A stretch of DNA of 64,000 nt. It comes from Lamellibrachia satsuma. Lineage: Eukaryota > Annelida > Polychaeta > Sabellida > Siboglinidae. This document shows positions 1 to 64,000 of the stretch, one piece after another (the stretch's first letter is position 1; every line of letters starts with the position of its first letter). The notes below the pieces were generated by a model, which did not search any database, had not been told where the DNA came from, and saw nothing but the letters and a program-made list of their open reading frames with translations. Location: assembly GCA_033239005.1 (NCBI GenBank), contig BSQZ01000028.1, positions 6,440,411 to 6,504,410 of the forward strand, in the 5' to 3' direction. Both the position numbers and the translations under genes were made by a program.

Positions 1-450
1 TACACAATTTATAAAATACCTACCGGTTTCCTCAAGAAGACGGCCTTTTTCCTTCCTTGTACAACCTCTCGTTTGAAACGAGAAGACGGGATATTCAATC
101 CCGCCGCCTGGCGAATCTTTCAGAACCAAATGCAAAACCAAAACCAGTAGCGCCATGGCGTGAATGTATTGTAAGTCACTTACGATTTTCACCACTGCCA
201 CAACTTACATTTGATATAGAAAATATAGGATATAACAAAACAATTATAATTAATAATCTTATATAAGTCTTAGCAGTCAATTTGCGTATAATATATTAAT
301 ATAATATATATATAAATTATTAAACAACTAGCATGTGTACTACATAATGTTTTAAAATATCATAATAGATATATTAGTTTCATCTTTGAAGACAGGAAAG
401 CATATGTCAACTTCTTCTTCTTCCATCTCATGACTCTGTATTGGCCACAC
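1..450. other. no gene recognised, AT-rich
   Basis: AT-rich sequence with a short TA-rich stretch near 285-315. Small open frames on both strands have no recognisable domain and no splice-supported continuation. Confidence 0.5.
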
Positions 451-454
451 ATAA

Positions 455-854
455 AATATGACTAGAGCACTGTCAAGCTTGTCAAGACATTCCAGAACAA
501 GTGTTTGCAGAAGACTCTCAGAATCTTCTGGCATAGAAGAACTTCAAATGAAGAACTGCACCAGAGGACAAAAGCAAAATCTCTTACCCAAACTATGAAG
601 AAGACAAGATGGAAATGGCTGGGGCACGTGTGTCGAATGCCATCAGATGCACTGCACAGAATAGCCCTACGCTGGACACCGGATGGGAAGCGGAAATGAG
701 GTTGTGCCAAGGAAACGTGGCGAAGAACCATGGAGAAAGAGATGAAGGCATGTGGACTGACCTGGGAAACCATCACCAGACAGGCTGCAAACCGACAGCA
801 GTGGCGCTCTCTTGTGGAAGCCTTACGTGCCACTTGAGGCACGAAGAGGACTGA
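455..854 (+). mobile_element. non-LTR retrotransposon 3' end (RT C-terminal tail), broken
   Basis: The translation gives the characteristic C-terminal tail of a LINE reverse-transcriptase protein. It has the pattern KTRWKWLGHVCRMP, then ALRWTPDGKRK, then a W-R-x-T-x-E-x-E-M segment and a terminal RHEED-like end. The copy is 5' truncated, with no palm motifs. It is broken by an in-frame stop near 698 and by a one-base frame change close to the end. It is a dead fragment with no link to a neighbouring gene. Assignment to the broad non-LTR class is secure; the clade is not. Confidence 0.8.
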
Positions 855-1270
855 GTGATTGTCAAGCTTATTTTGAACAAAGTAAAATATCAGGGGAAAT
901 GGACAAAAGGTAATTAATGAATAAACAATATGTCACACAGTGTATCCACTTTTATTCCCAAAACGTAGGCAAATACCAAGAGCATATAGGTTTACCTTGT
1001 TCTTAGATAATTGTTTTATGTGCACATAAACAAGAATGTCTCCTACAAATTTGACCATTCCTACAGGTGACCGACCTTCACCTGATGAGCTTCCAGATAT
1101 ACCTCCGGCTGAAATACCACTTCGCATCAACACTGACAGTTCAAACCCCAAGAAACTGGAGGGGTATCACGTTACTGTCAATACCAGGAAAAGTGTTCAA
1201 CAGGATTCTTCTGGAAAGAATGAAAATAGAGGTTGACAGACTATTGCGGGAGGAACAGGCTGGCTTTCGG

Positions 1271-1534
1271 AAGGAGAGGTCATGCACGGACCACATAGCT
1301 ACTCTACGAGTGATCATTGAGCAGTCCCTGGAGTGGAAGGAGAGGTCATGCACAGACCACATAGCTACTCTACGAGTGATCATTGAGCAGTCCCTGGAGT
1401 GGAAGGAGAGGTCATGCACGGACCACATAGCTACTCTACGAGTGATCATTGAGCAGTCCCTGGAGTGGAAGGAGAGGTCATGCACGGACCACATAGCTAC
1501 TCTACGAGTGATCATTGAATAATCTCTGGAGTGG
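1271..1534 (+). repeat. 66-nt in-frame tandem repeat inside a LINE reverse transcriptase
   Basis: Four near-identical 66-nt units start at 1271, 1337, 1403 and 1469. Each encodes 22 residues beginning ERSCTDHIATLRVIIEQS, part of the conserved RT block after QAGFRK. The first copy continues the upstream reading frame and the frame stays open through all four, closing with a TAA near 1520 in the last copy. Units differ by only a few bases, so the amplification looks recent. Confidence 0.95.
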
Positions 1535-2516
1535 AATTCTCCTCTGTGCATCACTTTTGTAGACTTCGAAAAAGATTTCGATAGCGTTGACCATACTGCC
1601 CTTTGGAAGTTACTTGCACATTACTGTATCCTAGAAAGGATTATCGGACTGATCCGTACAACTTATGAACCATCCACTTGCCAGGTTGTCCACAATGGCT
1701 CCTTGACTGAACCCTTCTCCATATTATCAGGAGTCCGCCAAGGATGTCTGCTGTCCCCATTCCTGTTCATGCTGGCAGTTGACTGGATTATGGTATCACT
1801 GTACGAGTCTGCTGCAAAATTGGGTCTGAAGATGAACAAAAAGAAAACCAGGAGTATGAGAGCAAATCACGTAAACAAGAACAGCATCCAGTTGAGGGGT
1901 GAGGCCTAGAAGATGTGGAGCAGTTCACATACCTGGGAAGTGTTGTGAGCAGAGACAGTGGCACAGACCGAGACATCAAAAGCAGGATAGGGAAAGCTAC
2001 AGCAACGTTTCAGACCCTGAGACCCATTTGGACTTCACAGGTCATCTCCATCAAGACCAAACGTCGGATTTTTAGTACCAACGTAAAGTCAGTCCTTCTT
2101 TATGCATGTGAAACATGGCACATAACAAAGGCCTTAACATACAAAATACAGACCTTCATTAACAGATGCTTGAGAGCCATCCTTCACATCAAATAGCATG
2201 ACAAAATCACAAACGAAGAAATCTGGAGAAGAAGAGGACAAGCACAAGCAGAAGCCCAGATCAAGAAAAGAAAGTGGGATTGGTTCGGCCACAGCCTGCG
2301 AAAACCAACGTCCAGTGTGGTATGCCATGCTCTAAAATGGAACCCACAAGGGAAACAGGAGAGAGGAAGACCTGGCTCCACCTGGAGAAGGTCTGTGGAG
2401 ACAAAAGGACAGACGTTGGGACACTCCTGGAGTCAGCTGGAAGTTTTGTCCCGAGACAGGGCCAAGTGGAGGAAGCTTGTGGTTGACCTATGCTCCATAC
2501 GGAGTGCAAGGGTATA

Positions 2517-2559
2517 AGTCAAGCCAAGCCAAGCCAAGCCAAGCCAAGCCAAGCCAAGT
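2517..2559 (+). repeat. (AAGCC)n simple tail of a LINE
   Basis: AAGCC is repeated about eight times immediately after the stop of the LINE protein. Short tandem tails of this kind terminate several non-LTR families that lack poly(A). It marks the 3' end of the 1.0-2.5 kb element. Confidence 0.85.
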
Positions 2560-3235
2560 CAACTCCTACAGGTGGAATACATGTTGTGACTATGTACATG
2601 TGCATTCAGATTATTGTACTTGCTACAGAGCAGGGAGATGACTGCATTCACCCAGCCGGTGGGTACACATAAAAAGTGGCTACATCAGTTAACCATTGAA
2701 AATCGTTGTACATTCCCTTTAAATACTATATGTGATTATAAAACTTAATACGAAACTTAATAATGTTCATAGAAACAGCATCTGTAATTGTACATTCAGA
2801 CACAACATGCAACAGACGTTACCCGGAACAACCTCTGGTATATAACATAACACTAACACAAAGCTGAAATTGCGTTTTAAAATTTTCAACAGAAGTACAA
2901 CACATAATTCGTGCAAATATTTTGCCACGTGCCGAAACAATCGGGTATCTATGCCACCACATGGTCAATTATGTTCAAAGTAATTCAAACATCAGATCAG
3001 TTGATTTTTCATTACGATGCTAGTGTCGAGATTTCTGTTTAATTTAAGCGTTTAAGCGCTGTATTCTTTGATGAAACTAATTCTTTCCAACTCTCTAATT
3101 TTAAGTACAGGTTGTCTAGCGATCAAAACCATCACATTCCGGGTAGCGGATATAAATGATTTTTTCAGCACAAAACTAGTCGTCAAATGCTAAGTTGCAA
3201 CAGCCATGTTTCTTCTTGAATATTTAAAGGTAGAC
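2560..3235. other. no gene recognised
   Basis: Mixed-composition sequence between two LINE fragments. I saw no domain, clear tandem repeat or inverted repeat. A short tandem of GACTT at 3233-3245 marks the junction with the next element. Confidence 0.4.
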
Positions 3236-3240
3236 TTGAC

Positions 3241-4733
3241 TTGACTTATGCCCTTGTGCCACCATCACTGCTCTCAACTGCGGGGAAAATCCTAGCAAAA
3301 ATCCTTCTGAAAAGACTACAAACAATTGCAGAATTAATTCTCCTTGAAAGCCAGTGTGGGTTTCGCACCTCACACTCCACAATTGACATGATATTCACCT
3401 TGCGGCAGCTACAGGAAAAAGCTATTGAACAACAACAAAGCCTCTACATGATTTTTATTGACTTGTCAAAGGCATTCGACACAGTGGACAGATCAACCCT
3501 GTGGATCTTACTTAGAAGATATGGATGCCCTGAGATGTTTGTCAAGGTAATTCAGGAATTTCACGATGGCATGGCTGGTTCAGTGTCTGTTGGTGGAACA
3601 ATTACAGATCTATTTGAAATTAGTCATGGATTAAAGAAAGGATGCGTCTTGGCACCCACTTTGTTCACTCTCTTTCTTGGAGCAGTACTACCTGCACCAT
3701 CGGAATAGTTGAGTATGGGCGTTTTCATCAAAACTAGAACTGATGAACAGTTATTCAACTTGGCTAGACTGAGAGCAAACGCAAAAACTTGTGAACGTTG
3801 CATTCGTGAACTGCTGTTTGCAGATGATGCTGCTATTGTTGCGCACACACTAGAAGACATCACAGATTCGTAAACATTTTGAACAAGCTGCAACCTTATT
3901 TGGACCTACAATTAGTACAAAGAAAACTGTAACACTCTACCAACCTCCACCTGGACAAACTTCAACCAGTCCACACATTGAAATCTCAGGCACCCCACTA
4001 AAGTCAATAACTTCACATACTTGGGAAGCATGATTGCATCTGACAACACCATCGACATGGAAACTAACAACCATATACATGCTGCCTCAGGAGCCTTTGG
4101 AGGACACTGGAGGCGAGTGTGGTCACAACATGGCATTACAATCTCCACAAAGTGCAAGGTGTACAAGGTGATTGTACTACCAACACTCAGCTGAGATGTG
4201 TACTCTCTACCATTGTCACATCAGAAAACTTTCCCAAGTGCATCTCCGGCGTCTACGACAAATCCTTCGGATCTCATGGAAAGACCACATTGCAAACGTT
4301 AGAAGTGTTGAGACAGGCCAACATGTTAAGTATAGAAGCCATTCTGACTGCATCCCAACTCCACTGGACTGGACATGTTACCTTGAATGAGCAGCGATAG
4401 ACTCCCAAAGGCAGCGGGAAACGCCTTCGTGGTGGACGTTTGCAATACAAAGATGTGCTAAAACGACATCTCAAAGCTACACACATCCCTGTAAACACCT
4501 GGGAATCCACTGCACATGACCAACAACAGTGGAGGCGGGCCATACATCAGGGAAAGATTCATATAGTAGAAAAGTTAACTCAAAAGTATCAACATGAGCA
4601 TGATCGTCGGTACGGCCTTCTAGGTGCTTCTATACCTACCGTCTTCTGTGATGACTGTGGCAGAGGTTTTGTGGCACAAATAGGCTTGAATTCTCACCGA
4701 AGAGCAAAGCACAAGGATACCCCCCTTCATTGA
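3241..4733 (+). mobile_element. non-LTR retrotransposon with C2H2-like finger at the protein C terminus, broken
   Basis: An open frame at 3241-3708 carries RT blocks: E-S-Q-C-G-F-R, then F-I-D-L-S-K-A-F-D-T-V-D, then LKKGCVLAPTLF. Frame breaks follow. The palm motif survives as F-A-D-D-A-A-I near 3820-3840 in another frame. The tail is readable at 4172-4390 (LRQILRISWKDHI) and 4440-4733. The end of the protein has a Cys-x2-Cys...His-x4-His pattern (CDDCGRGFVAQIGLNSHRRAKH, last His at about 4720), a single zinc finger. Such terminal fingers are known in some LINE groups. Multiple frameshifts show the copy is dead. Confidence 0.85.
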
Positions 4734-4740
4734 TGTTATC

Positions 4741-5396
4741 ATTGAACATGATGGACAGCAAGATTTAAAGGTAGGTAGTCTGATCATTTTGTTTATCGTA
4801 AAAGTCAAATCACATGTTTACATACTGCATGTTGAACTGGGGCAGCCTAATAGGTGGACCATGGTAGCCATGTCGCTCTTATTTGACTTATTTACTACCA
4901 CGGTACTCCCAATTGTGCCTTTTATATGGAAATATACTTGTTTTTATTTTTGCAATGATTGTAGCAACATGGCTCCCCCGAGTGCTGTCTATATAACCAG
5001 GTCTGCCCTAGTCTGCCCATTAGGGTGGCCCTGCTGAATGGCAAGGTTCATATTCATAAACAGATAAACACATTTGAGCAGTCAAGATGTTCAATTTACA
5101 ATAGATATATACTATATAACAGGTGATTACAACCTACTTTTAAACAACATATGAAGCACATAAACTTGATTAGTTACGACTCGCACATCACAGAAATGAC
5201 CGTCTCAAAAACTTCATAAGCAGAATACATTTTCTAAAAGTTCTAAAAATAATGTTTTTGTTTGTGTGATTAAATGTGACAAACATAATTATGTACATTT
5301 CTGTTGAGCTTTAAAACATAACTAAATGAAACCAAACACTCGCACACACCAAGTTGTCAGTTAATCACACATAAAGTTGTGCATGAAGAGAGTATA
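4741..5396. other. no gene recognised; probable 3' flank or UTR of the minus-strand death-domain gene
   Basis: This lies directly downstream, in minus-strand sense, of the stop codon at 5397-5399. A minus-strand AATAAA (TTTATT on the plus strand) occurs near 4945 and could be a poly(A) signal. No coding exon is evident. The 3' UTR assignment is inference. Confidence 0.35.
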
Positions 5397-5695
5397 TCAG
5401 CTGGACTTGGCACCACCACTTGGGTGGTTTTTTTCCAGATACTTCACAACACTTGCACAGTCTTGCACAGAGAAGATCGCTTTAGCTAGCGAACCAACTG
5501 TAGCATTCGCTTCCTTCCTGTCTTTCCACGTCCGCAACATCTGATGTATTTGCTCACGTAGGCCCTGGTAGTCATGTTCTATAATGTCAGTTTCACCATC
5601 CTCAAAGCCGAGCTTGCGTGCCACAGTTCTCCAATTTCTGCCAAGGTACTGTTCCATGGCATCAATGTCTTCGTCCGTGATGATATCAATGCAAG
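5397..5695 (-). CDS. C-terminal exon: death domain of a RIPK1/IMD-like adaptor (partial gene)
   Basis: The minus-strand exon begins after an acceptor (TTAACAG) at 5696-5697 and ends with TGA at 5397-5399. Its first two bases complete an Ala codon with the single base left by the upstream RHIM exon, so the phases agree. It encodes about 98 residues forming a death domain: a W in a YLGRNWRTVARKLGF helix, then an I-E-H-D-Y motif, then QMLRTWKDR, then ATVGSLAKAI. This order closely resembles the RIPK1 C-terminal death domain. By family knowledge such domains pair homotypically with FADD/TRADD-like partners in cytosolic death and NF-kB signalling. The domain call is strong; orthology to RIPK1 or IMD is inference. 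Confidence 0.85.
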
Positions 5696-6388
5696 CTGTT
5701 AACAGACAACACTTCATGGGACAAGGGTTTGCTGTAATTAATGAAAATTAATTATTTTGATGCCACAATGACAATTATATGCATTGCTACGTCCTAACAA
5801 TGTGGCTATCATTATTGATATAGGAAAAACAATAATGGTAATAAAATCAGTGCAATAAAGACCCAAACAAAAAACTAGATAATCACAAGAAAACCCACTA
5901 AAATAAAGTCATAAGTCATTACAGAAATAAATGTTTATTCCCAACTGGATTATATGTACATCCATATGAAAAAATTTAGCTCTTTATAGAGAAATCATCA
6001 TCTTTATTTTAAAATTGTTGTATTTAATAAATTACAAAATATGTATCTTGTGTCAGATTCAAAAAGGTGGTATCTAATTATTAAAAATACAGTGTCAATG
6101 GGTTCTTTGAATATTGCTGGAAATGGATTTTTATTCTTCTATGTTATCTATACATGTTATCTGACAAGGGTGGGCACAAACAGGTTTTCAATAACAAAAT
6201 TTTTAGGTTTTCTTGTCAACACACCATAGAACTTGTTGCTTTGGGTGGCAACCTTTTTAAACCACAGTTCACAGATAACGAAAAATTTAATACTCCCATA
6301 CTCAGAGTGAGACATGACGATGTATGGACTTGGATGATATCAAACTAAAATGATATATAAGACCTAATACCGAGTGTGCATTCATTAC

Positions 6389-6523
6389 CTGTTATGGATG
6401 GCTCTGGCCTGTGCTTGGATTTCACTGTGGGACTTTTGCGAGGGTTTATAACCATTACATTGCCACTGCCAATCTGCACATTACTGGCATGAGAAATGTG
6501 CACGGCGGACTTTATGCCAGACT
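6389..6523 (-). CDS. internal exon with RHIM amyloid motif, upstream of the death-domain exon
   Basis: A 135-nt minus-strand exon is bounded by an acceptor (TTTTGTTGCAG, read on the minus strand) and a donor (CAG then GTAATG). It starts with two bases of a split codon and leaves one base, matching the exon at 5397-5695. The 45 residues include VQIGSGNVMVI, which fits the RHIM core (I/V-Q-I/V/L-G-x-x-N-x-M/L/I). In RIPK1, RIPK3, TRIF, ZBP1 and insect IMD this core nucleates functional amyloid. RHIM followed by a C-terminal death domain matches RIPK1 and IMD. Earlier exons, including any kinase, were not found in this window. No similarity search was possible. Confidence 0.7.
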
Positions 6524-7660
6524 CTGCAACAAAACACAATAGTTGTCACATATCAACAATGGAAAACATCAATCTATAACATTAACACCATCCAGCTCAT
6601 TACAAAACAATATAATGGTGAAAACAAGCATGAACTGTCATCCCCCAAACCACCTGTTGACCTGTACCTAAAGTGAACCCTAGTCTGCCACAGACCTTCA
6701 CCATTCAGTTAACTTTGTTTTGAGATATCTTCTAGTAATTAATGAACTTAAAGCTATACTGTGCTCAGAGACTAAATAAAAGCTAACCCCCAAATATTAT
6801 GTTGTCAGTTTGTCACTATTATATAGAAGTTACAGCACTGAGGAAGAGCATCTAGTACACTTGCCAGGTGTATAAGAGCTGTTCCTTGGGTTGGATTACA
6901 CATAATAATTGACTACCGACATGGAGATACTGAGGTCATTGTATTCAATCCATTCCACAGCCACTCTTACAGTTTACATCAAGTCTGCTCTGTGGCAACA
7001 CCTCATGATGGTTACAACAGTATCAGCTGGCTAAGTCATAGTCAAAGTTATTAATTTTGGCAATATAAAAAATTAAATGGGTAATTAATACAACAAATGT
7101 TATACAATTAGATGTACAAATAAATGTATGAAAATATGTGTACTGCCACAGCATTAATTTTCTTGCAAGTAGTTTTCATGAAAAAGTGAGGAACATCCTC
7201 CACCAATCAACTTTCACTGTTTTTTCATCAGTTTTTAATGCGCTGTGGTGGTTCTGGGTCGCATCAGCGGCGAAATCTCATCAACAGCAACATTTTTGGA
7301 CACTTCTGTGAATTAGTTGATCACTTCACCAGCATAACATTGGTGGCTTCTGCAGCATTACTGCTGTGGCTTTTTGCTTTGTCACTTCAGTAGTGTTGTA
7401 GATGGTTTATGCATGAAAAAAGGCAACAAAGCACATACCCGTTTACATTAATTTTAATAACATAAAATAGATGCTTTAGTAGTAAATAAAAACATTTGCA
7501 AACTATATTCATGGATTATTTTAATATTATTCACATTTGAAATATGCATTTGAAAAATAAAACGTTTTTTTATTCATTTTCAAAATAGTATGTTCGTTTG
7601 ATCATATTGAAGTAACCATATTTGCAATCAAATGCATTTAACAAGTATTTAAGTTTTCAA
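6524..7660. other. no gene recognised (intron or flank of the RHIM gene)
   Basis: I scanned the minus strand for further exons with kinase signatures (His-Arg-Asp, Asp-Phe-Gly) or a clear donor with a long open frame, and saw none. The sequence is AT-rich without an evident tandem array. Confidence 0.4.
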
Positions 7661-7664
7661 ATAC

Positions 7665-7900
7665 TTTTAAATTTGTGTGCTAAAGCATTCAATAAGGCAA
7701 ACACTATGATAGGCATGGTCAACAGAGCCATCAAATATAAGACCTAGGAGGTAGTGGTACAATTTTACAAGTCCCCTGTAAGACCGCATCTGGACTATTG
7801 CATTCAAGCACGGCGTCCATTCAAGCAAAAACACAAACTTATTAGAAAGTGTGCAACATAGGGTGACCAGGATGATACCGGACTTGAGATGAGAAGGATC
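7665..7900 (+). mobile_element. CR1-like LINE fragment (RT C-terminal region)
   Basis: The plus-strand translation gives the Y-K-S-x-V-R-P-H-L-D-Y-C motif. It is followed, with a frame change, by the L-E-S-V-Q-H-R-V-T-R-M-I-P pattern typical of CR1-type RT C termini. Only this short tail remains, truncated at both ends. Confidence 0.75.
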
Positions 7901-8054
7901 AAGGTAAATCAAGGTAAATACTACTACCAGTGAAATTCCTTTCATAAAAAGGCGCTGAAGCAACCAAAAATCGCTGAAAATCACAAAAAGCGTGACTGTG
8001 GCAACAAAGTGATATTTAATTGCCCAAAGGCGGTAATATTGACACCTATGTACT

Positions 8055-8680
8055 ATGTATACTGGGTCCCGGATGGGTCGGCCCACGCAGACAGATAGTT
8101 TGGCCCACAGCGGAATTCAAAGAACGGTTGTTTCAGCCCAGCTATATATCATGTGAATTATGATTGCACACATATATATGTACATGCATATGCTCACACA
8201 CATATATACTTATATTAATTTATCATTCTTATACAGGAATATCCATAAAATAAGCAAAAGTGATTAACATAATTATATAATGATTCAAATCTAAGTAATT
8301 ATTGTCTAAAGAAAATGTCTTTGAATTAAAAATAAGATAAAAAAAATATACGCTCCGTTTTTTAGCTGTCTCACAACAGCCTGCCTAATGTCATCAAATT
8401 TTAAACTATTTCATTTGTTTATACGTCATTATTTTATATAACGTTTATGTTTAATTTTTTTAATGTAATTCTTCATCTGTATGGTTTCAAGATTAAGTAG
8501 AATTAATTAGTAAGAAGAGTTGTTAGAGAATTATTTTAATAATTTAGCATATAACATTTCCCAGATACTGATTTAGCCAATGTGAGCGAAAACACTTCAC
8601 GGTTCATTGGTTGCGAAAAGGGTTGTTTCGGCCCATTGGCCAAACCCGTTATAGGCCGAAACATCCGACACCCTATATAA
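8055..8680 (-). repeat. dispersed repeat with GGGCCGAA motifs, copy 1 (inverted)
   Basis: This copy is in reverse orientation relative to the one at 25262-25985. Shared blocks include GGTCCCGGATGG at 8055-8066 and a GAATTC region. The block GCGAAAACACTTCACGGTTC lies near 8587, and GGCCGAAACATCCGACACCC near 8650. Several GGGCCGAA/TTCGGCCC motifs lie within. The repeat is diverged but colinear over about 600 bp. It may be a solo copy of a transposon or one end of a very large element. Confidence 0.7.
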
Positions 8681-8689
8681 TTCGTTAAA

Positions 8690-9560
8690 TTCCGTTGACG
8701 TCACAAAATGACGCGACTGGATTAGGAGAAACAGGAATCATCGCAGCGAATTATCAATATCACATTTAGTAACAAATATAATTATCATCTGTATGTGTAC
8801 AAAGTCGTGCATTGTATAACCGTGGAGAGGTTTTATTTGGTTAAAAGTTTGTACTTTTTCAAGAAGAATTAAAACAATTAATTTGGGGAAAATCCCAGAC
8901 AAAGTCGGAAGTCGAGGATGGTGTCACGTTCACGGCGCTCGTGACAAGGCGCAAGCGGCTTGCCTTAAGCCTAAGCTAAGCTAAGCCTTAAGTTTTAGCG
9001 CCGACATATCTCTAAGAATTCGTGTACACTCTACGTACCATCGAACACAAACATATTTGTAGCTTGCTTTGGTGAATCGGCCTTCGCGTGTTTATTCATT
9101 TCGTCAAACTAACCACGCCACGCCACGCCACGCCACACAATCCATTAAGTTCAACTTAACCAAAAAGTCCCAACTTCGTTGTGCGGTTATTCATTGATCA
9201 ATAACGAAACACGCGAAAGAGGGCGCTGCTATGCTGTGCCTAATTTGCGGACTTGTTATTGCGTACATTTTCCTAATGTCCGCTCTTCAAAAAAATTAGG
9301 AACGCCATATCTTTTTCTGTTTACTAATACCATAATAGTATGTTCCATTTTGTTTATCGATGTAACATAAGCAAACAACATGTGTGCCTTCTGTCCCATA
9401 TGAGCGCCTAATTTATCCTTGTGGAAATTGTCATCAACCTGTCAGAAACCGAGACAATTAAGGCTATCCTCTGCGAATAATGTAATCATGCTATGGCACC
9501 ACATACATTGTATCGGTATATCCCCATCATCCTACATCCTACATCCTTGATTAACCAAAG
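8690..9560. other. no gene recognised; short (CCACG)n tract
   Basis: It contains a CCACG/CCACGC short tandem at about 9112-9136 and an imperfect TTAAGCC/AAGCTAAG palindromic stretch near 8962-8992. No coding domain is seen. Confidence 0.4.
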
Positions 9561-9574
9561 TGCCTTCTGGTTCT

Positions 9575-12311
9575 GCGACCATTGTGGAATTCCAAATTTT
9601 ACCCCTTCTCCATCCATCTAAAAATAAGCAATCAAATTCTAACTACACTTGGTCTGACAGCTCTATATTTAGCATCCCAACACTCCATACATCACAAAAT
9701 ACAGGCTTAATTTTCGCCACAAACCCCCAAAACACCTCAACCCCCGAACGTCACAAGAAAATCCAAGGAAATTAACACACTTAAAGGAATTTCGATAAAT
9801 ACCAACAGCGTTAAGAGCATAGAAAAAGCAACCAAACTAAAAGACACTATTCAATCTAATAACCCAGACATCACAGTTGAAACTAAATTAGATGAAAACT
9901 ATGCTACATACTCTTTTCTCCCACCTAACTATGAGGCCATCAGAAAGGACAGGAATGTCCATGGCGGTGGAGTCCTTATAGCCTTCCGTGACAACATTGT
10001 AGCTGAACCCCTCCAAAATTTAAACTCAAATTGTGAAACAGTTTGGACGATAATTCACTTTGCACTTAACAAATGCATATATTTTTCATCTTATTATCGA
10101 CCCCCAATTGACCACCTCCAATCCCTTGAAGCTCTCTATGAATCCCTAAATAAGCTATACAGATCACGCAAAAATTCCCCCTAATGTATTCATAGCTGGG
10201 GATTTTAACCTCACTGATATCAACTGGACAAATCACCAGACCACTAATAACAGCACTGCTAGCAAGCATAACAAACTACTAGAAATAACTAATGACTTTG
10301 GGCTGCAAAACATGGTAAACGACCCCACACGTATCGTTTCTGGTAACATTCTTGACCTCATACTCGCCTCAAATCCCTCCATTATCAGCAACACCCATAC
10401 CACTCCTGGTATGAGCAATCACGAATCCGTGACCTTCAATGTCAACTTAAACCCAGTTCGCAACAGGAACCCCCCACCAAGTTTATAGTTACAAATAAGA
10501 AGACTGGAACAAACTCAAAGAAGATATAGACAAACTAAATCGTGAGTACTTCGACATTGAGCCCAACTCATAGGATATAGACACAAACTGGACCTTCTTT
10601 CGCAAACGTCTGACTACCTTGATTAACAATAACATACCTAGACGATACACCAAAGTGAAAACCCACCTCCGCTGGACAACACGTGAACTAATTAGAATGC
10701 AGAGAAGACGTAACAAAAGCTACAAAAAGACAAAGCAAACTGGACCAAACGGCGACTGGGAAAATTTAAGGAACTCAGAAAGCAAGCTAAAAAAAGCGCT
10801 AGCAAAATCTTACAAATACTATGTTAACAACCACATTGGAGACAGCCTGGAAACTAATCCTAAACGATTCTTGTCATTTATTAAGGCAAATAAACGAGAA
10901 AATATTGGCATTCCCACACTTCGAGTAAACGACCAGCCAATAATAAATGATCGTGATAAAGCAAATGCCCTCAACAACCAATTTAGTTCTGTATTTATCC
11001 AAGAAAAGCACCCCATCCCCCAAATAGCCCCATTCTCGAAATTGGCATAGATGGTGTAATAAAGAGTCCTTAAAGAAACTGCAAAGCAGATAGCTTCCAT
11101 TATCACCCAAATTTTCGAAAAATCATACAACACACGAAAACTTAATACACAAAAAAGCCACAAATCTGATCCTGCTAACTACATACCTATATCACTAACC
11201 TGCATCCTCTGTAAAGTGATGGGACATAATCATCCTAAGCAATATGTGGAAGCACCTGCATAATCATAACGTCATTCTCCACTTCCAACACGGATTCCAG
11301 TTGGGACTGTCTTGTGAATCGCAAATCACTGAGACAGTCCATGATTGGATGACTGCTATAGACAACAAGACCCAAACTGACGCAATCCCGCTTGACTTTG
11401 CCAAAGCCTTCGACAGAGTCCCTCACCTACACCTTCTATCAAAATTGACCTCCTACGGAATCACTGGAAACACAAAAAATTTGATCAAATCTTTTCTATC
11501 CAACCGCAAGCAGAGAGTCTCAGTTAACGGAGCCCTGTTGGACATCACAGATGTCACATCTGGTGTTCTACAGGGTTCAGTTCTAGGACCTGTCCTCTTC
11601 TTACTCTACATAAATGACATAGAAAGGAACGTAAAATCTTCCATACGCCTTTTTGCAGATGACAGTATTATATATGGTAAAATTTCTTCCAAAACTGACC
11701 ACGAAATTTTCCAAACTTACATTAACCAACTCCAAACATGGTCAGACAAATGGCAAATGGAATTTAATGTATCTAAATGTGTCCACCTTCCAATAACAAA
11801 CAAAATTAAACCCAGCTCACATAAGTACTCGTTTTTTGGCCAGCCACTATCTACTGTATCCAGCCACTCACATCTCGGAGTAAAATTGGATTCCAAATTA
11901 ACATAGACAAATCACGTCAGTGACATAACTTCAAAAACTTCGAAAGTTTTAGGCATGATTAAACGAACTATTGGCCCATGTAAACCCGAAGTTAAACGAA
12001 AAGCCTACAACATGCTAATCCGGCCAAAACTCGAGTATTTGTCATCCATATGGAATCCTCACACCATTTCACAAGTTAAAAGCCTTGAAAGAGTACAACA
12101 CTCTGCTGCCATATTTGTTAAAAATTATTACAGAAGGAACATAAATCCAGCAGATCTAATCACTGCCCTTGGATGGCCAACCCTTGAACGAAGACTTATT
12201 ATTAAACAAGCCACAACCTTCGACAAAATTCTAAATAACATTATTGAGATCACCCCCCCCTCCAGGCGTACTAACCCGCTCTCGAACCCGTGGACAATAC
12301 GTAGCCCCTAG
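9575..12311 (+). mobile_element. Jockey/CR1-like LINE ORF2: endonuclease plus reverse transcriptase, nearly full but frameshifted
   Basis: Domains run in order on the plus strand. A Pro/Ser-rich N-terminal piece (9560-9775) comes first. An AP-type endonuclease follows (9790-10440), with K-L-D-E, a GGGVLIAF block, YRPP and GDFNLTDINW, ending near a G-M-S-N-H-E block. A pre-RT linker spans 10619-11050. The RT (11244-11906) has D-F-A-K-A-F-D-R-V, VLQGSVLGPVLFLLYINDI and the catalytic F-A-D-D at about 11655. A C-terminal part follows at 11955-12311 (RPKLEYLSSIWNP). The domain set is complete, but frames change near 10180, 10490 and 11050, and stops occur near 11047 and 11905. It is an inactive, relatively young copy. 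Confidence 0.9.
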
Positions 12312-12649
12312 GTGTCAATGATCTTTTATTTTTATCCTCGAGCAATTCCCATATGGAATTACCAACATAAAAACCCAAATCATTTCAAAAAGCTATCATA
12401 GAACTCCCTTTCACCACACCTCCTTACCTAAACTGCCTTTAAAACACAGCAGCGTAAACTTATGGTGTGGGTGTGGAGACAATTTTTCAACTGACATCCT
12501 ATACATAAAATAGATAAAAATATCAATTATAAAACCCTTTCACTAACATTAAAGATACCAGTCTTTTAGTTGTATGCACCACTCACAGCGCATGCGCACA
12601 CACCACCACAAACTCTTGCGCTAGCCCAAGATTGAGCTGTTTGGAGTGT
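12312..12649. other. no gene recognised, 3' flank of the LINE
   Basis: AT-rich sequence follows the LINE stop and probably includes its 3' UTR. No coding domain or tandem array is seen. Confidence 0.4.
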
Positions 12650-12782
12650 AACCACTTGAGACTTGAGATACTAAACATCCCCATGAATTCACCGAGCTAA
12701 CCGCAGAATTCAAGATGGCGTCCAAGATGTCGGCAACCCATTGATTTAACTTCTGAACCACTTATGCTAGAGGTCAAATATT

Positions 12783-12877
<95 letters not shown>

Positions 12878-12975
12878 TACTATAGTATAGTGTTTTCAGC
12901 TATGCTCTATCCAACTGACAATGGTAAGACATCCTAGAGTCATCAGAACGCGCATTCATTGCATTTTAAAACCGC
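12650..12975 (+). repeat. left arm of a 4.4-kb inverted-repeat unit, with embedded (TA)n
   Basis: It matches the reverse complement of 16810-17045. Shared blocks include GAACCACTTATGCTAGAGG (about 12758), CTATGCTCTATCCAACT (about 12900), an AAGATGG block (12713) and a CAGAAC block (12945). A TA dinucleotide run of about 90 bp (12783-12874) interrupts the arm. Arms are diverged, with small gaps. Confidence 0.75.
12783..12874. repeat. (TA)n microsatellite
   Basis: Uninterrupted alternating TA for about 90 bases, located inside the left arm of the inverted-repeat unit. Confidence 0.98.
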
Positions 12976-15900
12976 AGGAAAATGTTACAGTAAGACAGTC
13001 AGCCAGATTAGAGTAAAACAGTCAGCCAGCTTACTGTTGTGCTTGGTTGAAACAAACGACCAGATATGGATCTGATCTTGCTGGAACATGACTCACTGTG
13101 GTCTGCTTTCGAGATAAAGCTTACCGCATCCTGAAGAAGAAAAATAATGCACAAAAAAGCTGACATTAGGAGAACGAGATTATTAAAATGGAAGCTATGC
13201 TGGTCAGGAACTGACCTGCATCTCAATATCATCTCAATAATTATGCTACTCGGGTCTGCAGTCGGCACCGCTGATTGTGTTCGAGGCTGCTGGAGGAGCA
13301 GAACCACCAAGCTGTGGGTGCACTCACTGCAGTAGATATTGGTGGGCCTCTTCAAGCTCTTCTTATTTTTAATGTGGCCTGACAACTTTGCCCTGCTGCG
13401 TGTTTGCATAGAGGAAATGGTACCAGCATTCAATGCTGGCAGTCTCTATCTACAGCAGACGTGAAGCGTGAAAGCAGATGATGGGTGATGCTGAGTTTAA
13501 GATGTTTGCTGATAAGGGAATGTTCGTTGTTAAGAGGACATACCACTTCAACGGTGGAAATCGGGCAGTGTTTGATGAGAATGCTGAAAGTATCCAATCA
13601 CGGATTCTACCCTGGCAAAGTTCTCAATCTGTGCACACTGTATTGCAAGTGCAAGCTGGCTGGGGGGGGGGAGGCGCCGTCATACTGATTGTCTCAACAT
13701 ATCTGGGTGAATATTTTAACTTGGCAGCAATGGGTGAAAATTGACCCTCAAAATTAAACTACCAGCAATGTTTTTTTCTACGTTTTCCTATCATGTGTAA
13801 ATGTTTGGACATCCAAAACGTCAAATATTTAAAAAATCGGATCATCTTGGAGAAAGTTACAGGTTGACAAAAGTTGAGACCAAAAAACTATCAGAACGTC
13901 CGTGCCTATTTATGATTACCAAAACATTACGTATTATTTTTTTATTCTTTTAAATGGTTTGTGGTCTGTGTTCTGTGGAACATATGTGGTATCGATACTC
14001 TAAAATTATTAGATCCTGCTATTTTTCCTTGTTACGTTTTCTCCGGTTTAATGTAGTCAAAATAGATACTTTATTTAGTAGATTTCGGTACGCAACGTTT
14101 CATTTAACATATAAATACATAGCAGCAGTCTAAAATAAGGAACAAAATTGTCCCAATTGCCTAACATGTTTTCGTTTCATGTCTGTGAATTTATGTTTGC
14201 TGAAGCAAATATTATTTATGATGGAACATTTATTCTACTACCACATTTTTCGTCACGGACGTTCCGCTTTTCTTTGTTATTTTCCAAATTCCATAAATGT
14301 TATTTGGGGTTCAAAATTTTTTGGTTAATGTACGGGTTTTGATCGTTGTTTTAACTATAGTATGTGGAGACGATATTATAAAGACATGCAACAAATATGC
14401 ATTATGATATGCAAATGATTACAAACTGTAATTTAATAAAACATACAACAGACAATATTGATCCAATGTACACCTGTGTACATTTAGCAGATACTTCTCC
14501 GTCACGGACGTGCTTGGGAGACTGCAGGCCGGTGTCACGGCTCTTGCGCTGTGCTGCATGACGGCTGGGGAGTAATCATCCCGACAGGGACACTGACAGG
14601 TTCACTGCAAGTATCATCATCAGACGCCAACTTCGAACTGTTGTGCTCGAGGCCGGAGACGCTCCATTCTGGGGTCTTGTACTTGGACGTTAACTTCTCA
14701 AGCCGCCACACTTGCAACTGCATTCCAGTGCAGTGGCAGCGCCGACTCCATCTCCACCTTCAGCTCCACCTGCAATTCCAACAGAGAGGAGACGGTCCAG
14801 AAGACTCGACACCTCATAATACACAGACACCACCGTGGAGCTGGCCGAGGGTGCCAGGCCAGGCCACTGTGGAGCTGGCTGAGGGTGTCAGGCCAGGCCA
14901 CTGTGGAGCTGGCTGAGGGTGTCAGGCCAGGTCACCGTAGAGCTGTCTGAGGGTGCCAGGCCAGGCCACCGTGGAGCTGACTGAGGGTGCCAGACCAGAC
15001 CACCGTGGAGCTGGCTGAGGGTGCCAGACCAGTTCACCGTGGAGCTGACTGAGCGTGCTAGGCCAGGCCACCGTGGAGCTATCTGAGGGTACCAGGCCAG
15101 GTCACCGTGGAGCTGTCTGAGGGTGCCAGGCCAGGTCACCGTGGAGCTGTCTGAGGGTGCCAGGCCAGGTCACCGTGGAGCTATCTGAGGGTACCAGGCC
15201 AGGCCACCGTGGAGCTGACTGAGGGTGTCAGGCCAGACCACCGTGGAGCTGGCTGAGGGTGCCAGACCAGGCGGTATAAATAAATAATCACGGACGTTCC
15301 GCAAAAACGAACTGTCCGTGACTTTTTGTTTTTCTGGTCCATTCTTCTTATTAAATAAAATTTTTTTCTCAATTGTTCCTGGTGTATATAACCACACTTT
15401 CACGATGCTTTCTGTGTGGTAATGTTGCGATTTGCGAAGATAAGATACGACGGAACGTCCGTGACGTTGTTTTTATGAGAGGGATATTATTGGTCACGGA
15501 CGCTTTGAAAAAAATCCTAAATATTGTTCCACCTAAAAAACATAATAAAACCTGAAAGAACATTTTCAACTTTTACATTATTCATAGATTACAGCAAAGC
15601 ACACATAAAGAATAGTGCACTCTAAGCAGTCAAACCAAGTCTTCTATTTATTATGACACTGGCAATTATTGAAATGCCAAAAAGAACAGTGTTTTTAATA
15701 GTTCTCAATGTTCAGAAATTCAAATAAAATAGAAATATTCAGATAACTATGAAATATTACACACGTTCACAAAGCTTAAAACGTCACTGGCGCACTGAAA
15801 ATGTTTAAACACAGCAATAGAGCACTGTGTTCAAGTCGTGAGCTTAAGAATGCATGTTGAGCTGCTTTTCCCAATTGCTGCCAAGTTAAAATAATCACCA

Positions 15901-16809
15901 ATCTGGGGGTTTCCAATCCAGAGCTGGGTGTCGCCAACGACACTGACATCCTGGTAACGCCGGTGAACCAGGTCAGTGGCACACACGACAGTACGTACAT
16001 GGAGCGAGGCCTCGCTTCCCGTGTCAACGTTCTCGACAACCATGAGAAGCTCTAACGAGCTACCTGCTGTTCAACCATACTGTTTCTGGGCGCGACTGTG
16101 TCAGCACTCTTCGACAAGGATCAGAATTAGACTGTGCTGCATAATGTGAAGAAGATTTTGGAGAACATCTGCTGCATGGAAGCTTTCGTCAGTATTTACA
16201 GTAAAATGGAACATCGCGACAGCTGGAGAAAGGTTCTTGATAACACTGTACGTACGGCACCAGATGACGGCTCTGGATGCCCTTAGATATAAGCTCTACA
16301 TTAGAGCCACCAGGAAGTGTAAACTGTCTCTGGCTACTGCGGCTGCCTGGCAGTATTCCTTCTGCACCTACCACGCTGGGCAGCAATGGTGTGGAAACAC
16401 CCTGCCTCCCACTGACTGGGGCTGGTCATTGCAAGGTGATGGACAACTGGGTCTTGTAGCAAGCGACACCCCCTCCCCACCTTAGACAATTTAGCTCCTC
16501 TGCATGGTTTCTTGTGGCTGTAAGGGTCATTGGGGAAGATATGTGGATAAAGAAAGGTGGGGCTGTACTGCAGTGGACAATCGTGTTTCAACACCTACAC
16601 ACAGGATGAATCTGACACGGTGGGATTGATGGTACAGCTTTATGCAACTGGGGCTGATTCCGCAGTAGTGTGAATGTATTGATAGCATAGCATCTCGTTG
16701 AGGTGGTTTGTCTATATCAGCATGTAACGTTGAATTGAATATTACATAAGTTGTATGTAATAAAACGATTGAACTTTAATATTTTATTCGCCTTTTCCTT
16801 TTTAGATTT
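12976..16809. other. interior of the inverted-repeat unit; no protein recognised
   Basis: Several open frames of 60-140 codons occur (13008-13433 minus, 13478-13744 plus, 15776-16043 minus), none with a domain I recognise. A short block reading TATTTTAACTTGGCAGCAAT appears at about 13711 (plus) and again inverted at about 15885. That suggests a decayed duplicated segment. A repeated GTCACGGACG motif and a 34-nt minisatellite lie inside. It may be the body of a decayed DNA transposon; this is inference. Confidence 0.4.
14847..15272 (+). repeat. 34-nt GC-rich minisatellite
   Basis: About 12 to 13 copies of a 34-nt unit, GAGGGTGCCAGGCCAGGCCA followed by CCGTGGAGCTGACT, with starts at 14847, 14881, 14915 and onward. 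It is much richer in GC than its flanks. Copies differ by few bases. Open frames across it on both strands are products of the repeat. Confidence 0.95.
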
Positions 16810-17045
16810 GGCCTGATTAGATTCAAAACTTAAATAAATGCATGTTCTGGTTACTATAGAATGTTTAGTGGTGTTAGTTGGATAGAGCATAGTGGAAAAC
16901 CCTACCCTAGACATCAACATTTGTCCTCTAGCATAAGTGGTTCGGAAGTTATATAGTTAATAGAGATCCCCCATCTTGGATTCTGTGTTTAACTCAAGGC
17001 GGATTGATAAGGATTTATAGTTTGTTACTCTAGACTCATTCGGGG
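16810..17045 (-). repeat. right arm of the 4.4-kb inverted-repeat unit
   Basis: This is the reverse complement of the left arm at 12650-12975. The block CCTCTAGCATAAGTGGTTC lies at about 16923, and AGTTGGATAGAGCATAG at about 16876. Together the arms delimit a unit of about 4.4 kb. Confidence 0.75.
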
Positions 17046-17154
17046 ATCTGTGGTACAAAAATAAACTTTTTTATTGAACTTTTAAGTTTTACCTAAAACT
17101 CCTGGACTACTTGTTCTTAATTGTTCTTCAGTAGACTCTCTCGCTCGACCGCAA

Positions 17155-17262
17155 TGACGGACTCTCTCGACCACATGTATGAACTGTCTCGACCACATGT
17201 ATGAACTGTCTCGACCACATGTATGAACTCTCTCGACCACATGTATGAACTCTCTCGACCAG
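17155..17262 (+). repeat. 22-nt tandem repeat
   Basis: Four to five copies of a 22-nt unit, CTCTCGACCACATGTATGAA plus CT, alternating CTCTC/TGTC at one position. Confidence 0.9.
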
Positions 17263-17384
17263 AGTGACAACCGAACGTTCTCCACCACAAAGGCGGATGA
17301 GCTCGAGCGAATGGTATCTTCTTCTTGCATATGATGCGGGGGAGGGTAGTAAAGCGTCAAATTATAGGTCCCGAAGTCAGGCGA

Positions 17385-17775
17385 GTTCTGGCCCGTTCAA
17401 CCTGGTGGGATATGGATGAATTCCCTTAGTCTGCAAGGCGTCGCGTCCCACCTTCTCGTCAAAGCTTCGTTTGTACATGTTGTCCTACTCTTCTCGGGCG
17501 TGCTCCGAGAAGGGGGGTAGAAATCGCAGACGCTTTCGTCTAGGTGCAGTTGTTGTCACCATGGTGTGTAGTGTGTGTTGGTCATCTGCTTCGGCAAGAC
17601 GAGCTAGTGCGAGGCATTGTTTGATTCGATGGATGTCTAGGGGCGTTATCACAGTGTCGACTGGCAGCATGACCGTTGGTGTCGATCGGATGCATCCAGA
17701 CACTATGCGGAGGCTGTTGTTTAGTGCTGCGTCAAGTCGGTGTGTGCGGGCAGCGCATGGTATGACGTTTTAAGA
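17385..17775 (-). mobile_element. LINE C-terminal fragment
   Basis: The minus-strand translation reads SGCIRSTPTVMLPVDTVITP, then DIHRIKQCLALARLA and DDQHTLH. This is the pattern of the RT-downstream region (T-G-C-x-R-P-T-P-x-x-L-P-V-L-x-x-I) of several LINE clades. It is a short, isolated remnant. Confidence 0.65.
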
Positions 17776-18265
17776 CGCGTAATACTGTTTTTGTAAGTAT
17801 TACATACGCGTTCCATATGCTCTATCCTATACAGTGGTGCCTTTCACATTGTTGAATCAAACGTGCTTGCACGATTCGGTCGGAATTTGTTATTTACGTC
17901 ATGACGTGGCCATCGCGTACACATGGACCAGTGCGTTTGATGATGACGGAACTATTATTTACATTACATCGTCCTTCAGCTTCCACACGCGGGGTGCATC
18001 GCTGCAGTTATCCTCCACTTAAAAGACCTCCACCAAACCCGATCCTGTGAGAGTTCCTTAGCTAATTACGATTTGAAACAATGGCAGACGAAAAATTGCG
18101 AGCGTTCGTGGCGTCAACAGTAGCACACATAGTTTACTAATGACATCGAAAGTATTGTTTACGTCATCCCGTACATAATGGAAGACAAACATTTTATAAT
18201 GTTAAAACCAATTGACAAAATTAATCGAATGGGATGACATAGAACATTGTCGCTAACTTTTAATT
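17776..18265. other. no gene recognised
   Basis: A short spacer between two LINE fragments of opposite strand. No repeats or domains are evident. Confidence 0.4.
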
Positions 18266-18267
18266 GT

Positions 18268-19100
18268 ATGAAATAAACGTATTATTATTGGCACTAAACA
18301 ACAACGAAATAGAGTCATCAGCCATTTTCCAGTTAAACTGCTTGGCAGTGATACATTCCCATCAGATACTGTTCGCAATCTTGGTGACTTGACAGTGACT
18401 TCAACTTTCGCCAGCATATTTCTCAAGCATGTAAATCCTGTTTCAATCATATTCGTGATCTCCGTCGAAATCGGCGTCACATATCTATATCTACTGCTAA
18501 AACAATATCAACGGCATTAATTAGTAGCCGTCTTGACTATTGTAATTCACTACTAACTAACATTGCTAAAAGAGACTTGGCTAAACTCCAACGAGTACAA
18601 AATTGTCTGGCACGTGTGGTTCTCAGGGCGCCTCGGTTTTCACCGTCAGTACCATTACTTCAACAGTTACATTGGCTTCTAGTTTCTTATCGAATTAATT
18701 TTAAGCTGTTCACTTTTACACAATAACCACCCTACTTGGCTAGTCTCCTGCATCTTTCAAATATCCCTAGGCAGCTAAGATCATCAATTTCACAACTTAT
18801 TGTACCTAAAACAAAACTTAACTTCGGTAAACGTGCTTTCTCTGTCCCTAGGGTCTGGAATGAACTCCCTATCACTTTGAAAACATCTGAAACTACTGCT
18901 CTTTTTCGAAAAAAACTCAAGACATATCTATTCCAAATTGCATTTCCACCATAAATGTTCGGTTTTCCCTCGTTCTGATACTGACTTTTGCGCGTCCCTG
19001 TTCACGATTATGCTTAATGATTCTGTTTTGTTGCGCCTCTGAGCTCAGGTTCCTGAGGATATAGGCGCCACAGAAGTTAATTATTATTAGTATTATATTT
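18268..19100 (+). mobile_element. LINE 3' end (RT C-terminal domain) with ATT-type tail
   Basis: The plus-strand translation gives FPVKLLGSDTFPSDTVRNLG, then H-I-R-D-L-R-R-N-R-R-H-I, then SSRLDYCNSLL and LQRVQNCLARVVL. A W-N-E-L-P segment and K-L-K-T-Y-L-F finish the protein at 18954. The following 3' UTR ends in TTATTATTAGTATTAT near 19080-19095. Frame changes near 18420 and 18725 break it. A related family is seen at 57.1-58.4 kb. Confidence 0.85.
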
Positions 19101-19790
19101 GCGATATGCATCCCCCTGTAATCGTGCTAGAAGGATGGCGACTACTCCGCACATATATATTTATATGTCACGGTAGCGAACAACATCCAAGTAATTTACA
19201 GTTTTCTCATCGCTGCGCCGATGATATAATCTACTTGAAGTATTCATACTATTGACAAGTTGCTGCGCTGATCGTTGAAGACGAGATACCAATTGCAGTT
19301 TCTACGCTCTTTCCTGGATAGAGTATGTTTTATGGGGCAAGTTCTTCAACACGTATGCATAGTAGCACGTTGCATTGACTTGTTAGTTCAGTTATCTCCA
19401 TCGCATTCTTACTCAATAGTATCCGATGATATGACGATATGAGACAACCTTCAAAATGTGTAATTAGCATGTATTGACATGACCGCTGATAGCTAAATTA
19501 CAAACTCAACGCATCACGCATTTGTTCACCAGAATTAACATGTTCTGAGTTAGGCTAAAATCTCGAAAAAGTCAACACTGAAGAAGACTTGCCAATTCAA
19601 TAAAACACATAATTTAAAAATAAAACAGTAAAAAATACTAGCTAGATGGACAAATCACAAATTGTGTATGATCGAGTATGTGCATGTGTTAACACTTCGA
19701 TCAGCCTCCAACATATCACACAAAAAGCAACACAGGTCCGTATGTCCCTCCGGTTGAGCTGTGTAGCTACACTCGGTAATCGTTTACTTA
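19101..19790. other. no gene recognised
   Basis: Intergenic or decayed repeat sequence. No domain or array is apparent. Confidence 0.4.
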
Positions 19791-19792
19791 AC

Positions 19793-19893
19793 TGGCCTAA
19801 ATTATTACGGCTTTATGCCGACGGTTTTTACAGCATTTTTGTACCTGAATGCATTCCTTACATCATTCCGCATATGTTCCAGTAAAAAAGTTC
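19793..19893 (+). repeat. left copy of an inverted repeat (partner 24603-24697)
   Basis: It begins TGGCCTAAATTATTACGGCT and ends in CATATGTTCCAGTAA. The reverse complement recurs at 24603-24697 with a few substitutions. It may be a terminal inverted repeat of a DNA transposon spanning 19.8-24.7 kb, or two copies of one repeat. Confidence 0.75.
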
Positions 19894-20327
19894 ATATATT
19901 CTTTAAAAATATTGTGTTTTAGGCCACTTTTAATCAGTTTTACACATCAAAACAGCGGAACCGATTGCATGATAAACATGGCGCGTGTACGATTTGCGCA
20001 TTAGTCACGCCTCGGTGCCATCAGAACCGCGAACGCGATGTTTGTGTGTACTGGGCATACAATTACGCAACGTAAAAAAAAATTAAGAGAAAAAATTTAG
20101 AAAATATAGGCTCTAAAAATGTTTCAAACGAAGAAATTCTAGAAACAAATTTGAAACATTCTCCACAGTTTTCATATTAAACGCAACATTTGTAGAGCAC
20201 ATACAGTCACTGCTAACGTAATATTTCATATTTTATTTAATTAAATATTTGATGTTGCAAATATTATTTGTATGACAATTATGTGGTCGATATTAGATGT
20301 TATGCGCATGCGCAACTACAAGGGGAC

Positions 20328-20556
20328 ATCTAATTGCAAGTCATTGTAAATATAATTTAATTTAAAAGAATGCATGGTTTAAATTATCTGTCGTTTGGTG
20401 AGCAAAGGTTATTGTTTTTGTAATTAAAACATACTTATGATATTGCATGTCATGCGCATCTTTAAATGGACAATTCATTGTATGTCATTGTTAATATAAT
20501 TAAATTTAAAAGAATGCAGGGGTTAAATTATCTGTCGTTTGGCGAACAAAGGTTTT
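20328..20556 (+). repeat. two-copy tandem duplication, unit about 146 bp
   Basis: The segments at about 20333-20410 and 20475-20556 share TAATTAAATTTAAAAGAATG-like and TTAAATTATCTGTCGTTTGG blocks in the same order. Minor substitutions separate them. Confidence 0.85.
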
Positions 20557-22662
20557 TTTTTAAATTATGCTGACATTGCATGTCTGGTTTCCTTCTGATG
20601 GGGAGGGGTATTGTTGGGAGGGACGGAGGGAGGGAGGTATTCTGTGTTGTCCGTTTTCGCAGCAATATCCTGCGGAGAAATCGTGATGTGGTACCGCCTT
20701 GCCATTAATGGGAAGAAGAAGATATAGCTCAGAAATAATTTTAATTATTCATATTAAATAACATTAATTACTTTCTCATAATACCCTTGAATTAAAAGCA
20801 TCCTTTCATTGCGCATACACACATTCAACAAAATATGTAACATTAATTTACATATTAATAATTAATTAATCAACGTGCTACACTATTGTAACTGCTAGTG
20901 TGATTTTGACGTGTAATAAATAAAACACAACAGTTTACAGTTATTTAGCTTTCTTAGAGGGATGGAGTCGTCATAGAGTATTCAGTATCATTGCCACAAT
21001 ACTTACGTAAAACAGAAATGTATTATTATCATTATGGGACTACATAACTTTTCATTATCATTATCATTGCCATCAATGGCCAGTTATATGTAAAGAACTC
21101 CATGAACCAACTATTGTAAAAGTTTCTTATATTTATTTGAATGCAAATGTCGCAAAGTAACAATGGTGTTTTAAAGCTGTCTGCTGGTGTAACTCATACT
21201 GCTGCTTGGCGGGTTTATTGATACAGATGTTAAAGACAGTAAGCTTACCTCTGGTCTGGAACTCACATCAGTGAAGTGACCACCAACGAATGAATGGCGT
21301 CAATTAAAAGCCTGTCCCCATCAGGAGGCTAGTTTGAAAAGGACAGTTAGGTGCGGACTCTTGATAAGCCCATGGTGTCCTTGTCTGCTTGCCATCTGGG
21401 CCTTTGCCTTGGATGGCAATCTTGTTAAATATTGTTACAAATGGAGTACGGACATAACTCCTCATGGACAAAACCCCTAACGATCATTATTATTTTGACC
21501 TTGCAGTAATGCAACATAATTTGTCTGCATCTTGTTTATTTCAAATAATTCAGTCACGTACATATTAACACTTCATATGTATTGAATAGGAGAAATACAT
21601 GATGTGGCTAATTGCGTATAAGATGATCTTTACACTTTTTATTATACAAAATCAGTAGACCTAGCTTCACATCACAACATACATTTCTTTTGTCCGGAGA
21701 TGGTAATGTAGGTATACAGACACACCTACTCCGGATATAATTCCCCTACCTAAATGGAGACTAGGACTAAAAAACTTCCTCACATAACTACAAAAAAATA
21801 CAACATGTGGTATATGTAATAACCTTTATTTGCATTGTAAAAAATTAGTTACACATCTTTATTATGGGAGGGGGGGCGAGTGCTGAGTATGAGTACACCA
21901 CCTGTAACATGGCTAATCCGGCACAGGCTTTATACAATTTTCCTGTTATTGTTGTTCCGATTAATGCTTTGTATAAATTATATACCCGTATGTAGGCACA
22001 TGCAGATATAAGGTAAATTGCTGTAGGAAATCCTTGTCCAAACCTAAATAATAACACTATTTAGTAAGTATTTACATCGAGGCACTTGCACAAAAGAAAT
22101 TGTGTGGCATTTACACGTACTGCCTGACTGGCGCATAACCGTCGAATACACATTGAATGCACAGGATTATGTATCCGCTGGATGTGAGCTGTGAATGTGT
22201 TATCAGTCATTCGATCAAGAAATGTGTATTCAGACAAATCCAGTGATACTACAACTGCACATAGACACAGCATATACGTAAAAAGCAATACATATGTGGT
22301 TTAGTTACTCACCAGTTTAGAAATATAAAAAACTAAATATGTATTTGGTGTTCCCCAAAATATTAATATGCATATAATTTAATTATTATTTGTAAATTAT
22401 TTAAATGAACATGTTAATGTAAAGAGAGTACATTAAATTGTAAATTTATATAAATTGACTTAAATTTATATAAATTGACTTAATAAAATTTTTGTGTGAA
22501 ACACAAGACGGCAGAGCTGGGATAAAAGTATTTAATGACAGTAGTTTTCACATAACGTATATACACAACAAGTCAATTGGCAACAGTTGTGGTACAATAT
22601 AATAATAATGCATGTATACACAGTGAAACATAAACTGTCCATAAAGTTAGCAACACTAGAAT

Positions 22663-22757
22663 GTTTGCTAATTGTCCCAGCATGCTGTTTGCTAATTGTC
22701 GCAGCATGCTGTTTGCTAATTGTCCCATCATGCTGTTTGCTAATTGCCCCATCATGT
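22663..22757 (+). repeat. 24-nt tandem repeat, four copies
   Basis: The unit is GCTGTTTGCTAATTGTCCCA plus GCAT, repeated four times with G/C and A/T variants. Confidence 0.92.
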
Positions 22758-22989
22758 GTTCTATAAAAATAAAACATGTATAGATAATATGTCCTAGAAC
22801 AATAGGTGGGATGTCACTGAAAACGCCAAAGCCTTGATGTGCACAGGAAGTCAAGGCTGTCATCCCACAAAAAATTAAAGTACTCCTTCCCGCCCTCTTA
22901 AAGTTGCGCATGCGCATGACATCAATATAATTTTTAATTACAAAAACAATAATCTTTGTTCATCAAATGACAGAAAATTTAACCCATGC

Positions 22990-24050
22990 ATTCTTTTAAA
23001 TTTAATTATATTTACAATGACATGCAAGGTTCAATTCTAGGGCCATTATTATTCCTAATATACATCAATGATCTAGCAACAGCAAGCACCAATTTCTGTC
23101 CAATCATGTATGCAGATGATACCACCCTGCTGAGCACACTAAATACATTTACAAATGATCAAACGAATGAATTGGCTACATCCAACAACATCAATTCAGA
23201 ATTGATTAAAATAACAGACTGGTTTGCAGTAAATAAACTGTCCCTGAATGCTGCAAAAACAAAATGACGAACTTTCACTGTAAACAGAGAAAATTAAAGA
23301 ACCACGAAGTACCTAACATTAAAATCAATAATATACCGGTTGAACGGGTGACACAATTTAAATTTCTTGGAGTCATAATACACTCCAACTTAACATGGTC
23401 TCCTCATCAAAACTTCATCGCTAACAAACTATCAAGGATATGTGGAATTCTCTCTAGATTAAAACACTACATACCTATACACATCCTAAAGATAATATAT
23501 TCTTCGCTATTTATGTCACACCTACGCTATGGTATATTAGCATGGGGCGGACAAATAAACAAACGAATAAACAAATTACAAAAGCAAGCAATTAGATCTA
23601 TATCAAACAGTAAATATAATTCAGATAGTACACCTTTATTCAAAGAACTAGAACTGTTAAAAGCAGACGACCTATTTAAGCTGTCATGCATGACAGTTTT
23701 CTAGATACAAAAATGGAACCATTCCAGAATATTTTAAAGACATGTTCACTGGTAATGGAAATGTATCATCTAGACCAAAAGAAAAAGAAAGGCACCACAA
23801 CGCTTTACCGATAGAATAAATAATTTTCCCCAAAACCATGATTTTAACATCCAGATTAAACAAACTAATACAATATACTGCTGCCTTTGTATCAGACATA
23901 CAATACCAAAATTACTTCAAGAAAACTTTCTTCCACAAATTGCCATGGAGAAAATTAACACCCATTCGTATCAAGGCTTTGTGAATTACTCCAAAAAATA
24001 TATCATAAGTAAATATGACTTGGAATGTAATGTTAATAACTGCTAAATCT
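22990..24050 (+). mobile_element. LINE reverse transcriptase fragment (palm to C terminus)
   Basis: It starts at the RT block GSILGPLLFLIYINDL (about 23030). The catalytic Y-A-D-D-T-T follows at about 23107. After a frame change at 23265 come FKFLGVIIHSNLTW and M-S-H-L-R-Y-G-I-L-A-W-G. A further frame change near 23700 precedes a readable Y-K-N-G-T-I-P-E-Y-F segment. It is 5' truncated in the middle of the RT. It lies between the inverted repeats at 19.8 and 24.6 kb and so may be a nested insertion. Confidence 0.88.
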
Positions 24051-24600
24051 GCAAAAAGAATATGCCAGCTGAAGCCTAGAAATGTATGGTATGCCTTCGT
24101 CATCATTATCATGATAAACTGCATTACTATAATTCATAGTGTAATATAATATTATACTAAATATTCATTCAGTATTATATTATCACTATAATTTTTTATT
24201 ATAAAAAACAGCTGGTTTTTGAGTTCCTCACAATATAATTTGTAACTAATAAATTTGGTACTAATATATTATTTTTACTGTCAAGATTTTAATTGTATTT
24301 TACAAGAATAATGTATTTATCCTTTCTGTATTATTTAACTTCTCTGTAATTATTACATGATACTATTATATTCGATTCACATTTTATTCACATTTATACA
24401 CACGAAAATAGTATTCACATTATTTGCACTATCACTATATGTATTTTTGCTAGTATTATTTGTTAGTATTAGCACTGTTATATTTGTAGGCAAATTTAGC
24501 AACTCCACGTACATCTATTTACAACAGTAATAATGATTATTGCACCATATGTAGTCATAGGGAGGCTTGTACGATAGCGATCTCTCAGGTCTTAGTTAGG
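24051..24600. other. no gene recognised, AT-rich
   Basis: Strongly AT-rich flank of the LINE fragment. No domain is seen. Confidence 0.4.
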
Positions 24601-24602
24601 TC

Positions 24603-24697
24603 TTTGTTACTGGAACATATGCGGAATTATATAAGGAACGCAATCAGGTACAAAATTGCTGTACAAACCGTTGGCATAAAGCCGTAATAATTTAGGC
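24603..24697 (-). repeat. right copy of the inverted repeat (partner 19793-19893)
   Basis: This is the reverse complement of the left copy. It contains GGCATAAAGCCGTAATAATT and CTGGAACATATGCGGAATTA. Similarity fades beyond about 24700. Confidence 0.75.
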
Positions 24698-24875
24698 CAG
24701 CATTACAAATCATATGCAAGTTAACAAAACAAACCATTTCCACACTCTAAGCACAAATTGGACTAATGAATAACTGAAATGACGCCATACGCGTCATGGC
24801 TAGCTTTCCAAATCCGCCAGGTCCGCTTTTCCCGTGGTCCGCCTTTTAGGCTGTCCCGTATCACTACCTGCTCAC

Positions 24876-25195
24876 CACATTTTGTAAAATACAATTCAAA
24901 ATAGACATGTTAAAATCCATTCATGTGATGTGTAACGGTTATTGTGTATGTTATTTGTTGGTTGCTGCTACCTCATTAATTGTCATATGGCAAGTAACTA
25001 TGACATTTTGTAAAATACAATTCAAAATAGACATGTTAAAATTCATCCATGTGATGTGTAACGGTTATTGTGTATGTATTTGTTGGTTGCTGCTAACTCA
25101 TTAATTGTCATAGGTGAACGCGACTTTAAACCACAAATTAATGTTTAAGGCAAGTAACCATGACATTTTGTAAAATACAATTCAAAATAGACATG
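24876..25195 (+). repeat. tandem duplication, unit about 132 bp, 2.3 copies
   Basis: CATTTTGTAAAATACAATTC followed by AAAATAGACATG recurs at about 24880, 25012 and 25164. The first two copies are almost identical through GTGATGTGTAACGGTTATTG. The third is partial and separated by a short unique insert. Confidence 0.92.
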
Positions 25196-25261
25196 ACTCG
25201 CCTGGCGACCACTAGTACAACTAACCCGCGGTCAACATTTTTCGCGAAACCGGATGTGTAC

Positions 25262-25528
25262 CTTTTGAAGGGTGTCGGATGTTTCGGCCCATAAACATGG
25301 GCCGAACATCCAACGGCGTGACCGGTGAACCGTGAAGTGTTTTCGCTTGCATGGGCCGAATCACCCGTGTATGCAAATCGGTGCCAGCGGGCTCCGTGGG
25401 CCAAAACGACTAACGAATTGTAACTGTTTGTGTTGTAATTGTGTTTTCGAACTAATATTACTTATTTATTAAATGATTAAAGTAATATTGAAAAACATAC
25501 AAATGCGCTAAGAATTTAAAGTTTTTTT

Positions 25529-25598
<70 letters not shown>

Positions 25599-25985
25599 TC
25601 AAATTTTAAAAACAAGTTTGGATATGTCAAGATAAAAATTTCACCGTACTTCAGTTTAGATCATTATTTTATTATATCAACCGTTTTCCGTAATATTGTA
25701 TTTATACTGTGCTACAATTATATAAATAGTTATATATTATTATTATTTTATTAGCGTGTGAGCGTATGTTTCTGTGCGCAATCTTTGTTTACTTTCTTAT
25801 CGATTCAGGCTGTGGGCCGAAACGACTATTCTTTCCACTACTAGAGTGGGCCGAATCAACCGTCGCTGAATTCAATAGCGACAGTGAAGTGGGCCGAACC
25901 ATCCATCTGCGTGAGCCGAATCGACTAGGCCGAACCATCCGTCGGCGTGGGCCGAACCCGTCATGGGCCGAACCATCCGGGACCG
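25262..25985 (+). repeat. dispersed repeat with GGGCCGAA motifs, copy 2, abutting the PIBF1 5' end
   Basis: This is the opposite-orientation counterpart of 8055-8680 and colinear with 28690-29000. Seven GGGCCGAA-like motifs fall in 25813-25975, each followed by ACGACTA, TCAACCG or CCATCC-like words, and more lie at 25287-25400. The cluster ends about 135 bp before the PIBF1 start codon. It may therefore lie in the promoter or 5' UTR, or simply be a transposon end that landed there. Confidence 0.7.
25535..25598. repeat. (CA)n microsatellite
   Basis: A run of about 32 CA dinucleotides inside copy 2 of the GGGCCGAA repeat. It is absent from the 8.1-8.7 kb copy. Confidence 0.97.
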
Positions 25986-26118
25986 TTTTGAAGGCGGCAA
26001 AACTCATATACTGTTTCCGTCGAACATGTTTGGGCACGTTACGGCAGTTCATATATCGTAACTTTGTCGGCCAGTTTCATTACAGACATTCGAATCAGAA
26101 TCATAAGGTTAGGCAGTA
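25986..26118 (+). promoter_or_regulatory. probable PIBF1 5' UTR / proximal promoter
   Basis: Unique sequence between the GGGCCGAA cluster and the start codon. No TATA box is evident. An upstream open frame from 25766 ends in a TAATG that overlaps the PIBF1 ATG. The transcription start cannot be placed from sequence alone, so this is inference by position. Confidence 0.35.
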
Positions 26119-26483
26119 ATGGCGAAACGCGATCTTTCTAGGACATTCCAAGAGATGGAATCGGAGGATCTAAGCCTGGAAACCACAGTTCCGACAGATT
26201 TGTCACTGACACTCTCGGTGGACGAATTGAGTGACCATACGCACACTCATAATCGAAGGAGGACGCAAAATAAATATTTGATAGAGAGAAAACAGCTTGC
26301 CCACGACTTACAAGTTGTTAAGATTGAATTGTCCCAGAAGTGTCTGATGATTGACAATTTAAAGGCAGACCACATGCAGAAAGTGGATGACTTGGAAGAG
26401 AAACTCAGTGACGCACTCCACCAGAAAAATCTGCTGCAGGCTAAACTCGAATCACAGCTGAAGATAGAACAAGAGGAAGCAAG
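26119..26483 (+). CDS. PIBF1: PIBF1 coding exon 1
   Basis: The ATG at 26119 opens residues 1-121 plus two bases of an Arg codon. The acidic family signature [14 protein letters not shown] sits near residue 14, as in vertebrate PIBF1, which supports this start. The donor is AAG then GTGAGC. The coiled coil begins around residue 55. Confidence 0.93.
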
Positions 26484-29400
26484 GTGAGCTGCTCCTTCGT
26501 TCCTCTGGCTCTGCCTAAATGAGTGTCAGATGTTTCGGGGTAAAGGTGCATTAACCTGGCCGAAATTATTAACGCTATTAAACTACATTTTTACCTAATT
26601 TTTTCGATGCTAATGTGTTCTTTGCATCACCCCCCCATCGGATCAGGTACAAAACGGACGTATATTTGTAAAATATATTGTGTTTGAGCGCATTTTTAGT
26701 GCCCATAACAAAGCTATACCGGCAGTAACCGGTGTTGTTAATATGGCGATCATCCGAAATGTGCTGTAACAATATCACAGTGACACCAGAACCGGAAAGG
26801 CGATTTCACTGTCAAATATTTCGTACCGCAGTATACGAAAATACGAAAAATATAACAAAAAGTGCAATTTAATGTTACGAAAAACTAAAAATCGACAATT
26901 TAATGTTAAAAAGCTCCAAAAATCTAACCGGACAGGTGATTTCACTGACAAATATCTTCTAAGAAGAAAAAATAGAGTTCAATTTAATTTTGAAAATCCA
27001 AAAAAATCCACCGTCAAATATCTCGACAAAAAATATAAGATAATGTAAAAAAGCAAAGCCATCGCAAATATATAAAAAAATAATTTAAAGTTCACAGATC
27101 GTGCAATTATCTTTAAATCTTACTCATAAACAAGTGTCTTGCTTGCCCAAATCACACAAGTCAGTAATAAATAATTCTTCAGGGGACATTGAAGTGTATA
27201 TTTTTGATATTACTGATGTGGAAAATTGGACATTTCACTATAAAAGATGTTGTTGTTTTGGAAACTGCAGCTATGGTGAATTTCGAAAATATCTTGATAA
27301 ATTTGGCCCTTGAAATTCAACATGGCTGCAGTTTCCAACACAACATCTTTTTGTAGTGAAATGTCCAATTTTCCTCATGATACGGTCCAAACATTAGTAA
27401 TGTCAAAAATAAACACTTCAGTGTCCCCTAAAGAATTATTTGTTACTGAATTGTGTGATTTGGGCAAGCAAGACACTTGTTTATGAGTAAGATTTAAAGA
27501 TGTTTGCACGAATACCAAGAGAGGTAATTATGTTTAATAAATATACCTCGTTGAACACCGAAAATCTTTTTTGCATGGGCAGTGTCATATTTATTCAGAA
27601 AGTGCTCAATACCTCGCCAAATAATTTTTTCATCCGACTTCTGCACAATACAGCATTGTAAGAGTTTTTGTTGCGTGTAAATCCAATATAAAAGCAAATA
27701 AAAATGTAACTGCACATCTCAACCACGTTAAAAATACACGCGATATGCACAGCATACATCACATCTGCATTGGGGGTTAAGGGGCTGCTCTCCACTGGTT
27801 GGTCAAAATTGCAAACACCGATGAATATGTTAGCCTTCGTGAAAAATTACCAGAATTTAAAACTTTTAGAATAAATTCCAAGTAAACCAATTGCATGACG
27901 TTCTTTATTATAATATAGTTGCAAATTGTTAGTTTTTAGGCAAAGGTCCAAACCAATGCCTTAGGTTTCACTTTAACATTATTTACATTATTTTACCGAC
28001 TTTACTATTTGTGACTTGCATATTGCAACTGGGAAATGTTATAAATTATATATATCAGGCCTTGACATTAACGTTGCCCCGGCGCCTTTTGGGGAGCTGT
28101 CAGGCCAGTTCGGGCCACATGTTTTCATATTATGTTGGCCTGATGGGCCACCATAGTTTCAAATCGTTTTTATCAGACAGGTCATCGTTTATATCGCCTG
28201 TCCTTGCCCTCCCCTTGGCACCACAGTTAAACAAAATATTTCGTGTTATCACGTCCTACAGTCGCCATGTTGTTGTGACACCTAGCAGACATGGACTGTC
28301 CGCTAGGTGTCACAACAATGTCTAACATGCACTCCAGGAACCCGCTAGGACACAGATAGCTAAGTTTACTGTAACTTTGTATTAAGTCCAAAAGTGTATA
28401 TTTGAAAGAAATAAAGCCCAATGGCAGCAATTATAATTATGTAGGCCCTTCACCCGTCGTATTTTCGATTATTACTAGCTGTAGCTCGATACGGATTGTC
28501 AAAAATGCTGACAGTACACACACGGCGACATCACCCGTTGGCGTTATTTACAATGTTCTCAAAACACGACGCTGTGGCTTCGACAGCAGCATCTGATTCT
28601 CAAACATTTTCTGTCATGTGGAAAACTTTCAGAAAACCTAAAATCAATCACAAAGAGCAAAAGAAATAACAACCAAAATTTCAGGCCAGTAACTTTTAAA
28701 ATTTACCGCATACAAAAACACAAATTGTTATTTTTTTATTCATAGACATTTCAGTTTAGTTCATTGTTTTATTATATCAAGCGCTTTCCATTGTTTGGTT
28801 TTTCTATTATTTTGATATTGCTGTATGATACTTTATCATTATTACAATATTAGCATGTGTGTATGTTTCTGTGCGCAATCATAATTTCCCTTTTGTCAAA
28901 TCAGACCATAGACCAAAACGACTATTCTTTTAATTCCCTAGCTTAAAAATTTTTGCTGCTAGCATGAGTCAAATCAGTCATAGCTGAATTCACTGTCTGT
29001 CTACATGTTTCTAATACTTTTGAGATCATTGGGAGAACAGAAGATACCTAGCTATTTTTTTCTAATAATGATGTATCATTACTTTGTCAATTTTGAGTGT
29101 ATCAGATAGTATTCTGGTGTTTAGCACCTGGTTTATTAATGATTTGTAGACCGTCTGCATGCAGGGTTAGAATTTAGCTTAAAATTAGTGGGGGCCAGCA
29201 GAGCCCCTACTTTCCAAAATCTAGGGGCCCTTCACCAAAAGTGGGGGCCAAGAAATAGTTGCACGAAAAAGCCATAATGTAAGTTTGTTCAACAAAATTT
29301 TTTATTGTGTACACAATGCATGTGCGGCGAATGTTGCTTTGCAGCAGCCTGATTAATAATTATCATATCCGTAAAAGCAGATCTGTAGCTAAGGTCAAGA

Positions 29401-32400
29401 TCAAGACCTGACATTCCTTGCATATCACACATCCACATAAATGATGTGTATGACCAGTCAACTGCCCAGTAGTGCCAGTACCCACCCCAGTTGGTAATTG
29501 GTATGTTTCAATTGTGTGAACTAGTGACTACTATTTAGTATCTACAATTTCCCCAGTACTGATTCATTCACACTTGTACTAATTCACACATGTCTCAACC
29601 TAATCTGTCTCATGCTAGTGACTGCAAGCCTGCTGGAAATGCCACTGGGTGTCAGTGCCAGTGGGTGACATAGTAGTAGCTAGTACTAGCTACTAGCTAG
29701 ACGCTACTAAACAACAACTGACATTAGTATTTCAGTAGTAAACGTTACACAATGTTCATATATTATTTTTTATTTATTAAAACAATAAGTCTGTTTTACA
29801 GTTTATTTGTGTTTCTTATAAGATTATAGTTTTATCTTCTCTAAACTTAGCGGGCTGCGGGCCTCGGGCTTACCTGTCTTTGGGCCGGGTATGGGCCTGA
29901 AACTTGCGCGCCGGGCCTGGGCCAAACATTCACGGTCTGGGCCGGGCCTGGGCCTAAATTCTAGTTTGCGGGCCTGGGCCTAAATTCTAGTTTGCGGGCA
30001 TGGGCCTAAATTCTAGTTTGCAGGCCCGGGCTTGAAAAATTGCTGCGGGCCTGGGCCAGGCCTGGACTCTAGTTGTTAATTGCGGACCGGGCTTGGGCTC
30101 AAATTATAGGCCCGCGCAGGGCATTATTTTTAAAAGTATATGCTCTATGCAGACATGCTGTTTGGGGTTGAAACCTTATAATTAATATAACATTAACATT
30201 TCGATCTTGTGCTGATCTCTCAGACTACAAAATATACACCAGGCGTTATCCGCTAGGTGTTGCCAGTTACATCTGCATAGCGTTTTTCGTAAATGTTTTG
30301 AAAAATTCTTTTACCTTTAAAACGTTTTGATTTAATTTTGTTGTCTTCTTCTGCTGTCTGCCTTTTCAAAATGTTGTCCCCGCCAGTTATATACTTGAGA
30401 AAGTTGGCCATTATGATCGAAGAAATCAAATACGCTTTCCCGCAGTTTTCAAGTCTAGGCCGGACTAGTTCATAATTTGTCAACCAGTAGCGCACGAACA
30501 TCCCCCTGGCGAATACTGCGATGACTAAGATTAACGCTCCGCAGAAACAGATATTAAAATGGTGTGTTTTGACTAATTGCGTGATCTTGTACAACGTGTG
30601 TTTGGATAACGACGGATGGAACTTCCAGATGTTCGTTCGTGTTGGCTAGGGTGGAGAAATGAAGTAGGATAGGTCGGTAGCAGTAGTGCCTCGTAAAATA
30701 TGAAATTGCATATGTTTTGTGCCTTTGAGATGCAACGATATCGTCGTATTTATAACGCAAAATTGTTGGAGCTAGCCAGGCTCCAAGAGTTGGAATTTTT
30801 GGAGACCGGACAGTAAATCTAGGGGCCAGCGGGCCCCTGCTAAATTCAAACCCTGGCATGTGCACATTATATGCCGCTAGGAATACATGCACATGCTTGC
30901 TGCAGATACAAATTGGAGAGAGTGCCGGAACAATAGCTGTACAGTTGTTCTTACTGGAGCTCTAGCCACTTCGTATATAACTTAGGATGATGTTAAGACA
31001 TGGGTTCATGGAGAAAGAGTGCAAAGCAAAACAGATCATCAGTATTATTTTAAAGATATATATATATATATATATACCATGTCTTTCCCTATAGACGCGC
31101 AGTGCGTGAGTGCGAAGACTAGGGTGTGCATCTATTAGTTCTCCAACATGGCCCAAATCAGGATCTGGCGCTATTAGTGAAATCAGCTAATCCGCAGTGT
31201 GGTGCCACTGTGAACTATACGAAAAATGCAGGGTGCTTCTATGGAATGACGCGGGAACCATGTCATTGATCACTGATCTATTTTGCGTGATGTATTTTGT
31301 CCATTTTACATGTGCTTCGAATTGTTTTGATGGGGCTAAATAAACTTAATGCAAGTCTACAATCAGGTGTTGCGCTGTTTGTTTTGCACTTAGCAAAGAT
31401 GCAGTTTCAGCACATCTACCAAACCAAATGACACTCGATCGACGCACTGCAAAAACGCACGAGACAGACACTAAAAAAGCACGTTCATTCACGGTTTTTA
31501 TAATTCCAGACAAATAACGTCAGCCAGCCACCACTCGATTCTTTGAGCATCATTAAATAGACAATTCAAACTTGCACGCTTTGCTGACGGAGAGTGAGTG
31601 ATAAAATAAATAAAATCTAGTCCTAGCACTTCCACAGACATCTGGCGAAAACCACCAGTAGTGATAACAATGTGGTGCCATGTTGCAAGCCAGACAGCCT
31701 GCACCAGTATTGTTTGGTGCCAGTTTGTAGTGTGGTTAAAGTACAAATGGGATATTGAGCCCTGGACATTGGCAGGTGCTAATTCACCCTCTCAGCAAAC
31801 TAGTTGTGGACTTGTGATCACTGCCAGCCGCAACATGCCTAACAGTGTTCATTGATCCATATATCATATATATTTAATGGTTATATTTCTTTTCTCTTTT
31901 TATGTTGTGCTATGAAATGTATTTTGAAAAGTACTTTCAATTTAGATATATTTTAACCCATATTTGAATGCATACCCTGAACATTTGCATCTGAATGCGA
32001 ATTGCACCTTTGAATGGAATGCAACCTCCAGTTTGGTCCCAAACATAAAGAGTTTTTTTTTACAGTTTTCCTCAGAAAAAAGTGTACTCAACTGCCATTG
32101 CATAGTCAACTCTTCCTGAATTATGTAAATTAATTCACAATGTTTATTTTTAAAATACGTTATTACTATATAGAATTACTATAATATCATACAAGATGTA
32201 CCGGTACTCGTATTTGTACTCAGCCATCACCAATGTACTTGTACTTGTACTTTACTCATGAAAATGTACTCGGCCCCAGGTCCGTCCTGCAAAGACCCAC
32301 TGGAAATGAGTCTCGTTGTCCTGCATGGAGGCAATGTCAATGTTGTTTGAGTTCTAGATCGAAGATGGCTGTCTTCCTCGAATCATCAATCTGTTGGAGA

Positions 32401-35400
32401 TCGTTTGATAAGCCAGGGCACATGGTCCTGACATTCCAACTTGTTAGTCAAAGAGCTGGCATCTTCTTTATTCTCTTTGATTTGCCTGGTGTGATGTTGT
32501 CGATCCACTTGTCGAGCAGATACTCTAAGCTCCAAACACCCGTTGAAGTAGGCGGAACATGGCAGGTCAGCACATTATTGGCCATAGGCTGTCCAGCTTG
32601 AGGTGGGCGATAGCTGACCAGTGGGGCACGATGATCCCTCCCACTGTCGGATGCAACCCGTAGCACCCGTTCCCTATGCCAGTTGAGTTGGGCTTATAAC
32701 TTGTAACTGCTTAACATCCTATCCAGAGCACAAGCCTGGTCGAAGTATGAAGAGATCCTGGGTTGCCCAGCGTCAGGATCCCCCTCTCGGCCTCACTGGT
32801 GTAGTTTAAAGGAATGCAATACATTTGGCACCAGTACATTTGTACATTTGGTACTAGTGAGGCTGCAGGAGCTGCCGGAATGATGGCATGGTTGACACCA
32901 AATCGACTTCGGGCTCCATTCTGATAGGTTTACTCCCCTATTGATTTGCCCATAGATGGAATTTGGAATAGTAAGCGCCAGAACATGTCCACACGCTGGA
33001 GGGCCCTGCACACTCAAGGTTCCAACCTGTTCCCCGATCTCCAGCACATTTGCCTGGGGCCGCAAGGTGCCCAGTATCCGCAGTGTACCACAAGGAGGTT
33101 GTGCTAGAGTCTTGTCTATGGAGAGGCTATGTTCCAGCAGATATATGGAAAACACCCAGGCGATTCTAGAAACAAAAGTATTTCAAACAGCTCTTTGAAA
33201 CTTAGCATTTTAAATTTGTTCACCTTTATGTTTTGTAGACGTCAGCAACATCAAATACAACAAGAATTGAGCGCCATTTTGAAGCGTCAACAGCAGCTAG
33301 AGCGAACAAATGAGCGACTCCAAGAGAAAGCAATAGACATTCGACGAAGCCTGCAAGATCTTGAGTTGTCTGAAGGACGCTACCATCAGTTGAAGGCGCA
33401 CAATGAGGCGGAACTGACGCTCAAAGACATTGTTGCTGTGAGTCATACTAACTGATTTGGCAGGATTATAGTCGTCATTAAAAAGTCAAATTCTAATCAT
33501 GGAATCGTTTTCAGTTGAACGTTGACGCCATCTCAAAACATTGATGTTTGATAGCATACAAAAAACTAATTTTTAAATGATATTAAACAAAAATATTTTC
33601 TGTGTGGAGAAGGAGGGTGTTAGCAAGCTGCCATCCAAGCAACAAGCTCCATATAGCAAGTGAACAAGGAAGCCATTGGTGTATCAAGAGTCCAAAAATT
33701 GTTTACCTATGTATATAGTCCCCAATGTAGTGGGGAGGTGAGGGTTTGAGGTTAAATGACCCTGGTTTCATGTAGTCTCATACCTTGATGTAGTGGGGAG
33801 GTGAGGGTTTGAGGTTAAATGACCCTGGTTTCATGTAGTCTCATACCTTGATGTAGTGGGGAGGTGAGGGTTTGAGGTTAAATGACCCTGGTTTCATGTA
33901 GTCTCATACATTGATGTTTTTACATGACTCCTTAGATGTATGTATTTGAATTCATTCTTGAGTGCATCTCTTTGCAGGTGAAGCTGTTTGAGGCTGTTTT
34001 ACCGTGGAAACAGGAGAACAGAGAGCTGAAGACTCGGGTACGCAGTCTGGGAGAAGAGTTACACAAGTGTTGCACAGAGCTGCAAAACTGCAAAGATGTA
34101 CGTAGCTTGGTGCATTGTTCCACATACAAAATGCCTGGCAATAATTCGTTTTAATTCTGTCAAACAAAGCTGAATAGCTCATAAATGATTAAATATACAA
34201 TAAATTCAGATATAATAAATTGAATACGAGTTACACCATGATATAAGTACACAATGAAAGAGTGTTCCAAATTTTTGTCTTCCTTGTCTTTAGAGACCTT
34301 ACAAATACTTAAAATCTAAATGATTTTTTTAAAGAAACTGTTGCATGAGAAATACGTGCATATGCCTGCGTGTGTGGCAGTGAACCATCCTGCTGAGTGT
34401 ATGCGTGGCATTGCAGGCTCTCGAGGAAGAGAAGCGTGTGCATGCCCAGCTGCAGATACAACACCAGAAATTGGCCCTGGCACACGCTGATGTCAAATCT
34501 CAGGTCCAGAATGATAACTACAAGATTGAGAACTACGACAGAGTCAAGAGGTATGTCATGATGACCTGGAGCATTATCTTTGTGTGAAGGGGCCATGATG
34601 ACCTGGAGCATTATCTTTGTGTGAAGGGGCCATGATGACCTGGAGCATTATCTATGTGTGAAGGGGCCATGATGACCTGGAGCATTGGATTTGTGTAGGC
34701 GCCATGATGACCTGGAAGATTGTGTTTGTATATAGGAGCCATGATGACCAGGGGCATTGTTTGAGTGTAGATGCCATGATGACCTGGAAAATTGTGTTTT
34801 TTTATATGCCATGATGACCTGGAGCATCGTGTTTGTGTAGATGCCACGATGACCTGGAGTATCATGTTTGTGTAGATGCCATGATGACCTGGAGCATCGT
34901 GTTTGTGTAGATGCCATGATGACCTAGAGCGTTGTGTTTGTGCAGGTGCCTCGATGACCTAGAACGTTGTGTTTGTGTGGGTGCCTCGATGACCTAGAGC
35001 GTTGTGTTTGTGTAGGTGCCATGATGACCTAGAGCGTTGTGTTTGTGTAGGTGCCTCGATGACCTGGAGTATCGTGTTTGTGTAGGTGCCTCGATGACCT
35101 AGAGCGTTGTGTTTGTGTAGGTGCCATGATGATCTGGAGCATCGTGTTTGTGTAGGTGCCACGATGACCTAGAGCGTTGTGTTTGTGTAGGTGCCACGAT
35201 GACCTAGAGCGTTGTGTTTGTGTAGATGGCTCAATGACCTAGAGCGTTGTGTTTGTGTAGATGGCTCAATGACCTAGAGTATCATGTTTGTGTAGGTGCC
35301 TCGATGACCTAGAGTGTTGTGTTTGTGTAGGTGCCATGATGACCTAGAGTGTTGTGTTTGTGTAGGTGCCACGATGACCTAGAGCGTTGTGTTTGTGTAG

Positions 35401-38400
35401 GTGGCTCGATGACCTAGAACGTTGTGTTTGTGTAGGTGCCACGATGACCTAGAGCGTTGTGTTTGTGTAGGTGCCACGATGACCTAGAGCGTTGTGTTTG
35501 TGTAGGTGCCATGATGACCTGGAGCATTGTGTTTGTGTGTAGGCATCAAGATGACCTGGAACGGGACCTAGCAGACCTTAATAAGCAGCATGGCTACTTG
35601 GTGGCAGCACATGAAGCGGCCATAAGTGAGAGAGACTGCATCAAGGCCGAGGTGAGTGAATATATGGGGCATCCTCCCATCACTCATACATATACGCTGC
35701 CAACCATCAACTAGAAAATAAAACCTGCGTGACACAAATGGAGTAGTCTACAAATGTGCTATTTTCCCTGCTCACAACAATTTTATGGTGCAACAATAGG
35801 ATATACATTGGCACTTTATCCATACATTACATGGAACTGGAAGTGAAATAATCATCTGTGCCCAGCTGAGTGCGTCGAAGCAGACGGCTGTGCTCCTTCA
35901 GCAGGACAAGGAGTTCTTCTCGAAGCAGGCGACAGAACTACAGAACCGCCTGCTCCACTCTGATGACCGACTCACTCAAGTCACTGAGAACCTGGAACGT
36001 ACCAAGCAGGCGCGGGAGGAACTGTATGACAAATACGTCACCTCCAGGTATGTGCTAGAGATAGGAAAGTCAATACGAATTGTAATACCTGCAAGATTTA
36101 TGAATTCTTTTATACCTTATGAACTTTACCACTACCTGTAACCATAAACTCATTTGATAATTTTTTGTGGTGTACTTTAGAAAATGGTCCCCGTGCCTTT
36201 TTATATTATTACTGTACAGGCCTATTTAAATTTTTTATTGAGTACTCTATTTTTAGTTTAGTACTCTATTATTAACAAATCATAAAGTTCCATAACTTCC
36301 ATATAAAAAACAGCAGTTAGAAAACAAATTATATTGTGCTTAGATATGAAATCACAGCATTACATTCTTCCTTATTTAAGACAACGTCATTGTTACAATC
36401 TCTCATTACCACCAATTCACAATTCATATTTGCATAGTCATAGTATGTAGCAGTTACATTTCACATTTCTTTACATTTATACTTAATGGCACTGATAAGC
36501 ACATACAATAGTTCATGGTGTGTCACGTTATATTTGGACATAATGTGTCATACATTCTGGCTCATAGTAGACCTATCAGCAAATGTCATTGTATTTGCTA
36601 TGTAATTAACAACCATTGTCTGACAAGGCTACTGTTCTGTAAAACTATATAAAACTAAAGACCAAAGCAACATCTAAAGATACACATTCAGCAAAGAATG
36701 GTGTTAAATCTCTGTGAACCATGTGGTAGCTTCCATACCTTGCACAAAGCATTAGGCCACTGTATGCACATGTTGTTAACACTGGCATGGCACAGTGGCC
36801 ATAGTTGAGATCCGTACAGTGCACAACAATACTGATGGAACAATTTGTTTTTGACGACAGTTTGAAGTGAACCAAACTCGGGCATAAACCTATTTATGCT
36901 ACAATAACATTTCTTGATACCATCAAACACCATTTCATACTTATTGGTTGTGCTAAGTACATTTCTCAGATGTATTGTTTTCTCACATGTAGAAACATCC
37001 GTACAATTTATTTCAAAATGCGGATTAGCATCCTTCTTGTTATACTCCAATATTTTGCTTTTTGACCCATTACGCAACACATCATGTAGTTTGGCATATT
37101 TTTCACATGCCTCAATAATTTTTTGCAACCTAGAACTAGTAGTGGTGTAATGTCATCTGCATATCATGCAGCTTTGCAGAAAATTTGCTCAATATAACAG
37201 CCAATGCCAAAGTCTTTAGACTCATCTAACAGCCCATCCATGTACAATCCAACTAAGTGGAGACATAACACATCCTTGGCGAACCCCATTCTTCACATTG
37301 AATTGGTTTGACATTACATCATTCCATCTAACCTGTAGTTTCTGGTTCATATACATCTGGAGTAAAAGTCTTACAACTAATGGGCACATACACTTGTCAA
37401 TTAGTTTTTGAAACAGCAAACAATAATTCACTCTATCGAATGCTTTAGAAGCATCAAGTAATAAAACATGCACAGTACTACCATTACTTATGTAATATGA
37501 AATGGCTTCATTTACCATATGTATCAAAAACTCCTGTTTGTTGTTTGACTATAATGGCATCATAAAGCTAGCCTAAGATGATATCTAAGTTCAACGCTCT
37601 GTAGTTATCAGATCTATGATGCACCTTTCTTTTATCATTTGAAGTTTCATCATAGTACTTATCAGTAACTCACTTGGTGATACATCATGAATAAGCATGC
37701 CATTGTAGAGCAAGGTTAATGCTTCTTCTTTTTTCCCATGTTTCATGCAATTTACCCATTTCTAGAGATCACCAATACTGTGCTGCTGATAGCAGTTGTG
37801 ACCATCATCATTATCATAATTTTCATGCATACACATATTAAGGGTAGCCCGTACTTGAAAGCAGTCATGTGATATCTCGGTTAAAACTAGATGTATCTTA
37901 ACCAAATTTGGAACACTTGTTAACTATGTGAACAGTACTTTGTACATCAAATTTCGGCTCATTTGTTTATGGGTTGACATAGCAACGGACATTTGAAAAT
38001 GGCAGGCATAGGTGTATTTGTGAAAAATTTTTGTGAGCTAGCAATTTTGTCTGGAGTAATGCAATTGTCAATGATCATTAGCTAGAATGTCCCTTTATAC
38101 AATGAGATGGTTTTGAGTTGAAATATCAGACTTTTGCAATTGTTGGGAAAGGAGTGTTTACATTGTTTTTTTTCGGACACCTAGGTGTACTGTGCTAGCT
38201 CCCATTTTTAAACAATAATTCTCAGAACAGTCTTATTGTATGCAAGACATGCAGGAACAACTGGTAAAAATTTCAGCTCTTTACTTTACATACTTTTTTT
38301 TACATTTTTTTACAAATTTTACAAATGTTCAAAAAAGTCAATTGGAGAAACAACAAAAAATAAAAATATCTGAAACACTGAATGCATAATGGAAACACAT

Positions 38401-41400
38401 TAACAAAATGCATAAAATTAAATATAAGTATATACTGGGTTCACACAATGAATAAATGCAAGCATTATATACAGGTGCAACATGTTTTATTGTTCACATC
38501 TCATTCATGCAAAGTTTGCACAGTGTCACTACTACGCATCAGGGTCATACAAGTGACCCTCCTCCTCGGACTGTTTTTCATCTGCTTGCATCTTCAGCAG
38601 AGCTTTCCGCTTTCTGCTGGACCTGGTCTCCACTGTGGCAACCACTTCTGCCTTACGCAGCCGTAATGTGTCCTGTCTCTTTGCCAACACACACAGCTGC
38701 GAACTCGGCCCGGCCTGTGGAGCGACAGCATCGACCACTTTGAGCAACATGTCAGATCCTTTGTTGAATTGAACAACACCCATAGCCACTGCTATTTCTA
38801 GTCTTTCACTGCCTTAGGAGCTCTTCTCCATATGGCAGCATGCAGTGACTCGTTCGTGTTTGGCGTGCCGAGGGTCATGCACCGTTCCAACAAGTCATGG
38901 TCAGTCGTGCGTTCAAATAGCGAAACAAGTTGCTCTGATGCATCTCTTGGTATTGGGGCATCGTGTTTCCCCTCCTTCCTCTTCTCCTCTGGGTCCACAC
39001 CCTGAGCCTTGGCCAGCTGGAAGAAGCACCAGTTGATGTCACAGTGGTCATGGTGAGGGTCCTCAACAGTGGAAATGCTGTGGAAGAATATAGCCCAGAT
39101 TGCAGGATGAGTTGCTTCGATGTTGGGCACATGTTTCACAATGGCATTCCTGTAGTATTGCGACCACTTCTTCATCCTTGCACTTGTAAGCTTCCCCTTC
39201 CCACTCAAACTGGTGGTCACTTGCGTCTTTGATGTCTTGCGAGTGTCCTTCCCCTTTGTGCTCGATTCCTTAAACATTTTTTCGAGTCCTTTATACATGC
39301 GTTTTCTCATGTGGCTGATGCATTCCTGTTTTTCAATTGTCACATCAGCACCGTATGGCTGCAGTGTTGGAGTGCAGACAACACTGCAGCATCACCGTCA
39401 CCAAGGATGGATGTGTACTGGGCATCCATCAAGTCCATCGATCTTGCCCACATCACCTTGGCTGCCTCGGTTTCCATGGAACCACTGGAACCGGTGTGGT
39501 TGACATCACAGTTGTCCTGGTGTAGTTCTTGCCACTGCTTCTTCTCTTCCCCTTTCAACTTGTTCTTAACAAGTTAGCATTCATCGCAATACTTTGACTG
39601 GATGACGTAGTCAATGACTAACCCAGTCAAGACCTCAATCACGAACCCGACGCCATGAGCCATCGTAACCCACAGAGGGCAAGGGCCCGTTGCACTCTCC
39701 ATAAATATCCTGGTGCACACGACGTACGTTCTTGTGAGCTTCCATCAGTGCATCATATGCCGTCCCGTACACCAGCTTCTGTTTCAGCGTGTCCAAGATG
39801 GAACTGAATGTCTTGCTGTGGATGCCACCCTTGATGTTCATAAGGGTTGTCAGTCGCACCAAACTGAATGTCTTGCTGTGGATGCCACCCTTGATGTTCA
39901 TAAGGGTTGTCAGTCGCACCAAACTGAATGTCTTGCTGTGGATGCCACCCTTGATGTTCATAAGGGTTGTCAGTCGCACCAAACTGAATGTCTTGCTGTG
40001 GATGCCACCCTTGATGTTCATAAGGGTTGTCAGTCGCACCAAACTGAATGTCTTGCTGTGGATGCCACCCTTGATGTTCATAAGGGTTGTCAGTCGCACC
40101 AAACTGAATGTCTTGCTGTGGATGCCACCATTGATGTTCATAATGGTTGTCAGTCGCACCAAACTGAATGTCTTGCTGTGGATGCCACCATTGATGTTCA
40201 TAAGGGTTGTCAGTCGCACCAAACTGAATGTCTTGCTGTGGATGCCACCCTTGATGTTCATAAGGGTTGTCAGTCGCACCAAACTGAATGTCTTGCTGTG
40301 GATGCCACCCTTGATGTTCATAAGGGTTGTCAGTCGCACCAAACTGAATGTCTTGCTGTGGATGCCACTGTTGATGTTCATAAGGGTTGTCAGTTGCACC
40401 AAACTAAATGTCTTGCTGTGGATGCCACCCTTGATGTTCATAAGGGTTGTCAGTCGCACCAAACTGAATGTCTTGCTGTGGATGCCACCATTGATGTTCA
40501 TAAGGGTTGTCAGTCGCACCAAACTGAATGTCTTGCTGTGGATGCCACCCTTGATGTTTATAAGGGTTGTCAGTCGCACCAAACTGAATGTCTTGCTGTG
40601 GATGCCACCCTTGATGTTCATAAAGGTTGTCAGTCGCACCAAACTGAATGTCTTGCTGTGGATGCCACCCTTGATGTTCATAAGGGTTGTCAGTCGCACC
40701 AAACCTGTCTGGTTGATACCACCTTCGCGGGTTGCGAGTACAGCAAGGTGGTTGATCATGTAGGGCTGTCGAGTAGGGTTGTCACGCACGGGCAGTTGTG
40801 GTGACGAATACACACTTGACAGCTTGGCACTACACTTGTGACACGACAGTTGAAGTTGGACACCGTATCCCTTCACAGCTGTTTCTGTGATATGCAGTGC
40901 TGCCGTGTTGCACTCTGGTCAAGCAAGTGGCTTCACAAGATCGTGCAGCTTGTCTATGTGAAACAACACAAAGTGGGCATCGGAAGATGTCGAGGTCGAG
41001 GCGCTCTCCAAAGTAGGTGCTCTAGGAGACAACAACACAATCTTACGTCGACTGGCAGATGACGTGTGTAGTTCAGTGAGGGACAGAGGCTCAGAGACTG
41101 ACGGCTCGTCGACAGCAACTGAAACAATGAAATATAATAAATAAGTAAACAATAAATAAAATTTTCTCTTCACACAAAGATTATTCAGTTGTTAGTTTTA
41201 TTATCATTCAAACCTAATTGTGTTCATTTGCCCTATTGCGTAGTCTGGCTTAGAGCACTGAATGAATACAAAAACAATTAGCTCAGAGCTAGCAATAAAA
41301 CCGTTGAACCAGTTCTCCTAAATATTTCTAAATTTTATATCAAAACAATAATACTGTACATATTATTATAATGATATAACTGCTATTATGTTACAGCAAA

Positions 41401-44400
41401 CTTATACCACACCATGCCTGATACGAATAATTTTCCTTTGTTTGTGTTCATCGTGCACTGTGCCATGCTTTCTTAGTCACCGTCATGTATAATGTCCATT
41501 TAGCAATTTAATAATATTTTGTCCGCTACAGTTGGGCATTGTATGCCCAACTGTAGCGGACAAAATATTATTAAATTGCTAATTGTCGTCTTTGGTCTGC
41601 CTGCTCCAGGTTTATTTGTTTTCTCTTTTTGACGACAAATCGATGCACATAACTAAATTTTCTTCTTGGTTCCATTGTCTACGCGTTCTGCTAGAAGCGA
41701 CGCCGATTGGCTGACGATGATGTCATCGGCACGCAGAACACGATCATTGGATTAGCAATCTACGCATTATTATAGTGAGCCACTGATAGCTTAACAGGTC
41801 CTTATTTGGTAGTGAGGTAACATAAATTTCTTTCCGAAAAGAGGCATCCAATGAGATTCTAGGAGAACTAGGACGAGACATCCGCAATTAGGTAAACTTC
41901 CAGACAAGACGATAACAAATATGGGGTTCATCAGTTTACATGTTTCTGGTTTCGAACGATCTTTTTGATCACTACTGGACATTTAAAAATGGCTTCCACA
42001 CTGGATTTCGTTTCTCCAATAAAGAGGGGCATGTGATAAACCATGTTATTATTAGTATTTACAGTTCAAATATTGAAAAATGCTGTTACATGGAGTTAGA
42101 TAAGATGATAATGTACCGGAAAATGACATGATCGATTTTTGTTATTATTTCTCGGCCCGCGCCTGGCCTTAATAACAAGATTGTCAACTTTTTAATAAGT
42201 GAGTATTAACTTCATCAAATCCAACAGAATTGTACAATTGTTCAAACTTTGTGAGGAAAATAAGTCAGCAATATATTATATTCAACCTCTGTGGTTGTGA
42301 TTAAAAATAAACTTATTAATTATTGTGAGCTGCATGTATAGAAGAATACATGTTGTCATATCAGTTATATTCTGGCCCCATCTTGTTAGACTTGTGATAT
42401 TATGTGTCAGGAAACAGTATGAGACACCGCTAGTAGTGTACTATGGCATGGACAAGTACTATGTGGGTATGAGACAAAGTTACTAGTGATTGGATGTCAA
42501 TATCGTGTTCCAGGGACCAGTACCGTGCAGGGTATGAGACAAAGTTACTAGTGGTTGAATGTCAATATCATGTTCCAGGGATCAGTACCGTCCAGGGTAT
42601 GAGACAAAGTTACTAGTGATTGGATGTCAATATCATGTTCCAGGGATCAGTACCGTCCAGGGTATGAGACAAAGTTACTAGTGATTGAATGTCAATATCA
42701 TGTTCCAGGGATCAGTACCGTCCAGGGTATGAGACAAAGTTACTAGTGATTGAATGTCAATATCATGTTCCAGGGATCAGTACCGTCCAGGGTATGAGAC
42801 AAAGTTACTAGTGATTGGATGTCAATATCATGTTCCAGGGATCAGTACCGTCCAGGGTATGAGACAAAGTTACTAGTGGTTGGATGTCAATATCATGTTG
42901 CAGGGATCAGTACCGTCCAGGGTATGAGACAAAGTTACTAGTGATTGGATGTCAATATCATGTTCCAGGGATCAGTACCGTCCAGGGTATGAGACAAAGT
43001 TACTAGTGGTTGAATGTCAATATCATGTTCCAGGGACCAGTACCGTCCAGGGTATGAGACAAAGTTACTAGTGGTTGAATGTCAATATCATGTTCCAGGG
43101 ATCAGTACCATGCAGGGTATGAGACAAAGTTACTAGTGGTTGAATGTCAATATCATGTTCCAGTGACCAGTACCGTGCAGGGTATGAGACAAAGTTACTA
43201 GTGATTGGATGTCAATATCGTGTTCCAGGGACCAGTACCGTGCAGGGTATGAGACAAAGTTACTAGTGGTTGAATGTCAATATCATGTTCCAGGGATCAG
43301 TACCGTCCAGGGTATGAGACAAAGTTACTAGTGGTTGAATGTCAATATCATGTTCCAGGGATCAGTACCATGCAGGGTATGAGACAAAGTTACTAGTGGT
43401 TGAATGTCAATATCATGTTCCAGTGACCAGTACCGTGCAGGGTATGAGACAAAGTTACTAGTGGTTGAATGTCAATATCATGTTCCAGTGACCAGTACCG
43501 TGCAGTGTATGAGACAAAGTTACTAGTGGTTAATGTCAATATCATGTTCCAGGGATCAGTACCGTCCAGGGTATGAGACAAAGTTACTAGTGGTTGAATG
43601 TCAATATCATGTTGCAGGGACCAGTATCGTGCAGGGTATGAGACAAAGTTACTAGTGATTGAATGTCAATATCATGTTGCAGGGACCAGTACCGTGCAGG
43701 GTATGAGACAAAGTTACTAGTGGTTGAATGTCAATATCATGTTCCAGTGACCAGTACCATGCAGGGTATGAGACAAAATTACTAGTGGTTGAATGTCAAT
43801 ATCATGTTCCAGTGACCAGTACCGTGCAGTGTATGAGACAAAGTTACTAGTGGTTAATGTCAATATTATGTTCCAGGGATCAGTACCGTGCAGGGTATGA
43901 GACAAAGTTACTAGTGGTTGAATGTCAATATCATGTTGCAAGGACCAGTATCGTGCAGGGTATGAGACAAAGTTACTAGTGGTTGAATGTCAATATCATG
44001 TTCCAGGGATCAGTACTGTGCAGGGTATGAGACAAAGTTACTAGTGGTTGAATGTCAATATCATGTTCCAGTGACCATTACCATGCAGGGTATGAGACAA
44101 AGTTACTAGTGGTTGAATGTCAATATCCTGTTCCAGGGACCAGTACCATGCAGGGTATGAGACAAAGTTACTAGTGGTTGAATGTCAATATCCTGTTCCA
44201 GGGACCAGTACCGTGCAGAGTATGAGTCGAAACTGAGAGATGAGTTGGAACAGATCCGTCTGCGCACCAACACGGAGATCGACCGACTCAAGCATGCCTG
44301 CCATGAGACATACGAGAGGGAAAACAGGTACAGTCATATATAGTTATACATATGCATACATGCATGTGCCCACACACACACACTCATGCACACACACACA

Positions 44401-47400
44401 CGCATGCACACACACGCACACACACATTTTGCCCTAAGTAACCACCATTAACTTTTATTGCTGGTAAAAAATCCTGTCTGAATGCTCCAAAGATTAATTA
44501 ATGAAAATAATTTTTCAGCGCCCCTAATTTCACTTCCTGTCTCTGACTACTGGCAAACATTCTGCCAGCACTAAACCATTTAGGTTCATGACATATCATA
44601 CTAAAATTTTTATTTTAAGCAATAAGATTTAAGATATCCTGTTATGTTTCCACCATAGATGACTCTTATATAATGAAGTACAGAATGTGTGGAAAACCAA
44701 TGATTGTGTAATCGTTGTTATGACTTAATGCTGTGAATGTGTGACTGTGAGGTATGTGTGTGCAGGAGTCTGAGGGAGGCGCGGGACATGGCCCTGGCAG
44801 AGAAAGAACGTGCGCTTGCAACCGAGCAGGACCATAGCACAAAGTATGAACAGCTGATGCACGAGTAAGTACACACACCCACCAACCCACACACCCTTTA
44901 AATTAAATATTTTATTAGTTTTAACACAGTTTTATTTCATGCGTTTGATATAAAGTGCATTGAGCTTTCAAAGGCACCTCTCTAATATAATAATTAATAT
45001 ATTGTTGTGTGACTGCAGGTATCGCCGACTGCAAACGAATAATGACTGTCGCCTGGGGGAGCTGCAGTCAGATGTGAAACTGAAATCGTTTGAGCAGGAA
45101 CGCACATCTATGCTGTATGAAGAGACCGTGCGGTCCCTCAAGGAGGCGCAACTCAACACAGAGAAACTGCAGAAGAAGCTCGAGGTTACAGCAGTACTTA
45201 CATACTTAGTTCTCCAACCTTTGTGAGTTTGTTCCTGGCGTAGTCCATCTTCTTGATTTCTTCCTCTTTTTTCTTCCCTGGATGGATCGTCCACATCTTA
45301 ATATTTTTAAAAAATACATACAAAATACATACATATACATAAAGACTGTTTTACTGCAATTAAAGACCAATAAATCTTCCTTAAACCTTTGAAGGTGATA
45401 TATTATGTTTTATACGATTTCAGGCAGTAGGTATTTTACAGCGATAAAGATTAGTATAACATTGTTAATTTAGGTGTAATTTGAGATCGAAACATTAAGT
45501 GAATTTGGGCATTTTAAGTACATGAAACCCCCACCTAGCTGCATATCAGTTAGCCAATGAAAATTTTTGTGAATTCCTTTATGACTGGCAATACTTATGT
45601 TGATGCAGTGACACTGGTGGTAGTTGCTGACATTGACACTGGTTGTAGGTGCCGACACTGATACTGGTTGTAGGTACTGACACTGACACTGGTTGTAGGT
45701 GCTGACACTGGTTGTAGTTACTGACAGTGACACTGGTTGTAGTTACTGACAGTGACACTGGTTGTATGTGCTCACACTGACACTGGTTGTAGGTACTGAC
45801 ACTGACACTGGTTGTAGGTACTGACAGTGACACTGGTTGTAGGTGCTGACACTGACACTGGTTGTAGGTACTGACACTGACACTGGTTGTAGGTGCTGAC
45901 ACTGACACTGGTTGTAGGTACTGACAGTGACACTGGTTGTAGGTGCTGACAGTGACACTGGTTGTAGTTACTGACACTGATACTGGTTATAGGTGCTGAC
46001 CAAGGAGTACTACGGCCTCCAGATGAGTATGGAGAGACAGGTCGGGGAGCTTGAGTCAACACTGACAGAATGCACACAGAAGTTGGAGTCGTACGAACGA
46101 CTCGAGAATGAACTAGACGCTGTCATCATGCAGGCAGCTGAAGGTTGGTGCTGTGAACATGTGTTATAGTGGAGGATGAGATTGTGTTTATTCGAGGAGG
46201 ATGCTGATAGCAAAAAAAATTATAAAAGCATTGCCATTAACAATATAGGTGGCTCCTACTATAGCAACCATTTTTGTTCTTATTAGGAGTCTCCCATCCC
46301 ATAATTAACATTGATTTCTTATTCTATACTGCACAATGTATTATTTTCAGTTTACTATTTGTCACACTTTTGAATATTTGTATAATCTGGGTTACTGTGT
46401 GAATTATCTGTTGTCATTGGATAAACAAACTCTTCATGATAGCTAACACTGTTTCAGTTGAGAATGAGGCTGATGCCGAGCGAGTTCTCTTCTCCTACGG
46501 CTACGGAGCTAACATACCAACAACCTCCAAGAGACGACTCAAGCAGAGGTGTGTACACTGAACAAACATTCCCTAAACTTGTGTATCAGTAAAATTGCCA
46601 GATATCAGTGGCATATCTAGGATGAAAGGGGAGGCGAAGGGGGGCCTGGCCTACTCAACCCATGCTACCATCTAGCAGCACAATGGAAAATATGGTTAAA
46701 AAAATCAGCCAAGGGTGAGGGTCATGGCCCAGTAGCTTCTCCCTTAAATATGCCCCTGCCAGATATATATCAGAAGCTCAAGTATATCTCGTATCCCTGT
46801 TGCCAATCAGTTCCCTTAACTTTTACACCACTACTGCTTGAAACATATCTGAGTTTGTTGCACTAGCGTTTTGAACCAGTCAGGAAAATTTGGTGCACAA
46901 CATACAACATGTTTGGCGTGGTCATTTTGTTTGAGCATTCTGTGCCACTGGAAACACTGTATTATCCCAGCTACAAGACTTGATTATGCCAATGATTGCT
47001 ACTGAAGAAGGTACACTGGTACTTTATAGACCAAATGAGTTTTGCTGACTAGGATATACTAATGTATAACACCAGTTAAAGTTTTGAGTGTGATGGATGT
47101 AGATGGTATGTTTAGTCTGTTGGATACGCAGACACTTGTGAGATCAATTGTTCATACAGTTATTGAATGACAAGACAATAGATTATGGCCACTATATGAC
47201 AAGGTAACATGTCTGGTTTATGTCTCATAGCAAAATATCCAGAGGTAAAACTAAGTTCTTGATTCAGTGTGTGATGTAAGATGTGGCACGTGATGTGTTG
47301 TGCCATATGATTCGCGTGTGTAGTTAGAAATGTGTTGTATGTGACAGTGTGGATCTGGCACGGCGTGTGTTGCAATTGGAGCGAGCCAACACGTCTCTAC

Positions 47401-50400
47401 GGAAAGAGGTGGAGCGTGAACGCGCACAGCTGAAGGAATACTCTGACAAGGTGATACACAGTTAAAGTAACCTGGCCATTTAACGCTTTTAGTTCTACCT
47501 TCACAGCGAGTGCTTGGCTCTACTCTTAAAATAATGATCAGAATGATCATATAGTCCTACATTTAGTACTACCTTCACAGCGAATGCTTGGCTCTACTCT
47601 TAAAATAATGATCAGAATGATCATATAGTCCTACATTTAGTTCTACCTTCACAGCGAATGCTTGGCTCTACTCTTAAAATAATGATCAGAATGATCATAT
47701 AGTCCTACATTTAGTTCTACCTTCACAGCGAATGCTTGGCTCTACTCTTAAAATAATGATCAGAATGATCATATAGTCCTACATTTAGTTCTACCTTCAC
47801 AGCGAATGCTTGGCTCTACTCTTAAAATAATGATCAGAATGATCATATAGTCCTACATTTAGTACTACCTTCACAGCGAATGCTTGGCTGTACTCTTAAA
47901 ATAATGATCAGAATGATCATATAGTCCTACATTTAGTTCTACCTTCACAGCGAATGCTTGGCTCTACTCTTAAAATAATGATCAGAATGATCATATAGTC
48001 CTACATTTAGTTCTACCTTCACAGCGAGTGCTTGGCTCTACTCTTAAAATAATGATCAGAATGATCATATAGTCCTACATTTAGTTCTACCTTCACAGCG
48101 AGTGCTTGGCTCTACTCTTAAAATAATGATCAGAATGATCATATAGTCCTACATTTAGTTCTACCTTCACAGCGAGTGCTTGGCTCTACTCTTAAAATAA
48201 TGATCAGAATGATCATATAGTCCTACATTTAGTTCTACCTTCACAGCGAGTGCTTGGCTCTACTCTTAAAATAATGATCAGAATGATCATATAGTCCTAC
48301 ATTTAGTTCTACCTTCACAGCGAGTGCTTGGCTCTACTCTTAAAATAATGATCAGAATGATCATATAGTCCTACATTTAGTACTACCTTCACAGCGAATG
48401 CTTGGCTCTACTCTTAAAATAATGATCAGAATGATCACATAGTCCTACATTTAGTTCTACCTTCACAGCGAATGCTTGGCTCTACCCTTAAAATAATGAT
48501 CAGAATGATCACATAGTCCTACATTTAGTTCTACCTTCACAGCGAATGCTTGGCTCTACTCTTAAAATAATGATCAGAATGATCACATAGTCCTACATTT
48601 AGTTCTACCTTCACAGCGAATGCTTGGCTCTACTCTTAAAATAATGATCAGAATGATCATGTAGTCCTACATTTAGTTCTACCTTCACAGCGAATGCTTG
48701 GCTCTACCCTTAAAATAATGATCAGAATGATCACATAGTCCTACATTTAGTTCTACCTTCACAGCGAATGCTTGGCTCTACTCTTAAAATAATGATCAGA
48801 ATGATCATATAGTCCTACATTTAGTTCTACCTTCACAGCGAATGCTTGGCTCTACTCTTAAAATAATGATCAGAATGATCATATAGTCCTACATTTAGTT
48901 CTACCTTCACAGCGAATGCTTGGCTCTACTCTTAAAATAATGATCAGAATGATCATGTAGTCCTACATTTAGTTCTACCTTCACAGCGAATGCTTGGCTC
49001 TACCCTTAAAATAATGATCAGAATGATCACATAGTCCTACATTTAGTTCTACCTTCACAGCGAATGCTTGGCTCTACTCTAAAAATAATGATCAGAATGA
49101 TCACGTAGTCCTACATTTAGTTCTACCTTCACAGCGAGTGCTTGGCTCTACTCTTAAAATAATGATCAGAATGATCATGTAGTGCTACATTTAGTTGTAC
49201 CTTCACAGCGAGTGCTTGGCTCTACTCTTAAAATAATGATCAGAATGATCATATAGTCCTACATTTAGTACTACCTTCACAGCGAATGCTTGGCTCTACT
49301 CTTAAAATAATGATCAGAATGATCATATAGTCCTACATTTAGTTCTACCTTCACAGCAAATGCTTGGCTCTACTCTTAAAATAATGATCAGAATGATCAT
49401 ATAGTCCTACATTTAGTTCTTCCTTCACAGCGAATGCTTGGCTCTACTCTTAAAATAATGATCAGAATGATCATATAGTCCTACATTTAGTTCTACCTTC
49501 ACAGCGAATGCTTGGCTCTACTCTTAAAATAATGATCAGAATGATCATGTAGTCCTACATTTAGTTCTACCTTCACAGCGAGTGATTGGCTCTACTCTTA
49601 AAATAATGATCAGAATGATCATATAGTCCTACATTTAGTTCTACCTTCACAGCGAGTGCTTGGCTCTACTCTTAAAATAATGATCAGAATGATCATATAG
49701 TCCTACATTTAGTTCTACCTTCACAGCGAGTGCTTGGCTCTACTCTTAAAATAATGAACAGAATGATCATATAGTCCTACATTTCAAATGTTGATACAGA
49801 AGTTAATACAAAAACATAACAGATTGATTTAAGAATAGATGCAGAGCAGTCAATATCTCTGAAGTGTTACTGCTTTCTATTTTATGAAAGGTCAATGTAA
49901 ATGTAATAAAGCTGTACCAAAGATAGACAGTCATTCTGGTTGTGTAATCCATGTTTGATAGTACAACAGAAATGGGCAGCTAATTATCTGGTGTATGTGT
50001 ATTGTATATGTATTGTATGTGTATTGCATGTGTATTGCATGTGTGTTGCATGTGTGTTGCATGTGTATTGCATTTGTATTGCATTTGTATTGCCTGTGTA
50101 TTGCATGTGTATTGCATGTGTATTGCATGTGTATTGTATATGTATTGTATGCGATGTGTGATTTAATCAAAAGCATTTGCATAGTAGTCATTTGATTTTT
50201 CAAATTCGAACAATATTAACATAATCCATTAAAATTTAATGAACTCACATACACCTAAGTTATGTTAACTTCAATTAATGAATGAAGTTTATTTCAACAC
50301 AAACAAACAAAGCTGAAAATTACAATTGAATTAGTAATTAGTAATATATGAAAAAGGGATGTCGAAGAAAGGGCAAGAAGGAAGTATATTACTTATAATA

Positions 50401-53400
50401 TTTGCCCTATTGCAGTACATATGATAAGTCATAATAATAATATATACAGTAGCATGGATGATGTACAGTATCAGTTATGCATATATGCAAGACTAGCATA
50501 ATGAGAGTGTTTTAACTAGATATTTATTCTAACCTACCAATAGAAGATACGTGAAAATAATTCAACAGTGCATTTGTAAGTGCACAGGTCCAAATTAAAA
50601 TCAGTTTAGCAAGTGTGGGCACATATGCATAATTTCAGACATTTGCATTTGAAACATCAGCTTACATCTGAACCCATCTGATGACAACATACAAAGTGAT
50701 GTAGAGAGATCCATGTGACTGTTTCAGTTGAAGTCGAGTGAGGATTTGCTGTCCCAGTCGCAACAGCCGTACCATTACCTTGTGCAGACCATAAGAGGCA
50801 AAGACGAACAGTTACGCAGAGAGAAGTCTTGCACCGAGTCGCTCGAGAACAAACTGCAGTGTCTGCATGAGGAGTTCGACGGCCTGACTCGGACCAAGAA
50901 CATGATGGCTGCCGACCTTGAAAGACTCCTTGGGCACTCAGAGGTCAGTAGCACTCGACATCCAATAAAATGCTCTCCATATTAGATCCATTCTTGTGGA
51001 TCAGTGTTCACAGTGACCACTTCTAGATGACTAGTACTAATATAGAATTGGACCTTGTTCCTGTTTGTTTTGTATCTTATTATTTATTTATAATACGACG
51101 ACTGATAAAACTACTGGTGCTACTAAAGGCTGTTGAATGTATCTTAACATGTGTTTCTGTTCTAACAACAGTGTATATGTTCTCGTGCAGGAATTGGCCC
51201 ACATGAAAGACGCTGTGAGAAAACTGGGCACAGTGCCGAAGACCAACAACAAACGAGCATCTGCACTTCAGACCAAAGCTCTGATAGAGTCAATGTTGAG
51301 CAAGAAAGGTTCCTATGGCCAGAAGACTGTGCACATCCAGACGGCTCGTGACGTCCCAACCAAGATGATGCCTGAGAGTGGAGACACAGCACACTCCATG
51401 CCAGCTCCCACTGTGTTTGTAAGTACACATAGCATGTCATTGTCTGTTTGTATGTACACATAGCATGTCATTGTTCTGTTTGTAAGTACACATAGTGTGG
51501 CATTGTTCTGTTTGTATGTACACATAGTGTGGCATTGTTCTGTTTGTATGTACACATAGCATGTCATTGTCTGCTTGTAAGTACACATAGCATGGTAACA
51601 TCTGTTTGTAAGTACACATAGCATGTCATTGTCTGTTTGTAAGTACACATGGCATGTCATTGTCTGTTTGTAAGTACACATAGCATGGTATCATCTGTTT
51701 GTAAGTACACATAGCATGTCATTGTCTGTTTGTAAGTACACATAGCATGTCATTGTCTGTTTGTAAGTACACATAGCATGGCATTGTTCTGCTTGTAAGT
51801 ACACATAGCATGGTATTGTCTGTTTGTAAGTACACATAGCATGGTATCATCTGTTTGTAAGTACACATAGCATGGCATTGTCTGTTTGTAAGTACACATA
51901 GCATGTCATTGTCTGTTTGTAAGTACACATAGCATGGCATTGTTCTGCTTGTAAGTACACATAGCATGGTATTGTCTGTTTGTAAGTACACATAGCATGG
52001 TATCATCTGTTTGTAAGTATACATAGCATGGCATTGTCTGTTTGTAAGTACACATAGCATGTCATTGTCTGTTTGTAAGTACACATAGCATGGCATTGTT
52101 CTGCTTGTAAGTACACATAGCATGTCATTGTCTGTTTGTAAGTACACATAGCATGTCATTGTCTGTTTGTAAGTACACATAGCATGGCATTGTTCTGCTT
52201 GTAAGTACACATAGCATGGCATTGTCTGTTTGTAAGTACACATAGCATGGTATCATCTGTTTGTAAGTACACATAGCATGGCATTGTCTGTTTGTAAGTA
52301 CACATAGCATGGCATTGTTCTGTTTGTATGTACACATAGCATGGCATTGTCAGTTTGTAAGGACACATATCATAACATTGTCTGTGTGTAAGTACACATA
52401 GCATGTCAATGTTTGTTTGTAAGTACATATAGCATGGCATTGTCTGTTTGTATGTACACATAGCATGGCATTGTCTGTTTGTAAGTACACATAGCATGGT
52501 ATCATCTGTTTGTAAGTACACATAGCATGGCATTGTCTGTTTGTAAGTACACATAGCATGGCATTGTTCTGTTTGTATGTACACATAGCATGGCATTGTC
52601 AGTTTGTAAGGACACATATCATAACATTGTCTGTGTGTAAGTACACATAGCATGTCAATGTTTGTTTGTAAGTACATATAGCATGGCATTGTCTGTTTGT
52701 AACTACACATAGCATGGCATTGTCTGTTTGTAAGTACACATAGCATGGCATTGTCTGTAAGTACACAGTATGGCATTGTCTGTTAGGCAGTTACCTTGGT
52801 CTTCGACATAGATGCCAACTCTTACAGTTTACACAGTTTGCTTGAATAAAAATTGGGCCATGGAAAAATTTCAAAGCATCTGTTCTTATAAGCGTACACT
52901 CAAATTTTTTTCTCTGGACAACAAGGTAACTGTTTAACCCTAGTGGTGTCATTTAGTGAATAGTATAGAACAACTGGACAGTGGTGCCACCTGTTTTACA
53001 CCAGATGGCGACACTTTTCAGTTGTTTCACACTAGTCAAATTACAATAATTATGGATCCTGCTGAATAAAAAATGGGATGTATGCTAATTAGGACATGTA
53101 CACTTAATAGGTGGAATACAGTAAGTTTCATGGATTTTCTAAAATTTTATGGTCTTATGGGTGTAGGAGACATTCCTTAAGGCATTTTTGTATTACAGCG
53201 TATGGCCCATATTTGTCAAATGGCAGCAAGTAACAGATCATCTGTTCAAAGCACGAAGAGTGCGTTTAGAGAATATTTTAGCTGTGCGCAGTCAGCTGCC
53301 TCAGTCTTGTAAGATGCAATCAATATATTCCAGTTTGCATGGCGAGGTCCTTTCAAGCATGTGTGGCAATATAGCGAATGTAAATAATGTTATGGGTTTG

Positions 53401-53793
53401 TTTGTGATCTGACATACTTCTGGTACCAGTCTTACAGGTGTGCTCCACTCAGGGTTGACACATGCATCTATGTGTATATTGCAACTGACTGTGTCATCTG
53501 CATATGTAAGAGTGGCCCTGGTCTACTACATATGTCACATTTACCTCGATCACCTGTGTAGATGTTAAATTTAGATTTGTTATGTTCCTGTATGTCAAAG
53601 TAGGTTTAGTCATATTTAGTCATTGACTGTACGTCATATATTCTTATTCTTTCAGATGCTAAATGTTTTTATTATTTAATTGTTGTTTCTTTTGTAGACG
53701 GCCCCTGAACACGCAGACTGGTATAAACAACTGAAACAAAAACATCAAGGAAGAGTGAAGAATACAGACCTGCATCCGAGTATGTCAACGTGA
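26119..53793 (+). CDS. PIBF1: PIBF1 (progesterone-induced-blocking factor 1 / CEP90) ortholog, 15 coding exons, 794 aa
   Basis: This centriolar-satellite and centriole coiled-coil protein is needed for ciliogenesis in vertebrates, where it works with OFD1 and related partners (family knowledge). Exons: 26119-26483, 33239-33437, 33978-34097, 34417-34550, 35543-35651, 35866-36047, 44202-44327, 44766-44864, 45019-45184, 45993-46143, 46458-46548, 47348-47450, 50728-50943, 51191-51418, 53698-53793. All introns are GT-AG and every phase matches, giving 2385 nt with TGA at 53791. Family blocks I recognise are [14 protein letters not shown] near residue 14, [55 protein letters not shown] and a W near the C terminus. 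Heptad-rich sequence fills nearly the whole length, and the human protein is similar in length (757 aa). Introns 4, 6, 9 and 14 hold splice-site-derived arrays. Confidence 0.95.
26520..26800 (+). repeat. decayed repeat related to the 19.8-kb inverted-repeat family
   Basis: In intron 1. It shares, in order, a GGCC(T/G)AAATTATTA block, an ATATTGTGTTT block, an ATGGCG block and a CAGAACCG block with 19793-20045. Spacing is similar. The match is by eye and diverged. Confidence 0.45.
27098..27513. repeat. foldback (long inverted repeat) element in PIBF1 intron 1
   Basis: The left arm (about 27098-27295) is the reverse complement of the right arm (about 27320-27513), with scattered mismatches and a small gap. 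Both arms contain AAATCTTACTCATAAACAAG, GCTTGCCCAAATCACACAA and AATTGGACATTTCACTA. The spacer is about 25 bp. No protein is encoded. It resembles a MITE or foldback transposon. Confidence 0.92.
28270..28318. repeat. small hairpin with 17-bp perfect arms
   Basis: TTGTTGTGACACCTAGC at 28270-28286 pairs with GCTAGGTGTCACAACAA at 28302-28318 across a 15-nt spacer that is itself partly complementary. A related CCGCTAGGTGTTGCC occurs at 30249. Confidence 0.9.
28690..29000 (+). repeat. dispersed repeat, copy 3 of the GGGCCGAA family (motifs decayed)
   Basis: Colinear and same orientation as about 25600-25900. It shares a TTTATTATATCAA block, ATGTTTCTGTGCGCAATC, the A-ACGACTATTCTTT block and GCTGAATTCA. 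The GGGCCGAA motifs themselves are mutated (for example ACCAAAACGACTA). It shows this is a multicopy family. Confidence 0.75.
29155..30855. mobile_element. possible DNA transposon with GGGGCC-rich inverted ends
   Basis: The left end has GAATTTAGC followed by GGGGGCCAGCAGAGCCCC and AATCTAGGGGCCC. The right end (30795-30852), read in reverse complement, has GAATTTAGC, GGGGCCCGCTGGCCCC and CTAGATTTAC in similar order. Between them lie a GC-rich minisatellite and an unrecognised minus-strand open frame at 30253-30594. That frame has a hydrophobic N-terminal segment ([16 protein letters not shown]) and a basic C-terminal half. The element boundary is inference. Confidence 0.45.
29850..30120 (+). 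repeat. GC-rich GGGCCTGGGCC minisatellite
   Basis: Irregular copies of GGGCC(T)GGGCC words. A clearer 28-nt subarray, GCGGGCCTGGGCCTAAATTC plus TAGTTT, lies at about 29935-30030. Confidence 0.85.
30860..33230. other. PIBF1 intron 1, 3' part: no gene recognised
   Basis: It includes a short TA tract near 31055-31075. A GC-balanced block at 32270-33130 has open frames on both strands but no domain I recognise, and is probably an unidentified transposon remnant. Confidence 0.4.
33239..33437 (+). CDS. PIBF1: PIBF1 coding exon 2
   Basis: The acceptor is TTTTGTAG and the donor is GCT then GTGAGT. The first base completes the Arg codon left by exon 1. It encodes a Gln-rich coiled coil with [20 protein letters not shown] and a D-L-E-L-S-E block, matching the family. 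Confidence 0.93.
33725..33912 (+). repeat. 63-nt tandem repeat in PIBF1 intron 2
   Basis: Three units of 63 nt start at 33725, 33788 and 33851 (ATGTAGTGGGGAGGTGAGGG and so on) and are almost identical. They end about 65 nt before exon 3 and do not include its acceptor. Confidence 0.95.
33978..34097 (+). CDS. PIBF1: PIBF1 coding exon 3
   Basis: 40 codons in phase 0, from CTTTGCAG to the donor GTACGT. It encodes [18 protein letters not shown] and a short coiled coil. It is the least conserved exon here, but position and phase fit. Confidence 0.85.
34417..34550 (+). CDS. PIBF1: PIBF1 coding exon 4
   Basis: It runs from ATTGCAG to the donor AAGAG then GTATGT, leaving two bases of an Arg codon. 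It encodes a [13 protein letters not shown] segment and K-I-E-N-Y-D-R-V-K, both conserved. The array of intron 4 starts within ten bases of its donor. Confidence 0.92.
34556..35541 (+). repeat. 35-nt minisatellite filling PIBF1 intron 4, unit derived from the exon 5 splice junction
   Basis: About 27 units. The typical unit is GTTTGTGTAG followed by GTGCCACGATGACCTAGAGC and GTT. The true junction of exon 5 reads GTTTGTGTGTAG then GCATCAAGATGACCTGGAAC. So each unit has an acceptor-like TAG and a near copy of the first 20 exon bases. The array begins within ten bases of the exon 4 donor and runs to the exon 5 acceptor, making essentially the whole 992-nt intron tandem. Confidence 0.95.
35543..35651 (+). 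CDS. PIBF1: PIBF1 coding exon 5
   Basis: The acceptor is TTTGTGTGTAG. The first G completes AGG (Arg), then [17 protein letters not shown] follows. The donor is GAG then GTGAGT. Its first 20 bases resemble the unit of the preceding 35-nt array, so correct acceptor choice rests on homology and phase. Confidence 0.9.
35866..36047 (+). CDS. PIBF1: PIBF1 coding exon 6
   Basis: It runs from GTGCCCAG to TCCAG then GTATGT. It encodes [15 protein letters not shown] and [12 protein letters not shown], strongly family-like, and leaves two bases of an Arg codon. Confidence 0.94.
36640..37530 (-). mobile_element. LINE reverse transcriptase fragment, antisense in PIBF1 intron 6
   Basis: The minus-strand translation at 37527-37222 gives [20 protein letters not shown] and [13 protein letters not shown] frame change follows, then Y-A-D-D-I-T near 37165. 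The frame 37128-36688 continues as the RT C-terminal region ([19 protein letters not shown]). RT palm motifs are present but frames are broken, and the fragment is 5' truncated. Confidence 0.85.
37531..38515. other. PIBF1 intron 6 segment, no gene recognised
   Basis: AT-rich sequence between the antisense LINE and the antisense transposase. No array or domain is apparent. Confidence 0.4.
38520..41170 (-). pseudogene. Mutator-like transposase remnant, antisense in PIBF1 intron 6
   Basis: The minus-strand frames, in order, cover about 41173-40920, 40876-39635, 39558-39340, 39343-38798 and 38789-38532. Recognisable pieces are a Cys-x2-Cys pair ([10 protein letters not shown]), [32 protein letters not shown], a G-D-G-D-A-A-V motif, [20 protein letters not shown], then [19 protein letters not shown] basic, Lys/Arg-rich C terminus finishes it. 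The order fits the Mutator-like transposase domain common in invertebrate genomes. Frame changes near 39645, 39340 and 38800 break it. A 15-copy tandem amplification lies in the N-terminal domain. Function is that of a cut-and-paste transposase by family, now inactive. Confidence 0.75.
39800..40705 (-). repeat. 60-nt in-frame tandem array inside the transposase frame
   Basis: About 15 copies of a 60-nt unit, nearly all identical. On the coding (minus) strand each encodes the 20-residue unit [20 protein letters not shown]. The open frame reads through all copies into the downstream S-I-L-D-T-L-K segment. Long plus-strand frames over the same region are shadows. Confidence 0.97.
41500..41582. 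repeat. perfect palindrome: 40-bp arms, 3-nt spacer
   Basis: The arm 41500-41539 (TTAGCAATTTAATAATATTT onward) is exactly complementary to 41543-41582, with TGT between. The sequence could extrude a cruciform or fold as a 40-bp RNA hairpin in the PIBF1 pre-mRNA. No flanking transposon was identified. Confidence 0.97.
41583..42414. other. PIBF1 intron 6 segment, no gene recognised
   Basis: Unique sequence before the 65-nt array. Short open frames lack domains. Confidence 0.4.
42415..44201 (+). repeat. 65-nt minisatellite in PIBF1 intron 6, unit derived from the exon 7 splice junction
   Basis: About 27 units of 65 nt (for example starts at 42597 and 42662). Each contains TGTTCCAG then GGACCAGTACCGTGCAGGGT and ATGAGACAAAGTTACTAGTG. 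The true exon 7 junction is TGTTCCAG then GGACCAGTACCGTGCAGAGT, then ATGAGTCGAAACT. The unit therefore copies the acceptor and about 30 bases of exon. The array ends exactly at the genuine exon. Each unit also has a donor-like G|GTATGAG. Confidence 0.96.
44202..44327 (+). CDS. PIBF1: PIBF1 coding exon 7
   Basis: It runs from GTTCCAG to ACAG then GTACAG. It encodes [20 protein letters not shown] and Y-E-R-E-N. This is the last and only intact member of a series of junction-like copies: the 65-nt units upstream share its acceptor and about its first 30 bases. Confidence 0.94.
44360..44427. repeat. CA/CACG-rich microsatellite in intron 7
   Basis: Imperfect CACACACA/GCACACAC run shortly after the exon 7 donor. 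Confidence 0.9.
44766..44864 (+). CDS. PIBF1: PIBF1 coding exon 8
   Basis: It runs from TGTGCAG to CACGA then GTAAGT. It encodes [17 protein letters not shown], highly conserved, and leaves GA of a Glu codon. Confidence 0.94.
45019..45184 (+). CDS. PIBF1: PIBF1 coding exon 9
   Basis: It runs from ACTGCAG to CTCGAG then GTTACA, a weak donor supported by homology. It encodes [17 protein letters not shown] and E-K-L-Q-K-K-L-E in phase 0. Confidence 0.92.
45607..45992 (+). repeat. 25-nt minisatellite in PIBF1 intron 9, unit derived from the exon 10 splice junction
   Basis: About 15 units of roughly 25 nt, such as GGTTGTAG then GTGCTGACACTGACACT. The true junction reads GGTTATAG then GTGCTGACCAAGGAG. 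The unit shares the acceptor and the first eight exon bases. The upstream 420 nt of the intron are unique. Confidence 0.93.
45993..46143 (+). CDS. PIBF1: PIBF1 coding exon 10
   Basis: The acceptor is GGTTATAG, sitting at the end of the 25-nt array. It encodes [10 protein letters not shown] and [17 protein letters not shown]. The donor is AAG then GTTGGT. Confidence 0.92.
46458..46548 (+). CDS. PIBF1: PIBF1 coding exon 11
   Basis: It runs from TGTTTCAG to CAGAG then GTGTGT. It encodes the invariant [19 protein letters not shown] block, the best single family diagnostic in the gene. Confidence 0.96.
46549..47347. other. PIBF1 intron 11, no repeat recognised
   Basis: Unique intronic sequence of about 800 nt. 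No domain, array or inverted repeat was seen. Confidence 0.5.
47348..47450 (+). CDS. PIBF1: PIBF1 coding exon 12
   Basis: It runs from TGTGACAG to GACAAG then GTGATA. It encodes [11 protein letters not shown] followed by a basic coiled coil, in phase 0 at its end. Confidence 0.93.
47491..49784 (+). repeat. 74-nt minisatellite in PIBF1 intron 12
   Basis: About 31 units of 74 nt (starts at 47491, 47565 and so on) are highly alike. Each contains CTACCTTCACAG, which looks like an acceptor, and a palindromic core ATGATCAGAATGATCAT. It starts about 40 nt after the exon 12 donor but shares no exon sequence. Variants such as GCGAGTG/GCGAATG and CATATAG/CATGTAG recur in blocks, suggesting higher-order duplication. 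Confidence 0.97.
49990..50155 (+). repeat. TGTATTGCATG-type microsatellite
   Basis: About 14 copies of a unit of roughly 12 nt, TGTATTGCATG with T/C changes. Open frames on both strands are shadows of the repeat. Confidence 0.93.
50156..50727. other. PIBF1 intron 12, 3' segment, no repeat recognised
   Basis: Unique AT-rich intron ending in the exon 13 acceptor. Confidence 0.5.
50728..50943 (+). CDS. PIBF1: PIBF1 coding exon 13
   Basis: 72 codons in phase 0, from TGTTTCAG to GAG then GTCAGT. It encodes [17 protein letters not shown] and [13 protein letters not shown], both matching the conserved C-terminal third. Confidence 0.94.
51191..51418 (+). CDS. PIBF1: PIBF1 coding exon 14
   Basis: 76 codons in phase 0, from CGTGCAG to TTT then GTAAGT. 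It encodes [13 protein letters not shown], then a basic, less ordered tail. The donor is the first of about 40 near-identical donor-like units of the intron 14 array. Confidence 0.9.
51413..52790 (+). repeat. 31-nt minisatellite in PIBF1 intron 14, unit derived from the exon 14 donor
   Basis: Around 40 units of 31-33 nt, CTGTTTGTAAGTACACATAG then CATGGCATTGT. The real donor of exon 14 reads GTGTTT then GTAAGTACACATAG, and the array starts there. Nearly every unit keeps a consensus-like GTAAGT. A larger block of about 240 nt, marked by the variants AGGACACATATCATAACATT and AATGTTTGTTTG, is duplicated at about 52350 and 52605. Confidence 0.96.
52791..53697. other. PIBF1 intron 14, 3' unique segment
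   Basis: Unique sequence up to the exon 15 acceptor. An open frame at 53188-53412 has no recognised domain. Confidence 0.5.
53698..53793 (+). CDS. PIBF1: PIBF1 coding exon 15 (terminal)
   Basis: The acceptor is TCTTTTGTAG. 31 codons then TGA. The [14 protein letters not shown] segment matches the family's C-terminal EAPEW-K-K-like motif. Confidence 0.9.
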   Translation, partial: TAPEHADWYKQLKQKHQGRVKNTDLHPSMST

Positions 53794-54245
53794 TACCACA
53801 GCAGCGCTTACCAAACTGTCATATCTGCATGTGCTAGTCACCTGACAACTCGAATGAGGCAGTGGGATAAGGGACTACTAGCAACATGATATGGTGTGAA
53901 CTTCATGAGAGATTACCTAACATAAAAGTCATTATGGTTGCCAGTGGTTGGTGCCAGTGTACTTGATTGTATTGAATGATGTTGTCCTGTTTATTACCTA
54001 ACCATGTTTTTGTCAAATATAAATAACTTGTTGCAGTGCATTCTTCACACGATCCTGCAAATAACATTTGGTAATATTATCCTAACAACAGAAATATTGT
54101 GCCCAAGAATGGTGAACTTCAAAGGATGATGATTTTGTTGGTTTAAACCTTGTATATGATTTTGTTGAACTTAGTCGTGTGTACATGTCATTTGACCTGT
54201 CGTTGTTTTATATACGTTTCAAATAAAGTTTCTGTATGTTTAACA
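53794..54245 (+). other. PIBF1: PIBF1 3' UTR
   Basis: It runs from the TGA to just past the AATAAA at 54222-54227. The length of about 450 nt and the abrupt change to antisense LINE sequence near 54243 support this as the transcript end. Confidence 0.65.
54222..54227 (+). terminator. PIBF1: PIBF1 poly(A) signal AATAAA
   Basis: A canonical hexamer lies about 430 nt after the stop codon, followed by the T/G-rich TTTCTGTATGTTT within 15 nt. Confidence 0.7.
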
Positions 54246-54830
54246 GCATCAGAGTACTCACTCATGTCAGCCACTGGGGTCGAGGTCTGCTGGCTCCAAC
54301 CATCTGTCTCCAGACAACTCTATCCCTCATTGCCATTTCCAGCTCTCCCTGCTCTAGTCCCACATCTTCCATTACACAGTCGATAAATGTTAAGGCTAGT
54401 CTGCCTTGGCTTGTTCTTCCATGGGCTAGTTGCCGCAGCCATTTCATCATTGCGTCTGTAGCAGTGCGCAATAAATCTCGGCCTCCTTTATCATATCTTG
54501 TCTGTAACTTTACTCATTCCACTACAGAGCTCTTTGTTAGTCCAGTGTTGCTGCCAATGAATGGTGAATGCGGTATGCAGCATTCTTGTGTAACACAATT
54601 AGTATCCACAGAGGAGCCCAGACTCATGTCATGGGTAGATGCTGCTGAATTTTGCATGGGAATGCAGACTTTATATCTTCCAAAGTGGGTTGAGTACCTT
54701 TCTGTTCTTGATGTTTTTGACTTTAGTGTTGACCCAGGAGGAGCCAAGGTATTTGAAGTCATCTCAGGTAAAGATGTTGATGTTTTCAATATAGTTGTAA
54801 GCATTAGCGTAAGTCGTGATATGTTATTTA
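54243..54830 (-). mobile_element. LINE C-terminal fragment, antisense to PIBF1
   Basis: The minus-strand translation across several frames gives D-L-K-Y-L-G-S-W-V-N-T (about 54755), a Y-T-R-M-L-H-T-A motif (about 54590) and C-Y-R-R-N-D-E-M (about 54455). MEDVGLEQGELEMAMRDRVV (54391-54332) follows. This is the standard RT-downstream region of a non-LTR family. It is dead, with many frame changes. It begins immediately after the PIBF1 poly(A) region. Confidence 0.85.
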
Positions 54831-54869
54831 TATTCTTGATAGACTTACATTGATGAATTCATTCCATGT

Positions 54870-56080
54870 GCCAATGTATAGACAACATGTTACACACTGT
54901 CATCCTATCATATAACCACGCTTAGACAATAGGTGTTACAAAACGTGTTCATATCACATGCCTTAAAAAAATTGGTTCTGTAAATTTTCTATTTTTAGAG
55001 CTTTTCTGTTGATATCTTAACTTAATAAATACTAAATGCGCACCCAATCAGTTGGGGAGTCCCAGGATTACTTGCAGAAATGTTGCTGTTAAAAATAGGC
55101 TGAGTCAAAAGCCAGTATTGTGATAAAGCCAGTCTTGTGAGACAACCTGAACAGACTTGGCTTTCACTATTGGATCATGGCGGCAGCAAACGTTTTGTAC
55201 TGCAATCAAGTCAATTTTTATTCTCTAATACCATACAATGGTGTATGAGATAACTGTACAATATCCAGAGTACTTGCAAGTACTCAAAACATTTAAAGTA
55301 ATAAGAACAGTCAATGTTACTTAAACTTACCAATTATGATGTTGATCAATTTACAAATTCTTATTAGTTAATTTAAACTATGAATGTTAAACAACACAGA
55401 AAACTTGAAAGCATTAGCGTGATTAACAATATATCTAGTCGGAAATATATTTCTTTGGTCTCAAAGTGTCACATTGAAACAATAGATGAAATTCATCCCA
55501 AATCTCATTTTTATTACAAAAAAGTACAATACCTTTCATTTCTATCAAAATTTAACCATCTGCCTGTTTCAATAGGCAACTTTGTGTTACCCAGTCTAAA
55601 TTGAATAAAAATAATTCTTAATCTCTCCGGTAACAAGGTCAAGTATGGTTCAAACTCGAACACTTCCTTAAATATTCTATTTGTAATACATTTGTCATTG
55701 TAAAATACATTTGATGACCATGTTTGAATATATCTTTGAGCGTCAGGGCTTCCCTGGCAAATTACGTAACAGTGCTGCCTGGTTATTGAAGCGCATAATC
55801 ACGTGGCTTCTGAAGCGTAAAACGTCACCCGCCATTAACAGACACTAGGGACCACGCGGCAACGTCTTAGAAGACCTTACACAAGTAGTATGAGCTCTAT
55901 ACGAAAGCGCTATCTTACAGATACAATGAGAACGAGTACGTTCATAATAGCAGTTGGTTGTTAGTAAATAGTTAATTATAGTACTGTATATTTGATTAAG
56001 TTAAATCAATGTAATAATAGTTAATGGATGTAAAAAATATGTAAAAGCTGGATCAGTAATCAAATACACGAATGGGAAGC
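54870..56080. other. no gene recognised
   Basis: AT-rich intergenic sequence. An open frame at 55380-55604 has no recognisable domain. Confidence 0.4.
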
Positions 56081-56089
56081 AAGTCACGG

Positions 56090-57117
56090 ACAGGAAAGAT
56101 GTGCTACATGTCTGGGGAGGGGGGATGAACGGCCGGGATTATTTCAAGGAACTGCTAGTGCCAAACTAAAGGGAAGACAGCGAACTGGAACTACTACAGG
56201 AGAGGTAGTTGTGGAGTTACAGAAGATTGGAGATGCAGAAGTAGAGCGACCAGTGAATAAGATGACGAAGGACCGAGCGACATGTATTGATGAAGTGCGA
56301 GTGAAAATGCGAGTGATGGCTGAATGTGTTTTGGTTAGGTGGACAAGGCGATTGTTAAATACCTGCACGGGAGAGGGAAAGATCCCAGAGGAGTGGCGGA
56401 CGGGGTTGATAGTCCTTGTATGGAAAAGAAAGCGAGACGTCCACGATCTTGAAAAATACCGAGGTATTACCTTGCTGAGACATGTTCTGAAGGTGTTAGA
56501 GAGAATTCTGGATAAATGGATCAGGCGGATAGTGGAGTGTGAAATGGGAGAACACGGTTTCAGAAAAGGAAGTGTTGGCCATGACCACTTTGAGATGGGT
56601 AGGTGTCCCAGAGGCGGAGGTGGGGATGGCGGAACGCATTTATGAAGAGACAAAGAGTTGAGTAGTGTGCGGGCCGGGAATATCGGAGGAATTCAAGGTG
56701 AACGTCGGTCTGAGACAGGGAGTGCTTTAAGGCCATTATTGTTCATAGCAGTAGTGGAGGTGATCAGTAGGAAAGCGAATACGAAGGGTATTCTCCGCAA
56801 GTCGCTACTCGCAGACAAGCTGGCGGTAGTAGCGGACAGTAGGGTAGATCTTTAAGAACGTTGGTAGTCATGGACTGAGAGTAAGTCTGGAGAAGACGGG
56901 GGTGTTTTGGGTTGGGCAGCAGAGCAGAGATCTAGATACAAGACTGGAAAGGAACAAACTGAAACAGCGAGAGAGCTGGGTGGAGCGGTTTGCGGTGATG
57001 GCAGCACGAAGAATGAAATTCGCAGCAGAATACAAGATGGGGAGACTGCGTGGAAGAAAGTGGAAGGGGTGCTGGGAGGCATGTGTATTTTCTTCCTGTC
57101 TTGTTCGATGGCATTGA
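56090..57117 (+). mobile_element. LINE reverse transcriptase fragment, degraded
   Basis: The frame 56211-56645 contains EEWRTGLIVLVWKRKRDVHD, then Y-R-G-I-T-L-L, a V-L-E-R-I-L segment and E-H-G-F-R-K-G. A frame change leads to L-R-Q-G-S-A-L-R-P-L-L-F near 56715. The catalytic A-D-D position is altered (56810-56830, A-D-K-L-A-V-V-A). The tail is an arginine-rich C-terminal piece. The copy is inactive. Confidence 0.75.
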
Positions 57118-57139
57118 GAGATGATGACTTTGTTCTGTG

Positions 57140-58380
57140 CATGCCACATACTTCTATAAGCCGTCTAAGGTCTCACATTGAGTCAAATTGTACGTCTACT
57201 GTATTACAATCAGCTTACAAACAGTTTCATTCTACAGAGACTCTTCTTTTAAAAGTACATAATGATGTTACTCTAAATATGGATAGAGGTAGAGCAACAG
57301 CGCTTACCTTGCACGATTTAACTGCTCCTTTTGATAACATTGACATTAACGTACCCATTAACCGCTTGTCAATGTGGCGTGGCATATCTGGCACAGCCCT
57401 GAGCTGGTTTTCATCATACTTAACTGTTATATACCAGAATGAAGATAGTTAACTGCTTTTCAGCGGCACTACCCACTTCATGTGGTGTTCCTCAGGGTTC
57501 TGTTTCTTGAACCATTAATTTTTACTCTTTACAATACTCCAATCAGTTCAATTATTCAAACTCACAACTTGTATCACCACCACCTACATGCAAATGATGC
57601 ACAGATTTACCTTTCCTTGGCTACCCCGGATTGCCCTGTAAACCAACTTAGGGATTGTCTCCATGGTATATTCCACTGGATGACTGACAGCAAATTAAAG
57701 TTAAATGCAAATAAAACAGAGCTTCTTGGTACACAAAAGCAGCGTGGTAAACTTGATTGTTTTTTCCCGACAAATATGCTAGGCAGGAGTTTCACTCAGC
57801 GTCTCAGAAGTCACATAATAGAAAAAAAATTGGTAGCATATTTCATAAACTTGTCGTTGCTGTTTTTATCACATTCGTGACCTTCGTCGTATTCGCCGGT
57901 ACATGTTTTTTGCTGTCGCCAAAACAATTGCAACTGCTCTTATTAGCAGATGTCTTGACTATCACAATTCCCTGTATCATAATATTGTTCTCAAAGACAT
58001 CTTGAAACTTCATCGTGTGCAAAACTGTTTGGCAAGGTCTCGTTTCTCTCACTCAGCACCACTTCTTAAATCATTGCACTGGCTCCCTGTCCTGGCTCCC
58101 TGTCCGATATTGCATTATTTTAAAGAACTGTGCAATTACCTATTAATCACTTTCATCCAAGCAACCGGCATATTTACATCCACTGCTCATTCCTGCAAGA
58201 CAGCCCAGACAGCTCCGATCATCTAATTCGTATTTACGTTTTGTTCCCAGTGTTAAAAGCTTTTTCAATTGCAACACCGACTCTGGAACTCACTCCCTGT
58301 TACTGTTAAGTCTGTAAGAAATTTCGCCATAAACTAAAAACCCACCTGTTTAAACTTGCTTATCCTCCATAGCTCCCCAG
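57140..58380 (+). mobile_element. LINE fragment, RT domain to C terminus, degraded
   Basis: It contains Q-S-A-Y-K-Q-F-H-S-T-E-T, then L-H-D-L-T-A-P-F-D-N-I-D, then a C-G-V-P-Q-G-S-V block at about 57480 in another frame. H-A-N-D-A-Q-I-Y-L is at about 57588, where D-D has become N-D. L-D-Y-x-N-S-L-Y and L-H-R-V-Q-N-C-L-A-R follow. It is related to the 18.3-18.95 kb fragment. Frameshifts near 57450, 57510 and 57780 break it. Confidence 0.82.
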
Positions 58381-58504
58381 TGTACCGACTCAACTGCTTA
58401 CAACTGGGACTACTTAACGGTTATGAACTGGCCATTCGGTCCTTCCATCGGGGTCACACCCAGCGGTTCAACCATCGCAGACCCGGCACCGCGATGCAAT
58501 CTGG

Positions 58505-58955
58505 TGTATTCCGCTAAAGAACAAGTCGGCATTGTCGGTGGCGGCGGCGTTTAACACACTGCTGGTCGACGCCGCGCCTACGACGCAGCAGACCGACAAG
58601 GGACTCGAATTCCTGAATCGTAGAGTATATACACTGTTCAGGAATGCCGGCATCCATCACTCTCACACAACGAGGAGACGAAGGCGAGCATCGTCGAAAG
58701 ATTCAATCGAACGTTGAAGACGCGCATGTGGCGATACTTGACGAAACACCAGACGTGGTGATACATCGACGTCCGTCAGGACTTGGTGCTGTCGAACAAC
58801 GACACCCCCACCGCAGCATCGGCATGACTCCATCACAGGTGAGCGCGGAGAATCAAGAAAAGGTGTGGCAGCGCATGTACGGTCACGACGGTAAGGGCGT
58901 GCCCAAGTTCAACAGCTGGATCAATTACCAGGACCTCGTCCACTACAAAGACTAG
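58505..58955 (+). pseudogene. Polinton retroviral-type integrase, C-terminal remnant
   Basis: The segments T-D-K-G-L-E-F-L-N-R (about 58590), a V-E-R-F-N-R-T-L-K-T-like stretch (about 58692-58725) and SIGMTPSQVSAENQEKVWQR (58817-58876) lie in different frames. At least two frameshifts are needed to relate them. The Asp and Glu of the core catalytic triad expected in these two blocks are visible, but the N-terminal half with the first Asp is absent. Description only; the gene is not intact. Confidence 0.75.
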
Positions 58956-58985
58956 CCGCGCGCCTGTCGTCGCTTGATTCGAGCG

Positions 58986-59282
58986 ATGACAGGGGAAACG
59001 ACAACGGTGGCCTCAACCGCCACCACCATAGAGGACGCAGCAGAAGAAACTACTGACGCGCAGAGCAACAACGACAGCACTCCTTGGCGTCTCTTCGGTA
59101 CCGCGTGTCCCAAAGAGGAGATCGTCTTTCTGTGTCAGGTCATCGTCTTGTACACGGTCATCTTGATCAGCATTTACAACCTGACAATCGTTGACGAAAA
59201 TTATAATATGTGGACGGCCCTGTTGAGTAGTTCTTTGGGATACCTGCTACACAACCCCACGTTGAAATGCAATAGAAACTGA
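58986..59282 (+). CDS. small predicted membrane protein of the Polinton fragment
   Basis: An intact frame of 98 residues from the ATG at 58986 (the frame is open upstream to 58974). A Thr/Ala-rich acidic N-terminal half is followed by CPKEEIVFLCQVIVLYTV and an I-L-I-S-I-Y-N-L-T segment. Together these form one hydrophobic span of about 22 residues, then L-L-S-S-S-L-G-Y-L-L-H-N-P. It lies directly downstream of the integrase. Similar short proteins accompany Polinton integrases in many invertebrates, to my recollection. Its function is unknown to me. Confidence 0.6.
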   Translation: MTGETTTVASTATTIEDAAEETTDAQSNNDSTPWRLFGTACPKEEIVFLCQVIVLYTVILISIYNLTIVDENYNMWTALLSSSLGYLLHNPTLKCNRN

Positions 59283-59297
59283 TTTCTACCTGACGCT

Positions 59298-59721
59298 GCC
59301 TACATGAAGATGTGTCCCGATAACACCTTGGCACAGTACATCACGGACTTATCGCATAGGTCTGTCTGATAAGTGGGAATGCGGGATGGTGGAGTTCTAG
59401 TACCCGCAATGGCACAACGTTCCAGAGGAGGATACTATCTTCTACCCCAACGATCACGACCCTATGGGACATACCCAGAGAGAGGAGGATACTATCTTCT
59501 ACCCCAACGATCACGACCCTATGGGACATACCCAGAGGAAGGAGGATGCTATCTTCTACCCCAACGATCACGACCCTATGGGACATACCCAGAGAGGGGG
59601 GGTACTATCTTCTACCCCAACGATCACGACCCTATGGGACATACCCAGAGAGAGGAGGATACTATCTTCTACCCCAACGATCACGACCCTATGGGACATA
59701 CCCAGAGAGAGAAGGATACTA
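59298..59721 (+). pseudogene. Polinton structural-type ORF, N-terminal part, tandemly expanded and interrupted
   Basis: Readable pieces are P-D-N-T-L-A-Q-Y-I-T-D-L and W-E-C-G-M-V-E-F, in different frames. Then come repeated FYPNDHDPMGHTQREED units. The N-terminal pattern is that of a conserved Polinton protein often annotated as a minor structural protein. Frame changes occur near 59360 and within the array, and a LINE cuts it at 59721. It resumes at 63183. Confidence 0.55.
59431..59721 (+). repeat. 57-nt tandem repeat inside the Polinton ORF
   Basis: Units of 57 nt (GATACTATCTTCTACCCCAA and so on) start at 59431, 59488, 59545, 59602 and 59658, with a sixth begun at 59715. The sixth is interrupted by the LINE and completed at 63183. 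The 57-nt length keeps the reading frame, though a few bases differ between copies. Confidence 0.95.
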
Positions 59722-62700
59722 AATTCAAATTCAAATAAAATTTATTGTAACTCTTTACAATATATACAAATCAAATCAAGGTAAACCCTATATGATAATG
59801 TAAAGAGAACAATAGGGGAAGAACATTATACAATGTTATACTCCCTAGTATATATTTCAATACATATATCATAGTATTAAACACAAAAATAGCATGCAGG
59901 TGTAGAAAACGAACAAATTGTGATTGTGATACATGTTATATATTGACATCATTGTGTAATATAAATTGCTTAAGTATACATTTGTAGTTTATTATTGAAT
60001 AAGAAGTAAAGTTGAGTTTTGTTTTAAAATAATTCCAAATTATAGCACCCTTAATTCTTACAGAACGATGTCTTATTTCTAAAGTTGCCATGGATATGTG
60101 TATTTGTGTAGATTGTCTTGTATTGTAACTATGAACATCTTGATTAAGTTTAAACATATTACCAACAATTTTTGGTAGAAGACCACTTTTGTATTTATAC
60201 ATAAACATTTGTATTGAGTAGACATATAGTTGTCTAAATGTTAAGATGTTTAGTAGTTTAAAGGTTTGTATGAGTTGATATATTAGCTGATACGAGCATT
60301 CTCACCGCTTTCTTTTGAACCTTTATAATACTTGAACAATATGAGTCAAATGCACCACTCCACACTTCAATACAATATGTGAAATGCGGGAATAGAAACG
60401 AGTAATATAAGGTGACCAGGCATGGTCTAGTTAAAAATCGTTTGGCTTTGTTGATAATGCCTACCCCTTTAGAGATTTTACATTTAACTTTGTTAATATG
60501 TTCAGCCCAATTAAGTTTGTTATCAATAGTAACGCCAAGAAATGTTGTAGAGGATACTTGTTTAATAGCATTATCATTAATTTCAAGTTTTGTCGGTTTG
60601 ATAAGTTTTCTGTTAGAAGTTCTAAATATCATGTATTGGGTCTTATCAATGTTTAGAGATAATTTGTTAGCATTTAACCAAGCTACAAGTTTTTTTTAGT
60701 TCAATATTCATTTTGTTAGCTATATCATCCAATTGATCACCCTGTTTAAATACACTAGTGTCATCGGCAAATAATAAGGAGAAAAGAATATCTGAGACAT
60801 TAGCAATATCATTGATATATAATAGAAACAACAATGGCCCCAGTATGGAACCTTGAGGCACTCCACAAGTAATAGAGAGTTTAGTTGAGCTAGTGTTATT
60901 GTAATACACATATTGACTTCTATTAGATAAATAACTTTTAATCCAGTCATTGGCTAAGCCACGTATACCATAACATTGGAGTTTTTGACACAGTATCTCA
61001 AGGTCAACAGTATCAAATGCTTTATAAATCTAAGAACACCCCTAGCACAAATTGTTTGCTTTGTAGTGCTTCTGATATTTTGTCTACAATGGTCATTAGT
61101 GCCATGCTAGTGGAGTGATTTTTTCGAAAACCAAACTGATATTTGTACAGAATATTATACTTATTAATAAAATTTATCAGCCTGTTATACATTAGTCTTT
61201 CCAATATTTTAGAGAAAGTTGATAATATTGAAATTGGTCGGTAGTTAGAAAATATTTTTTTCCCTTAGATTTGTAGATAGGTATTACCTTAGCTATTTTT
61301 AATTCATCTGGGAATATTCCAGTATTTATAGAGAGATTATATAAATATGTTAATGGTTTAATAAAGCTTTTAAATGTTTTTTAAATTACTTTACTGGAAA
61401 TATCATCCCATCCAGGACTAGATATTTTGAGAGAGTTTACTATTGCTGATACCTCATTTTCACTTACCGGTTCAAGATATATAATTTTAGTATTGCTGTT
61501 TTTGATGTATGACATAGGGTCTGTTTGGTTCTGTGGAATGTTTTTTGCTTATAGAACTTATTAAAACATTCGCTTATTTGTTTTTTGTCTGATGTTACTA
61601 CTTTGTTGACGATGAATTTTGTCTGCGTTATATGTTCATGTTTTTTGTTTATTATTTCTTTTAAAAGGGACCAAGACTTTTTAAGGTTATGCTTATTTTC
61701 TTCAAATAGAGTTGCGTAATGTTCACTTTCAGATTTATGGGAAAGCATTCATTGTATTCTCGCAGTAATGACTTATAAAATACTGAGTAGGCTGTTTGAT
61801 ATTTATTTGTGTATGTCATAATATGCCAGTCAAGATTTTGCATGTTAATATAAAAATGTATCTACGTTTGCCTGGGAAAAGTTTCTGTTTGTTGTGTATT
61901 TAAGATTGTTGGTTAATTTGCAATTATTATCAATGAGAAATATTGGGAAGTGGTCAGATATATCTGTATACATAATGCCCTGGAGCATGTTTTTATGATT
62001 ATTTGTAAAAATGTTATCAATTAATGCTGCCGATTGATTAGTTACCCTTGTTGGTTTATTTATTAATGGAATACAAGAGTGTAAAAACATCAAGTTAAAC
62101 ATTACATGTTGGTGCATGTACTTCATGGTTAAACAGATTAATGTTAAAGTCACCCATAATGTAACATAATTTGTTTTCATTGTTAAGAATATCAAGTATA
62201 TTAGACATTTCATCAATACATTTGTTTATATCATTGTTTGGCGGTCTGTATATGACACCAACTATAATATCTTTACCATATGAATTACTATCTTTATGAA
62301 TCTCTATAAACTGACATTCTATGTAATCATTTAATTTAGTAATGTCTAATCTAGTGTGGTATGCAATATTGTCTTTAATGTAGAGGGCAACACCACCACC
62401 AACTTTAGTGTGCTTATAAATATGTTCTGCTTTGTATCCTGGTAAATCACAACTGTTGACATTGTAGTCTTGACACCATGTTTCGCTTATACCAATAACC
62501 GAAAAATTATGATTTAGTACATGGAGATACTGATCTAATTCATGTAGATGTTTGCTAATATTTCGAATATTAATGTGTAGTAAAGAAAACATTTTGTTCA
62601 TTGTTGACAGTTGAGAACATTTGTTAATAAAAGTGTCTTCAACAAAGTAGTCACAGTTATTTTGTACGGCTGAGTAAACGTTATTAAAATATTGCAAATC

Positions 62701-63182
62701 CGGATCATTATTGTACATAGGCAAACTGTGGCTATTATTATTCAAATCAAAAGGATTAAGTGGCTTATTTTGTAAATCACAAAACGATATATTCGTAACA
62801 TCAAACCAATCATCAGAGATGGCATTGAGGAAATCATAGTCATTTTTGAAATGATTAAATGGCAGAATAGACGAAATGCATTTAATGCAGTGCCAGTTGG
62901 TAATTAGCTTCACATCATTAATTTGCAAATAAGGTAAACATTTAGTATGATATACAGAAGAACAAATGATACAGGTTAAGGAAGTATGCTTATTAACATA
63001 CTTTTTACATATACAACACTGTTTTGGCGTCATTAAAATATGTTTGAATAAACATGTAAATTGAATTCATGTAAACACAGTGGAAAGAAAAACATTTGCA
63101 ATTACAAGAACATAGCACTATATCATAGCACTTAGCGAATTTGCTGTATACAATCTCTTAACAACAAAGAAGTTATTGAAAA
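59722..63182 (-). mobile_element. CR1/Jockey-like LINE inserted antisense in the Polinton, near full length
   Basis: In minus-strand order: a Cys/His PHD-like finger (63030-62885, C-C-I-C then C-I-I-C and H-C-I-K-C). An endonuclease follows (about 62600-61880) with I-G-I-S-E-T-W-C, GGGVALYIKD, Y-R-P-P-N-N-D and M-G-D-F-N-I-N-L. The RT (61210-60660) has GVPQGSILGPLLFLLYINDI and L-F-A-D-D-T-S-V. The C-terminal region runs to 59940. The 3' end has a TTTGAA-type tail next to 59722. ACTA at 59718-59721 recurs at 63183-63186 as a likely target-site duplication. The endonuclease frame is 312 codons, but later frames shift, so it is inactive yet young. Confidence 0.9.
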
Positions 63183-63500
63183 ACTATCTTCTACCCCTAC
63201 GATCACGACCCTATGGGACATACACAGAGTGCTGGGATTGAGCATGGGTATTACTACAGTCGGGTTGTAGTGATGCACAACGCCAGCAAGGCGCTGGCGC
63301 GTATGTCAACGGACAGGGTCAAGGCCAAATTGAGCCACAGCGACATCTCTCAACAGATGAACTTTTCATGACACCAAACTCCAAGTTCAACATGCCTTCC
63401 CAGAGTGCAATGGGAATAAAACTAAGTTTCCACCCATCGCTCATCACCAGTCCGAAAGAAAGGGACACACTGTCTGTTCATAGGTCTGCTGCGCAGTGCC

Positions 63501-63704
63501 ATGTCACTCATCAAGAGGGGAGACGTGGCGTTGGGAAGGGGAGTGTTGAAGACCGGCGTGCGTATTGCCGTCTTTTCCGATGAGAGCATAAAAAAGGCAG
63601 CCAAACGATCCGTTACGGACGGTGGTAAGAACCTGTTAAGTGGCCTGTTGACCAACGACGTGCGACCTCGTAAAAGTATAAAACGCGCGCATGTGAAGAA
63701 ATGA
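63501..63704 (+). CDS. small basic protein of the Polinton fragment
   Basis: An intact frame of 67 residues. It begins MSLIKRGDVALGRGVLKTGV, then I-K-K-A-A-K-R-S-V-T-D-G-G-K, ending in a Lys/Arg-rich tail (RKSIKRAHVKK). Short basic proteins with this alanine/lysine pattern sit before the major capsid gene in Polintons and adintovirus-like elements (recalled, not searched). The start may be truncated, because related N-terminal sequence (F-I-G-L-L-R-S-A) appears just upstream in frame. Confidence 0.55.
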   Translation: MSLIKRGDVALGRGVLKTGVRIAVFSDESIKKAAKRSVTDGGKNLLSGLLTNDVRPRKSIKRAHVKK

Positions 63705-63769
63705 GTCACTACAGTGGCGAGACAGCGCAAGAGACAGACTCTCAAGAAACGTGAGCCTGACATATTCGA

Positions 63770-64000
63770 CGAAGGCTTTCGTACATAGACAGTCGTGCGA
63801 GGGGGTCAAGAGCAAGCTGTATCTCTTTACCGTACCCCCGACTCAGAACAGCATCGTCGAGTCATATAGTGGAACATCAGTCCATGGCTTCTCTCGAATC
63901 GGGTGGTCCGATAGAATTCTTGATACCCGGATCGGGAGACGATTACCTGGATCTCGCCAACACGATGCTACACGTACAAGCGAAGGTGACCCGAGCCGAC
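63770..64000 (+). pseudogene. Polinton major-capsid-like ORF, 5' part, frameshifted and cut by the window end
   Basis: A first segment with L-F-T-V-P-P-T-Q-N-S-I-V (about 63818) is followed, one frame over, by GGPIEFLIPGSGDDYLDL and A-N-T-M-L-H-V-Q-A-K-V-T (63901-63990). This pattern is that of the N terminus of Polinton double jelly-roll capsid proteins. A frameshift lies near 63860-63885. The rest is outside the window. Confidence 0.6.

Follow-up and report, generated by a model that had tools for sequence, protein, structure and literature searches.

Mirage minisatellites were described from amphioxus, in the genes for Adh3, troponin C and the globins BflGb6 and BflGb9, together with similar imperfect repeats in PGBD5 (PMC3087553, PMC3902484). 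Unit lengths of 10–72, 60, 108 and 150–160 nt are reported there, and in these two accounts the phenomenon appears as an oddity of lancelet genes. Ordinary intronic minisatellites with units of tens of nucleotides were described from intron 1 of an earthworm metallothionein gene (PMC12783039), and in the model of Rogers, as cited in PMC3087553, introns are gained when proto-splice sites are duplicated in tandem.

The stretch analysed here (64,000 nucleotides, termed the window) contains the PIBF1 gene of a deep-sea tubeworm; its closest protein match was that of Lamellibrachia satsuma (Annelida), with 422 of 422 aligned residues identical, which points to this species or a close relative. An origin of the window from a lancelet, suggested by the mirage literature, was rejected by this protein search. 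Four introns of this gene carry arrays which resemble the amphioxus mirages, as far as these are portrayed in the two papers, in that the repeat unit contains an exon-intron boundary with the 5' or the 3' splice site, and in that the ends of the cluster escape homogenisation (in the tubeworm, introns 6 and 14). The host is an annelid and not a cephalochordate, which concerns the host range in PMC3087553 and PMC3902484 and no mechanistic requirement; the size of the arrays (up to about 45 copies), their number (a maximum of six per gene) and the share of minisatellites in the contig (about 12%) were listed as further differences. With mirages in an annelid, the phenomenon is seen to have arisen in widely separated animal groups. 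A sequence-only reading of the window had known of no described process of this kind, a view which is superseded by the lancelet reports (PMC3087553, PMC3902484). Nor is the process peculiar to PIBF1, as mirages occur in three myosin loci and in a RhoGAP gene (L016). With the earthworm arrays those of the tubeworm share tandem units of tens of nucleotides and a location in annelid introns, but the account in PMC12783039 describes no splice junction within them. A duplication over an AG/GT-bearing segment is shared with the Rogers model; unlike in that model, no sign of a new intron was seen, the tested edges of PIBF1 exons being old.

The PIBF1 gene

The gene model comprises 15 exons. Those referred to in the text are as follows (window coordinates; a slash marks the junction).

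26119..26483, + strand: exon 1, with the ATG (tblastn of orthologues P0007, P0010 and P0034; reading frame; donor AAG/GTGAGC)
35543..35651, + strand: exon 5 (gene model; orthologue alignment)
44202..44327, + strand: exon 7 (gene model; protein search; tblastn)
45993..46143, + strand: exon 10 (gene model; orthologue alignment)
51191..51418, + strand: exon 14 (gene model; tblastn)

For counting, the end of exon 1 was entered as 26482, by which the counts are unaffected. At the starts of exons 5, 7 and 10 the protein alignment with 14 orthologues, from molluscs to vertebrates, was free of gaps in the stretch shown; therefore, the exon sequence at these three acceptor-side starts predates the arrays. 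Near the end of exon 14 the orthologues are less conserved, with gaps in several rows, and the inference of age is limited to the three acceptor-side starts. A reversed order of events, i.e., arrays first and exon edges recruited later by exonisation or intron gain, would be in line with the mirage-based model of intron gain proposed for lancelet globins in PMC3087553. It is contradicted at the three PIBF1 acceptors, where exonisation of array sequence was rejected by the orthologue alignment; it could hold elsewhere, and as an explanation of the arrays we consider it most improbable.

A Pfam search with PIBF1 returned no family above the cut-off (two matches, with E values of 0.13 and 0.25), and comparison of a PIBF1 exon with viral contigs gave no match, a scan without bearing on the present question.

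Junction arrays in four PIBF1 introns

Arrays were called with Tandem Repeats Finder (TRF), and matches of junction-spanning probes were counted at an identity of at least 60%. Both procedures bore out the earlier observation that introns 4, 6, 9 and 14 contain arrays of their own junction, with units of 35, 65, 25 and 31 nt, the 3' splice site being repeated in introns 4, 6 and 9 and the 5' splice site in intron 14.

34557..35562, + strand: acceptor mirage of intron 4, about 28 copies of a 35-nt unit, terminating in AG/GCATCAAGATGACC, the true junction, at 35543 (TRF; probe)
42465..44235, + strand: acceptor mirage of intron 6, about 27 copies of a 65-nt unit, terminating in TTCCAG/GGACCAGTACC, the true junction, at 44202 (TRF; probe)
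45609..46000, + strand: acceptor mirage of intron 9, 25-nt unit, about 16 copies, end GGTTATAG/GTGCTGAC at 45993 (TRF; probe)
51411..52784, + strand: donor mirage of intron 14, about 44 copies of a 31-nt unit, beginning with the true donor, CTGTGTTT/GTAAGTAC, at 51418 (TRF; probe)

The TRF calls themselves were 34560–35538 (35 nt × 27.7), 42465–44226 (65 nt × 27.1), 45609–46000 (25 nt × 15.9) and 51414–52784 (31 nt × 44.1), respectively. In the same order, the probes matched 21, 27, 18 and 47 places, the few outside the arrays being ascribed to chance, and the exon-derived portion of the unit amounted to about 20, about 30, about 8 and 5–8 nt. Judging from coding continuity and, at the acceptors, from the gap-free orthologue alignment, the true junction would be the last member on the exon side in all four arrays, as had been proposed. 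The TRF call of intron 4 ends 4 nt before exon 5 because of a 2-nt insertion in the final unit; the probe alignment extends about 20 nt into the exon.

A genome-wide search, which skips common words, was carried out for the arrays of introns 4 and 6. With 243 bases of the intron 4 array, six of eight matches were located inside the array and two, with 70–72% identity, on contigs C73 and C10; for intron 6, all seven matches returned were inside the array. The sequence-only reading had named sharing of the exon-like part of the unit with unrelated repeats as evidence against itself; for these two introns the search found no such sharing.

Assembly of tandem arrays is difficult and the copy numbers may be wrong, but an assembly artefact appears highly improbable as the source of the arrays: individual copies bear private differences, similar arrays are present on several contigs, and the independent annotation P0001, the published PIBF1 model of L. 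satsuma, matches the coding sequence 3' of the array in intron 6 as well as on both sides of introns 9 and 14, although the arrays themselves are invisible there. This model is without the first six exons and starts at an ATG within the last repeat unit of intron 6, just 5' of exon 7, an example of how mirages can mislead gene prediction.

Five of the nine arrays in the PIBF1 span (at least 3 copies, period at least 10) do not include a junction. Minisatellites of this type are the following.

33725..33917, + strand: intron 2, 63 nt × 3.1, no junction (TRF; junction count)
39802..40704, no strand assigned: intron 6, 60 nt × 15.1, in a minus-strand Mutator-like transposon frame, no junction (TRF; frames)
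47488..49784, + strand: intron 12, 74 nt × 31, beginning 38 nt inside the intron, no junction (TRF; gene model)
49995..50151, + strand: intron 12, 11 nt × 14, no junction (TRF; junction count)

Mirages in other genes

Six myosin loci (C36, C26, C18, C106, C47 and C2) were picked from 77 matches because they were compact and had many exon matches, C36, C26 and C18 also for large open frames, and are therefore a non-random sample. Their exons were placed by tblastn. Three loci (C36, C18 and C106) contained 11 further mirages, in which the true junction is apparently again the terminal member on the exon side; the other three had no junction arrays. Eight more myosin exons were then read in order of rank, and about 15 visible junctions there were free of mirages; arrays in L039 and L041 lie about 15 and about 85 nt beyond their donors.

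For the background, 20 stretches of the same contig were sampled, one per 400 kb. Among their 55 arrays, 21 formed 42 frame-and-array pairs, and those of L016, L011, L012, L014 and L027 were read. Two mirages were found in L016, where two of seven arrays are at junctions; for one of them the TRF call falls 28 nt short of the exon, its final degenerate copy having been read by eye. An array by an open frame at L011:7138 was rejected as a mirage; it begins about 12 nt past a donor-like site.

Altogether 17 mirages were obtained, eight at donors and nine at acceptors, in at least five genes. They occur in five of the eight multi-exon loci read, one of which (L016) had been chosen since its arrays abut coding frames. 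No shared sequence was detected among the 17 arrays (blastn-short, E < 0.01), in agreement with the earlier suggestion of independent amplifications at exon-intron boundaries. On these grounds the arrays are not traced to a common seed or transposon, which was rejected likewise from the lack of matches at E < 1e-5 to the remainder of the window or to the sampled stretches other than L016 (19 of 20, 190 kb) and from the nearly or wholly locus-confined nature of the arrays of introns 4 and 6.

Origin of the junction arrays

Minisatellites make up 12.2% of the 200 kb sampled and 14.6% of the window. The GC content of the units was 46.5%, versus 39.3% in the flanks (Wilcoxon P 1.4e-4, 55 arrays); tandem arrays favour GC-rich seeds. 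Exons in the seven loci tested below have 49–53% GC.

On balance, we favour the view that the arrays are mirage minisatellites which arose by genome-wide, GC-biased tandem duplication, followed by a filter of selection and by splicing at the exon-proximal copy; a by-product of a repeat-prone genome is more likely than a splice-directed process. Short tandem duplications would form throughout the genome, preferably in GC-rich DNA, and some could expand to arrays through slippage or unequal exchange. If confined to an exon of the host gene, a duplication would alter the protein and should be purged by selection; if it crossed an exon-intron junction, the junction next to the exon would stay intact. 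The spliceosome would then use the copy adjoining the exon body (exon definition) and the array would be excised with the intron, leaving the mRNA unchanged, so that the duplication, if neutral, may drift and grow. Arrays inside transposon coding frames, where this exon-type selection is absent, were counted in favour of the filter; in the window such arrays are present at 1269–1536 and 39802–40704. The nearly equal numbers of donor and acceptor mirages fit a motif-blind process.

The tubeworm genome allows a statistical test of the cause of mirages. The test set consisted of PIBF1 and the six myosin loci, with 36 arrays and 147 junctions; L016 was kept outside because it had been selected for arrays abutting coding frames. 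Arrays with fewer than 3 copies or a period below 10, junctions beyond the fetched stretches and a match with stops in C26 (near 6399–6536) were left out. A tolerance of 6 nt was applied at array ends, as required for PIBF1 intron 4. Seven of the 147 junctions (C36 717 and 11808; C26 7117 and 9995; C18 7601; C2 6500; C47 7714) were set by protein overlap or guess and not by a clear splice site, none of them at an array. C106, C47 and C2 probably have missing exons, and a few junctions are therefore unseen.

A junction was included in 15 of the 36 arrays, with 4.28 expected from uniform random seeding (P 2.3e-6) and 5.95 from GC-weighted seeding (P 1.4e-4), the weighting being a one-parameter model fitted on the 55 arrays which may understate effects of coding sequence. 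By coordinates, none of the 36 arrays was wholly within an annotated exon, versus 4.8 (uniform) or 7.3 (GC-weighted) expected. The earlier claim that arrays are seeded at junctions thus holds in so far as random seeding is exceeded; seeding by splice sites as such is a possible contribution, in a minisatellite-rich genome whose arrays favour GC-rich seeds and where GC-weighted chance alone gives 5.95 of the 15. Most arrays (21 of 36) do not include a junction, which had been named as an argument against such seeding and applies in a narrow sense, yet in the seven loci the share at junctions is above chance. From the residual excess after GC weighting it follows that duplication with a selective filter explains about 6 of the 15 mirages tested, i.e., fewer than half.

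This excess is the main argument for junctions as true hotspots, where transcription, splicing or exon-edge chromatin provokes breaks or replication slips and repair adds tandem copies atop the background, an explanation which we regard as possible, though rather unlikely. Without PIBF1, 11 of 27 arrays were at junctions (3.70 expected with uniform seeding, P 2.8e-4; 5.19 with GC weighting, P 0.0056), and the proportion in L016 points in the same direction, though this stretch was examined for frame-abutting arrays. Several points speak against hotspots. Donors and acceptors are about equally represented, so that no single splice motif explains the arrays; with the upper 95% GC slope the excess without PIBF1 weakens to P 0.02; most of the excess comes from four loci (PIBF1, C36, C18 and C106), and without PIBF1, C36 and C18 two of eight arrays are at junctions, versus 0.64 expected (P 0.13); the loci are few and non-random, and the further myosin exons contained no mirages. 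If there were a junction hotspot beyond composition and selection, tied to transcription or splicing, the mirages of lancelet and tubeworm could perhaps have arisen independently through a single, general mutational mechanism, a proposal which we make only tentatively.

Decoy sites and homogenisation of arrays

With a generic site matrix (scores to one decimal), 16 of 17 mirages had a best decoy that equalled or exceeded the true site, and about 192 of 338 decoy copies, a number which may include some double counts, differed from the true site by no more than 1 bit or exceeded it; many decoy sites per intron had indeed been predicted. Decoys with intact dinucleotides (408) outnumbered the copies, as adjacent sites also satisfy the context test; since these inflate the dinucleotide count, only equally strong sites are quoted. 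As the best decoy is often as strong as the true site, position and not strength would decide splicing. Mirages should therefore offer natural tests of splice-site choice, with up to about 45 sites, many nearly equal in a simple score, from which the one adjoining the exon would need to be picked.

The frequently intact decoys could suggest that selection retains mirages, e.g., if splicing is aided or regulated by the redundancy of splice sites or by a long array at the junction. In addition, the unit length is not divisible by three in 15 of 17 mirages (P 0.044), versus 35 of 55 arrays in the sampled stretches, and use of a decoy would thus cause a frameshift. Still, homogenisation of an array suffices to keep its decoys intact, every unit length, copy number and sequence is different with no common element found, and lancelet mirages are reported in PMC3087553 to be without interference in regular splicing; a selected role is accordingly judged to be improbable.

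Homogenisation does not reach the ends of the arrays in introns 6 and 14, where the terminal members have diverged further than those inside the array. The values for terminal and internal members were 0.887 and 0.952 in intron 6, and 0.915 and 0.966 in intron 14 (16 chosen copies each).

Arrays in the PIBF1 gene

The window corresponds to G000:C28:6440411-6504410 of the Lamellibrachia satsuma assembly (735 Mb, 279 contigs). PIBF1 occupies positions 26119–53793 on the plus strand, with 15 exons, and carries the following arrays:

Intron 4: 35-nt unit (TRF), junction-containing
Intron 6: 65-nt unit (TRF), junction-containing
Intron 9: 25-nt unit (TRF), junction-containing
Intron 14: 31-nt unit (TRF), junction-containing
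Intron 1: 26-nt unit, no junction
Intron 2: 63-nt unit, no junction
Intron 6, within a transposon frame: 60-nt unit, no junction
Intron 12: 74-nt unit, no junction
Intron 12: 11-nt unit, no junction

The sequence-only reading had proposed that four PIBF1 introns carry arrays made from their own splice junctions, with the true junction as terminal member. Both points were confirmed by TRF and by probes spanning the junctions: in introns 4, 6, 9 and 14 the intron's own junction was the source of the array, and the last exon-side copy was the true junction. Comparison of array and junction coordinates placed no junction in the remaining five arrays of the PIBF1 span. Because the starts of exons 5, 7 and 10 align without gaps with the proteins of 14 orthologues, these edges are older than the repeats: an old exon edge was copied into the repeat, not the reverse. 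At the end of exon 14 conservation was lower, and several orthologue rows were gapped.

The same reading took the process to be undescribed, which does not hold. Minisatellites whose unit spans an exon-intron boundary, called mirages in lancelet genes, are a known kind of structure according to two papers (PMC3087553, PMC3902484); the latter adds PGBD5, with imperfect repeats, and also names troponin C. Literature searches, as far as the text they return extends, yielded no description of annelid or Lamellibrachia mirages and no wider account beyond these two papers. Intronic minisatellites are reported from an earthworm, with no junction mentioned in the portion available (PMC12783039), and in the available part of the Ridgeia genome paper tandem repeats figure as an annotation step. 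The tubeworm arrays extend a known kind of structure to a further phylum, and the scale of mirages in the tubeworm makes their cause testable.

Occurrence along the contig and in other genes

Contig C28 was sampled in twenty 10-kb stretches spaced about 400 kb apart. These contained 55 arrays with three or more copies and a period of at least 10, which made up 24.5 kb (12.2%) of the 200 kb sampled. The minisatellite share of the window was 14.6%; the array load of PIBF1 is ordinary for this contig. A minisatellite content of about 12%, with units GC-rich relative to their flanks (L008–L027, the sampled stretches), deserves a genome-wide account. In one stretch (L016), two acceptors of a gene that includes a RhoGAP exon (PF00620, E 6.9e-15) carry mirages, one with a 76-nt and one with a 38-nt unit; the 76-nt array as delimited by TRF ends 28 nt before the exon, and its final copy was identified by eye.

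A search for myosin head exons gave 77 matches, from which six loci were read; exon limits came from tblastn with 120 myosins, those listed among 7988 hits, and junctions were placed at the splice sites. Eleven further mirages were found, in three loci:

C36 (myosin VII-like): mirages at two donors and one acceptor
C18: mirages at three acceptors and three donors
C106: mirages at two donors

With exons and junctions set in this way, no mirages were seen in C26 (muscle myosin heavy chain-like), C47 and C2. Mirages thus occurred at 11 of 119 junctions in the myosin loci, versus 4 of 28 in PIBF1. None was present at about 15 visible junctions of the first 8, in rank order, of the 46 remaining myosin matches with 200-nt flanks, where two arrays begin about 15 nt and about 85 nt past a donor. 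The C26 locus (G000:C26:5857001-5872000) contains near-duplicate exons, e.g., at 4678–4770 and 5167–5262 of the stretch, and only one array of at least 3 copies in 15 kb (20 nt x 3.2), unlike C18 and C36.

Excess of arrays at junctions

For the null model each array was collapsed to one unit and seeds were placed at random over its locus, wholly exonic places being excluded. In the 55 sampled arrays the units had a GC content of 46.5%, versus 39.3% in their flanks (P 1.4e-4), and exons of the seven loci one of 49–53%; seeding was also weighted by this GC preference.

Junction-containing arrays in seven loci (PIBF1 and six myosin loci); P values are only indicative, because the loci are not random draws
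Random seeding: 15/36 observed, 4.28 expected, P 2.3e-6; without PIBF1 11/27, 3.70, P 2.8e-4
Simpler estimate: 5.50 expected, P 5.9e-5; without PIBF1 4.66, P 0.0023
Simpler estimate without PIBF1, C36 and C18: 2/8 observed, 0.64 expected, P 0.13
GC-weighted seeding: 5.95 expected, P 1.4e-4; without PIBF1 5.19, P 0.0056
Upper 95% GC slope: 6.93 expected, P 8e-4; without PIBF1 6.08, P 0.02

By coordinates no array lay wholly in an annotated exon, versus 4.8, 7.3 or 8.7 expected under the three weightings. Background duplication followed by a filter is the simplest account and, in our judgement, probably the best explanation. Duplications within host exons would be lost, and those across a junction would leave the exon-side junction intact. 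Splice sites would have to be chosen by position, as exon definition predicts, since the decoys (splice-site copies inside the arrays) are not weak: with a generic, hand-written score matrix, about 192 of 338 copies came to within 1 bit of the true site's score, and the best decoy, to one decimal, equalled or exceeded that score in 16 of 17 mirages. In the two arrays measured, divergence was greater in the terminal copies than in the internal ones. Unit lengths were not a multiple of three in 15/17 mirages (P 0.044) versus 35/55 of the arrays sampled along the contig, which hints weakly that decoys preserving the frame are disfavoured.

Duplication plus filter covers about 6 of the 15 junction arrays. 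Seeding directed to splice sites, as the sequence-only reading had suggested, is unneeded for the part which GC-weighted seeding supplies and is possible for the rest. Roughly a two- to two-and-a-half-fold junction excess remains after GC weighting, over and above what this model accounts for. This residue could be supplied by a hotspot at junctions, or by a bias towards coding-like sequence that goes further than GC content.

Arrays in transposon frames

Duplications in the window (1269–1536, 39802–40704) survive inside transposon frames:

39635–40876 and 38798–39343, minus strand: Mutator-like transposon in intron 6 (PF20700)
1269–1536: in-frame duplication, 66 nt x 4; its reading frame matches reverse transcriptase below the Pfam cut-off

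PF20700 matched with E 4.6e-10 when the array was reduced to one unit, and with 2.3e-6 in the other frame. A 60-nt x 15 array lies within the coding region of this transposon; at 39802–40704 the minus-strand frame is open through every copy, but openness alone proves nothing, because two plus-strand frames are open as well. The frame at 1269–1536 gave 24.7 bits to PF00078 (reverse transcriptase), for which the Pfam cut-off is 29.6; a 38.1-bit TOPLESS zinc-finger match covering the repeat was unexpected and is probably spurious. This is a further minisatellite with its seed inside the coding part of a transposon.

The published gene model

The best match of the PIBF1 search was the L. satsuma model LSAT2_008339, identical in 422 of 422 aligned residues. 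Its N-terminus reads MSISCS, followed by RDQYRAEY. Since the start codon of the model is an ATG within the final unit of the intron 6 array, and PIBF1 exons 1–6 are missing from the model, the mirage in intron 6 seems to have derailed the annotation; mirages may often break gene models of L. satsuma. Past PIBF1 the model continues with sequence that has further matches downstream in the window (137 residues at 99.3%, 104 residues at 100%), and this fused sequence presumably resembles reverse transcriptase.
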